A stretch of DNA of 64,000 bases from an uncultured Candidatus Entotheonella sp. (GTDB lineage Bacteria > Tectomicrobia > Entotheonellia > Entotheonellales > Entotheonellaceae), in contig OX639990.1 of assembly GCA_951828535.1 (NCBI GenBank), forward strand, positions 2,033,300 through 2,097,299, read 5' to 3'. The notes beneath the pieces were generated by a model. That model saw nothing but the letters and a program-made list of their open reading frames with translations. It was not told the DNA's origin and ran no database searches. A program made the position numbers and the translations under genes. The number at the start of each line of letters is the position of its first letter. Position 1 is the stretch's first letter. This document shows, one piece after another, positions 1 through 64,000 of this stretch.

Positions 1-247
1 GTTATTGGTTTGGCGCTACCCCGGCGCCGTGCGCGGGGAGGCCCCCCTTCGAGCTTCTTCATGCCGACCCGTGGCCGACAGGGGCTGTCTGACACTGTGT
101 GCCAGCGCCGATAAAACTGTAATGCGGGATTACGGGTTCGTCAATTTAGGGGTGAATTGGGGGGTTAGGGGAACCGACACGCTTGCGGGGCCGAAATGGG
201 CGTAAAAACCTTTGATGAATGATATCACTATTGATATTATATGTCTC

Positions 248-496
248 ATGATGAACACAGCGGCAATCCTGAAGGCACTCCGCAAGAATCCCAATAACGT
301 CCGGTTCGCCGACCTCGCCAAGCTGTGCGATGCGTACTTCGAGGAGCCGCGCCAGAAGGGAACCAGCCATCGCGTTTACCGAACACCCTGGCCGGGCGAC
401 CCGCGAGTGAACATCCAAAGTGCCAGAGGGAAAGCCAAGCCATATCAGGTCCGCCAAGTCATCAAGGCGATTGAGAAACTGGAGGGCAGGCAGTGA
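248..496 (+). CDS. hicA: HicA-family toxin (mRNA interferase)
   Basis: About 82 residues. The body matches HicA toxins, small dsRBD-fold proteins that cleave mRNA. It contains the motif QKGTSHRVYR, whose His is the expected catalytic residue, and the C-terminal KPYQVRQVIKAIEKLE segment common in this family. Two adjacent ATGs at 248 and 251 are the likely starts; the longer reading from 212 adds residues not typical of the family. The stop overlaps the GTG start of the antitoxin by four bases (GTGA), so the pair is translationally coupled. The family is recognised from memory of HicA proteins, not from a search. Confidence 0.85.
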   Translation: MMNTAAILKALRKNPNNVRFADLAKLCDAYFEEPRQKGTSHRVYRTPWPGDPRVNIQSARGKAKPYQVRQVIKAIEKLEGRQ

Positions 497-822
497 ACAG
501 CCACTATACCTATCGCATCACGTGGTCCGCCGAAGACAATGAGTACGTTGGCCTGTGTATTGAATTCCCGTCCCTAAGTTGGCTGGCACCTACCCCCGCC
601 AAGGCATTGGCCGGCATCCAGCGCCTTGTGCGCGACTGCCTCGAGGACATGAGGACGACCGGAGAAACCCCTCCGGTGCCCGTGGCCGATCGCGTCTACA
701 GCGGCAAGTTCATGGTGCGCGTACCGCCAGAAATCCACCGTGCCCTCGCCTTGCGCGCTGCTGAGGAGGGCGTTAGCCTGAACCGACTCGTAAGTGCGCG
801 TCTCTCGAACGTCACTGTTTAA
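493..822 (+). CDS. hicB: HicB-family antitoxin
   Basis: 109 residues with a GTG start overlapping the hicA stop. The N-terminal half has the HicB partial RNase H-like fold signature (YRITWSAEDNEYVGLCIEFP). The C-terminal half (about residues 75-105, FMVRVPPEIHRALALRAAEE) is a ribbon-helix-helix-like DNA-binding segment, as in HicB proteins that repress their own promoter. Length matches full-size homologues, so the gene seems intact, although the left end of an IS lies only three bases after its stop codon. Confidence 0.85.
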   Translation: MNSHYTYRITWSAEDNEYVGLCIEFPSLSWLAPTPAKALAGIQRLVRDCLEDMRTTGETPPVPVADRVYSGKFMVRVPPEIHRALALRAAEEGVSLNRLVSARLSNVTV

Positions 823-888
823 AGGTGACCTAGCCCCTTGAATCCGGGCCACGGGGATGTAGAGTCCATTGTAGGGAGGATGGGCTCT

Positions 889-1152
889 ATGAAGCGCAGA
901 TTAACGGACCAGCAGATCATCGGTATGATCCGGGAGCAGGAGGCGGGGCTGAAGACTTCCGAGGTCTGCCGCAAATACGGCATCAGCGACGCCACCTTCT
1001 ACAAGTACAAGGCCAAGTACGGGGGCATGAGCGTCTCCGATGCGAGGAGGCTGCGCGCCCTGGAGGCGGAAAACGCCAGGCTCAAGCGCCTTCTGGCCGA
1101 TGCCATGCTCGACAATGCCGCTCTGAGGGATCTCACGACAAAAAACTTCTGA
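889..1152 (+). CDS. IS3-family transposase OrfA (copy 1)
   Basis: About 87 residues. The N-terminal HTH_Tnp_1 domain ([20 protein letters not shown], then [20 protein letters not shown]) is followed by a leucine-zipper-like segment. It binds the IS ends. ATG 889 is preferred because AGGGAGG lies about nine bases upstream; ATG 880 is directly abutted by it. The first 750 bp of the IS, including this gene, is essentially identical to copy 2. Confidence 0.9.
   Translation: MKRRLTDQQIIGMIREQEAGLKTSEVCRKYGISDATFYKYKAKYGGMSVSDARRLRALEAENARLKRLLADAMLDNAALRDLTTKNF
1140..1146 (+). promoter_or_regulatory. Programmed -1 frameshift slippery heptamer
   Basis: A AAA AAC in the orfA zero frame, two codons before the orfA stop. 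It is a canonical X XXY YYZ slippery site. After a -1 slip the frame stays open into orfB, so an OrfAB fusion transposase can be made, as is usual in IS3 elements. Confidence 0.8.
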
Positions 1153-1184
1153 CGCCCGACGCCAAGCGGGTAGCCGTTCGGCAG

Positions 1185-2033
1185 GTGATGACTGTACACG
1201 GCTTGAGCGAGCGGCGGGCGTGTCAACTGGTTGGGCTGGATCGCTCCACGTTCCAGTATTACAAGAAGACGGGTACGGACGCAGTCCTGAGGGAGCGGCT
1301 CAAGGCGATGGCCGGCGAACGCCGCCGCTTCGGCTACCGGCGCCTGCGCATCCTGTTACAACGCGAGGGCTTCGTGGTAAATCACAAGAAGCTCTTTCGC
1401 CTTTACCGTGAAGAGGATCTGGCGGTGCGGCGCCGGCGGGGCCGCAAGCGGGCTTTGGGGACGCGCAGGCCCACAATCGTACCGAGTCGCCCCAATGAAC
1501 GCTGGAGCCTGGATTTCGTCTCTGACAGCCTTGCCGAAGGGCGAAAGTTCCGAGCCTTGTGCATCGTCGATGACTTTTCGCGCGAAGCCCTGGCCATCGT
1601 GCCGGATTTCTCGCTCTCAGGGGTTCGGGTTGCCCGAGAGTTGGAGCGCATCATCGCGTTTCGCAGCAGACCTGCGTTGATCGTCTCCGACAACGGCACC
1701 GAACTGACCCGTCATGCGGTCCTCAAGTGGTCGCAGGAAGCCAGGATCGACTGGCATTACATCGCGCCGGGCAAGCCGACGCAGAATGCCTTCGTGGAGA
1801 GCTTCATCGGCAGGCTGCGGGACGAATGCCTCAATGAGCACTTATTCACGACATTAGGCGAGGCGCGCAACCTCATTGAAGACTGGAGGCGGGACTACAA
1901 TACGACCCGGCCGCACAGTTCGTTGGGCGGCCTGCCGCCAAGCATCTACGCCGGCCTCAGGTGTATTGACGGGCATGCTGAACGTGAGTTGTTTCATGGC
2001 TCTACGCCGCAGGCCCTGACAGCGGCGTTGTGA
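1185..2033 (+). CDS. IS3-family transposase OrfB (DDE integrase, copy 1)
   Basis: 282 residues. HTH_21 N-terminus, then the rve integrase core with DDE residues visible in [19 protein letters not shown] and the Glu of [17 protein letters not shown]. It is in the -1 frame relative to orfA and is probably translated as OrfAB. Compared with copy 2 the N-terminal half is nearly identical, but the C-terminal half and the stop position differ (282 against 292 residues). This follows from the mosaic structure of the element. Confidence 0.9.
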   Translation: MMTVHGLSERRACQLVGLDRSTFQYYKKTGTDAVLRERLKAMAGERRRFGYRRLRILLQREGFVVNHKKLFRLYREEDLAVRRRRGRKRALGTRRPTIVPSRPNERWSLDFVSDSLAEGRKFRALCIVDDFSREALAIVPDFSLSGVRVARELERIIAFRSRPALIVSDNGTELTRHAVLKWSQEARIDWHYIAPGKPTQNAFVESFIGRLRDECLNEHLFTTLGEARNLIEDWRRDYNTTRPHSSLGGLPPSIYAGLRCIDGHAERELFHGSTPQALTAAL

Positions 2034-2126
2034 AGAGCAACGATCGTGAACAGACTCTACTATCCAATGGCAGGAACTAGGGGGCTGGGTCACCCGGCGC
2101 TGCTTCAATATAGGGAGATAGGAGAC

Positions 2127-2915
2127 ATGCCCCACTGTTTTGGAGTGCCATCTATCGCATTGCATTATCGAGATGAATTGCGAGAAGCTCGATTGAAGGC
2201 GCTGCGAGACGCCGAGTCATTTGAAGACATCGTATTCGTTTTCGAAAGGATTGGGGCTCATTTGGCTGGCGAAATCAAGCGAGGGCTTAAGAGTTATAAA
2301 GGCGCAATTTCCCGATACGCGGAGAAGTCCCCTCTCGCAGCCGACATACCGGAGGCATGCGATGACTGGCACAGTTCATTTGACGGATTGTATGAACTTG
2401 TCCTCAAAGGGCGGAATGATGCTTTACATCAAGGGGCGTTTGCCCGTCATCTCACTACCTGGGCTATTGAACTGGCCACGATCGTGGAGGATGCATTGGT
2501 CGAGGAGGCAACACAAAGCATGGGCGCACAAATTAAAGTTTTCATGATCCGAAATCCGGTCTGTGCCTATATGTGGCAACCCGTGAGTTCGATTAGGCAA
2601 ATTATGCTGGCCAACTCATTCTCTTATCTGCCGGTAATGATTGATGAGAAGCCCAAGCCGTCATGGCATTTGATCTCGGATTTTGCCGTAGCTTCTTTCC
2701 TTAGATTGGCACCGAGCAAGAGGAAAAAGCGTCTTGCCTACAAGCTTGAGGAGGCTCGGAACGATAAACCTGATCTACTCTGCGAAGCCCATACATGTCG
2801 CGCGAGTGATTTGGTCGAAAAGGTTTTGGAGGATTCACACGGCAAGCCGGTTCTCATACTTGGTGATAATCCGGGGGAGCTTCGGGGTCTCGTAACCCCT
2901 TTTGACTTGCTATAA
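2127..2915 (+). CDS. HEPN-like plus CBS-like domain protein
   Basis: About 262 residues from ATG 2127, which has AGGAG four bases upstream; the longer reading begins inside the neighbouring IS. The N-terminal half is helical and contains GRNDALH. This fits the Rx4-6H signature of HEPN domains, many of which are metal-independent RNases of defence and toxin systems. The C-terminal half (from about residue 145) has two stretches like CBS motifs: MIRNPVCAYMWQPVSSIRQI followed by SYLPV, and RASDLVEKVLE followed by LRGLVTPFDLL. CBS pairs usually bind adenine nucleotides. I infer a nucleotide-gated HEPN effector. Neither domain call was checked by profile search. The gene lies in a defence/IS island. 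Confidence 0.55.
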   Translation: MPHCFGVPSIALHYRDELREARLKALRDAESFEDIVFVFERIGAHLAGEIKRGLKSYKGAISRYAEKSPLAADIPEACDDWHSSFDGLYELVLKGRNDALHQGAFARHLTTWAIELATIVEDALVEEATQSMGAQIKVFMIRNPVCAYMWQPVSSIRQIMLANSFSYLPVMIDEKPKPSWHLISDFAVASFLRLAPSKRKKRLAYKLEEARNDKPDLLCEAHTCRASDLVEKVLEDSHGKPVLILGDNPGELRGLVTPFDLL

Positions 2916-3234
2916 GCTCTGCCCAAGGCTTCGAAAACTTATGCCAATTCCTCTACTTGCGATTGGTGCCAATGATTATGAGCGATGTCATATCGAAACT
3001 GGAGGAGAGGACATTTGACCCTCTTTTGCCTCGGTGTAGCTCTGAGGCGCCAAGAACGCGCGTGATTGCCACGTGCAGCGGCAATGAGCGAACTGCGTGG
3101 AGTTGGCGAGGCGACGAATTGCGCGGCGCGACATCCCACCGAGGGGCGGTTTTGGTGTGGCGAGATCCAGACGCTCAGAATGGTGGTCCTGGGGCCGTTG
3201 ATGGCGCTGGTTAGGAAAAAGGGAAGCAAGCGTA
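2916..3234 (+). other. Intergenic stretch, no supported gene
   Basis: About 320 bp between the HEPN-CBS gene and the next membrane protein. A short reading at 2957-3214 is open but has no recognisable family, no convincing ribosome binding site and a composition like out-of-frame DNA. It may be a decayed gene or IS scar; I see nothing firm. Confidence 0.4.
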
Positions 3235-3711
3235 GTGGCTGATATTGGTTTCTGGCAGGAAATCGGTCAGGGTCTAATCATTGGTGTGGGGGCTGGCGTT
3301 ACAACTGCCGCATTACTCGGTTTGCGACGTTTGTTTATCAGGTGTCGAGACCGACGTGAACAGATACCTTACATTCGCAATTTGATTTCCAGCCAAAGGG
3401 AGAGAATCCTATCGGCGATTGATTTGCCGCCTCCTGCCCCTAATGGAAATCCAATTCCGGCAAATAATTTGCGTTTTGTGTATTTTCGTGAACTCCAGAG
3501 CGCGTTACTTGTCGTGCTGTCTTCTCGAGCGACCGCGCTTACATATAAGGAAATAGCATCTTTGCATAAGAGCCTTGCAGACATTGAAAGGGCAATGACG
3601 GACCTAACTCTGGGTGAACGCGGCATCTTGCCACTGACAATCGCCCAATCCTTTTTTGAAAGCCTACAGTCTCTCAGTTGGTTGAAGTTGCCCAATCCTG
3701 ATAGCGAGTAA
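3235..3711 (+). CDS. Small single-span membrane protein, unknown
   Basis: 158 residues from a GTG start. One N-terminal transmembrane helix (about residues 10-30, GLIIGVGAGVTTAALLGL) is followed by a basic stop-transfer segment (RRLFIRCRDRR) and a soluble, mostly helical cytoplasmic domain. I do not recognise the family. It ends 12 bases before the methyltransferase-HNH gene, so the two are probably co-transcribed and it may be an accessory of that gene. Confidence 0.6.
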   Translation: MADIGFWQEIGQGLIIGVGAGVTTAALLGLRRLFIRCRDRREQIPYIRNLISSQRERILSAIDLPPPAPNGNPIPANNLRFVYFRELQSALLVVLSSRATALTYKEIASLHKSLADIERAMTDLTLGERGILPLTIAQSFFESLQSLSWLKLPNPDSE

Positions 3712-3723
3712 CAGAGAACCCGC

Positions 3724-5166
3724 ATGCAGCCCAATTGGCAGAACCGCACCATGTGGACCGGGGACAACCTCGAAATCATGCGCGGGATGAACTCGGCCAG
3801 CGTGGACCTGATCTACTTGGGCCCGCCGTTCAACTCTAACCGCACCTATTCGGCCCCGATCGGCAGCGAGGCGGCGGGCGCAGCGTTCAAGGATGCGTGG
3901 ACGCTCGACGACGTGGACCTAGCGTGGCACGGCGAAATCGCCGAACGCGAGCCGCCGCTGTATGCCGTGATTGACGCGGCGGGCCAGGCGCACGGCAGAG
4001 GCATGAAGTCGTACCTCATCATGATGGGCGTCCGGTTGCTCGAAATGCGGCGGCTGCTCAAGAATACGGGATCGCTGTATCTGCACTGTGATGACGCAGC
4101 CAGCCATTATTTGAAGATGCTCATGGATGCCGTATTCGGGAGGGGCATGTTTCGCAACGAGATAATCTGGAAGCGGGTATCCAATCATAACGATGCCGGG
4201 CGGTTTGGACGGACGGCGGACCGGTTGCTGTTCTATGGTTCGGAAATCGATCGCGCCGCTGCGCGTGTTCCGCTGGCCGAATCGAACGTGGCATCCAAGT
4301 ACCGCTACAGGGACGAAACAGGAAAATACCGCAGGGGAGATCTGACCGGGCCGGGCATCAGCGATGGCGAAGCGGGGGCGGCCTGGAAGGGTTGGGATCC
4401 CACGGACATCGGAAGGTGCTGGAGCGTGCCCCGCACGGGAGCCTATGCGGAATGGATAGAAGAGCATTGCATCTCTGGATACCGATCGGAACCTAGCGTG
4501 TTGAGACGGCTCGACATGCTGCACGAAGCCGGATTGATTGCCTTTACATCGAAAGGGACGCCAGAACTCAAGCGCTATCTTTCAGCGAATCCCGGGCAGG
4601 TGCCACCGGATGTGTGGGTCGATATCCCGCCAGTCAATCCACAAGCCAAAGAACGCGTCGGCTACCCCACCCAAAAGCCCCTCGCCCTCCTCGACCGCAT
4701 CGTCCGCGTCTCGTCTAAGCCTGGCGATATGGTTCTCGACCCGTTCTGCGGCTGCGCGACCGCTTGTGTGGCGGCTGACCGTCTGGAACGCCAATGGGTT
4801 GGGATCGACTTATCACCGCTGGCCGCGCAGCTCGTCGAAACTCGCATGCGCCGCGAAGGCTCTCTGCTGTTCAAGGCCATCCGCCGGGACGACATACCGC
4901 GTCGCACCGACGTTGCAAGCCTGCCGAATTACCGCACGCACAAGCACACGTTGTATGGCAAGCAGGAAGGGAACTGCACCGGATGCCGTACACACTTCCC
5001 GTTTCGTAACCTCACGGTCGACCACGTGATCCCACAGGCGAAGGGTGGGACGGATCACCCGGATAATTTGCAGCTGCTATGCGGGGCATGTAATTCGATG
5101 AAAGGGACGGGCACGCAGGAGGAATCCCTCTCTGCCAACATGACTGAGACATCGGGACCCCTTTGA
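3724..5166 (+). CDS. DNA methyltransferase fused to HNH endonuclease, motif IV altered
   Basis: 480 residues. Beta-class order: motif IV near the N-terminus, then the SAM-binding motif I region DPFCGCATACVAADRL at about residues 338-353. The C-terminus (about residues 405-455) is an HNH domain: CTGC, DHVIPQAKGGTDHPDNLQLL, CGACNS. Motif IV reads IYLGPPFNS rather than the expected DPPF. Codon 33 is GGC (3820-3822), one transition away from GAC, and removes the catalytic Asp. Methylation activity is therefore doubtful while the nuclease looks intact. The last 13 codons lie inside the IS that starts at 5126; joining 5125 to 6721 would end the protein after Gln-Glu-Glu-Ser. Probable restriction-modification or mobile-element gene. 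Confidence 0.8.
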   Translation: MQPNWQNRTMWTGDNLEIMRGMNSASVDLIYLGPPFNSNRTYSAPIGSEAAGAAFKDAWTLDDVDLAWHGEIAEREPPLYAVIDAAGQAHGRGMKSYLIMMGVRLLEMRRLLKNTGSLYLHCDDAASHYLKMLMDAVFGRGMFRNEIIWKRVSNHNDAGRFGRTADRLLFYGSEIDRAAARVPLAESNVASKYRYRDETGKYRRGDLTGPGISDGEAGAAWKGWDPTDIGRCWSVPRTGAYAEWIEEHCISGYRSEPSVLRRLDMLHEAGLIAFTSKGTPELKRYLSANPGQVPPDVWVDIPPVNPQAKERVGYPTQKPLALLDRIVRVSSKPGDMVLDPFCGCATACVAADRLERQWVGIDLSPLAAQLVETRMRREGSLLFKAIRRDDIPRRTDVASLPNYRTHKHTLYGKQEGNCTGCRTHFPFRNLTVDHVIPQAKGGTDHPDNLQLLCGACNSMKGTGTQEESLSANMTETSGPL

Positions 5167-5196
5167 ATTACTGTAGGGCGGTGGAGGTGTAACCCG

Positions 5197-5679
5197 ATGA
5201 ACTCAGAGAGAGTCCCGATAACATTGAATGAGATTCCCTATTCGTCCCTGGGGGTCGAGGAGCGTAGCGACGAGGCCCCCAGGGACGGCCGCGCCGGAGC
5301 GACGCCTGACCCGGAGGTCGTGGCCAAGCCGAAACGGCGCCAGTTCACCGCGGAGTATCGGCTGCGGACCCTTGAGGAGGCCGATCGCTGCACACAGCCC
5401 GGCGAAGTGGGTCGCCTGCTTCGCCGCGAGGGGCTCTACAGCTCTCATCTGGCGACTTGGCGAAAGGCGCGACGAAAGGGCTCCTTGCGGGAGTTGGCCT
5501 CGAAGAAGCGCGGCGCGAAACCGGCCGAACGCAACCCGCTGGATGCGAAAGTGCAAATGCTCGAAGCGAAAGTGGCACGCCTGGAACACGAGTTGCACAC
5601 CGCGCACACGATCCTGGACGTGCAGGGAAAAGTTGCCGGGCTGCTGGGATTGAACCTCGAACACGAAACGCGCTCCTGA
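5197..5679 (+). CDS. Transposase OrfA of the 1595-bp IS (copy 1)
   Basis: 160 residues. HTH segment FTAEYRLRTLEEADRC, then YSSHLATWRKARR, and a C-terminal coiled coil (LDAKVQMLEAKVARLEHEL) for OrfA/OrfB multimerisation. The stop overlaps the OrfB start in TGATG, giving coupled translation. Identical to the copy on the other strand at 8643-9125. Confidence 0.88.
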   Translation: MNSERVPITLNEIPYSSLGVEERSDEAPRDGRAGATPDPEVVAKPKRRQFTAEYRLRTLEEADRCTQPGEVGRLLRREGLYSSHLATWRKARRKGSLRELASKKRGAKPAERNPLDAKVQMLEAKVARLEHELHTAHTILDVQGKVAGLLGLNLEHETRS

Positions 5680-6680
5680 TGGCGGCCCAATCGCTGGCAG
5701 AGCAGGTCGGCATCGTGCCGGCGTGCCGGGCGCTGGGCGTGTCGCGGGCGACTTTCTACCGTCGTCAGAGGTCAACTCCCGGGCACCAGCAGCCCCGTTC
5801 AACGCCCGCCCGGGCACTGTGTGACGCCGAGCGCGAGCAGGTCCTCGATATGCTCGCCTGTCCACGCTTCGTTGATCGTGCGCCGGCGGAGGTGGTGGCA
5901 ACACTGCTCGACGAAGGCTACTACCTGTGCTCGGAGCGCACCATGTATCGGATCCTGGCCACCAACCAGCCGGTCCGCGAGAGACGCGATCAGCGTGTGC
6001 ACCCCCAGTACGCCAAACCCGAACTGGTGGCCACGGCCCCGAACCAGACCTGGTCCTGGGATATAACCAGACTGCTGGGGCCGACCAAGTGGACGTACTT
6101 CTACCTCTACGTGATGCTCGACATCTTCAGCCGCTACGCGGTCGGCTGGATGGTCGCCGACCGGGAGAACTCGGCGCTGGCTGCCAGTCTCATCGAAGAG
6201 ACCTGCCACAAACAAGGTGTCCGGCCCCAGGTCCTCACCTTGCACTCCGACCGCGGGGCGCCGATGACGAGCAAGTGCACCGCGCAACTGCTCGCCGACC
6301 TCGGGGTCACGCGCTCGCTGAGCCGCCCCCAGGTCTCCGATGACAACCCGTTTTCCGAGGCGCAGTTCAAGACCCTGAAGTACCACCCAGGCTTCCCCGG
6401 GCGGTTCCACAACATCACCGCCGCCATCGCCTTCTGTCGAACGTTCTTCCCTTGGTACAACACCGAGCATCGACATGGCGGCATTGCCATGCTCACCCCG
6501 GACGATGTCCATCACCATCGAACCGAGAGCGTGCTGCGCAGGCGCGGGCGGACCCTTCAAACCGCCTGGGCCCGTCATCCCGAGCGCTTCGTTCGAGGCA
6601 TCCCAAAGCCAGACCCCCTACCCGAATCGGTCTGGATCAATCCACCCGTGACATCCACAACAGGAGAAACTACTCAGTAA
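5679..6680 (+). CDS. Transposase OrfB, DDE integrase, of the 1595-bp IS (copy 1)
   Basis: 333 residues from the ATG in TGATG. HTH-like N-terminus (ACRALGVSRATFYRRQR), then an rve core: WSWDITRLLGP (first Asp), LHSDRGAPMTSK (second Asp), and the NPFSEAQFKTLKYHPGFP region with the Glu. It catalyses strand cleavage and transfer. Intact and identical to the inverse copy. Confidence 0.9.
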   Translation: MAAQSLAEQVGIVPACRALGVSRATFYRRQRSTPGHQQPRSTPARALCDAEREQVLDMLACPRFVDRAPAEVVATLLDEGYYLCSERTMYRILATNQPVRERRDQRVHPQYAKPELVATAPNQTWSWDITRLLGPTKWTYFYLYVMLDIFSRYAVGWMVADRENSALAASLIEETCHKQGVRPQVLTLHSDRGAPMTSKCTAQLLADLGVTRSLSRPQVSDDNPFSEAQFKTLKYHPGFPGRFHNITAAIAFCRTFFPWYNTEHRHGGIAMLTPDDVHHHRTESVLRRRGRTLQTAWARHPERFVRGIPKPDPLPESVWINPPVTSTTGETTQ

Positions 6681-6820
6681 ATCGCAGTCGTCAGTGTCTC
6701 AAAGTCGTTGACAGGTTCCGCTTAATCACCAGCCAGGTATGTACCGGCGTCGTTTCTGCCCGCCTTCCTCGTTCTATCCCTGTCCATCGGCTCTTTCAGC
6801 AGCCGGGCCGTATCTGAGCG

Positions 6821-7252
6821 TTATTCATTACAGTCTCTTTCTGAAGACGGGTCATTGCAGGCGTAAGACAAACCGGTCAGCTCATGGTAGTTGTCTATGG
6901 CGCGATTCAGCATGTCCTTCGCCTCTTCGGGTGCGTCGAATTCCATAATTGTTGACCCACAAAAGAGGCCATGCTTCAAGAAGTTAGCTACATCATTCGG
7001 ATGATAACCGGCATCTTTGCGATTCGGCAGATCTTGCTCGTAGCATTTCTTATGAATCTTCGAAGCAGCTTCCTTGCGAGAACCCAGTGCAGTGTCGTCC
7101 CCTCTCTTTTCCAGAAGTTTTCCGAAAACTCCCTCTGAAGCACCCGCCAACGTAGTGACGGAATAGTAATCTTCTCTCTCAGAATACAGACGGAGAGCGG
7201 TTTCGAGTTGTCTCAGTGCGATACACTGTACGTCATGAGCCATGAGAGTCAT
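6821..7252 (-). CDS. Conserved small protein, function unknown
   Basis: About 143 residues from the ATG at 7252, which has an AGGAAGGTGAA ribosome binding site just upstream; an ATG at 7243 is the alternative. The longer reading adds low-complexity sequence and is unlikely. The pattern IALRQLETALRLYSEREDYY, then a Thr-Leu-Ala-Gly-Ala segment and a C-terminal FDAPEEAKDMLNRAIDNY, matches a soluble helical family I recall as uncharacterised in many proteobacteria. ANFLKHG sits where relatives often have an Arg-x4-His arrangement, so a HEPN-like fold is possible but unproven. It lies between the two inverted IS copies. Confidence 0.6.
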   Translation of the reverse strand: MTLMAHDVQCIALRQLETALRLYSEREDYYSVTTLAGASEGVFGKLLEKRGDDTALGSRKEAASKIHKKCYEQDLPNRKDAGYHPNDVANFLKHGLFCGSTIMEFDAPEEAKDMLNRAIDNYHELTGLSYACNDPSSERDCNE

Positions 7253-7353
7253 TTCACCTTCCTTTTGGGAGGAGCAGTCTCCTCCTTCACACCCCTCTCC
7301 CCAGCGCCATCCCAACCGGCACGCCGTAGCGCCCTCGCTGCCAGCGCCCCGTC

Positions 7354-7548
7354 CTACTCTGCCCGATGCGCTTTCATCCACTCCCGGGCCATGCGCTGGG
7401 CGTCGGCGATCTGGGCCAGGGTCATGTACTGTGTAATCCAGTCAAGCGCTTCAAATGCATTTTCTTGGCCACCTGCCCTGGCCAAAGGGACGAACGGCGC
7501 CAAGCGCCTTGCCTCAACAGCCAGCGGGATAGCGACCCTGCCTTTAAC
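7354..7548 (-). pseudogene. C-terminal remnant of a Sel1-repeat protein
   Basis: An open frame of about 64 codons without a start. It ends YMTLAQIADAQRMAREW plus a short basic tail. That ending (usually MTPAQIAEAQRLAREW) is characteristic of secreted Sel1-like repeat proteins. The rest of the gene is gone, and a stop lies directly upstream at 7549-7551. Confidence 0.5.
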
Positions 7549-7641
7549 CTAGGTGCTAACACGGATATTCTCATTGGCCGTCATCGTGATTAAGTTCCCG
7601 ACGGAACCTGTCAACGACTTTGAGACACTGACGACTGCGAT

Positions 7642-8643
7642 TTACTGAGTAGTTTCTCCTGTTGTGGATGTCACGGGTGGATTGATCCAGACCGATTCGG
7701 GTAGGGGGTCTGGCTTTGGGATGCCTCGAACGAAGCGCTCGGGATGACGGGCCCAGGCGGTTTGAAGGGTCCGCCCGCGCCTGCGCAGCACGCTCTCGGT
7801 TCGATGGTGATGGACATCGTCCGGGGTGAGCATGGCAATGCCGCCATGTCGATGCTCGGTGTTGTACCAAGGGAAGAACGTTCGACAGAAGGCGATGGCG
7901 GCGGTGATGTTGTGGAACCGCCCGGGGAAGCCTGGGTGGTACTTCAGGGTCTTGAACTGCGCCTCGGAAAACGGGTTGTCATCGGAGACCTGGGGGCGGC
8001 TCAGCGAGCGCGTGACCCCGAGGTCGGCGAGCAGTTGCGCGGTGCACTTGCTCGTCATCGGCGCCCCGCGGTCGGAGTGCAAGGTGAGGACCTGGGGCCG
8101 GACACCTTGTTTGTGGCAGGTCTCTTCGATGAGACTGGCAGCCAGCGCCGAGTTCTCCCGGTCGGCGACCATCCAGCCGACCGCGTAGCGGCTGAAGATG
8201 TCGAGCATCACGTAGAGGTAGAAGTACGTCCACTTGGTCGGCCCCAGCAGTCTGGTTATATCCCAGGACCAGGTCTGGTTCGGGGCCGTGGCCACCAGTT
8301 CGGGTTTGGCGTACTGGGGGTGCACACGCTGATCGCGTCTCTCGCGGACCGGCTGGTTGGTGGCCAGGATCCGATACATGGTGCGCTCCGAGCACAGGTA
8401 GTAGCCTTCGTCGAGCAGTGTTGCCACCACCTCCGCCGGCGCACGATCAACGAAGCGTGGACAGGCGAGCATATCGAGGACCTGCTCGCGCTCGGCGTCA
8501 CACAGTGCCCGGGCGGGCGTTGAACGGGGCTGCTGGTGCCCGGGAGTTGACCTCTGACGACGGTAGAAAGTCGCCCGCGACACGCCCAGCGCCCGGCACG
8601 CCGGCACGATGCCGACCTGCTCTGCCAGCGATTGGGCCGCCAT
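7642..8643 (-). CDS. Transposase OrfB, DDE integrase (copy 2)
   Basis: Identical to the OrfB at 5679-6680: HTH-like N-terminus and rve core with the same Asp, Asp and Glu blocks. It starts in the TGATG overlap with its OrfA. Intact. Confidence 0.9.
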   Translation of the reverse strand: MAAQSLAEQVGIVPACRALGVSRATFYRRQRSTPGHQQPRSTPARALCDAEREQVLDMLACPRFVDRAPAEVVATLLDEGYYLCSERTMYRILATNQPVRERRDQRVHPQYAKPELVATAPNQTWSWDITRLLGPTKWTYFYLYVMLDIFSRYAVGWMVADRENSALAASLIEETCHKQGVRPQVLTLHSDRGAPMTSKCTAQLLADLGVTRSLSRPQVSDDNPFSEAQFKTLKYHPGFPGRFHNITAAIAFCRTFFPWYNTEHRHGGIAMLTPDDVHHHRTESVLRRRGRTLQTAWARHPERFVRGIPKPDPLPESVWINPPVTSTTGETTQ

Positions 8644-9125
8644 CAGGAGCGCGTTTCGTGTTCGAGGTTCAATCCCAGCAGCCCGGCAACTTTTCCCTGC
8701 ACGTCCAGGATCGTGTGCGCGGTGTGCAACTCGTGTTCCAGGCGTGCCACTTTCGCTTCGAGCATTTGCACTTTCGCATCCAGCGGGTTGCGTTCGGCCG
8801 GTTTCGCGCCGCGCTTCTTCGAGGCCAACTCCCGCAAGGAGCCCTTTCGTCGCGCCTTTCGCCAAGTCGCCAGATGAGAGCTGTAGAGCCCCTCGCGGCG
8901 AAGCAGGCGACCCACTTCGCCGGGCTGTGTGCAGCGATCGGCCTCCTCAAGGGTCCGCAGCCGATACTCCGCGGTGAACTGGCGCCGTTTCGGCTTGGCC
9001 ACGACCTCCGGGTCAGGCGTCGCTCCGGCGCGGCCGTCCCTGGGGGCCTCGTCGCTACGCTCCTCGACCCCCAGGGACGAATAGGGAATCTCATTCAATG
9101 TTATCGGGACTCTCTCTGAGTTCAT
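8643..9125 (-). CDS. Transposase OrfA (copy 2)
   Basis: Identical to the OrfA at 5197-5679, with an HTH and a C-terminal coiled coil. It is translationally coupled to OrfB. Confidence 0.88.
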   Translation of the reverse strand: MNSERVPITLNEIPYSSLGVEERSDEAPRDGRAGATPDPEVVAKPKRRQFTAEYRLRTLEEADRCTQPGEVGRLLRREGLYSSHLATWRKARRKGSLRELASKKRGAKPAERNPLDAKVQMLEAKVARLEHELHTAHTILDVQGKVAGLLGLNLEHETRS

Positions 9126-9178
9126 CGGGTTACACCTCCACCGCCCTACAGTAATTCAAAGGGGTCCCGATGTCTCAG

Positions 9179-10558
9179 TCATGTTGGCAGAGAGGGCCGA
9201 AGCCTTTGCTCCGCTGGCCCAGCGACTTCCGTTCTTTGGGCCCTATGCGCTTGTTCAAGCGCGGTTTGAAAGTCTTTCTTCGCATCCTCCCTGAGTCCCA
9301 TATTCAACCTCGCATTGCCCCGGCCGTAGTAAGCTTCTGGAAAGTCCGGTTTCAGGCGGATCGCCTCATTGTAATCGGCAATGGCCTCATCAGAACGATC
9401 TAGGGCCTGCTTTGCATTGCCCCGATTGTAGTAAGCTTCTGGAAAGTCCGGCTTCAGGCGGAGCGCCTCATTGTAATCGGCAATGGCCTCGTCACGACGA
9501 CCTAGGGCCTGCTTTGCATTGCCCCGGTTGTTGTAGGCTTCTGGATAGTCCGGCCTCAGGCGGAGCGCCTCATTGTAATCGGCAATGGCCTCATCAGAAC
9601 GATCTAGGGCCTGCTTTGCATTGCCCCGGCCGTAGTAGGCATTTGGATTGTCCGGCTTCAGGCGGAGCGCCTCATTGTAATCGGCAATGGCCTCATCAGA
9701 ACGATCTAGGGCCTGCTTCGCACCGCCCCGATTGTTGTAGGCTTCTGGGTAGTCCGGCCTCAGGCGGAGCGCCTCATTGTAATCGGCAATGGCCTCATCA
9801 GAACGATCTAGGGCCTGCTTTGCATTGCCCCGGTTGTAGTAGGATTCTGGGTAGTCCGGCCTCAGGCGGAGCGCCTCATTGTAATCGGCAATGGCCTCAT
9901 CAGAACGATCTAGGGCCTGCTTCGCACCGCCCCGATTGTTGTAAGCTTCTGGAAAGTCCGGCTTCAGGCGGAGCGCCTCATTGTAATCGGCAATGGCCTC
10001 GTCACGACGACCTAGGGCCTGCTTTGCATTGCCCCGGTTGTTGTATGCTTCTGGGTAGTCCGGCTTCAGGCGGAGCGCCTCATTGTAATCGGCAATGGCC
10101 TCGTCACGACGACCTAGGGCCTGCTTTGCATTGCCCCGGTTGTTGTATGCTTCTGGGTAGTCCGCCTTCAGGCGGAGTGCCTCGTCGTATGCAATAAGGG
10201 CCTGTCGGGTATTTTCTGTTTCATCGCCCTCAATCCGCACTCGCTGGTGCAAAAAACCGACAGATAGCCAAGCGCGAGCTGCCAACTGGTCGTCGACTCC
10301 TTCCGCGACATTTGCAATGGAACGCCATTTTTCAATAGCCTTTGCGGCCTCACCGTGCCCCTGAAAATTAACAGCTTCGACGATTGCCCTGCCGATTATT
10401 GATGCTTCGGGATTGTTCTGGACACCCTCAATGGCTCGCCTCGCCTCGTCAGGGTTATCGGCGGCGGTCTCGGCATTCATGGCCTCGACAATTTGGGCGG
10501 CGGATTGTTGATGTTCCCTAGGCTCAGGACCTATAAAAGGTTTATGATCGGGCATCAC
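9179..10558 (-). pseudogene. TPR protein, C-terminal portion, split by two IS
   Basis: The main soluble part of a membrane-anchored TPR protein. It has nine 34-residue TPR units of consensus PDYPEAYNNRGNAKQAL then DEAIADYNEALRL, preceded by a helical linker (HQQSAAQIVEAMNAETAADN). The first 13 or so residues of this frame come from the IS5-type element ending at 10521, and the last six from the IS beginning at 9196, so genuine gene sequence is 9197-10520. Joined to 11365-11812 across the IS5-type element, keeping one TA, the frame is continuous through VEKTREHQQSAAQ. TPR repeats mediate protein-protein contacts; the partner is unknown. Confidence 0.85.
9310..10185 (-). repeat. 102-bp tandem repeat array (TPR-coding)
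   Basis: About nine head-to-tail 102-bp units, each coding for one TPR. The recurring core is GCCTCATTGTAATCGGCAAT on the plus strand. Two sub-variants (GRRDEA and DRSDEA coding) alternate irregularly, which suggests expansion by unequal exchange. It is a coding repeat, not CRISPR. Confidence 0.9.
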
Positions 10559-10593
10559 TGATTCAAGACCCTAAGACCATCAGGAGATTCGTC

Positions 10594-11013
10594 ATGCCCA
10601 AGCACTATTTCTGGCTATCCGAGGCGCAGTTTGCCCGCCTTCAGCCCCTGCTGCCCAACAAGGTGCGCGGCGTCCCACGCGTCGATGACCGAAAGGTCAT
10701 CAGCGGCATCATCCATGTCATCCGATATGGGCTGATGTGGCGCGACGCGCCCGCCTGCTACGGGCCGCACAAGACCCTCTACAACCGCTTCGTGCGTTGG
10801 AGCAAGGCCGGTGTGTTCAACCGTATCTTCCAAGCCCTGGCCGCCGAAAGCACGGCCACCGGGACCGTCATGATCGATAGCACACATCTCAAGGCGCATC
10901 GCACCGCAGCCAGCCTGCTTAAAAAGGGGTGCTTTCGCGCTGCATCGGACGTAGCCGAGGTGGACTCAACTCCAAACTCCACGCCGTCTGCGACGGCGAC
11001 GGCAAGCCCTTGA
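10594..11013 (+). CDS. IS5-family transposase, N-terminal frame
   Basis: 139 residues. A DUF4096-type N-terminus (WLSEAQFARLQPLLPNKVRG) is followed by the start of the DDE domain with the first catalytic Asp in VMIDSTHLKAHRTAASLLKKG. The final residues after about 111 are out of frame. A slippery site A AAG GGG at 10923-10929 would shift ribosomes by -1 into the downstream frame. Confidence 0.85.
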   Translation: MPKHYFWLSEAQFARLQPLLPNKVRGVPRVDDRKVISGIIHVIRYGLMWRDAPACYGPHKTLYNRFVRWSKAGVFNRIFQALAAESTATGTVMIDSTHLKAHRTAASLLKKGCFRAASDVAEVDSTPNSTPSATATASP

Positions 11014-11354
11014 TCTTGCTGTTGACGGCGGGTCAAGTCAGCGACTACCTTGGCGCTGATGCGGTGTTGCCTGCACTCCCGAATGCCGAGGTTTTGATTG
11101 CCGACAAGGGCTATGACAGTGACGGGTTGCGCAAGGCTTTTGCCGAGCGCGGCATCAAGCCTTGTATTCCAGGCCGCGCCAACCGTAAAGAGCCGATTGT
11201 CTACGACACGAAGCTTTACAAGAGCCGTAATCTCATTGAGCGCCTGTTTGGCAGGCTGAAGGATTGGCGCCGCATCGCCACGCGATACGACCGCTGTGCG
11301 CACACCTTTTACAGCGCCATCTGTATTGCTGCCACGGTTATCTTCTGGTTATGA
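10929..11354 (+). CDS. IS5-family transposase, C-terminal frame
   Basis: 141 residues. It continues the DDE domain: IGRSRGGLNSKLHAV, second Asp in VLIADKGYDSDGLR, then NLIERLFGRLKDWRRIATRYDR with the Glu. It is probably made as a fusion with the preceding frame by -1 frameshifting at 10923-10929. Confidence 0.85.
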   Translation: MLSRCIGRSRGGLNSKLHAVCDGDGKPLILLLTAGQVSDYLGADAVLPALPNAEVLIADKGYDSDGLRKAFAERGIKPCIPGRANRKEPIVYDTKLYKSRNLIERLFGRLKDWRRIATRYDRCAHTFYSAICIAATVIFWL

Positions 11355-11812
11355 GTCCTGAGCCTAGTCTTCTCGACGTAACCCTCAATCGTCTTGACGT
11401 GAGCCTCAGCTTCCCTCCTAATTTCCTCGAACCTGCGATATCCAAAATAGCCGGCGACGGCAATAACGATAGCGAAGAATGTTAGGACCAGGGCATTTGC
11501 TGCCAGCCACCAGTCAATGGCATTTGCCCGGTCGTCCAGAAGCTCCCGTCGAAGCTGGTTGAAGCGGCTTTGGATTTCAAGGTCGACTTCGGTGGGGATC
11601 GCTGGCTTGGTTGTTGGGAGGGCTTGCACCAATGTGGCGGTTTCCACGTTGTTATCACCGCTGGTCGAATTGGCATCGGCAACCACCGCCTTGGTCCTTG
11701 GAAGCACGTGCTCAGTTGCAGTTTCGGTGGTCTGCGCGAGCACGATGATCGGAATGATCACCGTCATCGCGGCAGCGGCAAGCCCAACCCCGTCCACAAG
11801 TAAGCGTATCAT
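11309..11812 (-). pseudogene. TPR protein, N-terminal membrane-anchor portion
   Basis: The 5' part of the IS-split TPR gene. A hydrophobic N-terminus (residues 1-26, ending IVLAQ) looks like a signal or first membrane segment. It is followed by a Thr-rich linker, an amphipathic stretch and a transmembrane helix (ANALVLTFFAIVIAVAGYFG), then a coiled coil (RRFEEIRREAEAHVKTIEG). Real gene sequence ends at 11365; the last residues are read from the IS5-type element. Topology suggests a periplasmic or intramembrane anchor with cytoplasmic TPRs. Confidence 0.8.
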
Positions 11813-11955
11813 TCCGATTTCATTCCCTGATGGGCAGTTCTTGCACGCTCCATCACGACAGATAACTTCCGATAAGAACGCATATTACAAACTCCCGAAG
11901 GTGCTAAAACCCGTACCGTTACTGGACTTACGACAACCCACCGCCACCCCGTCCC

Positions 11956-12375
11956 TCACAGCGTCCTCGCCATCCAGCGCACCTCGCCGATCACCTCGGC
12001 GTCGGTGGGCCACGGTACTGACCCCCAGGCCGGATGATCGCTCACCAGCAGCCATTCTCCAGCCTCGTTCTTGCCCGTCCGCTTCACGAGCAGCCCATCA
12101 TGGGTTCTGAGCACGAAGATTCGGTTGCGGCGGCGCCTGTGCCGCGCCCGATTGACCAGAATCGAGCATCCGTTGGGCACCGTCGGCTCCATGGATTCAC
12201 CGACGACGCGGATGACGGAGCACTGATCGGCAGTAAGGCCCTGCTTTTGGAGCCACGAGCGGCGGATTCGATTTCCATAACGTTGACGGGCCATCCGTGT
12301 CGGAGGCAACGGCAAACTGGGCTGCCAGTATGGGATTGTCAGTCAGACCGTAAAGATAATCAACGGATACCTCTA
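11956..12375 (-). pseudogene. Phage-type XRE/S24 repressor remnant
   Basis: The C-terminal 100 or so residues form an S24/LexA-like peptidase domain. The nucleophile Ser is in VVGESMEPTVPNG and the general-base Lys in LLVKRTGKN. Upstream, in a frame offset by one base, lies VSVDYLYGLTDNP, the typical end of an XRE HTH domain in CI-like repressors. So there is a frameshift between HTH and S24 parts. The IS5-derived element at 12376 cuts the HTH, and a further stretch of HTH-like frame resumes on its far side (about 12797-12830). Non-functional relic of a phage or ICE repressor. Confidence 0.65.
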
Positions 12376-12794
12376 GGCTCAGGATCTATAAAAGGCTTAT
12401 CCTTGGGCATGTAGGATTCAAGACCCTGATTCCATAATGGGGTTCATCATGCCCGATCACTACTTCTGGCTACCCGAGGCGCAGTTTGCCCAACTTCAAC
12501 CCTTGCTACCCAACAAGGTGCGCGGCGTCCCACGAGTCGATGACCGAAAGGTCATCAGCGGCATCATGCATGTCATCCGCTATGGGCTGATGTGGCGCGA
12601 CGCGCCCGCCTGTTACGGTCCGCACAAGACGCTCTACAACCGCTTCGTGCGCTGGAGCAAGGGCGGTGTTGACTGTATCTTCCAAGCCCTGGCCGCCGAC
12701 AGCATCGCCACCCGATATGATCGCTGTGCGCACACCTTCTACAGCGCCATCTGTATTGCTGCCACGGTTATCTTCTGGTTATGAGTCCTGAGCC
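12376..12794 (+). mobile_element. Internally deleted IS5-family element
   Basis: 419 bp with the same termini as the element at 10521 (GGCTCAGG and its complement) and TA on both sides (12374-12375, 12795-12796). About 425 bp of the centre, including most of the DDE domain, is missing. It is a non-autonomous, MITE-like derivative that could be moved in trans by the full copy. Confidence 0.88.
12449..12784 (+). CDS. In-frame deleted IS5-family transposase
   Basis: About 111 residues. The N-terminal DUF4096-like domain (WLPEAQFAQLQPLLPNKVRG) is fused in frame to the extreme C-terminus (ATRYDRCAHTFYSAICIAAT). All catalytic acidic residues are lost. The junction lies near a short shared GCCAC at about 12705, consistent with microhomology-mediated deletion. 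It could act as a DNA-binding inhibitor of transposition; this is speculation. Confidence 0.6.
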   Translation: MPDHYFWLPEAQFAQLQPLLPNKVRGVPRVDDRKVISGIMHVIRYGLMWRDAPACYGPHKTLYNRFVRWSKGGVDCIFQALAADSIATRYDRCAHTFYSAICIAATVIFWL

Positions 12795-12944
12795 TAGCGT
12801 CGTAAGAATCGTAGGTAGGAAGGGACGCCCCTTCAGAGAAGAAAAGCCGCGGCACGAGGCAAAGAACCGGGCAAGTTGAGGGCGTTGCTGGCGACGAACT
12901 GCACTGGGTCCGCATCGTCTCCCATTTCATCCCTTCACATGACG

Positions 12945-12950
12945 TATAAT
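12945..12950 (+). promoter_or_regulatory. Candidate -10 box of the ABC importer operon
   Basis: A perfect TATAAT ends seven bases before the ATG at 12958. No good -35 hexamer stands 16-18 bp upstream. If used, transcription would begin almost at the start codon and give a leaderless or nearly leaderless mRNA. Confidence 0.4.
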
Positions 12951-12957
12951 CCGGCGC

Positions 12958-13953
12958 ATGGCGAAACTGCTGGAAGTCCAAGACCTCAGAACCCAGTTCC
13001 ACACCCCTTCGGGCACCGTCCATGCCGTCGATGGCATGTCGTATGACGTGGAGAAAGGGGAAACGGTGGCGATTGTTGGCGAATCGGGGTGCGGCAAGTC
13101 TGTGAGCGCGCTGTCGATCCTCAGGCTGCTTCCGGTTCCGTCCGGGCGCATTGTGTCTGGTGCGATTCGCTTTCTGGGTCAAGATCTGCTGGCACTGGGC
13201 AACGAAGACATGCGGGCGGTACGCGGTCGTCAAATCGCCATGGTGTTCCAGGAACCCATGACCTCGCTCAACCCCGTGCTGACCATTGGCTTGCAGTTAA
13301 CGGAAACCATGGTGCAGCATTTGGCCATCAGTCGCGCAGAGAGCGCCAAAAGAGCCGTGGCGTACTTGCAGATGGTGGGAATTCCCGAGCCCGAGCAGCG
13401 TCTCAAGCAGTATCCGCACCACCTCAGTGGCGGTATGCGTCAGCGCGTCATGATTGCCATGGCGCTGTGCTGTGAACCGACGTTGATCATTGCGGATGAG
13501 CCTACCACGGCACTCGATGTCACGATTCAGGCCCAGATCCTGGAGTTGATGAAAGGTCTGAGCCAGCGCCTCGGGGTGGCTTTGATCCTGATTACGCACA
13601 ACCTGGGGGTGGTGGCGCGTTACGCCGATCGGGTCAATGTCATGTACGCCGGCAAAATCATCGAGCAGGGTAAGGCCCGCGATGTCTACCGGCATCCGCG
13701 CCACCCCTATACCTTGGGGTTATTGCGCTCGGTTCCCCGTCTGGATCAGCCTCGCCGACGCCAGCTGGAGTCGATTCCAGGGCAGCCGCCCGACCTGACG
13801 CGGCTGCCAAACGGCTGCGCCTTTGTGCCGCGCTGCGGCTTCAAAGTGGAGCGCTGCGCCCTTGAGGTGCCCGATTTGGTGCACGCGGCGAACGGGCATG
13901 GCTCCGCGTGTTGGGAACAGGAGCGGCTGGACAAGCCGCGGGGGACGGGCTGA
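12958..13953 (+). CDS. Oligopeptide/dipeptide ABC importer ATPase (DppD/OppD-like)
   Basis: 331 residues. Walker [10 protein letters not shown]-loop VFQEPM, signature LSGGMRQRV, Walker [13 protein letters not shown] and switch His in LILITHNLG. The C-terminal oligo_HPY extension ([16 protein letters not shown], then a Cys-containing [14 protein letters not shown] segment) is typical of peptide and nickel importer ATPases. First gene of a five-gene importer; it overlaps the next gene by one base in TGATG. It hydrolyses ATP at the cytoplasmic face to power uptake. Confidence 0.92.
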
Positions 13954-14975
13954 TGACGGGACTTCCTGAGTCGGCCCCTGCGGCAAACCGCCCGGCTGCG
14001 GATGCAGCCCTGCTCGACGTGGTGGGGCTCAAGAAGTATTTCCCCATCCCCCAAGGCATGGTGTTCCAGAGAACGGTGGCACACGTCAAAGCCGTTGATG
14101 ACGTGAGTTTCCGCCTCAGCCAGGGGGAAACGCTTGGCCTGGTTGGCGAGTCCGGGTGTGGCAAAACCACCCTGGGGCGCTGTATCTTGCAGCTCGAGCG
14201 CCCTACCGCCGGACAGATACGCTTTGAGGGGACGAACCTCGTTGAACTCAATGAGCAGGAACTGCGGCCGCTGCGGCAAAAAATTCAGGTGATCTTTCAA
14301 GACCCCTACAGCGCTCTCAATCCACGTCAGAAGATCGGCGCGATCATTGCAGAACCCATGAAGGTACACAGTATTGAGCCCGATAGACGGCGGCGGCGGG
14401 AACGCGTCAACGAACTCCTGAGTCGTTGTGGCCTGAGCCCGGAGATGGCCCAACGTTACCCACACGAGATGAGCGGCGGGCAACGCCAGCGGGTCGGCAT
14501 TGCGCGGGCCCTGTCGACGCAGCCAGCCTTGTTGATCTGCGATGAGCCTGTATCGGCGCTCGACGTGTCCATTCAGGCGCAGATCATCAATCTGCTCGAA
14601 GAGCTGCGCGACGCCTTTCATCTCACGTATCTTTTCATTGCGCATGATTTGAGCGTCGTACGTCATCTGTGCCATCGGGTGGCGGTCATGTACCTGGGCA
14701 AGATTGTCGAGATGGCCACCTGTGACACGCTCTATGAGCACCCTGAACATCCCTACACCCAGGCCCTGCTTTCCGCTGTGCCGGTTCCAGACCCGCAGGT
14801 CGAGGACAGCCGCCAGCGCGTGATCCTCACCGGGGAGGTGCCAAGCCCGCTCAATCCCCCAAGTGGTTGTGTCTTTCACCCGCGTTGCCCTATGGCCGTG
14901 GCCAGTTGCCGCCATGAGGCGCCGGCCTTGCGAGAGACGGCGCCCGGACATTGGGTGGCGTGCACGGAAGTATGA
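13953..14975 (+). CDS. Oligopeptide/dipeptide ABC importer ATPase (DppF/OppF-like)
   Basis: 340 residues from the ATG in TGATG; an earlier in-frame start at 13908 would overlap the upstream gene. Walker [11 protein letters not shown]-loop [10 protein letters not shown], signature [15 protein letters not shown], Walker [15 protein letters not shown], His switch FIAHDLSVV, and a C-terminal oligo_HPY domain with a conserved Cys pair ([14 protein letters not shown]). It pairs with the upstream ATPase as a heterodimer. Confidence 0.92.
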
Positions 14976-15027
14976 ACCGAATGACCGAGTTGATCCCAAT
15001 CAGGCGCGCATCAGGAGAACGAGTTAC

Positions 15028-16647
15028 ATGCAGCGAATCCAATCACGCATAGGGCTAGCATGGGTGGTGACGAGCCTGTTGCTGGCCGCGGCTTGTGGCC
15101 CGGCGCTTGCTGAAACGCCGACCCACGGCGGCATTTTGACCTTCGTCGTGCCGGCCGAGCCCCCCAGCTTCGATGGCCATCGTGAGACCACTTTTGCCTT
15201 AATTCACCCGATTGCGCCCTTCTACAGTGTGCTGATTCGGGTCAATCCGGATAATCCGGGGTCGCCAACCGATTTTGTAGGCGATCTGGCCCTCGAGGTG
15301 CCCGAACCCACGGATAACGGCACCACCTATACGTTTAAGCTGCGCCAGAACGCCACCTTCGCGGATGGACAAAGGGTGACTGCAGACGACGTCGTGGCCA
15401 CGTTCAACAAGATCATCTTTCCACCCGCCGGTGTGGCGAGTGCACGGCGGGCCTTTTTCAGTATGGTGGACACCTTTTATGCCAGCGATGCGTTCACCGT
15501 GGTCTTCAAATTGCACCACCCTTCAGCGGCATTCATCCCGGCTCTGGCAAGCCCGTTCAACTTTATCTACAGCGCCAAGCAACTGGCGCAGGATATGCGC
15601 TGGTACGAGCACCAGGTGCTGGGGTCCGGGCCGTTCATCTTCACCGAGCACCAGCCCGGCGCCTTTATCACCGGCAGGCGTCATCCGAACTATCATCATG
15701 CGGGCCAACCCTATCTTGACGGGTTCCGGGCCATTTTTGCTAAAAAGCAGTCGTTGCGTGTGCAGGCGATCCGTGGGGGCCGGGCCATGATCGAATTTCG
15801 CGGCTTTCCTCCAAAAAGCCGCCAGGACTTGGTGCGGGCCCTGGGAGAGGCCATCACCGTGCAAGAGTCTGACTGGAATTGTGTCCTCCTGGTGACCCCG
15901 AACCATTTGGTGCCGCCTTTTGACGATGCGCGCGTGCGTCGGGCGCTGTCGTTGGCGATCGACCGCTGGGGGGGCTCGACGTACCTGTCGAAGATTGCCG
16001 TGGTCAAAACGGTGGGTGGGGTGGTCTTTCCAGGCCATCCGTTAGCCGCATCCGCAGACGAATTGCGGGAAATCGCCGGGTACTGGGAGGATCTCGAGGC
16101 CTCACGAATCGAGGCGCGCCGCCTGTTGCAACAGGCCGGGGTGCCTGAGGGCTTCAGGTTCAAACTCCATAATCGTGGCGTGGATCAGCCGTACAAGATC
16201 GTCGGCACCTGGTTGATCGATCAATGGCGCCATATTGGCCTTAATGCCGAGCAGTGGGTACAGCCAACCGGTCCTTTTTTTCAGACCCTGCGAAGTCAGA
16301 GCAAGCGCTTTGCCGTTAGTATGGACTTTAACTGTCAGGCGGTCGTCAACCCGTTGCTCGACGTGTCGAAGTTTGTCTCCAATGACCGCTCGGGGATTAA
16401 CTACGCCAATTACCAGGACCGGGTGCTCGACGATCTGTTTGACCGGATGAACCGTACCCCGGACACGGCCGAGCAACGACGGCTCATGCGGCGTTTTGAA
16501 AAGCGCGCCCTTGATGAGCAGGCCCACATGCTGGTGACCTTGTGGTGGTACCGTATCATTCCCCATCGCTCGAACGTGCGCGGGTGGACAATCAGCCCGA
16601 GCCACTACTTGAATCAGGATCTGTCTACGGTATGGCTGGCGCCCTAG
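15028..16647 (+). CDS. ABC importer substrate-binding protein (SBP_bac_5)
   Basis: 539 residues from ATG 15028, with AGGAG upstream; the longer frame overlaps the preceding ATPase gene. A signal peptide ends in LLLAAACGPALA before ETPTHGG. The ALA-E site suggests Sec cleavage, though the Cys makes a lipoprotein possible. The body has family 5 solute-binding features: GGILTFVVPAEPPSFDGH near the N-terminus, TYTFKLRQNATFADGQRVTADDVVATF, and VRRALSLAIDR. It captures peptide-like ligand in the periplasm. Substrate cannot be read from sequence. Confidence 0.9.
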   Translation: MQRIQSRIGLAWVVTSLLLAAACGPALAETPTHGGILTFVVPAEPPSFDGHRETTFALIHPIAPFYSVLIRVNPDNPGSPTDFVGDLALEVPEPTDNGTTYTFKLRQNATFADGQRVTADDVVATFNKIIFPPAGVASARRAFFSMVDTFYASDAFTVVFKLHHPSAAFIPALASPFNFIYSAKQLAQDMRWYEHQVLGSGPFIFTEHQPGAFITGRRHPNYHHAGQPYLDGFRAIFAKKQSLRVQAIRGGRAMIEFRGFPPKSRQDLVRALGEAITVQESDWNCVLLVTPNHLVPPFDDARVRRALSLAIDRWGGSTYLSKIAVVKTVGGVVFPGHPLAASADELREIAGYWEDLEASRIEARRLLQQAGVPEGFRFKLHNRGVDQPYKIVGTWLIDQWRHIGLNAEQWVQPTGPFFQTLRSQSKRFAVSMDFNCQAVVNPLLDVSKFVSNDRSGINYANYQDRVLDDLFDRMNRTPDTAEQRRLMRRFEKRALDEQAHMLVTLWWYRIIPHRSNVRGWTISPSHYLNQDLSTVWLAP

Positions 16648-16693
16648 AGCATTTCGGCATCGAATTGCATCAGGAAGATGTCCGCCAGACCGT

Positions 16694-16830
16694 GCTCCCC
16701 CCTCTCCCTGCCCTCCCCCACGACGGAGGGAGGGGACCGGTGTTGGAGAATGGATTATAAACATCCTCACAGGCTGAGGGCTTTTTCTCCCTCTCCCCTC
16801 GCGGGAGAGGGTTGGGGTGAGGGGGAGGCC
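16694..16830 (+). repeat. GC-rich dispersed palindromic repeats (REP-like), two units
   Basis: Between the binding-protein and permease genes. Unit 1 at about 16694-16740 pairs CTCCCTGCCCTCCCCCAC with GGAGGGAGGGGAC. Unit 2 at about 16785-16828 has CTCTCCCCTCGCGGGAGAGG, a strong hairpin, followed by GTTGGGGTGAGGGGG. Related units occur at 21573 and 56062-56154. They may protect or terminate transcripts and could lower expression of the permeases relative to the binding protein. Confidence 0.7.
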
Positions 16831-16882
16831 GAGGGCGATACACGCCCCGCATGCCAGTCCTCTCAGCACAGGGTGCACGCGC

Positions 16883-17854
16883 ATGACGAGGTATATTGGC
16901 AAGCGGCTGCTCTTGATGATTCCCACCTTGTTGGGGGCGGCCGTGTTCGTCTTCCTGCTGATGCGTCTCATTCCAGGCGACGTTTGCGAACTCAGGCTCG
17001 CTGGTGAAGGGGCCTATGCTGATGAGAAGGCCATCCAGCTCTGCCGTGAGCAGGCCGGGCTGACCAAGTCGCTGCCAAGGCAATTTCTCGACTGGATATG
17101 GGGCATGGTACGCGGGGATTTTGGCGTTTCCATGTGGACCGGGCGGCCGATCATCTACGAAATAGGTTTGCGTTTTCAACTCTCGCTGCAAGTGGCCATC
17201 ATGGCCACGATGACGGCCATTCTCCTGGCGATTCCACTCGGAACCCTATCGGCCATTAACCAGGACACGTGGATCGACTATGGGGTACGCGCCTTCAGCA
17301 TTGCCGGCCTGGCCATGCCTTCCTTTTGGCTGGGCATCCTGATTATTCTGGCGCTCCTGATCGGTACGCAGGCGCTCTGGGGCACGCCTTGGATGCCGCC
17401 TATCCAGTACACGCCGATCTGGGAAGACCCGGTTGCCAACCTGTCGCAACTGGTGTGGCCGGCTTTAGCCACCGGGTACCGGTATTCCGCCGTGGCAGCG
17501 CGCATGACCCGCTCCGCTTTGCTGGAAGTTCTGCAGGAGGACTACATACGCACGGCGCGCGCCAAGGGATTGGTGGAGCACTTGATCATCAACCGGCACG
17601 CCCTGAAAAATGCCTTGCTGCCTGTCGTCACGGTTATCGGGATCGAATTTGCCTTCCTGATCGGCGGGCTGGTCGTCACCGAGCAAGTATTCAATTTGAA
17701 CGGTCTTGGCAAGCTTTTCGTTGAATCGGTGGGAAATCATGATTACACGCTAACACAGTCGTTGGTCATGCTCGTGGCCCTCGTATTTATCATGACCAAT
17801 TTTATCATTGATCTGATTTACGCCTGGATCGATCCACGCATTCGTTACCGTTAG
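16883..17854 (+). CDS. Peptide-type ABC importer permease (DppB-like)
   Basis: 323 residues from ATG 16883. About six transmembrane helices. The N-terminal YIGKRLLLMIPTLLGAAVFV and PGD motif are typical of DppB, and the EAA loop reads DYIRTARAKGLVEHLIINRHALKNALLP. It pairs with the next gene to form the channel. The larger reading from 16817 begins in the repeat region and is unlikely. Confidence 0.92.
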   Translation: MTRYIGKRLLLMIPTLLGAAVFVFLLMRLIPGDVCELRLAGEGAYADEKAIQLCREQAGLTKSLPRQFLDWIWGMVRGDFGVSMWTGRPIIYEIGLRFQLSLQVAIMATMTAILLAIPLGTLSAINQDTWIDYGVRAFSIAGLAMPSFWLGILIILALLIGTQALWGTPWMPPIQYTPIWEDPVANLSQLVWPALATGYRYSAVAARMTRSALLEVLQEDYIRTARAKGLVEHLIINRHALKNALLPVVTVIGIEFAFLIGGLVVTEQVFNLNGLGKLFVESVGNHDYTLTQSLVMLVALVFIMTNFIIDLIYAWIDPRIRYR

Positions 17855-17864
17855 GAGAGGCTTG

Positions 17865-18776
17865 ATGACCGCTTCGGAGCCCCCTGTTCAGGTTGCCCGT
17901 GAAGCAACGTCAGGCGCTTTGACAGGCGTCAGGCTGGGACGCGCCGCCCTGTCCTGGGTACGCCAGAAGCCCCTCGGGGCGGCCGGAGCGGTCATCGTGC
18001 TGGGCATGCTCCTGGTGGCCCTGCTGGCACCGGTGATCGCCCCCTACGATCCCGTCCGCAACGCCTTCGACCGCATGCATGTACCGCCCAGCACGGCCCA
18101 CTGGTTTGGTACGGATCAGTTTGGCCGCGATGTATTGTCGAGGCTGGTCTATGGGGCTCGCACCGCCATGCTCGTTGGGCTGGTCGCTTCGTTTATCGGG
18201 GCCTCCCTTGGGTTGATGTTGGGCGTGGCCAGTGCGTATTTCGGCGGCCGTTTCGACCTCTTTTTTCAGCGCCTGATGGACATCTTCATGGCTTTCCCGC
18301 TGATCATTATGGCGCTCGCCATCGTGTCAATCTTTGGCACCGGCGCTCACAACGTCATCGTGGCGATCACCGTGCCCTTTATTCCACGTTGTGCTCGGGT
18401 GGTACGTTCCAGCGCTCTCGCCGTGCGCGAACTGCCCTACATCGACGCCGCTCGCGCCTGCGGTTTCAGCCACGCCCGCATCATGCTGCACCACGTGGCG
18501 CCAAACGTCATGGCGCCTTACCTGATCATGCTGACGGCGTTCCTGGGACAGGCCATCTTGTTGGAAGCCTCGCTTTCCTACCTGGGCCTTGGCGTTCAGG
18601 AACCCACGCCGGCCTGGGGACTGATGCTCCAAGGCGGCGCGGAGGAGTATGCCGAAAGCGCGCCCTGGATGGCTATTTTTCCCGGTCTGGCGATTACCGT
18701 CTCGGTCTTTGCCTTCAACCTCTTTGGGGATGCGGTGCGGGACACCCTCGACCCCCGGCTGCGCTCGACAGGGTAA
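17865..18776 (+). CDS. Peptide-type ABC importer permease (DppC-like)
   Basis: 303 residues from ATG 17865, preceded by AGGAGAGG. N-terminal OppC_N helix (PLGAAGAVIVLGMLLVALLAPVIAP with APYDP), then HWFGTDQFGRDVLSRLVYGAR, and the EAA loop LPYIDAARACGFSHARIMLHHVAPN. Five to six helices. It completes the importer and starts 10 bases after the DppB-like gene. Confidence 0.92.
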   Translation: MTASEPPVQVAREATSGALTGVRLGRAALSWVRQKPLGAAGAVIVLGMLLVALLAPVIAPYDPVRNAFDRMHVPPSTAHWFGTDQFGRDVLSRLVYGARTAMLVGLVASFIGASLGLMLGVASAYFGGRFDLFFQRLMDIFMAFPLIIMALAIVSIFGTGAHNVIVAITVPFIPRCARVVRSSALAVRELPYIDAARACGFSHARIMLHHVAPNVMAPYLIMLTAFLGQAILLEASLSYLGLGVQEPTPAWGLMLQGGAEEYAESAPWMAIFPGLAITVSVFAFNLFGDAVRDTLDPRLRSTG

Positions 18777-18819
18777 AAGACCGCAAGCGGATTGAAATCC
18801 GCGACAGGGAGGCATAACC

Positions 18820-19024
18820 ATGGATCTCCCCATTCATGCGACGGGTCGCCGTTTTTTCAGGGAAGTACGCGATATTGCCCTACGGGGCTGACGTCGATCA
18901 GACAACCGTGGACCTGCTCGAAGAGATATGGCGTACGTGCGGCGTTTTGATCTTCCGACGACAAGCCCTTTCAGAGGACGAACCCATCGCCTTCGCCGCC
19001 CCATATACTACCTTTACGGTATGA
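18820..19024 (+). pseudogene. N-terminal remnant of a TauD/TfdA-family dioxygenase
   Basis: ATG 18820 with AGGGAGG upstream opens a frame reading REVRDIALRG and stops at 18889. The adjacent frame continues GADVDQTTVDLLEEIWRTCG, then VLIFRRQALSEDE, before another stop at 19024. Together they match the start of Fe(II)/2-oxoglutarate dioxygenases. One frameshift and loss of everything after about 65 codons, including the metal ligands, make it dead. Its position behind the importer suggests it once belonged to the operon. Confidence 0.6.
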
Positions 19025-19036
19025 CCCGGAAGCCGC

Positions 19037-21454
19037 ATGACGATTCGATTTGACCATCCATCCCGCACCCTGTGGCTGAGCATCGGCGACCTGCTCGCGG
19101 GGATGATCTTTCCCGGCAGCGTGCAGCTCGTGCCGCGGCTGCGCAGCCGAGCGGCGATGGGCCGCGACCTGCATGCCCGATACCAGGCGGCGCAGCAATC
19201 CCGGCTGCCCGCCTATCAGGCCGAGGTCACCCTCCGGCAGCAACTGCAGGTGGACGACTACACGGTGCACGTGCACGGACGCCTCGACGGGCTTTATGAG
19301 GCCGACGACGCTCTGGTGGTGGAGGAAATCAAGAGCCTGCTGGTGCCGCAGGAGCAATTCGACGCCATCGCCCTGGGGCATTATCCCACCTACGAGCGCC
19401 AACTCGCCCTGTATATTGCGCTGCTGCAGCGGCAGCACGATGGGCCGGTGCGCGGCCACCTGGTGCTGATCAATCTGACCGACAACGCCTGCACCGTGCT
19501 GGCTGTGGAAGCCGGAGACGACGAAACGCTGATCGTCGAGCCCGTACGGCGCATTCTGGCACGCTACGAGGCTCGTATCGCGCGGGCGGCCAAGCGCAAC
19601 CCGGAGGCGCTGCAGTTTCCGTTCGACACGGTGCGTCCGTATCAGGCGGCGATGATCGAACACGTGGACAAAACCATCCGCGACCACGAATGCACGCTCA
19701 TCGCCGCACCCACGGGTATCGGCAAAACCGTGGCGGTCCTCTACCCGGCCTTGCAGCATGCCCTGCGCGACGGCCTGCGGGTGTTTTTCGTCACCGCCAA
19801 GACCACCCAGCAAATCCTCGCCGCCGACACGCTGCAACGGTTTGCCGCCAACGGCGCCGCATTCACCGCCGTGCACCTGCGAGCCAAAGCCAAGAGCTGC
19901 GTCAACGAGGTGTTTTATTGCCACGAGAGCGTGTGCGAGTTTGCGCACGATTATGCCGCCAAGCTGGAACGCTCCGGCGTTGTGGACTCACTTCTCGAAT
20001 TGCCGTTGATCGGCCCGGCGGCGTGTGCCGCGGCCGCTTTCCGGTATCGCGTCTGCCCCTTTGAGCTGTCCCTGGACGCCGCCATGGAGGCGGACGTCAT
20101 CATTGGCGATTACAACTACGTCTTCGACCCCGGCGCCCACCTGCGGCGGTTCTTTCAGGACGCGCCTTACGACGATTGCGTTCTCATCATCGACGAAGCC
20201 CACAACCTGTACAGCCGCGGCCGCGACTATTACTCCCCGGTCCTGTATCAGCACGCCCTGCGGCATCTGCTGACCCACTGCGCCAGCCAGCCGACGCGCC
20301 TGTTCCGGGACTTCGAGGCGTTCTTCCAGGACCTGGACAACCTGATCACGCTGTTGCCGCTCAGCTCCGAGGACGCTGCCGAAGGGGCGACGCTGCTCCG
20401 GGTCGAGCCGCCCGTGGAGCGCTTCGCCGAGTTGCGGCGGCAACTCGAAGGGCTGATGGTGGATTACGCCATCTACCGCCGCCGCGCCGGGCCGGCTGCT
20501 GAGGACGGCGACCCGGTGCAGGAGTTCTACTACCTGTTCCAGCGCTTCTGCGACGTGCTGGCGCTGGAGGGCGACGAGTTTTCCTACCTCTACCAGCATC
20601 ATCCGGAGGGCGCGGCGTTCAAAATCCTGTGCAAGGACGCGTCGCGCTTCCTGCACGAGCGGCTGCAGGGGTTTCACAGCGTTATTGCCATGTCGGCCAC
20701 CCTGACGCCGTTTCCGTTTTACCAGGACGTGTTGGGCATGCCGCCCGAGCGCAGCACGACGGCGGAGTTTCCGTCGCCGTTTCCCGAACGTAACCGGCGC
20801 ATCCTGGTCGTGCCGGACGTCGCCACCACGTACCGGGAGCGGCAGCGGGACGCGCCGCGAGCGGCGCACATTATCGAGACCGTCGTGGCCCAGCGGCCCG
20901 GCAATTACGGCGTGTTCTTTCCCAGCTTCGCGTATCTGCGCATGGTGCGCGCCTTCATGCGGCAGGTCCCGGCCCACCGAGTAATCGAGCAGGCGCGAAC
21001 GATGTCGGAAGCGGACCGCGAGCGGGTGTTGCAGCGATTGCGGCAGCCCGACACCGAGCCGGTCTTGCTGATGGGCGTACAGGGCGGCATTTTCGCGGAG
21101 GGCGTTGATTATCCGGGCGCTATGCTGTCGGGCGTCATCGTGGTGGGACCCGGCCTGCCGCGCGTCGACGGCGAACAGGAGCTCATTCGCGCCTACTACG
21201 AGGAGAAGTATACGCAAGGCTTTGCCTACGCCTATCTCTACCCCGGCATGAACCGCGTGGTGCAGTCAGCGGGCCGGGTGATTCGCTCGGAAACGGACGT
21301 CGGCATTGTCGTGCTGGTGGACAAACGGTTTTCCCACGGCAATTACGCGTCGCTGTTCCCGTCCTATTGGTACACCAAAACGCCCCGCGAACTGGTCACA
21401 AGCGACTTTCAGCAGACCATCGCGGCCTTCTGGCGGATGCATGACGAGGCGTGA
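19037..21454 (+). CDS. PD-(D/E)XK nuclease-XPD/DinG-like helicase fusion
   Basis: 805 residues. The N-terminal about 150 residues carry a PD-(D/E)XK core (GRLDGLYEADDALVVEEIKS, with Asp, Glu and Lys). An SF2 helicase follows: Walker A AAPTGIGKT at about 222, DEAH box IIDEAHNLYSRG at about 383, and a C-terminal helicase_C_2 domain (VQGGIFAEGVDYPGAM; QSAGRVIRSETDVG). Four Cys between motifs Ia and II (SCVNEVFYCHESVC and RVCPFE areas) could hold an XPD-type 4Fe-4S cluster. Likely 5'-3' DNA unwinding coupled to cleavage in repair or defence. The fusion family is recognised, but its role is not known to me. Confidence 0.85.
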   Translation: MTIRFDHPSRTLWLSIGDLLAGMIFPGSVQLVPRLRSRAAMGRDLHARYQAAQQSRLPAYQAEVTLRQQLQVDDYTVHVHGRLDGLYEADDALVVEEIKSLLVPQEQFDAIALGHYPTYERQLALYIALLQRQHDGPVRGHLVLINLTDNACTVLAVEAGDDETLIVEPVRRILARYEARIARAAKRNPEALQFPFDTVRPYQAAMIEHVDKTIRDHECTLIAAPTGIGKTVAVLYPALQHALRDGLRVFFVTAKTTQQILAADTLQRFAANGAAFTAVHLRAKAKSCVNEVFYCHESVCEFAHDYAAKLERSGVVDSLLELPLIGPAACAAAAFRYRVCPFELSLDAAMEADVIIGDYNYVFDPGAHLRRFFQDAPYDDCVLIIDEAHNLYSRGRDYYSPVLYQHALRHLLTHCASQPTRLFRDFEAFFQDLDNLITLLPLSSEDAAEGATLLRVEPPVERFAELRRQLEGLMVDYAIYRRRAGPAAEDGDPVQEFYYLFQRFCDVLALEGDEFSYLYQHHPEGAAFKILCKDASRFLHERLQGFHSVIAMSATLTPFPFYQDVLGMPPERSTTAEFPSPFPERNRRILVVPDVATTYRERQRDAPRAAHIIETVVAQRPGNYGVFFPSFAYLRMVRAFMRQVPAHRVIEQARTMSEADRERVLQRLRQPDTEPVLLMGVQGGIFAEGVDYPGAMLSGVIVVGPGLPRVDGEQELIRAYYEEKYTQGFAYAYLYPGMNRVVQSAGRVIRSETDVGIVVLVDKRFSHGNYASLFPSYWYTKTPRELVTSDFQQTIAAFWRMHDEA

Positions 21455-21572
21455 AAGCCGGTTGACAAACCCCCTGCCCGACAGGAATACTTGGGGCGGT
21501 CGGGGGTTCGCCCCCGACCTTTCTCGTTTGGCTTGGCTGCCAAATGAGACTGCAATTGGAATTTCCAAAGGT

Positions 21573-21612
21573 GCTCCCCCTCTCCCTAGCCTTCCCCCAC
21601 GGAGGGAGGAGC
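21573..21612 (+). repeat. REP-like GC-rich palindrome
   Basis: CTCCCCCTCTCCCTAGCC, then CCCCCACGGAGGGAGGAG; related to unit 1 at 16694. It lies between the helicase and the small exported protein gene and may also form a terminator-like hairpin. Confidence 0.6.
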
Positions 21613-21650
21613 TAAAATGGAACCACTCTAATGGTAAAGGAGACGCGTAG

Positions 21651-22103
21651 ATGGGATGGAAGCTGGGACTGGCCTGCGGCATGGTATTGCTGACGTGCCT
21701 CGCGGGGCCTTTTGCGCAGGCGGAGGAGAAGACGAACGCGGCGGTGATGACCACCCTGATGAAGGGTGTGGGCTCGGAGGAAAAAAAGGCCGTGACAGAC
21801 GGTCTGTGGGCGGCGTTATCGGAGTACTACACGCTGCTGCCGCGGGAACAGGTGCAGCAGGCGGAAGCGCAAGCGGCGGATTGCAGCGAGGACGACTGCT
21901 TGGTGCAGGTGCGGGAGATACTGGGCGTGGACGTGGTCTACCGGCTCTACCACGTGGACGAGGGCTATTTCAATTGGCTCTACATGACGCGCGCCAGCGA
22001 CAAGGGCATCGAGAAGAAAGACCAGGTTTGCAGCCGTTGCAGCATACAGGAATACCGCCGGTCCATGCGTCGCCTGCTGGGCTATATGCACAAAAAAGAA
22101 TAA
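21651..22103 (+). CDS. Small exported protein, unknown
   Basis: 150 residues with AAGGAGA upstream. A clear signal peptide (MGWKLGLACGMVLLTCLAGP, cleavage near AQA-EEK) predicts periplasmic location. The mature part contains DCSEDDCLVQVREILGVDVV, reminiscent of the segment found in proteins that combine several lipoprotein or TolB-like inputs, and ends with two Cys (CSRCS). I do not recognise a specific family. Confidence 0.65.
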   Translation: MGWKLGLACGMVLLTCLAGPFAQAEEKTNAAVMTTLMKGVGSEEKKAVTDGLWAALSEYYTLLPREQVQQAEAQAADCSEDDCLVQVREILGVDVVYRLYHVDEGYFNWLYMTRASDKGIEKKDQVCSRCSIQEYRRSMRRLLGYMHKKE

Positions 22104-22117
22104 CCCCGCCCCTCACC

Positions 22118-22618
22118 TCACATGCCCATGTGTTCCCGGGCCGCTTCCATCACGTTCGGGGTGATCTCGGCGACGCCCTGTTCGCGGGCAAACGTCTCGA
22201 TTCCCTTCCGCGCCATGGGCCGAATGAATTCCGGCACACGTTGCAGGCGTTCGGTCGCCTCTGCGGACCACAGCAGAGCGGCCGGCGCCTCGGCCTCCTG
22301 ATAGACATCCTGCACCAGGGCGGAAAACGGGCAGGCCGAGCCGCTGGCCGGTTCCTGTTCGGCCACCTCTTGGGATCCGGTGCGCTGCCCGGCCAGATGC
22401 GTTTGCAGCATCTCCATGGGCTTCGGGGGCACGGTGCTGCCGCCGATCTTCACGCCCAGCGACCGCACCATCTGCGTTTCCTGCGGGTTGGTCAGGAGCG
22501 TCACGCCCCACTCGCAGCTGGGGCAGATGAAGTTCACGGACAGTGAGCCATCGTCGTCCAGGCCGTCATTCTTGGCAAACTTCATCGGCTCATCGCACTC
22601 GATACAGACAAATTTCAT
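22118..22618 (-). CDS. Zinc-ribbon plus PCP_red-domain protein
   Basis: 166 residues from ATG 22618, overlapping the Mrp gene stop by four bases (ATGA). N-terminal CIECDEPMKF and FICPSCEW supply two CxxC pairs, probably a zinc ribbon. The C-terminal 50 residues (WSAEATERLQRVPEFIRP, MARKGIETFAREQG, EITPNVMEAAREHMG) match the domain otherwise found at the C-terminus of the light-independent protochlorophyllide reductase B subunit. No chlorophyll genes are visible. Coupling to Mrp suggests an Fe-S or redox maintenance role. Confidence 0.75.
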   Translation of the reverse strand: MKFVCIECDEPMKFAKNDGLDDDGSLSVNFICPSCEWGVTLLTNPQETQMVRSLGVKIGGSTVPPKPMEMLQTHLAGQRTGSQEVAEQEPASGSACPFSALVQDVYQEAEAPAALLWSAEATERLQRVPEFIRPMARKGIETFAREQGVAEITPNVMEAAREHMGM

Positions 22619-23511
22619 GATACGGGACTCCCGGAGTTGACAAAGTTCAGGACGCCCTCCCCCACCTGCGCGAGGGCTTGGGCGGCCGGGGACGCGGCAT
22701 CTTCGAGGATGAACGGCACCCCCTTGTCGCCGGCCAGCGCCATGCGGGGATCGAAGGGCACGCGGCCCAGCAGCGGCACGCCGGTAAGGGTCTCGGCCTG
22801 CGGTGTCGGGGCAAAAAGCGGGTGCGTGGTGCCGCAGGTGGGGCAGACGTAGGCCGTCATGTTTTCCACCAGGCCGATGACGGGCGTGCGAAGGAGGTCG
22901 CGCGCCATGGTGATCGACTTCGAGACGATCAGCTGGGAAACAGCCGACGGAATGGTCACGACAACGCTGCCGTGCAGGTCGGGCAGCAGGTCGTTGAGGG
23001 TAGCCAAGCGGTCGGTGCCGGGGGGAAGGTCGATAAGCAGAATATCCAGTTCGCCCCAATGCACATCGGCGAGAAACTCGCGCAGGGTGTGCATTTCCAT
23101 GGTGCCGCGCCAAACGAAGGTCTCGGCTTGCGGGCCGTCCCAGACGACCGGCGTCTGGTCTTCCTTCAGAAAGAGGTCCATGGAAATCACGCGGATGTCG
23201 AGGGGGCCGAGGGCCGGGAAAACGCCGCCGGCGTCGAGACTCAGTGAATGGCCGCGCACACCGAGCATCTTGGCGATCGAGGGCCCGTTGATATCGGCGT
23301 CAACAACTCCAACGCGCCAGCCTTCCCTGGCGAAGTACGCCGCCAGGTTAGCGGTGATGGCGCTCTTGCCCACACCGCCCTTGCCGCTCATGACCGCGAT
23401 AGCGTGCCGGACACCGGCCATGCGGGCCTTGAGACGCTCGGCCTGCGCCGACACTTGGCCAGCAACGTTCGAGCCGCCGTCGCCGGTAATGTCCCGGTAG
23501 CGCTTTGGCAT
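22615..23511 (-). CDS. Mrp/NBP35-type ATP-binding protein
   Basis: 298 residues. Deviant Walker A GKGGVGKSAITANLA, DADINGPSIAKMLG, and Walker B-like LDILLIDLPPGTDR are diagnostic of ApbC/Mrp P-loop ATPases that carry and transfer Fe-S clusters. The C-terminal CPTCG corresponds to the CxxC cluster site. It overlaps the downstream PCP_red gene by four bases, so the two products are made together. Confidence 0.9.
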   Translation of the reverse strand: MPKRYRDITGDGGSNVAGQVSAQAERLKARMAGVRHAIAVMSGKGGVGKSAITANLAAYFAREGWRVGVVDADINGPSIAKMLGVRGHSLSLDAGGVFPALGPLDIRVISMDLFLKEDQTPVVWDGPQAETFVWRGTMEMHTLREFLADVHWGELDILLIDLPPGTDRLATLNDLLPDLHGSVVVTIPSAVSQLIVSKSITMARDLLRTPVIGLVENMTAYVCPTCGTTHPLFAPTPQAETLTGVPLLGRVPFDPRMALAGDKGVPFILEDAASPAAQALAQVGEGVLNFVNSGSPVS

Positions 23512-23606
23512 GAGACCCCCAAACGAAAACGAGGGGCACGGCTCGCCGCGCCCCTCTCAGAGCCTGCCCCGGACTTGATCCGGGGAAACGACAATATGAT
23601 TTACGC

Positions 23607-25436
23607 TCAGCCCTGCTCGCCCGGCTCCGCATCGCCGTGCGCGGGCATCGAGGTGATCACGACCCGGCCGGCGCCAATCTCGTTCAGGTTGCCGTCATCA
23701 TTGGTCCAGTCCAGGGTGGGATTATCGGAAACGCCTGGCTGGGTGCGCAGCGGCTGCGACGGGCGCGGCACGGGGCGGCGCTCGCCGTTCTCAGCAGGCG
23801 CGGCGGCAGCCGCTTCGGCGGAGCCGCTGGCGTCGAGGCGGTCGCTGCCGACCGTCTCGTCGATAAACGGCAGCGCCAGGTCGCGGGTAATGGTCGGCAG
23901 CTTTCGCATGCGGGCTGCCTTTTCGATACGCGCCTTGGCACGCCGCCTGAGGTAGGCATCCGGCATCTCGCGCAAGGCCCGCCGCGCCTCAGCGGTCCAT
24001 TTCAGCTTCTTGCCGTCGAAGGTCACCTCTTCCAGCGTCGTGCCCTCGGCTCCGGCAATCGCCTCCACCACCTGACGATCGATGACCTGGAACTGCTCGG
24101 CAGTGGCGCTGCACACCGGGCACTGCGCCGGATTCGCCGATTTGGCGGTGTAGCCGCACGACGAGCAGATGTAGGTCAACCCGGGTTCTTGCCGCACCTT
24201 GTCGATGGCCAGCACCTTGGCCGCCTTACCCATCATCTTGCCGGTATATCCCGGCATGAAGGCGACCATTGCCTGTTCGATGACGTCCGACGTGACCACC
24301 GAGTGGCCGCCCTCCATGGCGAACCGCAGAATGGCCGTGCGGGCGATGCCCTTGACCAGAGGCGGCACGCGCTCCATGCGCGCTTCGGCCTCTTCCGTCC
24401 AGTTGACACTTTCCTCGGCCCGCTGATCGAGCGGCGGCACGTACACACTGCTGGAAAGCAGGACGTGGCAGGGAGCCAGCCGCAGGAGATTTTCGGTATT
24501 GCTGCCGAGGTCCATTTCGTCCCGCTGGCTGTGAATGCCGATACGCCCGAGGATCAGCAGCCACGGCTGGATCTTCTGAGCATGCCGCAACACCTTTTCG
24601 AACACCTTGCCGGGCAGCAGCGTCAACTCGATGTCGACACCCTCCTGCCGGGCGATGTCGCGGGCCACTTCCAGGTGGGATTGGTAGATCTTGGCCAGGC
24701 CGGTGTCGATGATCTCTTCGTGCAGCTGTTCCTGCTCCTTGAAGCGGAACACCTTGGAAGCCTGCTCCGACAGCACGTCGACGATGCCATTGAAGGCCAC
24801 GTAATGCAGGAAGGGGTCGTAAACCGAGATGGCTTCGATGGGCTTGCCGTAAGTCTTGCTCAGCTCGATGGCCGTCTTGAGGCCGCCGAACGACTGCGGG
24901 CTGCCGTCGATACCGACGAGGATTTTGTCTCCGGCGGTTGGCGGTTGGAAGTTCTTGACCACCAGCACGTCGCGCTGCACCCGTCGAACGACACGCTCGC
25001 AAACGCTGCCGAGCTGGCTTTCCTTCACCGCGCCAATGCCGAGGGCGCCCATCACAACCAGGTCGTAGTCGCTCTGGGCGATGTCATCCACGAGGACCTT
25101 GTGGTGCTTGCCGTCGAACGTCTTGGCCTCGAACGGCAGGGCGGCTTCTTCGCAGCGCGCCTTCAGGACGTCCAGGTAGGAATCGGAGATGAGCCGCAAC
25201 CCGAGGGTGATGAGCGAGTCGTGGATCTTGCGCTGGCGCTCCAGCTCGGTCTCGTCCTGGTACTCCTCCGGCAGCGTGTATTCCATTTGTTTGAAGCGGT
25301 AGTCGTGCATCTTGGCAGCGTAGACGTGGCTGCCCACGAGGGTGGCGTTCCAGGGCTTGGCAAGCGTCAACGCGAGATCGATGGCGTGATTCGCGTACTC
25401 GGAATTATCAACAGGCACGTAAATTTTCTTGAACAT
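23607..25436 (-). CDS. Fusion: two Usp domains, two PCP_red domains and a rubredoxin-like module
   Basis: 609 residues. Domain order: Usp 1 (about 1-165, MFKKIYVPVDNSEYANHA; VVMGALGIG), Usp 2 (about 175-345, KILVGIDGSPQSFGG; LLILGRIGIHS), PCP_red 1 (about 350-410, VNWTEEAEARMERVPPLVKG), rubredoxin-like (about 438-475, YICSSCGYT and CPVCSATAEQF), and PCP_red 2 (about 490-550, LKWTAEARRALREMP). Usp domains bind ATP or sense stress; rubredoxin folds carry one Fe on four Cys. It sits between the oxidase cluster and Mrp, all on the same strand. I infer a stress-responsive redox or metal chaperone; no function is established. Confidence 0.85.
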   Translation of the reverse strand: MFKKIYVPVDNSEYANHAIDLALTLAKPWNATLVGSHVYAAKMHDYRFKQMEYTLPEEYQDETELERQRKIHDSLITLGLRLISDSYLDVLKARCEEAALPFEAKTFDGKHHKVLVDDIAQSDYDLVVMGALGIGAVKESQLGSVCERVVRRVQRDVLVVKNFQPPTAGDKILVGIDGSPQSFGGLKTAIELSKTYGKPIEAISVYDPFLHYVAFNGIVDVLSEQASKVFRFKEQEQLHEEIIDTGLAKIYQSHLEVARDIARQEGVDIELTLLPGKVFEKVLRHAQKIQPWLLILGRIGIHSQRDEMDLGSNTENLLRLAPCHVLLSSSVYVPPLDQRAEESVNWTEEAEARMERVPPLVKGIARTAILRFAMEGGHSVVTSDVIEQAMVAFMPGYTGKMMGKAAKVLAIDKVRQEPGLTYICSSCGYTAKSANPAQCPVCSATAEQFQVIDRQVVEAIAGAEGTTLEEVTFDGKKLKWTAEARRALREMPDAYLRRRAKARIEKAARMRKLPTITRDLALPFIDETVGSDRLDASGSAEAAAAAPAENGERRPVPRPSQPLRTQPGVSDNPTLDWTNDDGNLNEIGAGRVVITSMPAHGDAEPGEQG

Positions 25437-25498
25437 CGCCTCTCCTTCGTTTGGACTTTCTAGCTAACCCACCAAGCCCTTGCACACCTCACGAGCGG

Positions 25499-26113
25499 TT
25501 ATTTGAACACCCCGGCCTTGTCGCTGCCGTCATCGAAAGAGCGGACATACATATAGGAGGCCACGGCCGCCACGTCTTTCAGCCGCGATGACTTGAGCTT
25601 CTTGCCGTTGCCCGCGAGTTCCTTGCCCACGGCTTTCAGGGCCTTCTTCATGGGACCGGAGGTGATGCCCTTCATCATGCTGTTGTACTTGTCGACCTTG
25701 TCGGGAATGGTCACTTTCGACCAATCCAACTTGATATCCTTGTGGGACTTGGCGAAGCGCTGATTCCAGATTGGGGCACCCTGGCGAATGAGGGAGTGGA
25801 TGATTGTCTCCATATTGGCAAGAAAGGCGTCTTTGTCGGCGTTAAAGGCTTCGTCGCCGCCAAGGGCCTGATAGGAACGCCAGGTGCGCGGGTGCCGTAG
25901 GTCGGCCGCGCCAACCTGGTCACCGCCGTGCCCGCCGGCGCCGTGGCACTTCAGGCAGGTATTGGCGCCCTCGGTGTTGAACAGCGTCTCACCAATTTTG
26001 AACAGTTCTTCTTCTGAAAAATCCAATTTGGCAACCTGCCCGGCAATTTTATCGGCAGCCAGTGCCGGAAGAACGAACAAGCCAAGACAGATAAGCCCCA
26101 CTAACACTCGCAT
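25499..26113 (-). CDS. Exported c-type cytochrome
   Basis: 204 residues from ATG 26113, preceded by GGAGAAGTAGGA. The longer frame has no signal peptide and is rejected. The signal peptide MRVLVGLICLGLFVLPALA-ADK directs it to the periplasm. One heme c site, CLKCHGAGGHGG, with later Met residues as possible sixth ligands (MMKGITSGPM). The Lys-rich C-terminal half is unusual. First gene after the oxidase assembly genes; plausible electron donor to the aa3 oxidase. Confidence 0.85.
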   Translation of the reverse strand: MRVLVGLICLGLFVLPALAADKIAGQVAKLDFSEEELFKIGETLFNTEGANTCLKCHGAGGHGGDQVGAADLRHPRTWRSYQALGGDEAFNADKDAFLANMETIIHSLIRQGAPIWNQRFAKSHKDIKLDWSKVTIPDKVDKYNSMMKGITSGPMKKALKAVGKELAGNGKKLKSSRLKDVAAVASYMYVRSFDDGSDKAGVFK

Positions 26114-26281
26114 GATTCCTACTTCTCCTTTCCTCCCTGTACCCGCTGACAGGTCACTCAAATGCCACGCGTTACCCCACGTAACGCAGGTTTGGCTAGT
26201 GTTGTAAATGGATGAAAGAACGCAGCCATTGTATGCAACCCGCTCGGCTTGCGTCAAGCCGAAAGGCGCCCGCTGCAAGCT

Positions 26282-26812
26282 CTAGCCGCGCAGCAGGAGA
26301 GCGCACAAAATGACCGGAACGGCCAGGCAAACCGTGGCGACATGCAGCCAGAATGCCCGGCGTTGCCAGATCGCCAGATCGGCCGGAAGCACCGCTGCGT
26401 CCGGCGCCACCTGAGCCACCAAGCCCAGGCGTTTGGGATACACCACGAACTGCTGACCCGCCTGCAAAAGGATCATGCCCGCAACCAGCAGCAACTTGAT
26501 GACCAGCAGCGACGCGAAAGCCGCCGGGAGGCTGGCGCCAATCTGACGCAGGCTGTTCCAGACGTTCATCAGGTTCACCAGTCCGGTGAACAGCGCGATG
26601 CCCACCGCGGGCCACATCACGGCTCGGAAGCGCGCCTCGCAGCCCAAGCCGATGCGCAGGGAGGCGACGCTTGCGATGCCTTTTCCAACCACCGGCAAGA
26701 CGACGATAACCTGGTAGACCAGCCCCCCGACCCAGGTCAACACGGCCAGCACGTGAAGGCAAAGAATCAGCACCCGGAAGGAGACGAGAACGTCAAAGGC
26801 GCCCGCAAACAT
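26282..26812 (-). CDS. CopD-like four-helix membrane protein
   Basis: 176 residues from ATG 26812, with GGAG upstream. Four hydrophobic helices: VLILCLHVLAVLTWVGGLVY, a central helix after FRAVMWPAVGIALF, one around LLVIKLLLVAGMILL, and the C-terminal helix. His in helix 1 and in WLHVATV may bind heme or copper, as in CopD/YndB-like membrane proteins. Linked to the oxidase operon, so an assembly role is likely. Confidence 0.6.
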   Translation of the reverse strand: MFAGAFDVLVSFRVLILCLHVLAVLTWVGGLVYQVIVVLPVVGKGIASVASLRIGLGCEARFRAVMWPAVGIALFTGLVNLMNVWNSLRQIGASLPAAFASLLVIKLLLVAGMILLQAGQQFVVYPKRLGLVAQVAPDAAVLPADLAIWQRRAFWLHVATVCLAVPVILCALLLRG

Positions 26813-26847
26813 GGCGACTCCAGTGGTTCGCTGCCGGCGGATTCGGG

Positions 26848-27219
26848 TCAGTCGTCCTCGCCGGGATTGAAGATGTAGTCGAACCCCACCCACAATCCAC
26901 GCGCTTGCCGAAAGAAAGCCACAGGCAGGATGATGCCGACGCCGGACCACAGAGCGAGCTGCTGGGCCAGGGTGATAGGCGTCCACCATTCCAGGGCGAA
27001 GTAGCCGCCCACGATGATGAGCACCGTGACGCCGTAATTGATGTACATCGCCCCGACGAAGTAGCCCTGCTCGCGCTCAAAGCGATAGGCGCAGACGCGG
27101 CAGCGCTCGTGCATGGCGAAGCCCCTGCGAAACAGCGTCTTGGCGCCACAGCGCGGGCAGCGCAGTCGCAGGCCGCGGCCAAGCAGTCCCAGCGCCCGCT
27201 TCAACGTCATCCCGGCCAC
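26848..27219 (-). CDS. DUF983-family protein
   Basis: 123 residues from GTG 27219, or ATG 27210. A cytoplasmic zinc-ribbon (LRCPRCG, then CRVC) precedes two transmembrane helices (NYGVTVLIIVGGYFAL and LWSGVGIILPVAF). DUF983 proteins are often encoded with cytochrome oxidase genes; no biochemical role is established. Confidence 0.8.
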   Translation of the reverse strand: MAGMTLKRALGLLGRGLRLRCPRCGAKTLFRRGFAMHERCRVCAYRFEREQGYFVGAMYINYGVTVLIIVGGYFALEWWTPITLAQQLALWSGVGIILPVAFFRQARGLWVGFDYIFNPGEDD

Positions 27220-27256
27220 CGAGCCGGGACCTGCCGGCGCTCAACCACTGACGCGC

Positions 27257-27598
27257 CTACGCAGCCATGCGGTGGTCAATACGTTCACGGCCGATATAGA
27301 TAAACAGCACGATGGCGACGAGCATCTTCCAGGCGTTCGGCAGCACCAGATTGATGTCTTCCTCAATGATCGGCTGGTACCACATCTGCCAGAAATAGAC
27401 TCCGATCGCCAAGAGCAGCGCGATGCAGGTGAGCACGAGACCCCATCGACCGGTAAACAGCAAGCCGATACCGCCGAGAATCGCCAATACGGAAACGACC
27501 ATTTCGCCGCTGGTGCCATGCATAAGCTGCCAAATCGCCAGGGCCAGGATCACAATAGCGAAGAAGAAAACGTCGAGGAGATTCCAAAGGCGTCTCAT
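27257..27598 (-). CDS. Small multi-span membrane protein, unknown
   Basis: 113 residues with four predicted helices (LLDVFFFAIVILALAIWQ; VVSVLAILGGIGLLF; WGLVLTCIALLLAIGVYFW; MLVAIVLFIYIG) and a short C-terminal tail. No family recognised. It is in line with the oxidase genes, so is probably a minor subunit or assembly factor. Confidence 0.6.
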   Translation of the reverse strand: MRRLWNLLDVFFFAIVILALAIWQLMHGTSGEMVVSVLAILGGIGLLFTGRWGLVLTCIALLLAIGVYFWQMWYQPIIEEDINLVLPNAWKMLVAIVLFIYIGRERIDHRMAA

Positions 27599-27652
27599 AC
27601 CTACCCTCCGGTTTTTATGCGACTTCCCCGCGGACGGGGGAACTTGAGGCGC

Positions 27653-28087
27653 TTACAGTTGATACAACATGATGTAGATGACCACACCGGTTACGGATAC
27701 ATAGAGCCACAGGGGGAGCGTCCAACGCGCCAGCCGCCGATGACGCGGCCACTGCTCCCGCCACGCCCGATACAGCGTCATGATGACCAGCGGCACAATC
27801 ACCACCGCGAGAACGGTGTGCGAGATCAGCACGGTGAAGTACACGACCCGAATCGTACCCTGCCCGGTAAAAGCCGTGGAACCGACCTGATAGTGATACA
27901 GCAGGTACGACACGAGAAACAGAACCGACGTCGCGCAGGCGGTCAGCATGCACGCTTTGTGTACCGCTATTCGGCGGCGACGGATGGCGACGAAACCGCT
28001 GCTGAGGAGCAGGGCGCTGGTGCCATTCAGGACGGCGTTCAACAACGGCCAAGTCGATAGGGCGACCATAACGAATCCGTCCGCCAC
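27653..28087 (-). CDS. DUF420-family membrane protein
   Basis: 144 residues from GTG 28087; ATG 28069 is the alternative. Four helices with conserved His: IAVHKACMLTACATSVLF, LLYHYQVGST, and VYFTVLISHTVLAVVIVPLV. DUF420 (YozB/CtaM-like) proteins accompany heme-copper oxidases and have been linked to oxidase maturation. Confidence 0.8.
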   Translation of the reverse strand: MADGFVMVALSTWPLLNAVLNGTSALLLSSGFVAIRRRRIAVHKACMLTACATSVLFLVSYLLYHYQVGSTAFTGQGTIRVVYFTVLISHTVLAVVIVPLVIMTLYRAWREQWPRHRRLARWTLPLWLYVSVTGVVIYIMLYQL

Positions 28088-28124
28088 CTTTCCCGCCCGG
28101 GCTCAATGCCGTCGTCCCAGGGCA

Positions 28125-28448
28125 TCAATGATCCGATTCCACGTGCTCCGCACGTATGGGCGACTCGCGCGGCTCGAAACCGACATCGGGCATCAGCATA
28201 AAAACGAGAAACACACAGATTACAAAGGGGGTCAACACGATTGCCCCCAAGGTACGCGTTTCAAAGCGTAGGTGCATGAAGTACAGGGCCACCAACAACG
28301 CTTTGCCCACCGCCAAGGCGATCAGCAGAATGGCTTTGTAAAGCGTCGAGAGTTCCGGAATAAACGTAACGCCGACTTCAAGAATGGTGAGAACGGCTAA
28401 CCAGATCCACACCGCCCAGTAGTTAGTTGCCCGATGGTGCTCGGCCAT
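28125..28448 (-). CDS. Cytochrome c oxidase subunit IV family protein
   Basis: 107 residues from ATG 28448; the longer frame would overlap subunit III. Three helices (YWAVWIWLAVLTILEVGVTF; AILLIALAVGKALLVALYFMH; AIVLTPFVICVFLVFML). The pattern YFMHLRFE is typical of COX4_pro. It contributes to oxidase stability; no cofactor. Confidence 0.85.
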   Translation of the reverse strand: MAEHHRATNYWAVWIWLAVLTILEVGVTFIPELSTLYKAILLIALAVGKALLVALYFMHLRFETRTLGAIVLTPFVICVFLVFMLMPDVGFEPRESPIRAEHVESDH

Positions 28449-28470
28449 GCTGTTGCTCTCCTCCTCCGTT

Positions 28471-29082
28471 CTACAACAGGTATATGAAGGTAAAAACCAT
28501 GATCCACACCAAATCCACAAAGTGCCAGTACAGCCCGGCAATTTCGACCTGTGAAGCGTTTTCGCCGCAATAGGCGCCGTTGCGGCCCTTGAACCAGATG
28601 CACGCCAGATAGATGACGCCACCAGTCACGTGCATGCCGTGGAAGCCCGTGATGACGTAAAACGTGGTGCTAAACAGCGGCGAGCCCCAGGGATTAGCGG
28701 CAAATCCCAGGCCGCCCTGGATGAAGTGCGTCCATTCATAGGCCTGTAAGCCCAGGAAGATCAGGCCGCCCAGGATGGTGAGGCCGATGTGACGCAGGAA
28801 GCCGTCGAGATCGTTCTTCTGCGCTGCCTCAAGCCCTTTCACCATCGTCACGCTGCTGCAGATCAACAGAAAGGTCATGAAACCCGATAAGGCAACGCCG
28901 AGAACGTCAGCCGGAATGGGCCAGTCGCCACTGCTGTAGCGCATGGCACCGTAAGCAGCCAGCAGTGTCCCGAATGACATCGCGTCGCCAACCAGAAAGA
29001 CCCACATCCCGAGCTTGCCCCAACTTTCGGGAGTCAGGGGCGTTTCGTAAGACTCTTCATGCATCGCAACCGCTTCACTCAC
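28471..29082 (-). CDS. Heme-copper oxidase subunit III
   Basis: 203 residues with five helices: KLGMWVFLVGDAMSFGTLL, then LSGFMTFLLICSSVTMV, GGLIFLGLQAYEWTHFI, TTFYVITGFHGMHVTGGVIY, and C-terminal AGLYWHFVDLVWIMVFTFIY. Signature residues EWTHF, FHGMHV and YWHFVDLVW place it in the CoxC/CyoC superfamily. It starts four bases into the end of the upstream small gene. A second subunit III gene lies at 29410. Confidence 0.92.
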   Translation of the reverse strand: MSEAVAMHEESYETPLTPESWGKLGMWVFLVGDAMSFGTLLAAYGAMRYSSGDWPIPADVLGVALSGFMTFLLICSSVTMVKGLEAAQKNDLDGFLRHIGLTILGGLIFLGLQAYEWTHFIQGGLGFAANPWGSPLFSTTFYVITGFHGMHVTGGVIYLACIWFKGRNGAYCGENASQVEIAGLYWHFVDLVWIMVFTFIYLL

Positions 29083-29354
29083 TTTACCCGCTCCTTCTGC
29101 ATCGGGATGAGACCTCCGAATATCGACCGACGTCGGCCCTTATGCTGTCGCTGGGCGACGAACAGAACACCCACAATCGACCCGCCAATCAAGAAAGGCA
29201 TCGACATCAAAAAGAGAATACTGACGTTCAGGCCATGCGCGAGGGCGTCATCCGCTCCCCAGCAAACGCTGCAGGCGTGCGACACGGCCGGCAGCAATCC
29301 CGCCGCAAACCCAATCGCCGCGACAACCCGTTGGACTGGCCTGCGTATCTGCAA
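29079..29354 (-). CDS. Small membrane protein with SxCSVCWG motif
   Basis: 91 residues, apparently TTG-started at 29354 with GGGAGA upstream. An N-terminal signal-like helix (VVAAIGFAAGLLPAVSHA) is followed by CSVCWGADDALAHGLN and a second helix (ILFLMSMPFLIGGSIVGVLF). Proteins with this CxxC-then-helix layout recur in oxidase operons; a copper-delivery role is possible but unproven. It overlaps the subunit III gene by four bases. Confidence 0.65.
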   Translation of the reverse strand: MQIRRPVQRVVAAIGFAAGLLPAVSHACSVCWGADDALAHGLNVSILFLMSMPFLIGGSIVGVLFVAQRQHKGRRRSIFGGLIPMQKERVK

Positions 29355-29409
29355 TTTTCTATCTCCCTACCCTGAGAATGTCAGGTGGCCCCAGCTGCCA
29401 CCGCTGTGA

Positions 29410-30117
29410 TCAATACAGGTAAACCAGCCCGTAAAGAATGGGCCATAACGCCACCACGTAATACCAATACATGGCGCACAGCGCCACACCCGCAGAACCC
29501 CTGGCCGTGTAACGGCGCCGCGCGGCCCACCACAACACGCTCACCAGCCAGATGACGGCGCCGAGCACGTGCACGGCATGGCACCCAACCAGAACGTAAA
29601 ACGTGGCGCCGTAAACGCCCGACGCCAAGGTCAGCCCGTACTGCAGCAGCCGGAGCCACTCGTATCCCTGCACGAGGAGAAACGTGATGCCCAGCCCCGC
29701 GGTGACCAAGAGCATGCGGACCAACTCGCGCTGTCCGCCGCTGCGGATTGCAATTTTCGCCCGCCGCATCGTCAGGGCGCTGGCCAGCAGAATCAGCGTG
29801 TTGACACCCGTAACCCCCACCGGCAAACGCGGCAGCATTGCCGGCGGCCACACCTCATGAGCCACCCGAAAGACCAGGAACGAGCCAATCAACCCGGCAA
29901 AGAACATCGTCTCGGCGCCCAGGAAGATCAGCAGCCCCAGGTAGGCATTGCTTAACGGCGGACCGGCGTGATCATCGTCGTCGCCAAACCGGTCATCACC
30001 CCCCGAGCCGCCGGGCGGCTCAGGAAAGAACGGTGGCGGCCCCTGCGGGCGAACTTCCGATTCAACCTCTTCGAGCGCAGGCTCCAGCGTAACGGTTGCG
30101 GACATGTCTTCGGCCAT
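29410..30117 (-). CDS. Heme-copper oxidase subunit III, second type
   Basis: 235 residues. An acidic, Pro/Gly-rich N-terminal tail of about 55 residues precedes five helices: AYLGLLIFLGAETMFFAGLIGSFL region, GVNTLILLASALTMR, LGITFLLVQGYEWLRLL, YGATFYVLVGCHAVHVLGAV and MYWYYVVALWPILYGLVY. It resembles subunit III of SoxM-like oxidases, with GYEW and CHAVHV in place of EWTHF and FHGMHV. Having two distinct subunit III genes in one operon is notable. Confidence 0.88.
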   Translation of the reverse strand: MAEDMSATVTLEPALEEVESEVRPQGPPPFFPEPPGGSGGDDRFGDDDDHAGPPLSNAYLGLLIFLGAETMFFAGLIGSFLVFRVAHEVWPPAMLPRLPVGVTGVNTLILLASALTMRRAKIAIRSGGQRELVRMLLVTAGLGITFLLVQGYEWLRLLQYGLTLASGVYGATFYVLVGCHAVHVLGAVIWLVSVLWWAARRRYTARGSAGVALCAMYWYYVVALWPILYGLVYLY

Positions 30118-30153
30118 CGTTTCCCCCTTTGGACACGATGAGCACCCTTTGCA

Positions 30154-30261
30154 TCAACGCGACAACATCAGGCTGAAAGCCGCCCCAAACAGCACCAGCA
30201 GGAGCAGCACCAAGGCGCCCGCCGTCCAGCGATTCTGTTGCCGATTCGTGTCGGAAGCCAT
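30154..30261 (-). CDS. 35-residue single-helix membrane peptide
   Basis: A short frame starting MASDTNRQQNRWTAGALV and ending in AFSLMLSR. One helix of about 20 residues follows a basic N-terminal tail. It fits tightly between ctaB and the second subunit III gene on the same strand, and its composition is like the small accessory subunits of bacterial oxidases. No homologue was checked. Confidence 0.55.
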   Translation of the reverse strand: MASDTNRQQNRWTAGALVLLLLVLFGAAFSLMLSR

Positions 30262-30272
30262 CTCGCTACCCG

Positions 30273-31184
30273 CTAAAACTGTGGCACTTTATCGAGTGCC
30301 ATGAACAAGAACATCACCGGTAGATACACCAATGAAGCCAGCAACAGCCGCCGCGCCGCGGCGGTGGTTCGAGCAAACGCCAATTCGAGACCGAATCCCA
30401 GGAACATCAGGCCCAGGACAAAGGCAGCGACAAAGTAAACGGTGCCGGCGAGGCCGACCAGAGTCGGCAGCAGGCCGACGGCCAGGAGGGCCAGATTATT
30501 CATAACGATGTGGCGCCCCGTGCTGCGGCCGTCCGGGTGAATCACCGGCAGGAGACGGAACCCTGCGCGGGTGTAGTCCTCACGATACAACCAGGCAATG
30601 GCCAGCGAATGGGGCAGTTGCCACAGAAACAGGATGGCGAACAGGATCCAGACCTCGCCCACCAGCGTGCCGCGCGCCGCGGCCCATCCGACCACGGGCG
30701 GCAAGGCGCCGGGAATGGCGCCGACAAGCGTACAGAGGGAGCTCTTGCGTTTGAGCGGCGTATAGCCGAACAGGTAGATCAGAGTGGTAAGCGCAATGAG
30801 AGCGGCACAAAGTGGGTGCACCATGATCAACAGATAAGAACAACCGATCAAGGCGGCGGCAAGACCAAAACGCAAAGCGGCTGTTGGTTCCAGGCGACCG
30901 TCCGGAAGGGGCCGCAACTCCGTGCGACTCATCAAGGCGTCTTCGGTGCGCTCAACGTAGGCGTTCAGGGCCAGGGTGCCGCCCGCCGCCAAGGCCGTTC
31001 CGAACATGAGGTGCAGTAGGCGCAGCCAGTCCGGGGCGCCAAGCGCGCCCAGGTAATAGCCCACTGCCGTCACCGCCATCACCATGACCACGACACGCGG
31101 CTTGGCGAGCACCAGATAGTCGCGCACCTTGTGGACGAGGGGCGTGCTTTCAACGCGCGGTGTGGCCAGTTGCAGTCCTGTCAT
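30273..31184 (-). CDS. ctaB: Protoheme IX farnesyltransferase (heme O synthase)
   Basis: 303 residues, UbiA superfamily with about nine helices. The first Asp-rich-type motif region reads NAYVERTEDALMSRTELRPLP and the second is near YREDYTRAGFRLLPV. It adds a farnesyl group to heme B, making heme O for the adjacent CtaA and CoxA. Its start overlaps the end of ctaA by four bases. Confidence 0.92.
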   Translation of the reverse strand: MTGLQLATPRVESTPLVHKVRDYLVLAKPRVVVMVMAVTAVGYYLGALGAPDWLRLLHLMFGTALAAGGTLALNAYVERTEDALMSRTELRPLPDGRLEPTAALRFGLAAALIGCSYLLIMVHPLCAALIALTTLIYLFGYTPLKRKSSLCTLVGAIPGALPPVVGWAAARGTLVGEVWILFAILFLWQLPHSLAIAWLYREDYTRAGFRLLPVIHPDGRSTGRHIVMNNLALLAVGLLPTLVGLAGTVYFVAAFVLGLMFLGFGLELAFARTTAAARRLLLASLVYLPVMFLFMALDKVPQF

Positions 31185-32140
31185 GCCGATACCTGCTCAG
31201 TCAAGAAATGCCGCTCTTGAGCCCCAAAACGAAGCTTCAGCAAGTGCAAACTTCTCAGGGTGAGAAACAGACTTGTCGCCAGAACCGCTGCGCCCACCGC
31301 CACGTGCGCGGTGACCGGCAGAACCGCCCGGCGCGTCCAGATGGTCAGCGCCCCCAGCGTAAGCTGCACCAATAACAAACAGCTCAACGTCAGCGCGGGC
31401 CGCAGCAATTGCCGTTCGCCAGCGTGCTGGCGAATGACCCGCGAGACGGTCCAAGCGATGCCCAGCGTCACCGCCAACGCGCCGACGCGATGCAGGAAAT
31501 GGATGAGCACCGCCGGGGAATCCAAGGGCGGCACCAAGCCGCCAAAGGCGAGCGGAAAATCGGGAATCGCCAAGCCGGCGCCGGTATGCCGCATGAGGGC
31601 ACCCAGAATAAGTTGCCCGTAAATCATCCCCGTGGTGACACCCGCCAGCACAACCAGACGCGGCTGCGAGTCTTCCTCCCGGCTGGCCCACCGTTGTTGC
31701 CAACTCGGGCCCGTGCACACCGCAAGCGTGACGGTCAGGCAAAGAAACGCCTGCGCCAGACACGCGTGGCTGACCGATATCGCCGTCGGCAAGAGCCACA
31801 GCACCGTGATGCCGCCGAGCAACCCCTGCAACACCACCGCCAGCACCGCAGTGCGGGACACCCATTGCAGCCACGCCCGCGATTCCCAGCGGCTCATCAC
31901 GACCATCAAGGTAACCGTCAGCATGCCGACAACGGCCGCCGCCATGCGATGGCTGTGCTCGTACAGCACGCCACCGACCATCGGCGGGAATACCTGCCCG
32001 AAGGACAACGGCCAATCGGGCACCGCCAGCCCGGAGCCTGTGCTGGTAACGGAGGCACCGATGGCGATTAGCAGCAGCGTGGCAACCATCAGCGCCACCG
32101 CCAAGCGGTGCACCCATAGCGGCGTCGGCGACGAAGACAC
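31181..32140 (-). CDS. ctaA: Heme A synthase (COX15/CtaA family)
   Basis: 319 residues from GTG 32140, which overlaps the coxA stop as TAGTG; the longer frame to 32200 would run inside coxA. Eight helices with motif TSTGSGLAVPDWPLSFGQVFPP and paired His (EHSHRMAAAVVG; VSHACLAQAF; IHFLHRVGALAV; VTAHVAVGA) as heme ligands. It oxidises heme O to heme A. The gene is coupled on both sides. Confidence 0.92.
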   Translation of the reverse strand: MSSSPTPLWVHRLAVALMVATLLLIAIGASVTSTGSGLAVPDWPLSFGQVFPPMVGGVLYEHSHRMAAAVVGMLTVTLMVVMSRWESRAWLQWVSRTAVLAVVLQGLLGGITVLWLLPTAISVSHACLAQAFLCLTVTLAVCTGPSWQQRWASREEDSQPRLVVLAGVTTGMIYGQLILGALMRHTGAGLAIPDFPLAFGGLVPPLDSPAVLIHFLHRVGALAVTLGIAWTVSRVIRQHAGERQLLRPALTLSCLLLVQLTLGALTIWTRRAVLPVTAHVAVGAAVLATSLFLTLRSLHLLKLRFGAQERHFLTEQVSA

Positions 32141-33921
32141 TAATCGTGACCCTCCTCCCCAGCCACCGCTGGCTCCAGATACACGCTCTGCGGCAACCAA
32201 TCCTCCTCGACCTCAGGCGAGCTGTATTCGTAGGCGCCGCGGTAAACCACCGGATCCTCGAGGAAATTGCCATGCGGTGGCGGCGAGGGCGCATCCCACT
32301 CCAGCGTGTTGGCCTCCCAGGGGTTATCTTCGGCGCGCCGGCCCCAGATCAGGGAGCCGATGAAGTTGATCGCGAAGAAAATCTGTGAGGCACCCAGGCA
32401 CAGCGCCATCATCGTGATGAACGTGTTCATCTCCTGCCACGGCTGCAGAAATTCATACTGCTCCGGGTTGTAAATGCGCCGCATGTGGCCGCCGACACCG
32501 AGAAAGTGCATGGGGAAGAAGGTGAGGTTGAAAAACACGAAGGTGAGCAGGAAGTGCAGCTTGCCCAGGGTTTCGCTCATCATGCGTCCGAACATTTTCG
32601 GAAACCAGAAGTACAGCCCGGCGAAGATGCCGAAAATGATCCCCGCCACCACGTAGTGAATGTGGGCGACGATGTAGTAGGTATCGTGGATGAAAATGTC
32701 CACCGGCGTCGACGCCATGAAGATGCCGCTGAGGCCGCCGATGGTGAACAGCGATACGAACCCGAGGGCGAACCACATGGCCGTGGTGAACCGGATGGAA
32801 CTGCCCCACAGGGTGCCGAGCCAGTTGAACGTCTTGATCGCCGACGGCACCGCGATCAGCATGGTGGTCAGCGTGAAGGCGGTGCCGAGCACCGGGTCCA
32901 TGCCGCTCTGGAACATGTGATGGCCCCAGACGACCCACGACAGAAAGGCGATGGCGCACATCGAGTAGACCATGGCGCGGTAGCCGAAGATCGGCTTGCG
33001 GGCGAAAGTGGACAGCACGTCGGAGGTCACGCCCATGGCCGGCAGCACCAGGACGTACACCTCGGGGTGACCGAAGAACCAGAATAGGTGTTGCCACAAC
33101 AGCGGCTCGCCGCCGCCGTCGGGAATGAAGAAGTTGGTGCCGAACAAACGGTCGAAGACCATCATGGCCAGGGCTGAGGTCAGCACCGGCAGGGCCAGCA
33201 GCAGCAGAATGGCGACGATGAACAGGGACCAGATGGTCAGCGGCATGCGGAACAGGCGCATGCCCGGCGCCCGCATGTTGATGATGGTGGTGATGTAGTT
33301 GATGGAGCCCATCAGGGAGGAGAAGCCGATGATGAACAGACTGATGCACCACAGCGTGACGCCCCAGTGTCCCTCGACGCCGGCGTAATCCGGCACTGCG
33401 GCCAGAGGGGCGTAACTGGTCCAGCCGCCGCCCGCCGCGCCGCCGGGCACGAAGAATGACAGGAGCATCAGGAGGACGCCGGGCACAAAGGTCCAGTATG
33501 ACAGCATGTTCAGCGTCGGAAACGCCATGTCTTTGGCGCCGATGCAGATGGGAACGAGGAAATTGCCGAAACCGCCGATCATGATCGGCATGACCACGAA
33601 GAAGATCATGATGGTGGCGTGCATGGTGAACAGCGTGTTGTAGAACTCGGACGTCACAATACCGAAAGGAGCCGTCTGCGCCCACCACGACTCGCCATCC
33701 CAGAAGTCCTCGGAAAAACCGCCCATGAAGGGCAACGGTTCTTCCGGATAGCCGAGCTGCCAGCGAACCATCATGGCCAGCAGGCCGCCGATGACCAGCA
33801 TGAACAGGCCGGTGAAGAGAAACTGACGACCGATCATCTTGTGATCGAGCGAGAAAAAATAATGCTTTACAAAACCCTCTCGGTGATGCCCGGCGTGCGT
33901 GGCGGCGCTGGATTCACTCAT
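32140..33921 (-). CDS. coxA: Cytochrome c oxidase subunit I (aa3 type)
   Basis: 593 residues, 12 or more helices. Heme and CuB ligands are visible: TMHATIMIFFVVMP (low-spin heme His), FWFFGHPEVYVLVLP (CuB His with the His-Tyr cross-link pair), VVWGHHMFQSGMDP (two CuB His) and VAHIHYVVAGI (two heme His). The Tyr in GHPEVY is the A-family mark. It reduces O2 to water and pumps protons. Followed by ctaA with a one-base overlap and preceded by coxB. Confidence 0.96.
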   Translation of the reverse strand: MSESSAATHAGHHREGFVKHYFFSLDHKMIGRQFLFTGLFMLVIGGLLAMMVRWQLGYPEEPLPFMGGFSEDFWDGESWWAQTAPFGIVTSEFYNTLFTMHATIMIFFVVMPIMIGGFGNFLVPICIGAKDMAFPTLNMLSYWTFVPGVLLMLLSFFVPGGAAGGGWTSYAPLAAVPDYAGVEGHWGVTLWCISLFIIGFSSLMGSINYITTIINMRAPGMRLFRMPLTIWSLFIVAILLLLALPVLTSALAMMVFDRLFGTNFFIPDGGGEPLLWQHLFWFFGHPEVYVLVLPAMGVTSDVLSTFARKPIFGYRAMVYSMCAIAFLSWVVWGHHMFQSGMDPVLGTAFTLTTMLIAVPSAIKTFNWLGTLWGSSIRFTTAMWFALGFVSLFTIGGLSGIFMASTPVDIFIHDTYYIVAHIHYVVAGIIFGIFAGLYFWFPKMFGRMMSETLGKLHFLLTFVFFNLTFFPMHFLGVGGHMRRIYNPEQYEFLQPWQEMNTFITMMALCLGASQIFFAINFIGSLIWGRRAEDNPWEANTLEWDAPSPPPHGNFLEDPVVYRGAYEYSSPEVEEDWLPQSVYLEPAVAGEEGHD

Positions 33922-33954
33922 GACCTTTAACCCCCTTCAACAAGTGCAAAAACG

Positions 33955-34764
33955 CTATTGCGCGGTATCGGCCTGGCCACTGTCCTCTTGGTCCATTGGG
34001 TCCACGCCGCCCTGCGGCATGTCCTCTTGGCCCATTTCCTCTACGCCGGTATCCACAGGCGCCGGCCACTGCTCGGCAACCCAGGCCTGATACTCGGCAT
34101 CACTGTAAACGTTCACCCACCCCTTCATGCCGGAATGCCCCGGACCGCACAACTCGGCGCAGGGCGTTTCAAATCGCCCGGTCTTGGTGGCATTAAACCA
34201 CGCCGGGATGTCCCGGCGCGGCAGTATGTCCTGCTTCAGGCGAAACTCCGGCACGAAAAAGCTGTGAATCACATCCGAGCCGCGCAGCGTCAGCCCCACG
34301 ACCTGGTTCACCGGCACGACCATATCGCCGTCGAACATCTTGTCATCCTCAGTGTCGAACTCGCCGTCCGGACCGGGGTAATGAAATTCCCAAGCGAACT
34401 GCTTGGCTACGACGCGTACTTGCACGCTGCTTTCGGGGAATTCGGAAGGATATTTGATGATGGACCATGTGGACTGACTGTAGAAGAAAATGCCCAGGAA
34501 CACGATGGTTGGGACAATTGTCCAAATCAACTCCAGGGCCACGTTGCCGTGCGAATAGCGTGCCCTGCGGCCGGGTCTGGCCTTGAACCGGAGAAGACAC
34601 CAGAACATCACTACCGTCACCAGCAGGAACGCCAGTCCGGTGATGATGTAAATGATGTAGAAGACCTCGTCGATTGCCGGCGCGTACGTCGAGGCGGCCT
34701 CCGGCAGCCAATTCAGCATATTGACGTTCAGCCGGTTCATAAGTTCGATAAGCTGCTCAAGCAT
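33955..34764 (-). CDS. coxB: Cytochrome c oxidase subunit II
   Basis: 269 residues. Two N-terminal helices (FYIIYIITGLAFLLVTVVMFW; LIWTIVPTIVFLGIFFYSQ), then a periplasmic cupredoxin domain. Complete CuA site: His in SDVIHSFFVPEFRLKQD and the cluster CAELCGPGHSGM. The aromatic KQFAWEFHYPG entry patch is present. An insertion rich in Asp (DGEFDTEDDKMFDGD) is unusual. It receives electrons from cytochrome c. No fused heme c domain. Confidence 0.94.
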   Translation of the reverse strand: MLEQLIELMNRLNVNMLNWLPEAASTYAPAIDEVFYIIYIITGLAFLLVTVVMFWCLLRFKARPGRRARYSHGNVALELIWTIVPTIVFLGIFFYSQSTWSIIKYPSEFPESSVQVRVVAKQFAWEFHYPGPDGEFDTEDDKMFDGDMVVPVNQVVGLTLRGSDVIHSFFVPEFRLKQDILPRRDIPAWFNATKTGRFETPCAELCGPGHSGMKGWVNVYSDAEYQAWVAEQWPAPVDTGVEEMGQEDMPQGGVDPMDQEDSGQADTAQ

Positions 34765-34790
34765 TCATTTCCCTCCGGGGTCTTACAGGG

Positions 34791-36410
34791 TCAGCCATGA
34801 TTTTTTCGCGTCACAAACAGCGCCGAGAATTCCACGATCAATCCAAAGCCAATGCCGACCAACAAAAGATAGAGCGGCGCCTTCGAAGGCTCCGGCTCCA
34901 GGTACAGGTTGTACCAGGCCATCACCGTTCGCTTGTAGCCGCCGAACTCGCCGTTCGAACCGTCCCATCCCGTCACGCTGAACGGGATGAAGGCGCCGAT
35001 TGGAAACTGAACTTCCGTGTCCGTCTGCTCCGTCTGCAAAGCCCGCTGGATCACCACGCGGTATTGCCCGTTGTCGAACTGCCCCTGGCTGACCAGCCCG
35101 CCGGCATTGCCGTCAGCCTGGAACGTCCCGGCGCCCTGTGTCCGGGTCAGCACCGCATCGCCCGGATCGTTGCGCCAGTACCACAGGTCGGTCGGATAGG
35201 ACGCGTCGCCCATGAGGAAGTACGGCTTCTCCATGCCGGACAGCGGCTTGGAAGAGAACTGTAAGGCGACAGCGTCCCCGTAGGTCTCCATCTCCTCGCT
35301 CTCGCCCGGCGCGCTCTCGGTGCGGTCGTCCCACACCAGCCGAAAAGCAACTTCCTCGCCGTTGTGCAAGGCCTGGAGTTCCACGCCTACGGTCATGGAG
35401 GCAAACAGCCGCGGCTCCTGGATCACTTGGCCAACCAACGGATAATAGTTGACAGGAGCCTCCTGCCACGCCGCGTCATCGGGACTCATGGGCAGAGCGC
35501 CGTCAACCCGCTTGGCGGTCAACGTCGCCTTGACTTCGGGCTCCTGCGGATAGGTCCACAAGGATTGGACGTAATTCACAGTGTGCCAGGTGTCCTCCTG
35601 CAACTCCCGCGCCAGCGCTTCGATCTCTTGTTTCTCTTCCGGATCGTCCGTCTCGCGGGCCTCGGCCATCGGATCCGGATCGGCAAAGGGCGGCATGGGT
35701 GTACCCGCAATGCCCAGGGAGATGTTACGGAAGATGTCGCGCCGCCCGCTGCCGCCGCGGTAGGTCCACGGCTTGGTCAGATTGGCCGGCCAGATGCGAT
35801 AACCCCAATCGTCCTCCAGGCCGGCGAGGGCTTCCTCGCCGTTGCCGCGCCCGTCCGTTCCGTGGCAGGTGTGGCACTCAAAGACGGTCTCGAAAATTTC
35901 CTTGCCCCTGGCAATGCTCTCCGGCGACGAGGCAATCTCGTTGGCGAAGCTGAGCTCCAGCCCCGGCGTGTCTTCCTCAAACACGTCGGCAAACGTCTTG
36001 ATGTAGTGCACCAACTGGTCGATCTGCTGGCCGCTCAGAACCGTTTCCCAGCCCGGCATGGAGGAGCCGTGCAGCCCCTCGCGAATGCTGCGGGCGATAT
36101 CGGAGTCGGCGGCCAACCAGTTGCCCTCCTCGGTCTCATGGCGGGTTCGGAACTTGTAGACGCCGGAAGTGAAATCGCGCGGCTTAGGATAGACGACATC
36201 CGTCGAAGCCCCCACCCCGTCGCCTTCCACGCCGTGGCAGTGCGCGCAACGCTGGAGGTAAATCTGCTCACCGGCTTCGAGGTCCGCTTCCGTAGGCTGG
36301 GCGTTTACAGGGGAGGCACCCAGCAGCGACAGAAACAACCACAGTCCCACACCCATGCAGCATGCCAGTGCACTTACGCTCCGACCCCGTGTTATCCGTT
36401 GCTCGCTCAC
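34791..36410 (-). CDS. Diheme cytochrome c fused to ethylbenzene-dehydrogenase-like heme b domain
   Basis: About 539 residues from GTG 36410, with GGGGAG upstream. A signal peptide ends near SPVNAQ. Two heme c sites, CAHCHGVEGDGVG and CHTCHGTDGRGNG, are followed by a region resembling the gamma subunit of ethylbenzene dehydrogenase and related DMSO-reductase relatives (a heme b binder): YFLMGDASYPTDLWYWRND. A C-terminal helix (LYLLLVGIGFGLIVEFSALFV) anchors it in the membrane. It sits directly upstream of coxB, so it probably passes electrons toward the oxidase. Confidence 0.8.
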   Translation of the reverse strand: MSEQRITRGRSVSALACCMGVGLWLFLSLLGASPVNAQPTEADLEAGEQIYLQRCAHCHGVEGDGVGASTDVVYPKPRDFTSGVYKFRTRHETEEGNWLAADSDIARSIREGLHGSSMPGWETVLSGQQIDQLVHYIKTFADVFEEDTPGLELSFANEIASSPESIARGKEIFETVFECHTCHGTDGRGNGEEALAGLEDDWGYRIWPANLTKPWTYRGGSGRRDIFRNISLGIAGTPMPPFADPDPMAEARETDDPEEKQEIEALARELQEDTWHTVNYVQSLWTYPQEPEVKATLTAKRVDGALPMSPDDAAWQEAPVNYYPLVGQVIQEPRLFASMTVGVELQALHNGEEVAFRLVWDDRTESAPGESEEMETYGDAVALQFSSKPLSGMEKPYFLMGDASYPTDLWYWRNDPGDAVLTRTQGAGTFQADGNAGGLVSQGQFDNGQYRVVIQRALQTEQTDTEVQFPIGAFIPFSVTGWDGSNGEFGGYKRTVMAWYNLYLEPEPSKAPLYLLLVGIGFGLIVEFSALFVTRKNHG

Positions 36411-36425
36411 CGTCGCTCCCCGCAC

Positions 36426-37211
36426 CTAGTGTCCCCCACCACCTTCACCGCCGCCGTGATCCATGACGCGCGGCTCGTGTCCTGTGGTGTCATACAAGTA
36501 AGCAATGACCTGCCAGATTTCTTCTTCCGTGAGGAAGTCCTCCCAGATCGGCATGGCTGAATCCCACGGTGTCGACTCACTCGGCAATCCCGGCCCGCCC
36601 TTGGCGATGCGCCAGAACAGGTAGGACTCCGACAACTGTGCGATCGTCCCGCTGGCCTGAAAATCCGCCGGGGCCGGGTTGAACCCCTGGGCAAAATGCC
36701 CCTTGCCCTGCAGGGCGTCGCCGTGGCAGAAGAAGCAGTTTTCGTAATAGATAATGCGGCCGTTCTCGATGTGCTCGGCGAGATGCGCCTCGTCCTTGCG
36801 AATGGGGCTGACCGGAATATCCTGCAGCACCAGTTGTTTGCCCTGGAAATTGACCGACGACGGCGGCGTCGGGTGAATGACCCGCAGGCCGCCCGGCGGC
36901 GCGGAACCGCCCGCCGCCCAGGTGGAAAAATACCAGCCGCAGAGTAGCGGCACGACGATGAACACGACAATGCGCAGCGGTTTCATCAGGGCCGTGCGGG
37001 CCAGCAGAAGTTGCCGCACCGGCGAGATGAATTCTTCCCATGACGCCTCGCTGGACGACACGTACAGATAGATCACGAACAACGTCGTAATCACGTACCA
37101 ACCATAGAGTTGCCCAGGAATCGGCGCGGACACAAAGGGCACCACGACGCTGAAAACAAAAATCGCCACGAGCAGGGTGAGCAGGGATTTAAGATGAATC
37201 GACAGTCTCAT
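36426..37211 (-). CDS. Membrane-anchored monoheme cytochrome c
   Basis: 261 residues from ATG 37211. Two or three N-terminal helices (SLLTLLVAIFVFSVVVPFVS; YGWYVITTLFVIYLYV; LRIVVFIVVPLLCGWYF) are followed by one heme c domain (CFFCHGDALQGKG) with Met residues in SAMPIWED as a possible ligand. The tail is Gly/His-rich (GGGEGGGGH). It lies between the diheme protein and the EBDH-like cytochrome. Confidence 0.82.
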   Translation of the reverse strand: MRLSIHLKSLLTLLVAIFVFSVVVPFVSAPIPGQLYGWYVITTLFVIYLYVSSSEASWEEFISPVRQLLLARTALMKPLRIVVFIVVPLLCGWYFSTWAAGGSAPPGGLRVIHPTPPSSVNFQGKQLVLQDIPVSPIRKDEAHLAEHIENGRIIYYENCFFCHGDALQGKGHFAQGFNPAPADFQASGTIAQLSESYLFWRIAKGGPGLPSESTPWDSAMPIWEDFLTEEEIWQVIAYLYDTTGHEPRVMDHGGGEGGGGH

Positions 37212-37248
37212 GATTGCTCCAATTCGAACCCGAAACCCGGTGCCGGGC

Positions 37249-38085
37249 CTATCCGCCACCCTTGAGCGACGCCAAATAATCCACCAGCGTGTTGAGGTCC
37301 TGTATCGCCAGCTTTTGGTAGAAGCCCGTGCCGTCCAGCGTCAATTTCATCAAACTCGGCGGAAAGCCTTCCGCGATCACCGCGTCCGGCTTGAGGATGG
37401 ATTCACGAATGAAACTTTCGTCCTGGCGCGACCCGATGTCCCACAGGCTGGGACCCACCAGGCGAACCGGCGCGTCCAGGCTGTGGCAAGCGATGCATCC
37501 CCACTGCGCCGCCAACTCCTGGCCCGTTCCGCCCGCCGCCGCAACCGCGGCAGGGGCAGCCCCGGCAGCCGGGGCCTCGGCCACCGCGGCGTCCCCTTCG
37601 CCGCGATATTTGGGAAAGCGCGTCTCGCCCGTCACCGTTACTTCACCGCCGAGTGATTGCAGAAAGGCAACCACAGCAACCATTTCAAGGTCGTTCAACT
37701 GGCGTCCCATTGCCGGCATGGTGGGCTGGTAGCCGTCGACCACGTAAACCGCCGGGTTGTGCAGCGACTCCACCATGTACTCCGGGCCGCTGCTGGCATC
37801 ACCCTGGTAACTGGCCTCCTGGACCCGCGCCCCGGCCAACTCGCCAATGCCGGCAAGATTCGGGCAGCGCTCACCCTTTTCGCCAATCGTGTGGCACAGC
37901 GCACAGGTGCCCTTGCCGTAGAAGATTTCTTCCCCGGCCGCCACGAAGGACTCGGGCGCCATGTCCGCCGTCAGGTCGGACTCCTTGGGCGGGTCCTTCC
38001 GCTGCTGCGGGATGCTGTTGCCGACGTACCAGAAGAACAGAACAACCAAACCGTTAAACGCCAAAACTTTCAGAAATGTCAACAT
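37249..38085 (-). CDS. Membrane-anchored diheme cytochrome c
   Basis: 278 residues. One N-terminal helix (LKVLAFNGLVVLFFWYVGN) anchors two cytochrome c domains: CALCHTIGEKGERCPNL and, after an Ala-rich linker (about residues 170-190), CIACHSLDAPVRLVGPSL. Met ligands are likely in QPTMPAMGRQL and SLMKLTLDG. The gene starts 12 bases after the CydA-like gene ends, so the two are probably translated from one mRNA and may form one complex. Confidence 0.85.
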   Translation of the reverse strand: MLTFLKVLAFNGLVVLFFWYVGNSIPQQRKDPPKESDLTADMAPESFVAAGEEIFYGKGTCALCHTIGEKGERCPNLAGIGELAGARVQEASYQGDASSGPEYMVESLHNPAVYVVDGYQPTMPAMGRQLNDLEMVAVVAFLQSLGGEVTVTGETRFPKYRGEGDAAVAEAPAAGAAPAAVAAAGGTGQELAAQWGCIACHSLDAPVRLVGPSLWDIGSRQDESFIRESILKPDAVIAEGFPPSLMKLTLDGTGFYQKLAIQDLNTLVDYLASLKGGG

Positions 38086-38097
38086 GTCGCCGCTTTC

Positions 38098-40311
38098 CTA
38101 GTCTGCGCCGCCGCCGGGTTGCAACACCGGGGACGGGGCCCCATGCAGCACCGCTTCCTCCTGCGCATGCCCCAACGAGCCCATATGGGCCAACCAGAAA
38201 ATGAAACTCACCAGGAGCATAAACACCAGCACGATGATCGAAATCACCCCGCAGGCATAACCCAACGTCGGGGTAAAGGCATCCGACGAGTAATCCCGCA
38301 TGACGTTGAAGATATGCCAGTGCGTGCGCAGGCCCGAACGCGCGTAACCCATCAAGCCCATCAGCCACGTGAACGAGGTGGCAAGCAGGAACAGGACGTA
38401 CTGGGCCCGCTCCGGAATCCGGCCCCAATTGATTGCGCCGACGAGCGGCGCACCGCGGAAGATCACGATGTCGATGGTCGTCGCCACCAGCAGCACGAGC
38501 AGCACCGATGACACCTGCAGGATGGAAAAACCGATGCGCACAATAGCTTCAACGTAGTAGCCGTAGATTCCGTAAAACACCACCACCAGCGCCGACATGG
38601 CAAAGAGCAGCCCCTGCCCCAGGGTACCGCGGTCGTTCAGGGTGAGGGCCACCGCAGCGACCACGGCCAGGGTCTCGAAGCCCCACAGCAGCAGGAGCCC
38701 GGTCATCAGCGCCGGGTCGGCAAGCGGCGCGTTGAGTTGCCACATGAGGACGATCCCCAAGGCCGCCACGATCATCAGCGTGACTTTCGACGCACCGCTT
38801 TGCTGGGCAAAGGGAAGCCGTTCACCCTTGTTGCCGCGGCGGTATAGCAGGAAACTCAGGAAGGTGGTCAGAATCATCAGATTGACGACGGTGTTCTTGG
38901 CCGACATGACCCCGAAGACGCCGAGCATCGGGTGGTGCGCGCCGCCCATCCTGCGGGCCTCTTCCAGGCTGGCCACGAGGCTGTGCGGCGTCAGCCACAC
39001 GAGGAAGCAAACCGTCAGCACGCCGAGCATGACGGGCGTGAACTTGCGGTAGCGCTCCGACCCCGGAATGCGCTCCATGCCCAGCCACAGGTAGTAGTTG
39101 GCGCCCAGAAACAGAGCGCCGATCAGCACCGCCTGCAGGATGAACAACCAGGAGAAAATGCCGCCCATCATGGTGATGCCGAGCTGCTGATCGTAGCCAT
39201 AGATTTCCCGGCCCAGCCAGTAGCCCGCGAAGGGCAGCGGGATCAGCCCGATCAGAGCGATGAAATTGCCAATGTAGCCCATCCAGTCGTAATGCGCCCG
39301 CTCGGGGGAATTGCGCGCCGACGACAGAAAGCGAAACGCCGCATAGGCCGCCACGACCGAGCCGCCAAAGGCGATGTTGGCGATGAAGCGGTGCAGATTG
39401 ACCGGCATCCACGTGAAATTGCGCATCGCGTCCCAGGTCGTGCCCTGGAACATCCCGGTGTCCAGGTTGATCCCCGACGGCGAGGTCATGAAGGTCGCCC
39501 ACGAGTTGGAGATCATCATCAGAATCAGACCGAAATAGTTCAGCAAAATACCGAAGCAGATATGCATCCATTTGCGGCTCTGAACAAAACTGCTCTTGCC
39601 TGGCCGCAACCCGTGCGCCAATAGCGCGATGAACAGGACCCCGGCCAATCCGAACGACACCGGGAAGCTCACCGCCCAGCCGCCACCCATGAACAGGGAC
39701 GGCAGCGCCAGCAGCAACAGGAGCCCCGGGTATAGCACCAGCACGCTCAGGGCCGTCGTGCCGATCACCGTCCCGACGCTGCGCGACGTGCCTTTCAGGA
39801 CGTCCCAGCCGAAGTAGTAGAGGTACATGCTGAAGCTTTCGCCGAAGAACAGAAAGACGTAAACCACCATGGAGGGGAAGAAAATACTGGCCAGGAAATT
39901 CATGAAGGTGGGATAGAGACCGATCAGGAAAAACACCAGGATGCCGCCGAAGATGGCGGTGGTGGAAAAGGCCACGCTGAGAAGGCGGGTGAACTCGTGC
40001 GCCAAGTCGTCGTAATGTTGGTTCTTCGTTGCGGCGCCCAGGATTTCAATGATTAAAATGAACAGCGGCACACCAACCACGAAGGCACCGAACATCAGGT
40101 GCAACTGCGCGATCACCCAAACCGCAACGCGGCGACCGACGACCGGGAAGTCGCCGTAAACCATGTCTTCCTTGGTCGGCAGCGGCACTTCCACCGCCTG
40201 GACTATTTCGGCACAGACGCCGAGCAGCAACAGACCCACAAGGAACATCAGAGCCAGGGAACGGCGTTTTGCCGCCTGCTCTTGTGCGTTGTTGACTCGG
40301 TAACGTCTCAT
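38098..40311 (-). CDS. CydA-like quinol oxidase subunit I homologue
   Basis: 737 residues from ATG 40311. An N-terminal helix precedes a cytochrome bd subunit I-like core: AQLHLMFGAFVVGVPLF carries the His corresponding to the high-spin heme ligand, FFGESFSMYLYYFGWDVL holds an acidic residue, and VNLHRFIANIAFGGSVVAAY carries the low-spin heme b His. The canonical Q-loop GRQPW motif is not found; the nearest segment reads GYWLGREIYGYDQ. About five extra C-terminal helices make it longer than E. coli CydA. No CydB gene follows; three c-type cytochromes do. It may oxidise quinol and pass electrons to those cytochromes rather than reduce O2. Confidence 0.78.
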   Translation of the reverse strand: MRRYRVNNAQEQAAKRRSLALMFLVGLLLLGVCAEIVQAVEVPLPTKEDMVYGDFPVVGRRVAVWVIAQLHLMFGAFVVGVPLFILIIEILGAATKNQHYDDLAHEFTRLLSVAFSTTAIFGGILVFFLIGLYPTFMNFLASIFFPSMVVYVFLFFGESFSMYLYYFGWDVLKGTSRSVGTVIGTTALSVLVLYPGLLLLLALPSLFMGGGWAVSFPVSFGLAGVLFIALLAHGLRPGKSSFVQSRKWMHICFGILLNYFGLILMMISNSWATFMTSPSGINLDTGMFQGTTWDAMRNFTWMPVNLHRFIANIAFGGSVVAAYAAFRFLSSARNSPERAHYDWMGYIGNFIALIGLIPLPFAGYWLGREIYGYDQQLGITMMGGIFSWLFILQAVLIGALFLGANYYLWLGMERIPGSERYRKFTPVMLGVLTVCFLVWLTPHSLVASLEEARRMGGAHHPMLGVFGVMSAKNTVVNLMILTTFLSFLLYRRGNKGERLPFAQQSGASKVTLMIVAALGIVLMWQLNAPLADPALMTGLLLLWGFETLAVVAAVALTLNDRGTLGQGLLFAMSALVVVFYGIYGYYVEAIVRIGFSILQVSSVLLVLLVATTIDIVIFRGAPLVGAINWGRIPERAQYVLFLLATSFTWLMGLMGYARSGLRTHWHIFNVMRDYSSDAFTPTLGYACGVISIIVLVFMLLVSFIFWLAHMGSLGHAQEEAVLHGAPSPVLQPGGGAD

Positions 40312-40736
40312 AGCCTCAAATCTCCATTCCGACGGAAGCCCCACGGAATTGCGAGCGGCCGGTATATCTCGGCGTTGCATGGCACCGCTTGATTGTGAGG
40401 AATGTTATCAACTTTGTACCTGCGTCGCAGACCCTAGCTCGCGGGCGTTACCTAAGCGCAAGTGAGAAATTGTGCGCCTGAGCGTCGTGGCCCGGCAGGT
40501 CATCGGACAGCAACCGACAACGTGCAAGAGGAATGTCGGAGCAGAGCGCGTTTTTTTCGGGGCATACTATAGCGTGTTAGATTTTCTGCTGCAAATCCTA
40601 AAATTGGCCTGCAAAGGCGCCGGTTAAGACCCTTGTGAGCCGGCACATACGTGACGTAGAATGCCGCCCCTTTCCAAGGGCGCCGAGCTGTTCAGCCTAT
40701 ACGATTCCGCAACCGAACACTTTGCAAGGAGTGACC
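40312..40736 (+). other. Divergent intergenic region
   Basis: 425 bp between the minus-strand respiratory block and the plus-strand oxidoreductase gene. It must hold the promoter for the long respiratory operon and one for the oxidoreductase. An AT-rich patch at about 40545-40605 (with GCATACTATAGCG) is the best promoter candidate. No RNA gene or palindromic operator was recognised. Confidence 0.5.
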
Positions 40737-41750
40737 ATGACCGCCACCCGGAGCCACGAAATTCATCTCAAACGCCGCCCCGTCGGCCTGCCAAGCGAGG
40801 AAGATTTTGCCCTTGTTGAAGTGACGCTTCCCGAGCCGGCAGCGGGCGAGGTACTGGTGCGTAACCACTTCCTGTCCGTCGATCCCTACATGCGCGGCCG
40901 CATGTATGATCGCCCCAGCTACGTGCCGCCGTTTCAGATCGGCCAGGTGCTCGAGGGCGGCTGCGTCGGGCAAGTTATTGCGTCGCGGGGGAATGCAAAT
41001 TTTCAGGAAGGGGACTACGTCTCCAGCCGCTCCGGCTGGCGCGAGTGCTACGTCTCCGGCGGTGGGGATCTGACCAAGATCGAGTCCCAGGGCGTGCCGC
41101 TGCAAGCCTACCTCGGCACCATGGGAATGCCGGGCCTGACGGCCTACGTCGGGCTGCTCGACATCGGCAAACCGCAAGAAGGCGAAACGGTGTTCGTGTC
41201 GGGCGCCGCCGGCGCCGTCGGCATGGTGGTATGCCAGATTGCCAAGATCAAAGGCTGCCGCGTGGTGGGCAGCGCCGGCTCGGCAGCCAAGGTGCAGTGG
41301 CTGCGGGACGTTGCCGGCGTCGACGAAGCCTTGAACTACAAAGAAGCGGCCTCCCTGATTGAAGAACTCGGCCGCTTGTGCCCGGACGGTATCGACGTGT
41401 ACTTTGAAAACGTCGGCGGCGCTCACCTGGAAGCGGCGCTGGAGCACATGAACCCCTTCGGGCGCCTCGCCCTGTGCGGCATGATCTCGCAATACAACCA
41501 GGCGGCCCCCGGTCCCGCCAACCTGACCCATGCCGTGCGCAAGCGCCTCACCCTGCAAGGCTTCATCGTCTCCGACCACCCCGACCGCCAGCCCCAATTC
41601 CACGCCGACATGACCGCCTGGATTCAAGCCGGCAAGCTGAAGTGGGAAGAGACGATCGTCGACGGCCTGGAAAACACCCCCAAGGCGTTCATCGGCCTGT
41701 TTACCGGCGACAACATGGGCAAAATGCTCGTCCGCCTCACCGATTCGTAG
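40737..41750 (+). CDS. NADP-dependent MDR-family oxidoreductase (CurA/PTGR-like)
   Basis: 337 residues from ATG 40737, with AAGGAGTG upstream. Zinc-free medium-chain reductase: N-terminal substrate motif VDPYMRGRMYDRPSY, Rossmann glycine motif VSGAAGAVGMVVCQIAKIKG, and DVYFENVGGAHLEAAL, typical of leukotriene B4 dehydrogenase/CurA enzymes that reduce conjugated C=C bonds with NADPH. The last 231 bp are duplicated at 43346-43576. Confidence 0.92.
   Translation: MTATRSHEIHLKRRPVGLPSEEDFALVEVTLPEPAAGEVLVRNHFLSVDPYMRGRMYDRPSYVPPFQIGQVLEGGCVGQVIASRGNANFQEGDYVSSRSGWRECYVSGGGDLTKIESQGVPLQAYLGTMGMPGLTAYVGLLDIGKPQEGETVFVSGAAGAVGMVVCQIAKIKGCRVVGSAGSAAKVQWLRDVAGVDEALNYKEAASLIEELGRLCPDGIDVYFENVGGAHLEAALEHMNPFGRLALCGMISQYNQAAPGPANLTHAVRKRLTLQGFIVSDHPDRQPQFHADMTAWIQAGKLKWEETIVDGLENTPKAFIGLFTGDNMGKMLVRLTDS
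41510..41740 (+). repeat. Direct repeat, copy 1 (3' end of the MDR gene)
   Basis: 231 bp repeated at 43346-43576, flanking the antiporter gene. I count six base differences, all synonymous in the MDR frame. Confidence 0.9.
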
Positions 41751-41938
41751 CGGCGGCTTGGCATGACTCTGGGGGCGCGGGGCGTCGCGCCCGCCCGGCA
41801 CGAATTCGGACATGACGGTAGTTCTGACGCGCCTCGCCGCCGAGCCATTTGCGGTTGGCAACTCGGGCTGGAAGCCATCCGACGGGGGCTCAGGAAAATT
41901 TGCACCCGACGTCGTAGGGGCTGACTAAGGACGGGGGC

Positions 41939-43258
41939 ATGGACATCTATGCACTGGCTGCGGCTATCCTTGGCCTCAGCGCGCTGTTCAGCGTATTCAA
42001 CAGCAGGGTTCTGCGATTCCCCGAGACGATTGGCCTCATGGCGACCGGGCTCCTGGCCAGCGTTGCCGTCCTTCTGTTCGGCCTAGCCTTTCCGTCCCCG
42101 ATCATGGATATCTGCCGCGAGGTCGAGAAGGTCGATTTCAGCTTCTTCGTCCTCGAGATCGCGCTCGGGTTTCTGATGTTCGCAGGGGGATTCACGGCAG
42201 ATTCCGAGTCCATGGCGCGCGACCGCTGGCCGATTCTGAGCTTCGCCACAATTGGCATTGTTCTCTCCACGTTGATCATCGGCGGCCTCGCCTACGCGAT
42301 TGTCTGGCTGCTGGGTCTCCATCATGTGCTGTTCCTGCACTGTCTTCTGTTCGGCGCCCTGATCTCTCCGACCGATCCCATCGCTGTTCTCGCCATTCTC
42401 AGAGCGACCGCCGTGCCAAAATCCATACAAGCCGATATCGCCGGAGAAAGCCTGCTGAACGACGGGGTGGCCGTCGTCGTATTCCTGACCCTCCTGAACA
42501 TCGCTGGCGCAGGCGAGACTCTCGATTCCACAGAATCAGTCGTCGTGGACGCTGTGGCACTGTTGGGCCGCGAAGCGGCCGGAGGCGTGATCCTGGGGCT
42601 GGCGTTCGGATGGCTGACGAACCGTTTCATGCGCCTGGCCCGCGCGCCAACAACCGATGTTCTCATCACGCTCGCCGCGGTCATGGGCTGTTTTACCCTT
42701 GCCTCCAGACTTCACGTCTCCGGCGCCTTGGCGCTTGTGGTCACCGGACTCGTCGTCGGCCGGCGTATCAGGTCGAAAGACGCGACAGCATCCGAACGGC
42801 GGCACCTCAGCGACCTGTGGGACGCCATCGACCACATTCTCAACGCGGTGCTCTTCACGCTCATGGGGCTGGTGCTCTTGGGGCTGTCTCACAACTTCCA
42901 AGTCGCCTATCTCGTCGCAGGGCTGCTGGCAATTCCTGCGGTGTTGCTCGCACGTACGGTCTCGGTTGCCATTCCACTGCCGTTCACAAAACTGCGCTAC
43001 GGACACCCTGGCGCCACGATCGCGCTGCTCACGTGGGGCGGGTTGCGCGGCGGCATTTCGATTGCGCTAGCCCTGTCCCTGACCCCGGAGCTATCGAGGG
43101 ATCTGATTCTTTACATGACCTATGCCGTCGTCGTGTTCTCCATTCTGGTGCAAGGGCTTACCATCGGAACCCTCGTCAAACGGCTGGCGCCCGTGCATGC
43201 CGAGCCGCCCACCTCCGGAGGCGGTACCGTCAGGCACCGAAGAGAGCCTGCCGCTTGA
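41939..43258 (+). CDS. CPA1-type sodium/proton antiporter
   Basis: 439 residues, about 12 helices. CPA1 core motifs: LISPTDPIAVLAIL, then AGESLLNDGVAVVVFLTLL containing the Asn-Asp ion site, and a C-terminal LLTWGGLRGGISIALALSL. It exchanges Na+ (or K+) for H+ across the inner membrane. It lies between two copies of the MDR gene 3' end, which suggests it arrived in the same recombination event. Confidence 0.9.
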   Translation: MDIYALAAAILGLSALFSVFNSRVLRFPETIGLMATGLLASVAVLLFGLAFPSPIMDICREVEKVDFSFFVLEIALGFLMFAGGFTADSESMARDRWPILSFATIGIVLSTLIIGGLAYAIVWLLGLHHVLFLHCLLFGALISPTDPIAVLAILRATAVPKSIQADIAGESLLNDGVAVVVFLTLLNIAGAGETLDSTESVVVDAVALLGREAAGGVILGLAFGWLTNRFMRLARAPTTDVLITLAAVMGCFTLASRLHVSGALALVVTGLVVGRRIRSKDATASERRHLSDLWDAIDHILNAVLFTLMGLVLLGLSHNFQVAYLVAGLLAIPAVLLARTVSVAIPLPFTKLRYGHPGATIALLTWGGLRGGISIALALSLTPELSRDLILYMTYAVVVFSILVQGLTIGTLVKRLAPVHAEPPTSGGGTVRHRREPAA

Positions 43259-43345
43259 TGGCATCGGGCACGGAACGGCGGTGGCGCGACACGCCTGTCT
43301 GCCACGTGCCGCCGCTTCCGCGTTTGGCATGGTGCCGTCATCCAT

Positions 43346-43592
43346 CGGTCCCGCCAACTTGACCCACGCCGTGCGCAAACGCCTCACCCTGCAAGGCTTC
43401 ATCGTCTCCGACCACCCCGACCGCCAGCCCCAATTCCACGCCGACATGACCGCCTGGATCCAAGCTGGCAAGCTGAAGTGGGAAGAAACGATCGTCGACG
43501 GCCTGGAAAACACCCCCAAGGCGTTCATCGGCCTGTTTACCGGCGACAACATGGGCAAAATGCTCGTCCGCCTCACGGGTGCGCAGGGATAA
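43346..43592 (+). pseudogene. Duplicated 3' fragment of the MDR oxidoreductase gene
   Basis: An open but startless frame matching residues from PANLTHAVRKRLTLQG to MGKMLVRLT of the gene at 40737, then a different tail (GAQG) and stop. Only silent differences separate the two copies, so this piece probably came from a functional allele of another strain rather than decaying in place. Confidence 0.88.
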
Positions 43593-43686
43593 CGCTACGT
43601 CATCCTGGGACTATGGGAACCTCGACCGCATGCCACTTTCCCCAGTATATCCAACCTGATAAGCCCGATCGAGAAAGGACGGCTCC

Positions 43687-45456
43687 ATGTTCAGAAAATC
43701 CGGCCCGTTTGCGCCATCATCGATCAACACGACATCATGGACCGTCCCCTATTCCAACAGGCTGTTCCGGCGTCACCCGTCGAGGGCATGGCGACGGGCG
43801 CTGACCGCGGGCGCGGGCATGGTCGTTTTGCTCGGCGTCGTCGGCTGCACCCCGCCGATCAGGATCATCAGCGATACCGAGTTGAAAGGAATAGCGAAAG
43901 TAGCAGAGGGCGTCGGAAAGATCGCAGAAGCGGGGACGGTAGCCACGCGGCCTCTGGAACATCTGAGCGAGAGCTTGGACAACCTCGGCGAGCTGGCGAC
44001 CGGTCCCCTGGCTCCGCAGTTGCCGGAACCCTCGACCGAAGCCGGCATCTCGGCAGGTCATGCGAACGCAGCCGAGGCGGCAATCCCGCCGGGCGGCGCC
44101 GACCCATGCCTGCGTCCTGTCCCTGGCCGTCGCGACCGCGGAGTCGATCAAGGTTCCTGAGGCCCGCGCCGCGGCGCTTTACCATATTGCGCTCGCATGG
44201 GCCAAAGCCGGTGACTTCGACAAGGCTATCGAAACCACGAACACGATCGACCCTGCCGCCGGCTCCTTCGGCCTGCCCTCCAGCCGCGCCGAGGCACTTG
44301 CCTGGATGGCGGTAGCGCAGGCCGAAGCCGATGGTAGCGAACAAGCGAACAAGACTTTCGCCGCGGCTCTCGATATCGCAAAAACGATTGAGAATCCCGG
44401 GGACCGCGCCTGGACGTTTGCCGAAATTGCGGCTGCGCGGGCCGTGGCAGGAGCCTTCGACGCAGCTTTTGACATTGTGAATAGGACCGGAGTCGCTAAC
44501 ACTGGCCTGAACATGCCGCGCGCGAGCGCGCTCAGCGCCAGTGCCACCGAGCAAGCCGTGGCCGGTGACATCGACGGAGCTCTCAAAACCGCACAGACGA
44601 TCGATCACTACGAATTTGACGACAGTGCGGTGCGCAACATCGCACAGGCGCAAGCCGAGGCTGGCGATATCGATGGGGCCTTCAAAACCGCGCAAATGAT
44701 CGAGCATCCCTATCGTCGGGCTGAGGCGCTTCGCGTTATCGCAAGGGAACTGTCAAGACCGGCAGTTTCGACGACGCTCTGGCAACCGTTGAGATGATCG
44801 AGCACGGGCCTCGCTACAACGACCGCGCCGAAGTCCTTCGCCATATCGCGGTAACGCAAGCCAGAGCCGGCAACGTTGGACAGGCCGAGAAGACGTTCGC
44901 CAAAGCACTCCAGGCCGCCAAGGCCAGGACCGACGAATATCTACCCTATACCAACGCCCAGGCGCTTGGCGACATTGCCACGGCGCGGGCCGAGACCGGC
45001 AACGTCGACAAGGCTCTCGACCTCGCAAAATCCATCGAGTTGACCTCTGTCCGCGCCGAGTTACTTGGCGTGATTGCTCTGGCGCAGGCTGAAGTCGGCA
45101 ATGCCGAGCAAGCCGACAAGACGCTCGCTGCCGCTCTCAATACTGCGAAGGCGATCAAGAAGCCCGCGACACGTTGTTCTGCGCTTGGAGCTATCGCGGG
45201 GTTGCTGGCCAAAGCCCGCGATATCGACAAGGCTCTCGACACCGCGAAATCGATCGAACTCGCCGATTGGCGCGTTCGGGCGCTTGTCGGGATAGCAGCC
45301 GCCATCTTGGAGAGGGATGCGTATGGTATTGTCGCTGCGCGGAATCCTTCGATTCAACCTTTCGGGGAGGAAGACCAGCTATTGAGCAGTCTGAAATACG
45401 GCTCGAATCCGTCTGCAAAGACTCGTTCCGTGATGAACTGTCCGAGCTTGCGGTAG
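43687..45456 (+). pseudogene. Repeat-containing lipoprotein with two frameshifts
   Basis: The first frame (43687-44160) has a long basic N-terminus, a hydrophobic stretch and lipobox LLGVVGC. Coding then moves to another frame at about 44100 (ACVLSLAVATAESIKV onward, to 44797) and to a third at about 44750 (KTGSFDDALATVEMIEH onward, to 45456). All three share a TPR-like repeat of about 30-35 residues of type AQAEAGDIDGAFKTAQMIE then RAEALRVIA. Restoring two single-base shifts would give one lipoprotein of about 580 residues. Sequencing error is an alternative explanation. Confidence 0.7.
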
Positions 45457-46060
45457 CTCTCCCACTGGGCCTCGTCGAAGAATTGGTCCGCCGTCGTCTG
45501 CTGTGGGAAATCCGGGTGGGCCGCATGGTAATGCGTGATGTCGGTCGGTTCATCGCCGACAAGTGCTGACTTGACGTAGACGATCAGTGATTCGGGGTTA
45601 GGTCGGTTCTCGTAGCGCACCCAGGCGAGCGCCGCATGCGCAAGTGATCGCCGCGGACGGTTCGGCGGCCCGAAGACCGGCTGCCTGGCCTGCGTGTCCT
45701 CGCCTGTGCTCGGGACCGCTTCTTCGTCCCATGGTCCACGGCGAAGCATCTCGAGGCTGCCAAAATGCGCGAGGCTCCCCAAGTACCTTTCATCCTCCGC
45801 GGTTCTCAGGCTGCCAAGCTCCTTGTGGTCGAGAAACTCGATCTCGGCGCTAAAGTCGATGCGCGCCCTACGGACGAGGTTAGCGAGGTCCTCGTAGGCG
45901 TAGTCGGGACCGGCTCCCGCGTCGACGATGACGATGAGGGGTAGCCGGCGCCGCATGACTTCGTACGCGCCCGTGCTCTCGAAATGGCCGCCGTCAGAGA
46001 GATACCACCATCGCCGGGCGACGCCGTGGAAGCGCGATTGGTATGATGGTTCCCATGCCT
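45354..46060 (-). pseudogene. C-terminal remnant of a patatin-like phospholipase
   Basis: The frame is open upstream of the ATG at 45956 and reads WWYLSDGGHFESTGAYEVMRRR, then LPLIVIVDAGAGPDYAYEDL and, near the end, TADQFFDEAQWESYRKLG. These segments match the C-terminal half of large bacterial patatin-like proteins, including a DGG catalytic Asp motif. The Ser nucleophile (GxSxG) domain is missing; the frame abuts the end of the upstream lipoprotein gene without a start. A truncated, probably inactive gene. Confidence 0.7.
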
Positions 46061-46063
46061 TCT

Positions 46064-47013
46064 CTAAAATAACTCGTCCACCTCGCCCACCGCTTTTCTG
46101 AAGTCCTGACGCGCTTTGATCAGGGAGGGAATTTGCCTCTTCGGATCGGCGATTGCCTTGGTCAATTCGCCATGCGCTGTGATCATCTTAACGAACATTT
46201 GTGCTGGCTTTGTGTTCACGAGGTCCGCGACTTCATCTGCCTCGGATAATTGTATCGTCAGTAGCACAAATTGCGCATGTTGGTTTTCGGGCTGAAATTC
46301 CATCGAAGCCGAATTCAACTCGAATGCATCTCGTTTCACATCGATATAGCCATCTCTCGTTTGGCTCTCCAAACAAATCAGAAGAAATGTTTTATCTGTG
46401 AGTACTTCTTGCATAATGCTCGTTAGATATTTCAGCACTTGCCATCGCTTGTAACTGAAGTAGTAGTCCCTCATCTTTTTGTAGAGATTCATAAGTTCAG
46501 CGAGTTTACTTAGCAATAAAAAGCTTTTGTCTTCGACGTCATAGCATTTATCTGGCCATTCTCTAGAATTGTTTAGAATATCCGTTAAGGACTTTACTAT
46601 CTCCTCAAGGAACTTGGATTTCTCATTTAAGGCATCGACATCTTGAGCCGTTACCAGGCCTTCCAGATGCGAGGCATAAGCGGAAAACAAGGATAGAAGC
46701 GTTCTGAATCCCTCCATATTCTCGTTCCCGCGCGGCGCTAATGGTTTGCCGTTCATCGTGATGCGACAAGGGCCGAGATTACCGTTGGGACCACAGTCCC
46801 CGCTCAGGTCGATAGCCGCTCTTTTTTTCTCTTTGAATTCCCGGATAACCTGGTTCCGTCGATACAGTTTCGGGGTATCGTCGAGACGGGACTTCATCGT
46901 GCTGATAACCTTGTCCGTGGAGGCATTGAAGTCCTTGATTTCGTTTCTGTAGGCTGCCGTGCTACATCCGGCCAGGCCATAGCGAGTCCAAGCATCAGAA
47001 CTGTAAACTTCAT
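46064..47013 (-). pseudogene. Lipoprotein with frameshift in its signal peptide
   Basis: The body (about 310 residues) is soluble, helical and unrecognised. Upstream of it, ATG 47013 begins MKFTVLMLGLAMA in one frame, while the body frame has LAGCSTAAYRNE at the same place. A single-base shift would join them into a normal lipoprotein signal with lipobox LAGC. As it stands, the body has no export signal. Start codons further upstream (47164) give a non-signal, GC-biased leader. AT content is higher than in neighbours, suggesting separate ancestry. Confidence 0.6.
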
Positions 47014-47061
47014 GCTCAGGTAACCTATTGTGCAACCTCCTCTCCATTAAAACGGAAAGTT

Positions 47062-47253
47062 CTATTTCTCGCAGGTGCACCCCTCGCCGACGCAGACGGG
47101 CGCTCCCGGCAGATGCCCGCAACCACAGAGGTTGCGGCCCTGGCTCCAGGCTTCCCGGCACCAAGCCAGGTGTTCAGCTTCGCGCGCCGCCTGCGCAGCC
47201 GCGGCGCGTTGGCGGCTCTGCTCCTGTCTGGACTCGTGCGCTGCAATCTGCGC
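47062..47253 (-). pseudogene. Cys-rich coiled-coil exported protein, C-terminal piece
   Basis: Reads QIAAHESRQEQSRQRAAAAQ, a coiled coil, then AWCREAWSQGRNLCGCGHLP and a final CVGEGCTCEK before the stop at 47062-47064. It joins in frame to the piece at 48509-48819 when the IS and one GCGC are removed. The Cys-dense tail suggests disulfides or metal binding. Confidence 0.75.
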
Positions 47254-47307
47254 TGGAGTTGACCCGCTTTCGTGGATACCTAATCCTTTTGGGAGGAGGA
47301 ATCCACG

Positions 47308-47622
47308 ATGCCACGAACACGTCCCGCATACCCGCCTGAGTTTCGCCACCAGATGGTGGAGCTGGTTCGCTCAGGTAGATCTGCTACGGAACTGGCCCGC
47401 GACTTCGAGTGCTGTGCGGAGACCATCCGCAAGTGGGTCCGCCAGGCCGACCTCGACGAAGGCCGCCGTGACGACGGCCTGACGAGCGACGATCGCGATG
47501 AGCTTCGCCGCCTACGCCGTGAAAACCGTCAGTTGCGTCTTGAGCGCGAGATACTGGCAAAAGCCACGGCCTGGTTTGCTCGGGAGACCGGCTCGGTACC
47601 CGCAAAGCCTTCGAGTTCATGA
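47308..47622 (+). CDS. IS3-family transposase OrfA (1255-bp IS, copy 1)
   Basis: 104 residues. HTH_Tnp_1 fold (YPPEFRHQMVELVRSGRSAT, then ELARDFECCAETIRKWVRQ) and a leucine-zipper segment (LRRLRRENRQLRLEREILAK). The stop overlaps the OrfB start by four bases. Confidence 0.9.
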   Translation: MPRTRPAYPPEFRHQMVELVRSGRSATELARDFECCAETIRKWVRQADLDEGRRDDGLTSDDRDELRRLRRENRQLRLEREILAKATAWFARETGSVPAKPSSS

Positions 47623-48467
47623 GAGCGAATCAGGCCCGTTACCCCATCGCCAAGGTGGCCCGTTTGCTCGGCGTCTCCCCGAGCGGGTACTACGCCTGGC
47701 GAGACCGTGAGTTGTCGCCTCGCCAGCAATACGATGCTGTCCTCAAGGCTTGCATCAGCAACATCCATCATCGCAGCCGCGGCACTTACGGAGCACCTCG
47801 AATTCACGCCGAGCTTGCCGCCGACGGTATCCATATCGGTCGCAAGCGCGTGGCCAGGTTGATGCGAGAGATGAGCCTGGTCGGGGTATCCAGACGCAAG
47901 GGAACACGCACCACGCGCCGCGACCACAGGCTTCGTCCAGCTCCAGACCTCGTTGAGCGCAGGTTCGAAGCCGATGCACCTGACCTTCTGTGGGTGGCCG
48001 ATATCACCTACGTGCCGACCTGGGCCGGATTCCTGTTTCTGGCGGTCGTCGTCGACGCCTTCAGCCGGCGGGTTGTGGGCTGGTCGATGGCCAATCACCT
48101 GCGCACCGAGCTGGTGCTCGAGGCGCTGAACATGGCGCTGTGGCAACGCCGTCCAGGCAGCGTCGTTCATCACAGCGATCAAGGTAGCCAATATACGTCC
48201 TACGCGTTCGGGAAACGCTGCCGAGAGATGGGCGTCGCGCCGTCCATGGGTTCGGTAGGTGACTGTTTTGACAACGCTATGGCGGAAAGTTTCTTCGCCA
48301 CCCTTGAATGCGAATTCATTGACCGGCGCGTATTCCGTACCCAAGCTGAGGCCCGCATGGCGATCTTCGAATACATAGAAGGCTGGTACAACCCACACCG
48401 TCGTCACTCTGGCCTCGGCTACCTGTCGCCACTAAACTTCGAGAGGAGCCATCAACAAGCTGCTTAA
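47619..48467 (+). CDS. IS3-family transposase OrfB (1255-bp IS, copy 1)
   Basis: 282 residues with HTH_21 (VARLLGVSPSGYYAWRDREL, YGAPRIHAEL) and DDE integrase core: LLWVADITYVPTWAGF, VVHHSDQGSQYTS, and NAMAESFFATLECEFI carrying Asp, Asp and Glu. Intact. Confidence 0.92.
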   Translation: MRANQARYPIAKVARLLGVSPSGYYAWRDRELSPRQQYDAVLKACISNIHHRSRGTYGAPRIHAELAADGIHIGRKRVARLMREMSLVGVSRRKGTRTTRRDHRLRPAPDLVERRFEADAPDLLWVADITYVPTWAGFLFLAVVVDAFSRRVVGWSMANHLRTELVLEALNMALWQRRPGSVVHHSDQGSQYTSYAFGKRCREMGVAPSMGSVGDCFDNAMAESFFATLECEFIDRRVFRTQAEARMAIFEYIEGWYNPHRRHSGLGYLSPLNFERSHQQAA

Positions 48468-48508
48468 ATGCCAAGCTATCAACTGTCCACGGAAACGGGG
48501 CAACTCCA

Positions 48509-48819
48509 GCGCCTCGTGTTTGCGTCGTTCGTCGGCAAGCCGTTGCTGTTTCAACTGTTCCTCTATCACGCGCTCTTCGTCGCGCTGCGCTTTCAAGGCT
48601 TCCAATTGCCGGTGAAGTGTTTCGGAAGTGATGCCTCCCTCTTTCCAACGACGACAGGCCGTCTCCTTGGCCTTCGCCCGTTCGTTATAGGCACCCGCAC
48701 GCCGTTCTGTCAGTCGTTTCGCTTCTGCTGACAGGTCGTCCATCAGCTTTGCTTCGAGAACAAGACAGGAGTGGAAGACACACCAGCATTCGCTTTCCAT
48801 ACGTGCGTCATAGGTCTTC
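48509..48819 (-). pseudogene. Cys-rich coiled-coil exported protein, middle piece
   Basis: Reads MESECWCVFHSCLVLEAKLM, then a long charged coiled coil (AKRLTERRAGAYNERAKAKE; LHRQLEALKAQRDEERVIEE). It continues in frame into the pieces on both sides once the two IS copies and one copy each of CTTC and GCGC are removed. Confidence 0.75.
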
Positions 48820-48873
48820 TGGAGTTGACCCGCTTTCGTGGATACCTAATCCTTTTGGGAGGAGGAATCCACG

Positions 48874-49188
48874 ATGCCACGAACACGTCCCGCATACCCG
48901 CCTGAGTTTCGCCACCAGATGGTGGAGCTGGTTCGCTCAGGTAGATCTGCTACGGAACTGGCCCGCGACTTCGAGTGCTGTGCGGAGACCATCCGCAAGT
49001 GGGTCCGCCAGGCCGACCTCGACGAAGGCCGCCGTGACGACGGCCTGACGAGCGACGATCGCGATGAGCTTCGCCGCCTACGCCGTGAAAACCGTCAGTT
49101 GCGTCTTGAGCGCGAGATACTGGCAAAAGCCACGGCCTGGTTTGCTCGGGAGACCGGCTCGGTACCCGCAAAGCCTTCGAGTTCATGA
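48874..49188 (+). CDS. IS3-family transposase OrfA (1255-bp IS, copy 2)
   Basis: Same protein as at 47308-47622: HTH followed by a leucine zipper; overlaps OrfB by four bases. Confidence 0.9.
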   Translation: MPRTRPAYPPEFRHQMVELVRSGRSATELARDFECCAETIRKWVRQADLDEGRRDDGLTSDDRDELRRLRRENRQLRLEREILAKATAWFARETGSVPAKPSSS

Positions 49189-50033
49189 GAGCGAATCAGG
49201 CCCGTTACCCCATCGCCAAGGTGGCCCGTTTGCTCGGCGTCTCCCCGAGCGGGTACTACGCCTGGCGAGACCGTGAGTTGTCGCCTCGCCAGCAATACGA
49301 TGCTGTCCTCAAGGCTTGCATCAGCAACATCCATCATCGCAGCCGCGGCACTTACGGAGCACCTCGAATTCACGCCGAGCTTGCCGCCGACGGTATCCAT
49401 ATCGGTCGCAAGCGCGTGGCCAGGTTGATGCGAGAGATGAGCCTGGTCGGGGTATCCAGACGCAAGGGAACACGCACCACGCGCCGCGACCACAGGCTTC
49501 GTCCAGCTCCAGACCTCGTTGAGCGCAGGTTCGAAGCCGATGCACCTGACCTTCTGTGGGTGGCCGATATCACCTACGTGCCGACCTGGGCCGGATTCCT
49601 GTTTCTGGCGGTCGTCGTCGACGCCTTCAGCCGGCGGGTTGTGGGCTGGTCGATGGCCAATCACCTGCGCACCGAGCTGGTGCTCGAGGCGCTGAACATG
49701 GCGCTGTGGCAACGCCGTCCAGGCAGCGTCGTTCATCACAGCGATCAAGGTAGCCAATATACGTCCTACGCGTTCGGGAAACGCTGCCGAGAGATGGGCG
49801 TCGCGCCGTCCATGGGTTCGGTAGGTGACTGTTTTGACAACGCTATGGCGGAAAGTTTCTTCGCCACCCTTGAATGCGAATTCATTGACCGGCGCGTATT
49901 CCGTACCCAAGCTGAGGCCCGCATGGCGATCTTCGAATACATAGAAGGCTGGTACAACCCACACCGTCGTCACTCTGGCCTCGGCTACCTGTCGCCACTA
50001 AACTTCGAGAGGAGCCATCAACAAGCTGCTTAA
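49185..50033 (+). CDS. IS3-family transposase OrfB (1255-bp IS, copy 2)
   Basis: Same protein as at 47619-48467, with an intact DDE core. Confidence 0.92.
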   Translation: MRANQARYPIAKVARLLGVSPSGYYAWRDRELSPRQQYDAVLKACISNIHHRSRGTYGAPRIHAELAADGIHIGRKRVARLMREMSLVGVSRRKGTRTTRRDHRLRPAPDLVERRFEADAPDLLWVADITYVPTWAGFLFLAVVVDAFSRRVVGWSMANHLRTELVLEALNMALWQRRPGSVVHHSDQGSQYTSYAFGKRCREMGVAPSMGSVGDCFDNAMAESFFATLECEFIDRRVFRTQAEARMAIFEYIEGWYNPHRRHSGLGYLSPLNFERSHQQAA

Positions 50034-50074
50034 ATGCCAAGCTATCAACTGTCCACGGAAACGGGGCAACTCCA

Positions 50075-50359
50075 CTTCGCTTCGGCGATTTCTTTCTCTT
50101 TTTCGGCAATTTCCTTCTCTTTGCGGATTCTCGGTATCTTGTCGAGTTCGTCCATGGGGTCGAACCCAGGGGCGCCTTCCTCGCTCAGAATGTCGTCGGC
50201 ATTGAACTCGGAGCCGTCTCCTTCGCCCATCCTATCGTCGCTCACGGCTATCCGGTCGCCGGGGTCGACGGATCGCAGAGCATCGTCGATTTCCAGACCT
50301 TGTCCGTAAGTCTGGTTGGCCAAGAGAATGACCAAGAGGAAAAGTAACATGCGAAGCAT
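50075..50359 (-). pseudogene. Cys-rich coiled-coil exported protein, N-terminal piece
   Basis: Starts MLRMLLFLLVILLANQTYGQ, a signal peptide, followed by an acidic linker (VSDDRMGEGDGSEFNADD) and the start of a coiled coil (IRKEKEIAEKEKEIAEAK). Joining 50075 to the middle piece gives EIAEAKTYDARMESECW in frame. The whole ancestral protein would be about 260 residues. I do not recognise the family. Confidence 0.75.
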
Positions 50360-50637
50360 CGGTCACCCCCATAAACTCAAGCATCCGGACTTTCTTGCCG
50401 AGTCATCATTTCCAGCGCCGAACTGGGCCCGCCGCGCCCCATCGACCGAGGTGACAGACTCGCCCATCATCCGTACACGGGCGGTCGCCAATCGTCACCG
50501 CCCCGACCGCCAACGCTCCAACATGGCCGGCCTCGCAAACCCGCGTAAACACCGACGAGCGCGTGTTCCCGAACCACCAAAAATCGTCCAGAGGGTTTCG
50601 CCCCTTGGCCCCCCGCATGAGGTAAAGAAATAAGGAT

Positions 50638-50925
50638 TCAAGGGGTAAGCGCCCGGGCAATGCGGAACCCGATGTAGCCGATCCAGATATCGGCTACGCT
50701 CCTGCCTCGAGTGGCGGCACGGAGGCTCCACGGATCGTCGCGCAAGTTGCCGCCGCGCAGCACACGCTTCGTACAATCCCCTCTCTCCCAGGCAGTGCCG
50801 TCGCTGGGCGCACCACGATAACTGTCATTCCGGCAGTCCTACACCCACTCCCACACGTTGCCGCTCGTGGCGTACAGCCCCAGCTCATTGGGCTGCTTTT
50901 GGCCAACCGGATGGGTCCTAATACT
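50638..50925 (-). pseudogene. Formylglycine-generating-enzyme-like (SUMF1) C-terminal remnant
   Basis: Reads HPVGQKQPNELGLYATSGNV, WEWV, an in-frame stop (TAG, 50839-50841), then DCRNDSYRGAPSDGTAWERG, CTKRVLRGGNL and IGFRIARALTP. This is the conserved C-terminal half of FGE/SUMF1-family proteins, where the stop position is usually Gln (CAG). The 5' part is cut off at about 50926, next to a TACTACAGTTG IS-like end. Confidence 0.8.
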
Positions 50926-51030
50926 ACAGTTGTAATCTACCACTATCGCCCTGGCATCGCTGATAATGACGGTATTCAGCTATCCCAATGATGGTGTGAC
51001 ACCGCCTGGACGATGAAAAATCTGCCAATA

Positions 51031-51369
51031 TCAGAGAGCCTTCGCGTTAAAATGAGAGCAAAATTGATGACGTCGCTTAAACCGCAACTGTAGTACTAGG
51101 GCTAAGGTGTAGAGGGCATCGGGTAGAAAAGAGAGCACGAATTGCGCCATGCGAGCGGGTTGGAGTTGCACGTGTTTGAAGAAGCGTTGCAGGCGTCGAT
51201 AGTGCGAGTCGATTTCGGCAGGACCAGGAAAGGCCGTGGCGAGTTGGGCCAGATTCACGGTTTTGACCTTGAACAAAGCGATGACGAGAGCCGTCAGGCA
51301 GGCGATGCGCGCGCGGTGCAAGCCAAAGGTCAATTGGAGTAAGTCAGTGAGCATGGTAGAGTGATTCAC
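51031..51369 (-). pseudogene. Truncated IS4-type transposase
   Basis: 112 residues. The N-terminus MNHSTMLTDLLQLTFGLHRA, then FPGPAEIDSHYRRLQRFFKH, matches the start of IS4-type transposases. The catalytic domain is absent; after LALVLQLRF the frame runs into unrelated sequence. Inverted copies of ACTACAGTTG at about 50931 and 51090 may be remnants of the element end. It separates the FGE-like remnant from the peptidoglycan-binding gene. Confidence 0.65.
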
Positions 51370-51519
51370 GGTGTAATCTCCTGAGACGTCAGTCGCTGTG
51401 GAGAGACTTGGGGACCTTCCACGATAGGAGGTTACACCTTGTCTTTCAACTACTTAATGATTTTTGTCGTGTACAGTGCTTCCCATTTCCGCCACGCCTC
51501 CTCTCGTTTGCGAGCTTCT

Positions 51520-51851
51520 TCACCTTCGCAGGCGTTCTGCTAGATCATCAATGTTGTAGAGTTTATTGTGAATTTTCTCTATGTGAGATTTTTCGTGCAC
51601 GATAGGAAAACCGTTCAAGTGCATCACATAGGGACGATTGTCCGGGCATGTCACGTTACCACCGGGACATGGCATACGGTTGAGTCCAAAATGCCAAAAT
51701 GAAAATTGTTTAGTGAAATCGACAATACCATTTCTCTTTGGCCACTTTGAGGGATGTGCGATTTTTGTGTGAGGTATACGCAATTGCTCGACTTTATATG
51801 AATAGCCTCTATTACCATCTTTATAGTATCTCCCTTTTCCAGAATACACGG
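51520..51851 (-). pseudogene. Peptidoglycan-binding exported protein, C-terminal piece
   Basis: Reads YSGKGRYYKDGNRGYSYKVE, then IAHPSKWPKRNGIVDFTKQF and MPCPGGNVTCPDNRPYVMHL, ending DDLAERLRR. It is separated from its 5' part by the IS at 51852-53118. With one ACGG kept, the frame is continuous through TDGCGSVYSGKGRYY. Just past the stop another frame continues EGEEARKREEAWRKWEALYT, so the true C-terminus may have been longer and frameshifted. Confidence 0.7.
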
Positions 51852-51914
51852 TGACCTAGCCCCTTGAATCCGGGCCACGGGGATGTAGAGTCCATTGTAG
51901 GGAGGATGGGCTCT

Positions 51915-52178
51915 ATGAAGCGCAGATTAACGGACCAGCAGATCATCGGTATGATCCGGGAGCAGGAGGCGGGGCTGAAGACTTCCGAGGTCTGCCGCAA
52001 ATACGGCATCAGCGACGCCACCTTCTACAAGTACAAGGCCAAGTACGGGGGCATGAGCGTCTCCGATGCGAGGAGGCTGCGCGCCCTGGAGGCGGAAAAC
52101 GCCAGGCTCAAGCGCCTTCTGGCCGATGCCATGCTCGACAATGCCGCTCTGAGGGATCTCACGACAAAAAACTTCTGA
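51915..52178 (+). CDS. IS3-family transposase OrfA (IS407-like, copy 2)
   Basis: Identical to the OrfA of copy 1 (HTH_Tnp_1 plus zipper). The A AAA AAC slippery site at 52166-52172 precedes its stop. Confidence 0.9.
52166..52172 (+). promoter_or_regulatory. Programmed -1 frameshift slippery heptamer
   Basis: A AAA AAC in the orfA frame, the same as at 1140 in copy 1. The -1 frame is open into orfB. Confidence 0.8.
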
Positions 52179-52210
52179 CGCCCGACGCCAAGCGGGTAGC
52201 CGTTCGGCAG

Positions 52211-53089
52211 GTGATGACTGTACACGGCTTGAGCGAGCGGCGGGCGTGTCAACTGGTTGGGCTGGATCGCTCCACGTTCCAGTATTACAAGAAGACGGGT
52301 ACGGACGCAGTCCTGAGGGAGCGGCTCAAGACGATGGCCGGCGAACGCCGCCGCTTCGGCTACCGGCGCCTGGGCATCCTGTTACACCGCGAGGGCTTCG
52401 TGGTTAATCACAAGAAGCTCTTTCGCCTTTACCGTGAAGAGGATCTGGCGGTGCGGCGCCGGCGGGGCCGCAAGCGGGCTTTGGGGACGCGCAGGCCCAC
52501 AATCGTACCGAGTCGCCCCAATGAACGCTGGAGCCTGGATTTCGTCTCTGACAGCCTTGCCGAAGGGCGAAAGTTCCGAGCCTTGTGCATCGTCGATGAC
52601 TTCTCGCGCGAAGCGCTGGCCATCGTGGCGGACTTCTCGCTATCAGGCGTTCGAGTGGTACGAGAGTTGGACCGACTTGTCTCGGTGCATGGCAGGCCTG
52701 TCCTGATTGTCTCGGACAACGGTACCGAGTTGACCAGTCACGCTGTTCTCAAGTGGTCGAAGGACACCCGGATCGACTGGCATTACATTGCGCCCGGCAA
52801 GCCGACGCAGAATGCTTTTGTGGAGAGCTTCAACGGCCGGTTTCGGGACGAATGCCTGAACGAGCATCTGTTCAGCACGTTGTCTGAGGCGCGCCATCTG
52901 ATTGAAGACTGGAGGCGGGACTACAACACTCTTCGGCCGCACAGCTCGTTAGGCGGCCTGTCGCCAAGCATCTACGCCGACCTCAGGCGCGTGCCTCGAC
53001 CTGCCTTGGCTGAACTGTATCAGGGCACTGGCGAGAAGGCTCGGATCGCAATGTCGAAAGAAGCAGCAACCATGAACAGACTCTACTGA
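52211..53089 (+). CDS. IS3-family transposase OrfB (IS407-like, copy 2)
   Basis: 292 residues with an intact rve core ([41 protein letters not shown]). Probably made as OrfAB. It is the likely unrecombined form, given the clean target duplication. Confidence 0.92.
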
Positions 53090-53102
53090 CCGGTGGCGGG
53101 AA

Positions 53103-54113
53103 TCAGGGGGCAGGGTCAACGGAACCACAACCATCTGTGCAAATTAATTCAACACGTGTGGGAGTATGCCATTTTATTCTCAAACGATGATGATAATTAT
53201 ATTTTACTCTTGCTATTGTTTCAATTTCTCTCTTCCTTTTATATCCGCAGACGTCTCTATTATTGATCCATCTACAATGAGGTATGTTCCTGGTAACAAT
53301 CCCTGTTTCCTTGGCGGATCCGCTACCCGAATATGGCACTGAAATTAAAGCAACCAACCACTCTATCTCCTGTTTGAACAGTGTTTCTGTTTTTTCCCGA
53401 GCTTCTGCCTCCGCTTTCGCTCTGGCTGCCCTAGCCACCCTCTCCGCCTCGGCTTTCTCCTCTGCGACCAGCATCAGCTCCAGGGACTTCTGATAATAAC
53501 GTCCCTCTCTGCCGGTCTTCTCGACATACCGTTTCAACGCCCGGGTGGCCTCGTCATAGCGTTCGGTATGAAAGTAGGCTTCGCCGCGGAAATAATCGAC
53601 CGAGGGCGGCAGGTCACCGCCAAGTTCTTCGAGCTTCTCGATAAAACCGAGCGCCTTGGGATAATCGTCCGCCTTCAGCGCCCTGCTCAGGCCCAGGATG
53701 TATTTGTCGCGCAGAATCTCAGTGCCTGAATCCGTCCCTTCATCGTTCGTGCTGCGGGCCTGCTGCTCGGCTGCAGACGCTGCTTCGCGCTGCTCGCCCG
53801 CGGCCAACAGCGCCTTTGCCGCGTCCGCGTCCAGATAGCCCGTCGCCGCCTCGCCGCGTGACGCCTGCCACTCGCGAATCGCCCCGCGCGTGCCGCGGCC
53901 GAACAGCCCGTCCGCCGGCCCCGGGTCGAAGCCCTGCGCGGCAAGGCCCATCTGGATCCGCCGCCGCTCCGAGCGGCTCAACTCCAAGGACGCCTCCGCC
54001 GACTCGAGGGCCGCCGTCCCGCCCGATTGAACAGCCACTTCCTGTGACAACCCGGCAGACGTCCAAAGCAACACCCCTATCACCAGTAGCAATACGACCC
54101 GGGAACTTGACAT
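53103..54113 (-). pseudogene. Peptidoglycan-binding exported protein, N-terminal piece
   Basis: Starts at ATG 54113, with GGAGAAG upstream. Signal peptide SSSRVVLLLVIGVLLWTSAG; a PG_binding_1 domain at about residues 40-100 (LELSRSERRRIQMGLAAQGF, DPGPADGLFGRGTRGAIREW, TGYLDADAAKALL); a short TPR-like segment (SVDYFRGEAYFHTERYDEAT); and an Ala/Glu coiled coil. Genuine sequence stops at 53119; the final six residues are IS-encoded. Likely a periplasmic cell-wall-associated protein. Confidence 0.8.
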
Positions 54114-54506
54114 GGCATCTTCTCCTGTTTGGCATGGAAGCCCCAATAATGGGCCTGGGTTGGCCGGTTTTTACTACACCCCCCCGCAGGCAGTCAACAA
54201 GACAGGCGATCGGGCGCCTGTGTTCATTACTTCCTGATGAGATCAATCTCCACAGCCGAGACATCGCTTGCAGCACCGATTTCAAGACGCGGGCATCGTC
54301 ACGGCGGACTGAACGGGGGTTATCGGTTCGTACCTTCGGCCGCCGTTTTTCCACTGACGAATATCTACGGGCCGCTGAGGGCGACTTTTTCAGACTTTCC
54401 CCAACATGCCTTGGGGCAAGGACTGGAAGCCATCGGGCATCACCATTACGCTGAAACTCGCAAGACCGCCTCCACCCGCGCAAGGCGCACCGGCGAGATA
54501 AAAACC

Positions 54507-54650
54507 ATGGCCGATGAACGCCATCAACCCCATGACAAACTCTTTTTCGCCGTCTTTTCCGACACGACGGAATTGGAAAGAGGGCTCTTGCGCTTCCATC
54601 TGCGCGTCTTCTCATCACGATATACGATGGGTTTGCGGATGAGTTTGTAG
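54507..54650 (+). pseudogene. N-terminal fragment of an Rpn/YhgA-like nuclease
   Basis: ATG 54507 opens MADERHQPHDKLFFAVFSDT, then LLRFHLRVFS. The HDKLF-x2-VFSD block is the typical start of Rpn-family PD-(D/E)XK recombination-promoting nucleases. The reading diverges after about 33 residues and stops at 54650, so the nuclease core is missing. Confidence 0.5.
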
Positions 54651-54660
54651 GCCCCCGGGA

Positions 54661-54738
54661 AGGTTGATACCTCTGTTGGCTGTCGATGATGCCTGCCGAG
54701 GGTCTGGCCTTTCGCCACTCGGCCTCACGTGCGGCCAT
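54661..54738 (-). pseudogene. Fragment of an IS5-type transposase
   Basis: Reads REAEWRKARPSAGIIDSQQ. This matches the region just before and including the first catalytic Asp of IS5-type transposases (usually PSAGIIDSQSVKTTE). Only about 26 codons remain. Confidence 0.5.
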
Positions 54739-54801
54739 CAGGAGGTGACGATGGATGCGTGCTCACGGGCCGTCGTGACGCCACGCGGCGACCCGACAGG
54801 T

Positions 54802-55797
54802 TTATCCGTTCGCCACCGCCAGGGCGCCTACGGCAACGGTCGGCAGGTGCACGGGTAAGGCATGCCAGGAAACGCCGCGGTCATGGCTGCGGTACAATCC
54901 GCCGCCGTCGGTGCCGGCATACACCACATCCGAATCGTGCGGATCCCACTCGAAGGCCACAACCATGTCTTCAGGATTGTCGCCGGCCCCGAGTCCTTCG
55001 ACCAATTTCCAACTGCGGCCGCCGTCGGTGGACCGGTAGAACTGGGGATGGCTGCGTCTGGCGCTGGAGGATACCGTAACCAGCACCAGGTCGGCGGCGT
55101 CGGGAGCCGCCGCGATGTGCAGCGCGTATCGGCGCTCCAGTCCGGTGTTTATCAATTCCCACTCGCTCCCGCCGTCGTCGGAGCGGTAAGGGGCGCTGGC
55201 TGTGGCGACGTAGACGCTGCTGGGTCGGTCGCTGCTGAGGTTCACGCAGTGGATGTCGTCGTCCAGCCCGGGCAGTTGCTTCCAGCTGATACCGCCGTCG
55301 CGGGAACACACCATGCCGCCGACTTCGATGCCGGCGTACATACAATTGGAGTCGTTGGGAGTGAGGCGCAGGTCACGGACGTGGGCGTCGCGGGTTGGTG
55401 CATGGAATCCCCAATCGGTCGATTCCGGCACGGCGCGAAAGCCACCAAATTCCTCCCAGGTGGTGCCGCCGTCCGACGAACGAAACACGGCCGCCGGTTC
55501 ACTGCCCACGTATACGGTGTCTGCTTCGGCAGGGTGAGCCAGCACACTGTGCGCATAGTCGGTGGGATAGGAGCCCAGGCGGTTCCACGTCAACCCGCCG
55601 TCATCCGTGCGGTAGACGCCGGCCTCGTACGCCGCCAGGTACGCGCGCTGGGGAACCGCGGAGCTTGCTGTCAATCGGGCCGCGGCGTGTGCCAAAGGCG
55701 TTACGGGGCCTTGTTCCCAGGTTTTTCCGCCGTCTCCGCTAAAAACAGCGCAAACGCCGTCGTGCATCCCGACGTAGATCCTCTTGTCTTGGGACAT
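54802..55797 (-). CDS. BNR/sortilin-type beta-propeller protein
   Basis: 331 residues from ATG 55797. Repeated Asp-box motifs: FSGDGGKTWEQG, YRTDDGGLTWNRLG, FRSSDGGTTWEEFG, CSRDGGISWKQLP, YRSDDGGSEWELI, YRSTDGGRSWKLV, YRSHDRGVSWHAL. Seven blades fit a complete propeller like exo-sialidase or YCF48-type proteins. No signal peptide, so probably cytoplasmic. It lacks the Arg triad I would expect of a true sialidase, so the enzyme function is unknown. Confidence 0.8.
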   Translation of the reverse strand: MSQDKRIYVGMHDGVCAVFSGDGGKTWEQGPVTPLAHAAARLTASSAVPQRAYLAAYEAGVYRTDDGGLTWNRLGSYPTDYAHSVLAHPAEADTVYVGSEPAAVFRSSDGGTTWEEFGGFRAVPESTDWGFHAPTRDAHVRDLRLTPNDSNCMYAGIEVGGMVCSRDGGISWKQLPGLDDDIHCVNLSSDRPSSVYVATASAPYRSDDGGSEWELINTGLERRYALHIAAAPDAADLVLVTVSSSARRSHPQFYRSTDGGRSWKLVEGLGAGDNPEDMVVAFEWDPHDSDVVYAGTDGGGLYRSHDRGVSWHALPVHLPTVAVGALAVANG

Positions 55798-56280
55798 GTT
55801 CCTTCTCCTGTGTTGGAAGGACTGAGCGGTGGGCGTGGCGGAATAGCCACTTGCGGTCAAGGCTCGACGAATCCAGAATTCACGGCCGTGAGATCGGCAT
55901 GACTCGGGCGCCATGCTGCTTCCGACAAGGCTCAAAGCGAGCCGCTGATGGCCTTATGTTGTGCAAATCCCGGCCGTTCGTCAACACAAGCGGGGCACTT
56001 ACCAGGGCAAGCGCATATGAAAACGGGAGGACATTTGCGGACTGGAAGCCGCGCTCCCTGGAGCCCTCCCCTAACCCCTCCCACAGGGAGGGGGACGTTC
56101 CGCTGGGGGAGTGTTGCTCCCTCTGCCCCTGGGAGAGGGCCGGGGTGAGGGGGGAAGTCGCCATCTGCGCTCACCCTGTACCGTTCGGGACGGGCCTGGC
56201 GCAGGTGTTGGATGTATCCTTAGTGCGGCAACGAATCGTGGACGCTTGGCCTTTGGAACGGAAACTCTGGGAGACGAAGC
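55798..56280 (+). repeat. Intergenic region with REP-like palindromes
   Basis: About 480 bp between the BNR gene and the RidA gene, which run divergently. Two GC-rich palindromic units lie at 56062-56094 (CCCTCCCCTAACCCC with CAGGGAGGGGGA) and 56116-56154 (CTCCCTCTGCCCCTGGGAGA with GGGGTGAGGGGG), related to those at 16694-16830. No gene or RNA is seen in the rest. Confidence 0.6.
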
Positions 56281-56670
56281 ATGGAGAAAATCAGAAAGAA
56301 CTACCCGGATATCGCCCCCGCCGGGCCTACCTACAGCCGCGGCGTGCGGGTCGGCAACCTGCTGTTCATCTCCGGGTGCACCGCCCGTGGCACTGAGGCC
56401 CAAGGCAAACCGGCGATGGAACAATTGCGGGTAACCCTGGACCGTATCGCCCGGATCATGAACGACGAGGGTGGAGCAACCTCCGACATCGTGAAAATCA
56501 CGACGTTCGTAACCAGCATCTCCGACTGGCGGGCGCATCAGGAGGAACAGGAAGCGTTGTTCGCCGAGTATTTCCAGGGTGACTATCCGGCCAACACGTT
56601 GGTGGAAATCACCGCGCTGGCCGAGGACGGCTTGGACGTGGAGATCGAAGCTATCGCGGAGTTGAGCTGA
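56281..56670 (+). CDS. RidA/YjgF-family protein
   Basis: 129 residues. Family pattern: YSRGVRVGNLLFISGCTARG, LRVTLDRIARIMNDEGGATS, DIVKITTFVTSISDWRAHQE, and YPANTLVEITALAEDGLDVE. It has the conserved YPA-T-VE block but lacks the usual Arg105-type R-x-A-V-E context, with NTLVEI instead, so 2-iminoacid deaminase activity is not certain. It lies 56 bases before the LigB-like gene and is probably co-transcribed as a catabolic accessory. Confidence 0.85.
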   Translation: MEKIRKNYPDIAPAGPTYSRGVRVGNLLFISGCTARGTEAQGKPAMEQLRVTLDRIARIMNDEGGATSDIVKITTFVTSISDWRAHQEEQEALFAEYFQGDYPANTLVEITALAEDGLDVEIEAIAELS

Positions 56671-56725
56671 ACCCAGCATCCATTGAAAGATCGACTGCGT
56701 TTCAGCAGGCCGAAGGAGTCGAACA

Positions 56726-57721
56726 ATGGCAGAGCTGGTATTGGGTTTGGCATCCTCCCATAGCCCTCAACTCAGCACGCCCGCCGGTGGCTGGGCCGGC
56801 CGAGGCGAGCGGGATAAGGGCAACCCCGAGCTGATCGGCACCGACGGTATCACCTCCAACTACGAGGATCTGCTGGCTCGGATCGACACGGATCGTATCG
56901 CCAAAGAGATAACCCTGGCCAAGTTCGAGCAACGACACCAGCAGAACCAGAAGGCTATCGCGCATCTGTCCAAGAAGATGTACGACGCCCGTTTGGACGT
57001 GCTGGTGATGGTGGGGGATGACCAGCACGAATACCTGCTGGACGACAATATGCCCGCCTTCTGCGTGTATTGGGGAGACGAGGTGAAGATTGCCGGACAC
57101 GCGGCGGGTCCCTCGACCGGCAACCGGTTGCTGATTGGCTACAACACCGATGATCAGATTGCCCCCACCGACTCGGCGCTGGGCCGCCACATCATCGAAA
57201 GCCTGATGGATGCCGAGTTTGACGTGGGGTGTTCCCGTTTCCTGGACCCAAGCCGCGGCGGGCGGACCAAAGGCGGCATTGGGCACGCCTTCGGATATGT
57301 CTACAACCGCCTGATGACCGGCGCTACGATCCCCACCGTGCCCGTGATGCTCAACGCCTACTACCCGCCCAATCAGCCAACCCCCAAACGATGCTATAAC
57401 CTGGGACGGGCCCTCAAGTCCGCCATCGAATCGTGGCCGCAGGACATCCGGGTGGGAATCCTGGCATCCGGCGGGCTGAGCCACTTTGTCGTCGATGAGG
57501 AACTGGACCAACAGGCGCTGGCGGGCATGAAGGTCAAGAGCGTCGATCAGTTGTCCGCGCTGCCCCGGCAGAAGATCAACTCGGGCAGCTCCGAAATACG
57601 GAACTGGATCGTGGTAACCGGCGCCACGGAGCATCTGGACATGGACGTAATCAACTACGTGCCATGCTACCGTTCACCGGCCGGCACCGGCTGCGCGATG
57701 GGGTTTGCCACTTGGGGATAG
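56726..57721 (+). CDS. Class III extradiol dioxygenase-like protein (LigB superfamily)
   Basis: 331 residues. Metal-site candidates: His in LASSHSPQ near the N-terminus, VGDDQHEYLL in the middle, and ILASGGLSHFVVDEELD, the last typical of the LigB catalytic His region. Proteins of this type cleave catechol-like rings using Fe(II). A paired small LigA subunit is not visible. With RidA just upstream it may act in aromatic or amino-aromatic breakdown; the substrate is unknown. Confidence 0.8.
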   Translation: MAELVLGLASSHSPQLSTPAGGWAGRGERDKGNPELIGTDGITSNYEDLLARIDTDRIAKEITLAKFEQRHQQNQKAIAHLSKKMYDARLDVLVMVGDDQHEYLLDDNMPAFCVYWGDEVKIAGHAAGPSTGNRLLIGYNTDDQIAPTDSALGRHIIESLMDAEFDVGCSRFLDPSRGGRTKGGIGHAFGYVYNRLMTGATIPTVPVMLNAYYPPNQPTPKRCYNLGRALKSAIESWPQDIRVGILASGGLSHFVVDEELDQQALAGMKVKSVDQLSALPRQKINSGSSEIRNWIVVTGATEHLDMDVINYVPCYRSPAGTGCAMGFATWG

Positions 57722-57837
57722 GCCGTGGGCATCGGCCGGCCGCCACGCGTTAAGACCGGAGCAGTGTCGTCCGGGTGTTCAAAGAAGCTGCAGACACCAA
57801 CGTCTCTTTTGTCATTCCTTTTGAGGAGCTTTGAACG

Positions 57838-58401
57838 ATGTTGATTTCGGTAACCCAGGTGCGAACGGGGATGATTCTGCAGATCGACGGCGCCCTGTTT
57901 CGCGTCATGAAGACGCATCACGTAGCGCCCGGCAACGTGCGCGGGGCCATGCAGACGACGATGCGCAACCTCGCCAGCGGCAGTAAGGTGGAAAAACGGC
58001 TGCGCACCACCGACCGGGTAGAGCGGGTGACCGTGGAGTCACAGGAAATGGAGTACCTCTACGCCGACGGCGACGAGTACGTCTTCATGCACCCCGAGAC
58101 CTACGAGCAGATCAGCATGCACAAGGACCTGCTGGAAGACAGCCTGCCCTACCTGCTGCCCAATACCCGGACGATCGTCGACGTTTTCGATGGCAACGTC
58201 ATCGGCGTCACCCTGCCGACCACGGTGGATTTGACCGTCAGCACCACCGAACCGGCCCTGCGCGGCGCCACGGCCAGCGCGTCGATGAAACCCGCCACCC
58301 TGGAAACCGGCTTGGTGATCCAGGTGCCACAGTTCGTCAAAGACGGCGACGTGGTGCGCGTGGACACGACGGATGGGCGGTACGTGTCGCGCGTCAGCTA
58401 G
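57838..58401 (+). CDS. efp: Elongation factor P, with atypical tip loop
   Basis: 187 residues, the usual EF-P length. KOW-like domain I, then two OB domains: VESQEMEYLYADGDEYVFMH and GDVVRVDTTDGRYVSRVS at the C-terminus. EF-P relieves ribosome stalling at polyproline. The loop entering the peptidyl-transferase centre reads APGNVRGAM: Asn33 stands where Lys34 (or Arg32) is modified in characterised EF-Ps, with Arg two residues later. Either the modification differs or none is used. An isolated gene; no epmA/epmB/earP in the window. Confidence 0.9.
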   Translation: MLISVTQVRTGMILQIDGALFRVMKTHHVAPGNVRGAMQTTMRNLASGSKVEKRLRTTDRVERVTVESQEMEYLYADGDEYVFMHPETYEQISMHKDLLEDSLPYLLPNTRTIVDVFDGNVIGVTLPTTVDLTVSTTEPALRGATASASMKPATLETGLVIQVPQFVKDGDVVRVDTTDGRYVSRVS

Positions 58402-58455
58402 CGTGCATCCTGTTCGAGACAACAAATCTTTCAGATCTGCAGAAGGGGCGGAGCC

Positions 58456-59064
58456 GTGATTCGCGAGGCATATGCCGATGCAGCGACTTTCTTTGCTGAC
58501 ACGGTAGGGCACATCGACCGTGAAGCGTGGCCTCAGCCCGCATTGGGAGAATGGACGGTGCGCGATCTGGTGGGCCACGCCAATCGGGCCTTGGTGACGG
58601 TCGAGACCTATCTCGATAAACCGGCTGAGGCAGCGGAGATAATGCGGCCGGTGGAATACTACATTCGCGCCGCGGTGTCGCTCGGCGACCCGGCGATGGT
58701 GGCCGCGCGGGGCCGAGAGGCGGGAGAAGCGCTTGGCGCCAATCCGAGCGCAGCCGTGCGGGCTACGGCGCAGCGCGTGCTGGCCCGCGTGGCTCGGGAG
58801 GCCGACGACGCGCTACTCACCACGCCAGTGGGCGGGATACGGCTGATCGACTATCTCCCCTCGCGTGTCCTGGAGCTCACCGTACATACCGCGGACATTG
58901 CGGCTGCGGTAAAACTTGAAAGAGAAGCGCCCCCCAGTGCGGCATCGGTGTCCCTTCATCTTATGGCCGATCTAGCCGTTGCGCGCGGTTGTGCGGCGCC
59001 CTTGTTACGTTCTCTGACTGGCCGTCATCCTCTGCCGTCGGCGTTTAACGTGCTTCCCGTTTGA
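58456..59064 (+). CDS. Maleylpyruvate isomerase N-terminal/DinB-like family protein
   Basis: 202 residues from GTG 58456. The N-terminal LGEWTVRDLVGHANRALVTV is the MDMPI_N signature, with the His of VGHA as metal ligand, and a second His lies in VLELTVHTADIAAAV. This four-helix family includes thiol-dependent isomerases and is best known from mycothiol-producing actinobacteria. The thiol used here cannot be told. Confidence 0.75.
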   Translation: MIREAYADAATFFADTVGHIDREAWPQPALGEWTVRDLVGHANRALVTVETYLDKPAEAAEIMRPVEYYIRAAVSLGDPAMVAARGREAGEALGANPSAAVRATAQRVLARVAREADDALLTTPVGGIRLIDYLPSRVLELTVHTADIAAAVKLEREAPPSAASVSLHLMADLAVARGCAAPLLRSLTGRHPLPSAFNVLPV

Positions 59065-59142
59065 GACAGCGACATTGTCAGAGGGCCTTATGCGCCATGG
59101 CCTTGCCCATCCTAGGTGGGGCTGGCAGCGAGCCTTTCGACA

Positions 59143-59171
59143 ACATCTTGATTGCAATGCAATCAAGATGT
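59143..59171 (+). promoter_or_regulatory. Inverted-repeat operator of the FitAB-like module
   Basis: Perfect 14-bp arms ACATCTTGATTGCA and TGCAATCAAGATGT around a single central A, ending 38 bases before the antitoxin start. RHH antitoxins of the FitA type repress their own operons through such palindromes, so this is the likely autoregulatory site. Confidence 0.75.
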
Positions 59172-59209
59172 AAATTGCTTGGATTCGCAGACTGAGAAAG
59201 GTACAAGCC

Positions 59210-59455
59210 GTGGCAAGTATCACGATCCGCAATCTCGACAACGACGTGAAGACCCGCCTACGCGTCCTCGCGGCCAAACACGGGCGCTCGATGGAAGAGG
59301 AAGCGCGCTTGATCCTGGCCCAGGCCGTCGGTCGGGGGCCGGTACCGGCGAAGGGGCTGGGGACGGCGCTGCATGAACTGTTCAAGCCCTTCGGCAGCGT
59401 AGACCTGGAGCTGCCACCGCGTGACCCGATGCGCGAGCCACCCCGGTTCGAGTGA
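59210..59455 (+). CDS. FitA/Arc-type RHH antitoxin
   Basis: 81 residues from GTG 59210. N-terminal ribbon-helix-helix (MASITIRNLDNDVKTRLRVL, then AAKHGRSMEEEARLILAQA), typical of FitA/StbC antitoxins, and a Pro-rich C-terminal tail (ELPPRDPMREPPRFE) that would wrap the PIN toxin. Ends 10 bases before the toxin gene. Confidence 0.85.
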   Translation: MASITIRNLDNDVKTRLRVLAAKHGRSMEEEARLILAQAVGRGPVPAKGLGTALHELFKPFGSVDLELPPRDPMREPPRFE

Positions 59456-59465
59456 GGCCGGGGCG

Positions 59466-59885
59466 ATGATCGTGTTGGATACCAATGTCGTTTCCGAGAT
59501 GATGCGCGACAGTCCGAACCCGGAGGTCCTCAACTGGCTGGATGGGCGGCCGACAAGCGAATTGTTTGTAACGGCGGTGACAGAAGCGGAGGTGCGCACC
59601 GGCATTGTGCTTTTGCCCGAAGGCAGGCGGCGCCGAGGCCTTGCGGAAGCAGCGGAGCACGCCTTCGGCAGCCTGTTTGCCGGTCGCGTCCTGCCGTTCG
59701 ACAGCGGTGCGGCTCGTTCATACGCCGAAATTGCAGCCGCACGCCGCGCCGCTGGGCGTTCGCTCCCTCAGGCCGACGGCCAAATCGCCGCGATTGCCCG
59801 ATCGCACGGCATGGCGGTTGCAACCCGCAACGTCCGAGACTTCGAAGACATGAGGATTGATCTCTTCAATCCATGGGCCGCGTGA
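59466..59885 (+). CDS. FitB/VapC-type PIN-domain toxin
   Basis: 139 residues from ATG 59466. PIN acidic residues visible: Asp in MIVLDTNVVSEMMR, Glu in VTAVTEAEVRTG, Asp in LPQADGQIAAIA and Asp in VATRNVRDFE. An Mg2+-dependent RNase, neutralised by the upstream RHH protein. Intact module. Confidence 0.9.
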   Translation: MIVLDTNVVSEMMRDSPNPEVLNWLDGRPTSELFVTAVTEAEVRTGIVLLPEGRRRRGLAEAAEHAFGSLFAGRVLPFDSGAARSYAEIAAARRAAGRSLPQADGQIAAIARSHGMAVATRNVRDFEDMRIDLFNPWAA

Positions 59886-59919
59886 GCGGAAAGCCGAGCC
59901 GTTCCGGGCCGCCAAGAAA

Positions 59920-60531
59920 TCACTTTAACCCCGCATCCAGCCGGCGCGCCGCGTCGGCGAACTCCTCCGGCGTGTTCAGGTTGCGGAACGACAGGCCCTC
60001 GGGGTCAAAATCCGCCAATTCCTCCGGCGTGACTTCCCGCACCCGCACGTCCGGGAAAAAACCCACGACGTGCAGGCGATCCGTCTCCAGACGCCGGGCG
60101 ATGGGCTGCAAGCAGGCTTTGCCGTAGACGGCGTGCAGCGGCTGCGGCCTGTCGTACACGCTGGGCACGACGACGTCATACCCCGCTCGCTGCTCGACCA
60201 GATAGCGTAAGACGGCGGCGTTCAGGAACGGCATGTCGCAGGCCACGACGAGACAGTGCGGCGTGGCGGCGTGGTGGATGGCACTGTGGATGCCGCCGAG
60301 AGCGCCCTTGCCGGCAACGAGGTCAGGCACCATGCGGATGCCGAGGTCGGCGTACAAGTCGGGGCTGTTGGTGACCATCAGCAGGTCGTCAAAGAGGTCG
60401 CGCAAGACGGCCAGAGCGCGATCGACGAGGCGTTGCCCAGCGAGCGGCATGAGGGCCTTGTTGCGGCCCATACGGCTGCTGTTGCCACCGGCGAGCAGAA
60501 CGCCCGTGACGCCATCGGGGGAAACTTCCAT
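59920..60531 (-). CDS. mobA: Molybdenum cofactor guanylyltransferase
   Basis: 203 residues from ATG 60531. GTP-binding motif LLAGGNSSRMGRNKALMPL, then VTNSPDLYADLG, CDMPFLNAAVLRYL and a C-terminal NLNTPEEF, all typical of MobA. It attaches GMP to molybdopterin, giving the bis-MGD cofactor needed by the adjacent formate dehydrogenase. Transcribed divergently from it. Confidence 0.92.
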   Translation of the reverse strand: MEVSPDGVTGVLLAGGNSSRMGRNKALMPLAGQRLVDRALAVLRDLFDDLLMVTNSPDLYADLGIRMVPDLVAGKGALGGIHSAIHHAATPHCLVVACDMPFLNAAVLRYLVEQRAGYDVVVPSVYDRPQPLHAVYGKACLQPIARRLETDRLHVVGFFPDVRVREVTPEELADFDPEGLSFRNLNTPEEFADAARRLDAGLK

Positions 60532-60750
60532 GGGGGCTTGCTCCTTGCCGCGCCGCACGACACGGCGGGATTTTCGGATGCCGTCCGCGCCGCAGCGCAG
60601 CGCAGCGCACGGCAGTGTAGAACGCCGCTTCAAAAGCTGTCAAACGCCGGTTTGAAAGGTCCCTGGCCGTGTTGACGATGCCCCCAAAGCACGGTAAGGT
60701 GGCGCCCGATCTTTTCCCCTCCGGGTCACACGCTGCGGGGCAACCCTTAC

Positions 60751-62379
60751 ATGATTATTCAGGAACTCAACCTGATTCAGAAAGCCCACTCGTACTTGCC
60801 TGCAGGAGAATTACAGGCTCTTTCCCGCCGCATTAACGTACCCCTCTATCGCTTGCACGGACTGGCCAGTTTTTATCCCCATTTTCGCTTGCAGCCGCCC
60901 CCGAAGGTCGACATCCGGGTATGCCACGACATGGCCTGCCTGTTGCGCGGCGCCACAGATTTGCAGGCCATCGCCCGCACCGCGGTAGATGCCTCGCCCC
61001 TGACGGACGTACAAGTAGGCACCACGGCGTGCCTGGGACAATGCGACGGCGCCCCCGCTATTGTCGTGAACGACCATATCTACACCGAAGCGAGCGCCCA
61101 GCGCATCATCTCCCTGCTCGAGTCGCTGGCCGGTGGGCGTACGCTGCGGCGACAGCGTTTCTCCGCCCCCGATACGGCGTTCGTCTGTGACCCCTACAAC
61201 GGCGCATCGACTTACGAGGCGCTGCGTCGTCTGGTCCACGGCGGCGATAGCACCGCGGTCATCGAAGGCCTCAAGACGAGCGGCCTGCGCGGCATGGGCG
61301 GCGCCGGATTTCCCACCGGCGTCAAGTGGGAGCTGGTGCGGCAAGCGCCGGGGGACGTGAAGTACGTCATCTGCAACGCCGATGAGAGCGAGCCGGGAAC
61401 GTTCAAAGATCGCGTCATTTTGCAGACGCTCCCTGATCTGGTATTGGAGGGCATGGCCTTGGCCGCGGTGGCCGTAGGCGCGCGCAAGGCCATCATCTAC
61501 ATCCGCCACGAATACGCCCGCCAGCGCGACGTGCTGCTCAAGGCGCTGCGGCAACGGCAGGGCGAGGGCATCCTCGGCCCCTACATGATGGGGTCCTCGC
61601 ACCACGTGGAGTTCGAGATTTTCGAGAGCCCCGGCGGCTACATCTGCGGCGAGGAAACCGCGCTCCTCGAAGCCCTTGAAGACAAGCGGGCCGAACCGCG
61701 CCACAAGCCGCCCTTTCCCGGCACGCACGGGCTGTTCGGCGCCCCGACGCTGCTGAATAATGTCGAGACCTTCGCCATGGTGCCCGGCATCGTTCTCAAC
61801 GGCGGCGACTGGTGGGCCGAACACGGCAGGAACGACGCCAAGGGCCTGAAATTCCTGGCGGTCAGCGGTCAGGTCAAGAACCCCGGCGTGTACGAGGTGC
61901 CGCTCGGCCTGACGGTGCGCGACTTGATTGAACGTGCCGGCGGCATGCGGTACGGCCGCACCCTCAAAGCCTTTGCTCCCGGCGGCGCGTCGTCCGGCTT
62001 CCTGCCCGCCAGCATGGCCGACATCCCCCTGGACTTTCGCACCCTGGCGGAGGCCGGCTCGATGCTCGGATCGGGCGCGGTGGTGGTCGTCGGCGATGAC
62101 GTCTGCATGCTGGAACTGGCCCTCAACGTCGGGCGTTTCTTCCGCAACGAATCGTGCGGCAAGTGCGTGCCCTGCCGGGTCGGCTCGGAGAAGATTGTCA
62201 CGCTCCTGGAAGGCATCCTGGCGGGGAACGGCTCGTGGGCCGACCTGGAACTCATCGAGGAACTGTCGGCAACCATGGCGCTGACCTCGATCTGCGGTCT
62301 GGGGCAGGCGGCGCCGAACCCTATCTTGTCGGTCATCAAGCACTTCAAGGACGATATCGCCCGCTACATCGCGGCGTGA
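60751..62379 (+). CDS. fdsB: NAD-dependent formate dehydrogenase beta subunit (NuoE/NuoF-like fusion)
   Basis: 542 residues. The N-terminal about 130 residues are a thioredoxin-like 2Fe-2S domain (NuoE type): CHDMACLLRG and TACLGQCDGAPA. Then NuoF-like FMN and NADH domains (RGMGGAGFPTGVKWE; CNADESEPGTFKDR; GGYICGEETALLEALE) and the 4Fe-4S motif ESCGKCVPCRVG. It passes electrons from the formate-oxidising subunit to NAD+. Starts with a weak ribosome binding site. The alpha subunit gene follows 22 bases downstream. Confidence 0.88.
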   Translation: MIIQELNLIQKAHSYLPAGELQALSRRINVPLYRLHGLASFYPHFRLQPPPKVDIRVCHDMACLLRGATDLQAIARTAVDASPLTDVQVGTTACLGQCDGAPAIVVNDHIYTEASAQRIISLLESLAGGRTLRRQRFSAPDTAFVCDPYNGASTYEALRRLVHGGDSTAVIEGLKTSGLRGMGGAGFPTGVKWELVRQAPGDVKYVICNADESEPGTFKDRVILQTLPDLVLEGMALAAVAVGARKAIIYIRHEYARQRDVLLKALRQRQGEGILGPYMMGSSHHVEFEIFESPGGYICGEETALLEALEDKRAEPRHKPPFPGTHGLFGAPTLLNNVETFAMVPGIVLNGGDWWAEHGRNDAKGLKFLAVSGQVKNPGVYEVPLGLTVRDLIERAGGMRYGRTLKAFAPGGASSGFLPASMADIPLDFRTLAEAGSMLGSGAVVVVGDDVCMLELALNVGRFFRNESCGKCVPCRVGSEKIVTLLEGILAGNGSWADLELIEELSATMALTSICGLGQAAPNPILSVIKHFKDDIARYIAA

Positions 62380-62401
62380 TCAGCGGAGCGAGGGAGCACC
62401 C

Positions 62402-64000
62402 ATGTCTGAAGCCATCGCAACCACCACAGCGAACGCCAGTGAGCCTATAGGACAAGACCGCACGAGCACGGCGAGTGGTGTCCGCATCACGATGGACGGC
62501 CAATCACTCGACGTGGCGCCCGGCACGACCCTGTACGAGGCCGCTCAACAGGCGGGAATCGATGTGCCCGTGCTGTGCCACTCGCCCAAGCTGGAGCCGG
62601 TTGGCGTCTGCCGCATGTGCGTGGTCGAAGTGGAGGGCAACCGTGTGCTGCAGGCCGCCTGCGTGCGTCAAGCCGAGGACGGCATGGTGGTACACACGAA
62701 CGGCGACAAGGTAACGCGGTCGCGGGCCATGCTAACCGAATTGCTCATGGCCGACTATCCCACCGCCAACGGCAAGCCGGCCCCGCCACGGCAAGCCGGC
62801 AAGCCCGATCTGCTGCTGGAGCTCGCCGCCGCGCAGGGCGTCACGACGCCGCGCTTTCCCGCCCGCCAATCGCTAGCAAGCTTTGATAACGGGCGCGACC
62901 TGTCGTCAGCGGTCATCGCCGTCGATCACAACGCCTGCATCCTGTGCGACCGCTGCATCCGCGCCTGCGACGACGTGCAGTGCAACGACGTCATCGGGCG
63001 CACCGGCAAGGGCTACACGGCGCGCATTTCCTTCGACAACGACCTACCGATGGGCCAGTCGAGCTGCGTTTCCTGCGGCGAGTGCATGGCCGCCTGCCCG
63101 ACCGGTGCCCTGACCGACAAGCCCCTGACTCTGCCGATGCTGACGGACGTCGATCACAAACAAGTCGACTCCCTGTGTCCCTACTGCGGCGTCGGGTGCA
63201 GCATCACCTACACGGTCAACACGGAGGCCAATACCATCGTTCAGGTGTCCGGGCGCGCCAGTCCGGTGAATCATGGGCGGCTGTGCGTCAAAGGCCGTTA
63301 CGGGTTCGATTACGTGCACCACGGCGAGCGCCTGTTGGTGCCGCTGATTCGCAAGCCGGAGTACTACCCGAAGACCCCCGAGCCGCCCGCCGATCCGCGC
63401 CAGGCGTTCCGGGAAGCGACCTGGGACGAGGCCCTCGACCTGGCGGCGCAGCGCTTCATGGCCGTCCGGGAAGCGCACGGCAGCCAGGCGCTGGCCGGTT
63501 TCGGCTCCGCCAAGTGCTCGAATGAGGATAACTACCTGTTCCAGAAGCTCATCCGGGCGGTCTTCGGCACCAACAACGTCGATCACTGCACGCGACTGTG
63601 CCACGCTTCCTCGGTGGCCGCCTTGCTCGACCAGATCGGCGGCGGCTCGGTGTCGAACCCGTTTTCCGACGCGCTGGACACCGACGCCATCTTCATCATC
63701 GGCTCCAATACCACGCACAACCACCCTGTGGCGGCAACGTTCATCAAGCAGGCCGCCAACGCCGGCACCACGCTACTCGTCGCCGACCCTCGACGGCCCG
63801 AGATCGCCGACCACGCCGACCATTACGTGCGCTTCAACCCCGGTACCGACGTGGCGTTCCTCAACGGCCTCATGCACGTCATCATCCGCGAGGAGCTTTA
63901 CGACGCCGACTTCATCGAAGAGCGCACCGAGGCCTTCGACCGCCTGCGCGACACGGTGATCGCCTACACGCCGCGCCTGGTGTCGCGCCTCACCGGGGTG
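62402..64000 (+). CDS. fdsA: NAD-dependent formate dehydrogenase alpha subunit (partial, runs off the window)
   Basis: 533 codons visible. An N-terminal 2Fe-2S domain (VLCHSPKLEPVGVCRMCVVE), two ferredoxin-type 4Fe-4S clusters (CILCDRCIRACDDVQC; SSCVSCGECMAACPTGAL), then the molybdopterin domain with its own 4Fe-4S site (CPYCGVGCSI) and LCVKGRYGFDYV. The catalytic position (selenocysteine in FdhF) is Cys in DHCTRLCHASSVA. It oxidises formate to CO2 at a bis-MGD Mo (or W) centre. The remaining C-terminus lies beyond the window. Confidence 0.93.
   Translation, partial: MSEAIATTTANASEPIGQDRTSTASGVRITMDGQSLDVAPGTTLYEAAQQAGIDVPVLCHSPKLEPVGVCRMCVVEVEGNRVLQAACVRQAEDGMVVHTNGDKVTRSRAMLTELLMADYPTANGKPAPPRQAGKPDLLLELAAAQGVTTPRFPARQSLASFDNGRDLSSAVIAVDHNACILCDRCIRACDDVQCNDVIGRTGKGYTARISFDNDLPMGQSSCVSCGECMAACPTGALTDKPLTLPMLTDVDHKQVDSLCPYCGVGCSITYTVNTEANTIVQVSGRASPVNHGRLCVKGRYGFDYVHHGERLLVPLIRKPEYYPKTPEPPADPRQAFREATWDEALDLAAQRFMAVREAHGSQALAGFGSAKCSNEDNYLFQKLIRAVFGTNNVDHCTRLCHASSVAALLDQIGGGSVSNPFSDALDTDAIFIIGSNTTHNHPVAATFIKQAANAGTTLLVADPRRPEIADHADHYVRFNPGTDVAFLNGLMHVIIREELYDADFIEERTEAFDRLRDTVIAYTPRLVSRLTGV

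Follow-up and report, generated by a model that had tools for sequence, protein, structure and literature searches.

A CydA-like protein encoded with three c-type cytochromes and an aa3 oxidase in Candidatus Entotheonella is probably part of a further respiratory complex beside complex III

Organisation of the locus

The window, the whole stretch of 64,000 nucleotides that was analysed, belongs to an uncultured member of the Tectomicrobia, a lineage of sponge symbionts, and the source genome is estimated to be 92% complete. The minus strand encodes a CydA-like (bd-like) membrane protein (38098..40311) which carries the Cyt_bd_oxida_I domain and is 737 aa long when counted from the ATG at 40311, or 760 aa if an upstream ATG is the start. 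It is followed on the same strand by the genes for a membrane-anchored diheme cytochrome c with a Cytochrom_C/CBB3 domain (37249..38085), a monoheme cytochrome c of the same domain type with N-terminal transmembrane (TM) helices (36426..37259), and an EBDH-like diheme cytochrome c of the alt_NxrC type (34791..36425; EB_dh, 64.7 bits). Next come coxB (33955..34764; Pfam COX2), encoding subunit II of an aa3 oxidase that lacks a cytochrome c domain, and coxA (32140..33921; Pfam COX1), encoding subunit I. The initial annotation had described these six genes in this order on one strand, and the open reading frames are indeed found there. Further along the minus strand lie a ctaA-like gene (heme A synthase; 31181..32200, ORF start unrefined), assigned from position and relatives, a ctaB-like gene (protoheme farnesyltransferase; 30273..31184) and two copies of coxC for subunit III (29410..30117 and 28471..29082). 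Since the intergenic gaps from the CydA-like gene to coxA measure only 12, -11, 0, 26 and 33 bp, in that order, the CydA-like gene, the three cytochrome c genes and coxB-coxA look like a single operon.

The CydA-like core and its cytochromes

The CydA-like protein scores 55.8 bits against the Pfam profile PF01654 (cut-off 26.2). In canonical cytochrome bd E99 and E445 sit at the active-site hemes, E445 as a ligand of heme b595, and H186 and M393 are the ligands of b558. Profile alignment with canonical CydAs equates H71 with E. coli H19 and H307 with H186, which agrees with the view that both heme-ligand histidine contexts are kept; MAFFT alone had placed H340 at the H186 position, a candidate that was given up in favour of H307. 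The equivalents of E107 (E158), R448 and W451 also persist. E445 falls in an alignment gap and is lost, M393 has no alignable counterpart, with M469 as a candidate, and the E99 position is occupied by a tyrosine in every family member (Y151 in the window protein). The Q-loop residues K252 and E257 are missing from all CydA-like family members in the alignment, and the GRQPW motif, which the initial annotation had reported as absent, is gone as such and leaves a relic GLRxxW at the aligned position. Two features come in addition to those of the initial annotation, a bc-type complex encoded in the same genome and the predicted membrane helices of the core, which number about 16 versus nine in CydA. 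Some 75 positions are invariant across 53 core sequences, including residues within the extra helices.

The modelled fold of the core resembles that of bd CydA with a Z score of 35 over 354 residues, followed by ActF (23), ActC (19-20) and PsrC (16), while unrelated proteins score about 8 or less in the fold-match list of the window model. The likeness to ActC and ActF may be common to every CydA. The window protein is the sole CydA in the genome (92% complete), and a search of the whole genome found no PF02322 match and thus, as had been noted before, no cydB.

The three cytochromes contain two (diheme c), one (monoheme c) and two (EBDH-like diheme c) CxxCH motifs, and each has hydrophobic helices, which bears out the earlier description of them as membrane-linked. 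All five c hemes are predicted to be of the His/Met type. The distal ligands are M123 and M246 in the diheme protein, the invariant M236 in the monoheme protein, and the invariant M123 and M244 in the EBDH-like protein. The latter is built from an N-terminal diheme c domain, a domain resembling EBDH and the NXR gamma subunit, and a C-terminal TM helix. M405 of the window protein occupies the position of the heme b ligand of EbdC; a heme b is not claimed for the EBDH-like domain, since this position is a methionine in just 20 of the 70 family members and an arginine in 32.

Distribution and respiratory context of the module

A dozen phyla or more carry the set of four genes, which is often duplicated. 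Such recurrence is beyond chance, and there is strong support for the conclusion that the CydA-like core and the three cytochromes with their five His/Met hemes belong together. Of the CydA-like genes with over 4.2 kb of sequence downstream, 62 in number, essentially all have the genes for the diheme, monoheme and EBDH-type cytochromes behind them; a script detected this arrangement in 57, and in the remaining five a fusion, a changed gene order or an overlapping ORF accounts for the deviation. Fusions of CydA with the diheme cytochrome (in Scalindua and one further genome) and of the monoheme with the EBDH-type cytochrome (in Thiodiazotropha, Sedimenticola and Chromatiales) indicate that the products make up one complex. 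A transfer of electrons from the module to the aa3 oxidase is suggested by the shared operon and by coxBA genes next to the module at six loci. Linkage to coxBA is not a general rule, as it is confined to these six loci, and in a related genome coxBA lies on a separate contig. Canonical CydA occurs in seven of 39 module genomes without a systematic link.

The module is accompanied by complex III-type genes almost everywhere. The Entotheonella genome encodes a Rieske protein, cytochrome b6, subunit IV and a pentaheme cytochrome c in a cluster at 1.055 Mb, outside the module, whose own genes include neither a Rieske protein nor a cytochrome b. Cytochrome b is present in 33 of the 39 other module-bearing genomes; the remaining six contain NrfD proteins, four of them (L143, L145, L146 and L147) in a gene order like that of alternative complex III (ACIII) and a fifth (G019) probably so. 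It is therefore strongly supported that the module does not replace complex III. The initial annotation had proposed a genome-wide search for bc1, ACIII and cydB, and held that a bc1 or ACIII together with a cydB partner would contradict its reading; a bc complex exists and cydB was not found. Nor was an ACIII with a full ActB: two NrfD loci in the genome were considered and rejected because neither has an ActB of about 1000 aa, one being a TAT Fe-S/NrfD/tetraheme cluster and the other lying beside a formate dehydrogenase-like gene. A cbb3-like oxidase is encoded in addition to the aa3 enzyme.

The gene content of the module matches the cluster of bd-like_3, alt_NxrC_2 and two cytochromes c in Nitrospira, Nitrospina and anammox bacteria, where bd-like_3/_4, alt_NxrC_2 and two c-type cytochromes lie in nxr regions (PMC6606698, PMC3578206). 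Described as enigmatic from 2013 at the latest, the bd-like protein is strongly transcribed in Nitrospira (PMC3578206, PMC6606698). In the Entotheonella genome no type II DMSO reductase alpha subunit comes near the cut-off of 985, the best scores being 231 bits in the whole-protein search and 122 in the genome search. Many module genomes show no NXR-like enzyme, and the names of most carriers are not those of nitrifiers; there is thus strong support for the conclusion that the module is independent of nitrite oxidation. Its spread over at least a dozen phyla, its presence in a genome without NXR and its position beside aa3 imply that its basic function lies elsewhere.

In two Acidobacteriota genomes (L098 and L075) ActA, ActB and ActE genes abut the module, while ActC, ActD and ActF are missing from the operon. 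ActA-ActB-ActE lead directly into the module in one of these, and the second, which is truncated by a contig end, agrees. The encoded ActA matches 6f0k_A (2e-67) and ActB matches 8k9e_B (1e-278). This hybrid arrangement is known from just these two metagenome-assembled genomes, in which ActC could lie elsewhere.

Function and comparison with known systems

The four-gene module probably specifies a further respiratory complex beside complex III. The favoured explanation, with a probability of roughly 0.4, is that a repurposed CydA forms the centre of an ACIII-like complex which exchanges electrons between quinone and cytochrome c alongside complex III; the role of a quinol:cytochrome c oxidoreductase, which the initial annotation had read from the locus, is thereby retained as a possible one. 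According to this proposal the four gene products would assemble into one membrane complex whose core still binds two hemes close to the periplasmic side, a low-spin heme b at H307 and a further one at H71, and no longer contains the canonical O2 site and Q-loop. The quinone pool would meet the core at a new putative site among the helices that have taken the place of this loop, electrons would be exchanged with a high-potential periplasmic chain of diheme c, monoheme c and EBDH-type diheme c, and protons may move via the conserved E158 and, on the cytoplasmic side, H250, H340 and D342. In this aerobic bacterium the complex would work side by side with the bc complex, passing electrons from quinol to cytochrome c and finally to the aa3 oxidase of the same operon, and its counterparts in anammox and nitrite-oxidising bacteria could operate in reverse. 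Quinone/cytochrome c exchange is favoured by the loss of E99 and E445, the operon that joins ActA-ActB-ActE to the module, the fold match to ACIII, the high potential of the hemes in the diheme homologue Kustd1711 and the occurrence in anammox bacteria; the redundancy with the existing bc complex and the disappearance of the canonical Q-loop residues count against it. The idea itself is not new, as an 'alternative complex III'-like role for the bd-like protein was suggested by Luecker et al. 2013 (PMC3578206). Literature searches on CydA-like proteins in connection with cytochrome c and quinone returned no paper. Somewhat less probable is the broader view that the complex represents a third type of quinol:cytochrome c oxidoreductase architecture, with bd oxidase and not bc or NrfD proteins as its ancestor, that it is common to anammox bacteria, nitrite-oxidising bacteria and numerous heterotrophs, and that it can stand in for the NrfD subunits of ACIII.

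A less probable though serious alternative, in line with the OR-C/OR-N idea, is that the core reduces O2 as a bd-type enzyme with cytochrome c as its electron source and serves as a second terminal oxidase next to aa3. The cytochromes would replace quinol as donor, electrons would pass via heme b (H307) to a heme at H71, the site of O2 reduction, and protons would enter from the cytoplasm via E158. This requires the smallest change from CydA, as the equivalents of H19, H186, E107, R448 and W451 are kept while the Q-loop is lost and c hemes are added, and the invariant tyrosine at the E99 position could conceivably join the O2 chemistry. Related bd-like families are moreover held to be cytochrome c-oxidising O2 reductases; the phylogenomics of Murali et al. 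2021, as relayed by two other papers, assigns them O2 reduction with other donors (PMC10839748, PMC12342949). However, the core has lost E99 as well as E445, the b595 ligand, and the module already sits with aa3 in a genome that also has a cbb3-like oxidase. A pure O2 role is further argued against by the presence of the module in anaerobic anammox planctomycetes, where it is kept in nxr clusters (PMC3578206, PMC6606698).

It is improbable that the CydA-like protein is mainly an anchor and the five c hemes act as a periplasmic hub, relaying electrons between complex III, dehydrogenases and aa3, while the complex itself would react with neither quinone nor O2. Such a hub would fit the absence of a c domain from CoxB, the uniform His/Met hemes and the clustering of bc, module and cox genes in a Poribacteria genome (L052) and of ACIII, cox and module genes in a Rhodothermales genome (L066), but a mere anchor would not need so many invariant positions, those in the extra helices included. 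A dedicated part in nitrite oxidation, which has been suggested for Nitrospira, Nitrospina and anammox bacteria and in which the module would anchor NXR and carry electrons backwards to quinone, is very unlikely: the shared gene content and the full-length match of the Brocadia diheme subunit to Kustd1711 (E 2e-166) speak for it, yet the lack of an NXR-like enzyme here and the nature of most carriers refute it as a general function, so that it could hold within nitrifiers and anammox bacteria only. Least credible is the 'bc1 substitute' of the initial annotation, the cell's sole quinol:cytochrome c oxidoreductase, which the operon with aa3 and the lack of cydB might have implied and which the bc-type cluster and the near-ubiquitous cytochrome b contradict.

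A function long unsolved now becomes testable outside nitrifiers, for example in the carrier strain Sedimenticola hydrogenitrophicus SN1189, and the natural CydA-diheme c fusions are single-chain targets for structure and assay. If the module is a quinone/cytochrome c enzyme, a bd-derived kind of complex III is gained; a bd oxidase supplied by cytochrome c would instead be a terminal oxidase that does without the customary O2-site residues.

Among known systems, the bd quinol oxidase CydAB is nearest to the core in fold and in the equivalents of H19, E107 and H186, and differs in having CydB, the Q-loop, E99 and E445, fewer helices and no trio of c-type partners. The OR-N and OR-C families, as attributed to Murali et al. 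2021, likewise comprise relatives of CydA in which the quinol site is missing and cytochrome c is the presumed donor; in OR-N1/OR-N2 two CydA paralogues form CydAA', a pairing that the single CydA of this genome makes impossible. ACIII (ActABCDEF) shares the plan of a membrane core with c-type cytochromes, whereas the window lacks ActB and the pentaheme cytochrome c ActA, and its core is related by sequence to CydA and not to NrfD. The diheme cytochrome is homologous over almost its whole length to Kustd1711 of Kuenenia (7zs0; E 1e-27), with both distal methionines kept, and Kustd1711, for which Shewanella oneidensis MR-1 has served as an expression host, has hemes at about +350 mV (PMC11791136). 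Unlike Kustd1711 the window protein is not encoded near an NXR and lacks the Hfq-like nose domain; Hfq-like folds in the model of a fusion protein reflect this known domain, and an RNA role read from them was rejected. Closest overall is the nxr-linked cluster, in which the same four protein types are kept together and extra helices replace the Q-loop of the bd-like protein; it is duplicated in Nitrospira, whereas the Entotheonella genome has a single copy of the clade-II core, lacks NXR and carries the module in an operon with an aa3 oxidase.

The operon and its host genome

The CydA-like protein (737 aa, 38098-40311) is encoded by the first gene of a row on the minus strand, followed on the same strand by a membrane-anchored diheme cytochrome c (37249-38085), a monoheme cytochrome c that has membrane helices at its N-terminus (36426-37259) and a diheme cytochrome c that carries an ethylbenzene dehydrogenase (EBDH)/nitrite oxidoreductase (NXR)-gamma-like domain and a C-terminal helix (34791-36425). 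The genes coxB, coxA, ctaA, ctaB and two coxC genes lie 3' of the EBDH-type gene, also on the minus strand, and the gaps from the CydA-like gene to coxA are 12, -11, 0, 26 and 33 bp. Re-examination of the locus bore out the gene list of the initial annotation.

A single contig of 3.6 Mb makes up the host genome, whose completeness is estimated at 92%, and a CydA-like gene is present in 5/5 genomes of the host phylum examined. A whole-genome search recovered no CydB, in agreement with the initial annotation at this completeness, and the only CydA relative found is that of the module. Genes for a Rieske protein, cytochrome b6, subunit IV and a pentaheme cytochrome c are clustered at 1.055 Mb, and the presence of this complex III rules out the earlier proposal that the module substitutes for bc1. 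The alternative complex III (ACIII), for which a search had also been suggested, was not found, since full ActB is encoded at neither of the two NrfD loci of the genome. One cluster (L167, 816000-829000) combines a TAT Fe-S protein, an NrfD protein and two tetraheme cytochromes. Further COX1-family genes encode a cbb3-like oxidase, a short fragment and a 790-aa frame (L017, about 648 kb) that has no NCBIfam match and is possibly a quinol NO reductase.

The window also contains several repeats. A 231-bp duplication of 97% identity (41510-41740 and 43346-43576) comprises the 3' part of an NADPH-dependent quinone oxidoreductase-like gene (40635-41750), and its second copy sits past an antiporter gene, where it yields a truncated chimeric ORF. 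A perfect inverted repeat of 1595 bp (5126-6720/7602-9196), a perfect direct repeat of 1256 bp (47253-48508/48819-50074) and a 1.27-kb repeat of 90% identity (824-2092/51850-53118) are probably mobile elements. In 9310-10189 a unit of about 102 bp is repeated in tandem, with 87-91% similarity between copies. A formate dehydrogenase alpha-like gene, of which the 5' part lies in the window (63329-64000), continues beyond its end.

Distribution and probable unity of the module

A search with a four-sequence alignment across 84,980 species genomes returned at least 565 CydA-like relatives, the best 79 loci of which were read. The module is real and widely conserved: a scripted count on the loci read places all three cytochrome genes 3' of 57 of the 62 CydA-like genes that have more than 4.2 kb downstream. 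Among the remaining five, the order is changed in L080, the diheme ORF is overlapped in L051, and in three gammaproteobacterial loci (L079 Thiodiazotropha, L090 Chromatiales, L092 Sedimenticola) the monoheme and EBDH-type proteins form a single triheme frame of about 800 aa. CydA and the diheme cytochrome are likewise one open frame in genome G004 and in Scalindua (L101, L160). In the alignments of the module cytochromes no CxxCH motif varies, and the distal ligand of every heme is a Met that is almost always kept: M123/M246 in the diheme cytochrome, M236 in the monoheme one and M123/M244 in the EBDH-type protein. The c hemes are of the His/Met type. Such hemes usually have a high potential. 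The four proteins are likely to form one complex with high-potential hemes.

The CydA-like tree splits deeply into two clades. A second CydA relative is found at 29 of the loci read, usually as a second full module; of such paired copies, one falls in clade I with the anammox proteins and the other in clade II, together with the window protein and those of other Tectomicrobia, Gemmatimonadota, Acidobacteriota and Chloroflexota. Candidatus Tectimicrobiota records are among the near relatives of the window protein, and record titles of metagenome-assembled genomes may mislead, as L024 is titled Dehalococcoidia and is 94% identical to the window CydA-like protein. In the related genome G001 (L007/L022/L026) stops and frame changes break the CydA-like and diheme frames at a contig end, reflecting either an assembly error or a pseudogene. 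A planctomycetal frame of 903 aa (L161, 1647-4355, minus strand) joins a different N-terminal half with one CxxCH to a C-terminal half resembling CydA and represents another bd-like architecture.

The membrane-side partner of the core

The membrane-side partner of the core is tentatively read as a quinone, within an ACIII-like complex, with a probability of roughly 0.4. The AlphaFold2 model of the CydA-like protein (pLDDT 82.7, pTM 0.84) best matches bd CydA (7ose_A, Z 35.5, 354 residues, 3.5 Å) and next ActF of ACIII (6btm_F, Z 23.1), a match that ordinary CydA possibly shares; unrelated chains reach Z ≤8.3. The CydA-diheme fusion model (pLDDT 83.7, pTM 0.72) repeats these matches and adds ActC (Z 19-20) and PsrC (Z 16.4). 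Profile alignment with eight canonical CydAs equates H71, E158, H250 and H307 with E. coli H19, E107, H126 and H186, and the weaker global alignment equates R662 and W665 with R448 and W451. The E99 position is Tyr in 105/105 CydA-like sequences, the E445 position lies opposite a gap (again by the weaker global alignment), and K252/E257 and the Q-loop are absent from the core in alignment to canonical CydAs. H340, H443, H460, M469 and H666 are also conserved in the family. With a positive N-terminus inside and the predicted helices, H71, H307, H443, H460, M469 and H666 would lie towards the periplasm and H250/H340 towards the cytoplasm. From this mapping and topology, heme sites probably remain close to the periplasmic cytochromes, and the known O2 site lacks two of its acidic residues. 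O2 as the partner is rated less likely than a quinone.

The strongest hint that the core works on a quinone is the acidobacterial operon L098, which reads ActA-ActB-ActE-CydA-like-diheme-monoheme-EBDH type; a stretch of about 10 kb yielded neither ActC nor ActD, the place of ActF being assessed on the ORF list. ActB without ActC would miss its quinol-oxidising partner, and the CydA-like core stands in its place; a second acidobacterial locus, L075, which ends inside ActB, is consistent with this arrangement.

At L023, a relative of the window, and at loci of Gemmatimonadota, Chloroflexota and Poribacteria (L049, L052, L077, L087, L091), the module is followed by coxBA; it lies close to bc genes in L043, L052 and L081, and shares 16 kb with cox and ACIII in Rhodothermales L066. 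Cytochrome b of the bc type is encoded in 33 of 39 module genomes, some weaker matches perhaps being other cytochromes b, and all six others encode NrfD proteins, with ACIII-like gene order at L143, L145, L146 and L147, two adjoining NrfD genes in G019 and surroundings that are not ACIII-like in G017. Canonical CydA is found in 7/39 module genomes. Type II molybdoenzymes exceed the cut-off in 2/40 genomes; NXR-like frames of about 1150 aa occur in several anammox and other module genomes, and the same search found none in the host genome. The module therefore accompanies either kind of complex III and is not specific to nitrite oxidation. A role as an electron hub is rated less probable still than O2 chemistry, and the small remainder of the probability goes to other readings. 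The wide distribution and the ActABE hybrids make the function of the module testable.

Kinship to the nxr-linked bd-like module

The window diheme subunit matches Kustd1711 (7zs0, E 1e-27), as do the Brocadia module diheme subunit over its full length (E 2e-166) and the C-terminal part of the fusion model (Z 18.9). The Kustd1711 gene sits in the anammox nxr cluster, and bound calcium accounts for both of its hemes lying near +350 mV (PMC11791136). In the EBDH-type protein, the N-terminal half matches 6h5l_B, a diheme protein, and the C-terminal half matches NXR gamma (7b04_C) and EBDH gamma (2ivf_C), the same halves as are described for alt_NxrC. In the N. moscoviensis transcriptome, alt_NxrC_2 is grouped with two c-type cytochromes and bd-like_3, a set that is duplicated in Nitrospira and kept in Nitrospina and anammox bacteria (PMC6606698). 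The bd-like protein of N. gracilis has three extra helices where the Q-loop would be, and a part in reverse electron transport like that of alternative complex III was proposed for it, provided that it binds quinone (PMC3578206). Both the module and the idea of the initial annotation therefore have precedents; the module itself is already known and its function is a question of some age. By its gene content, Kustd1711 homology and anammox relatives, Nitrospira being likened by description, the window module matches the nxr-linked bd-like module, from which it differs in standing without NXR, inside an aa3 operon.
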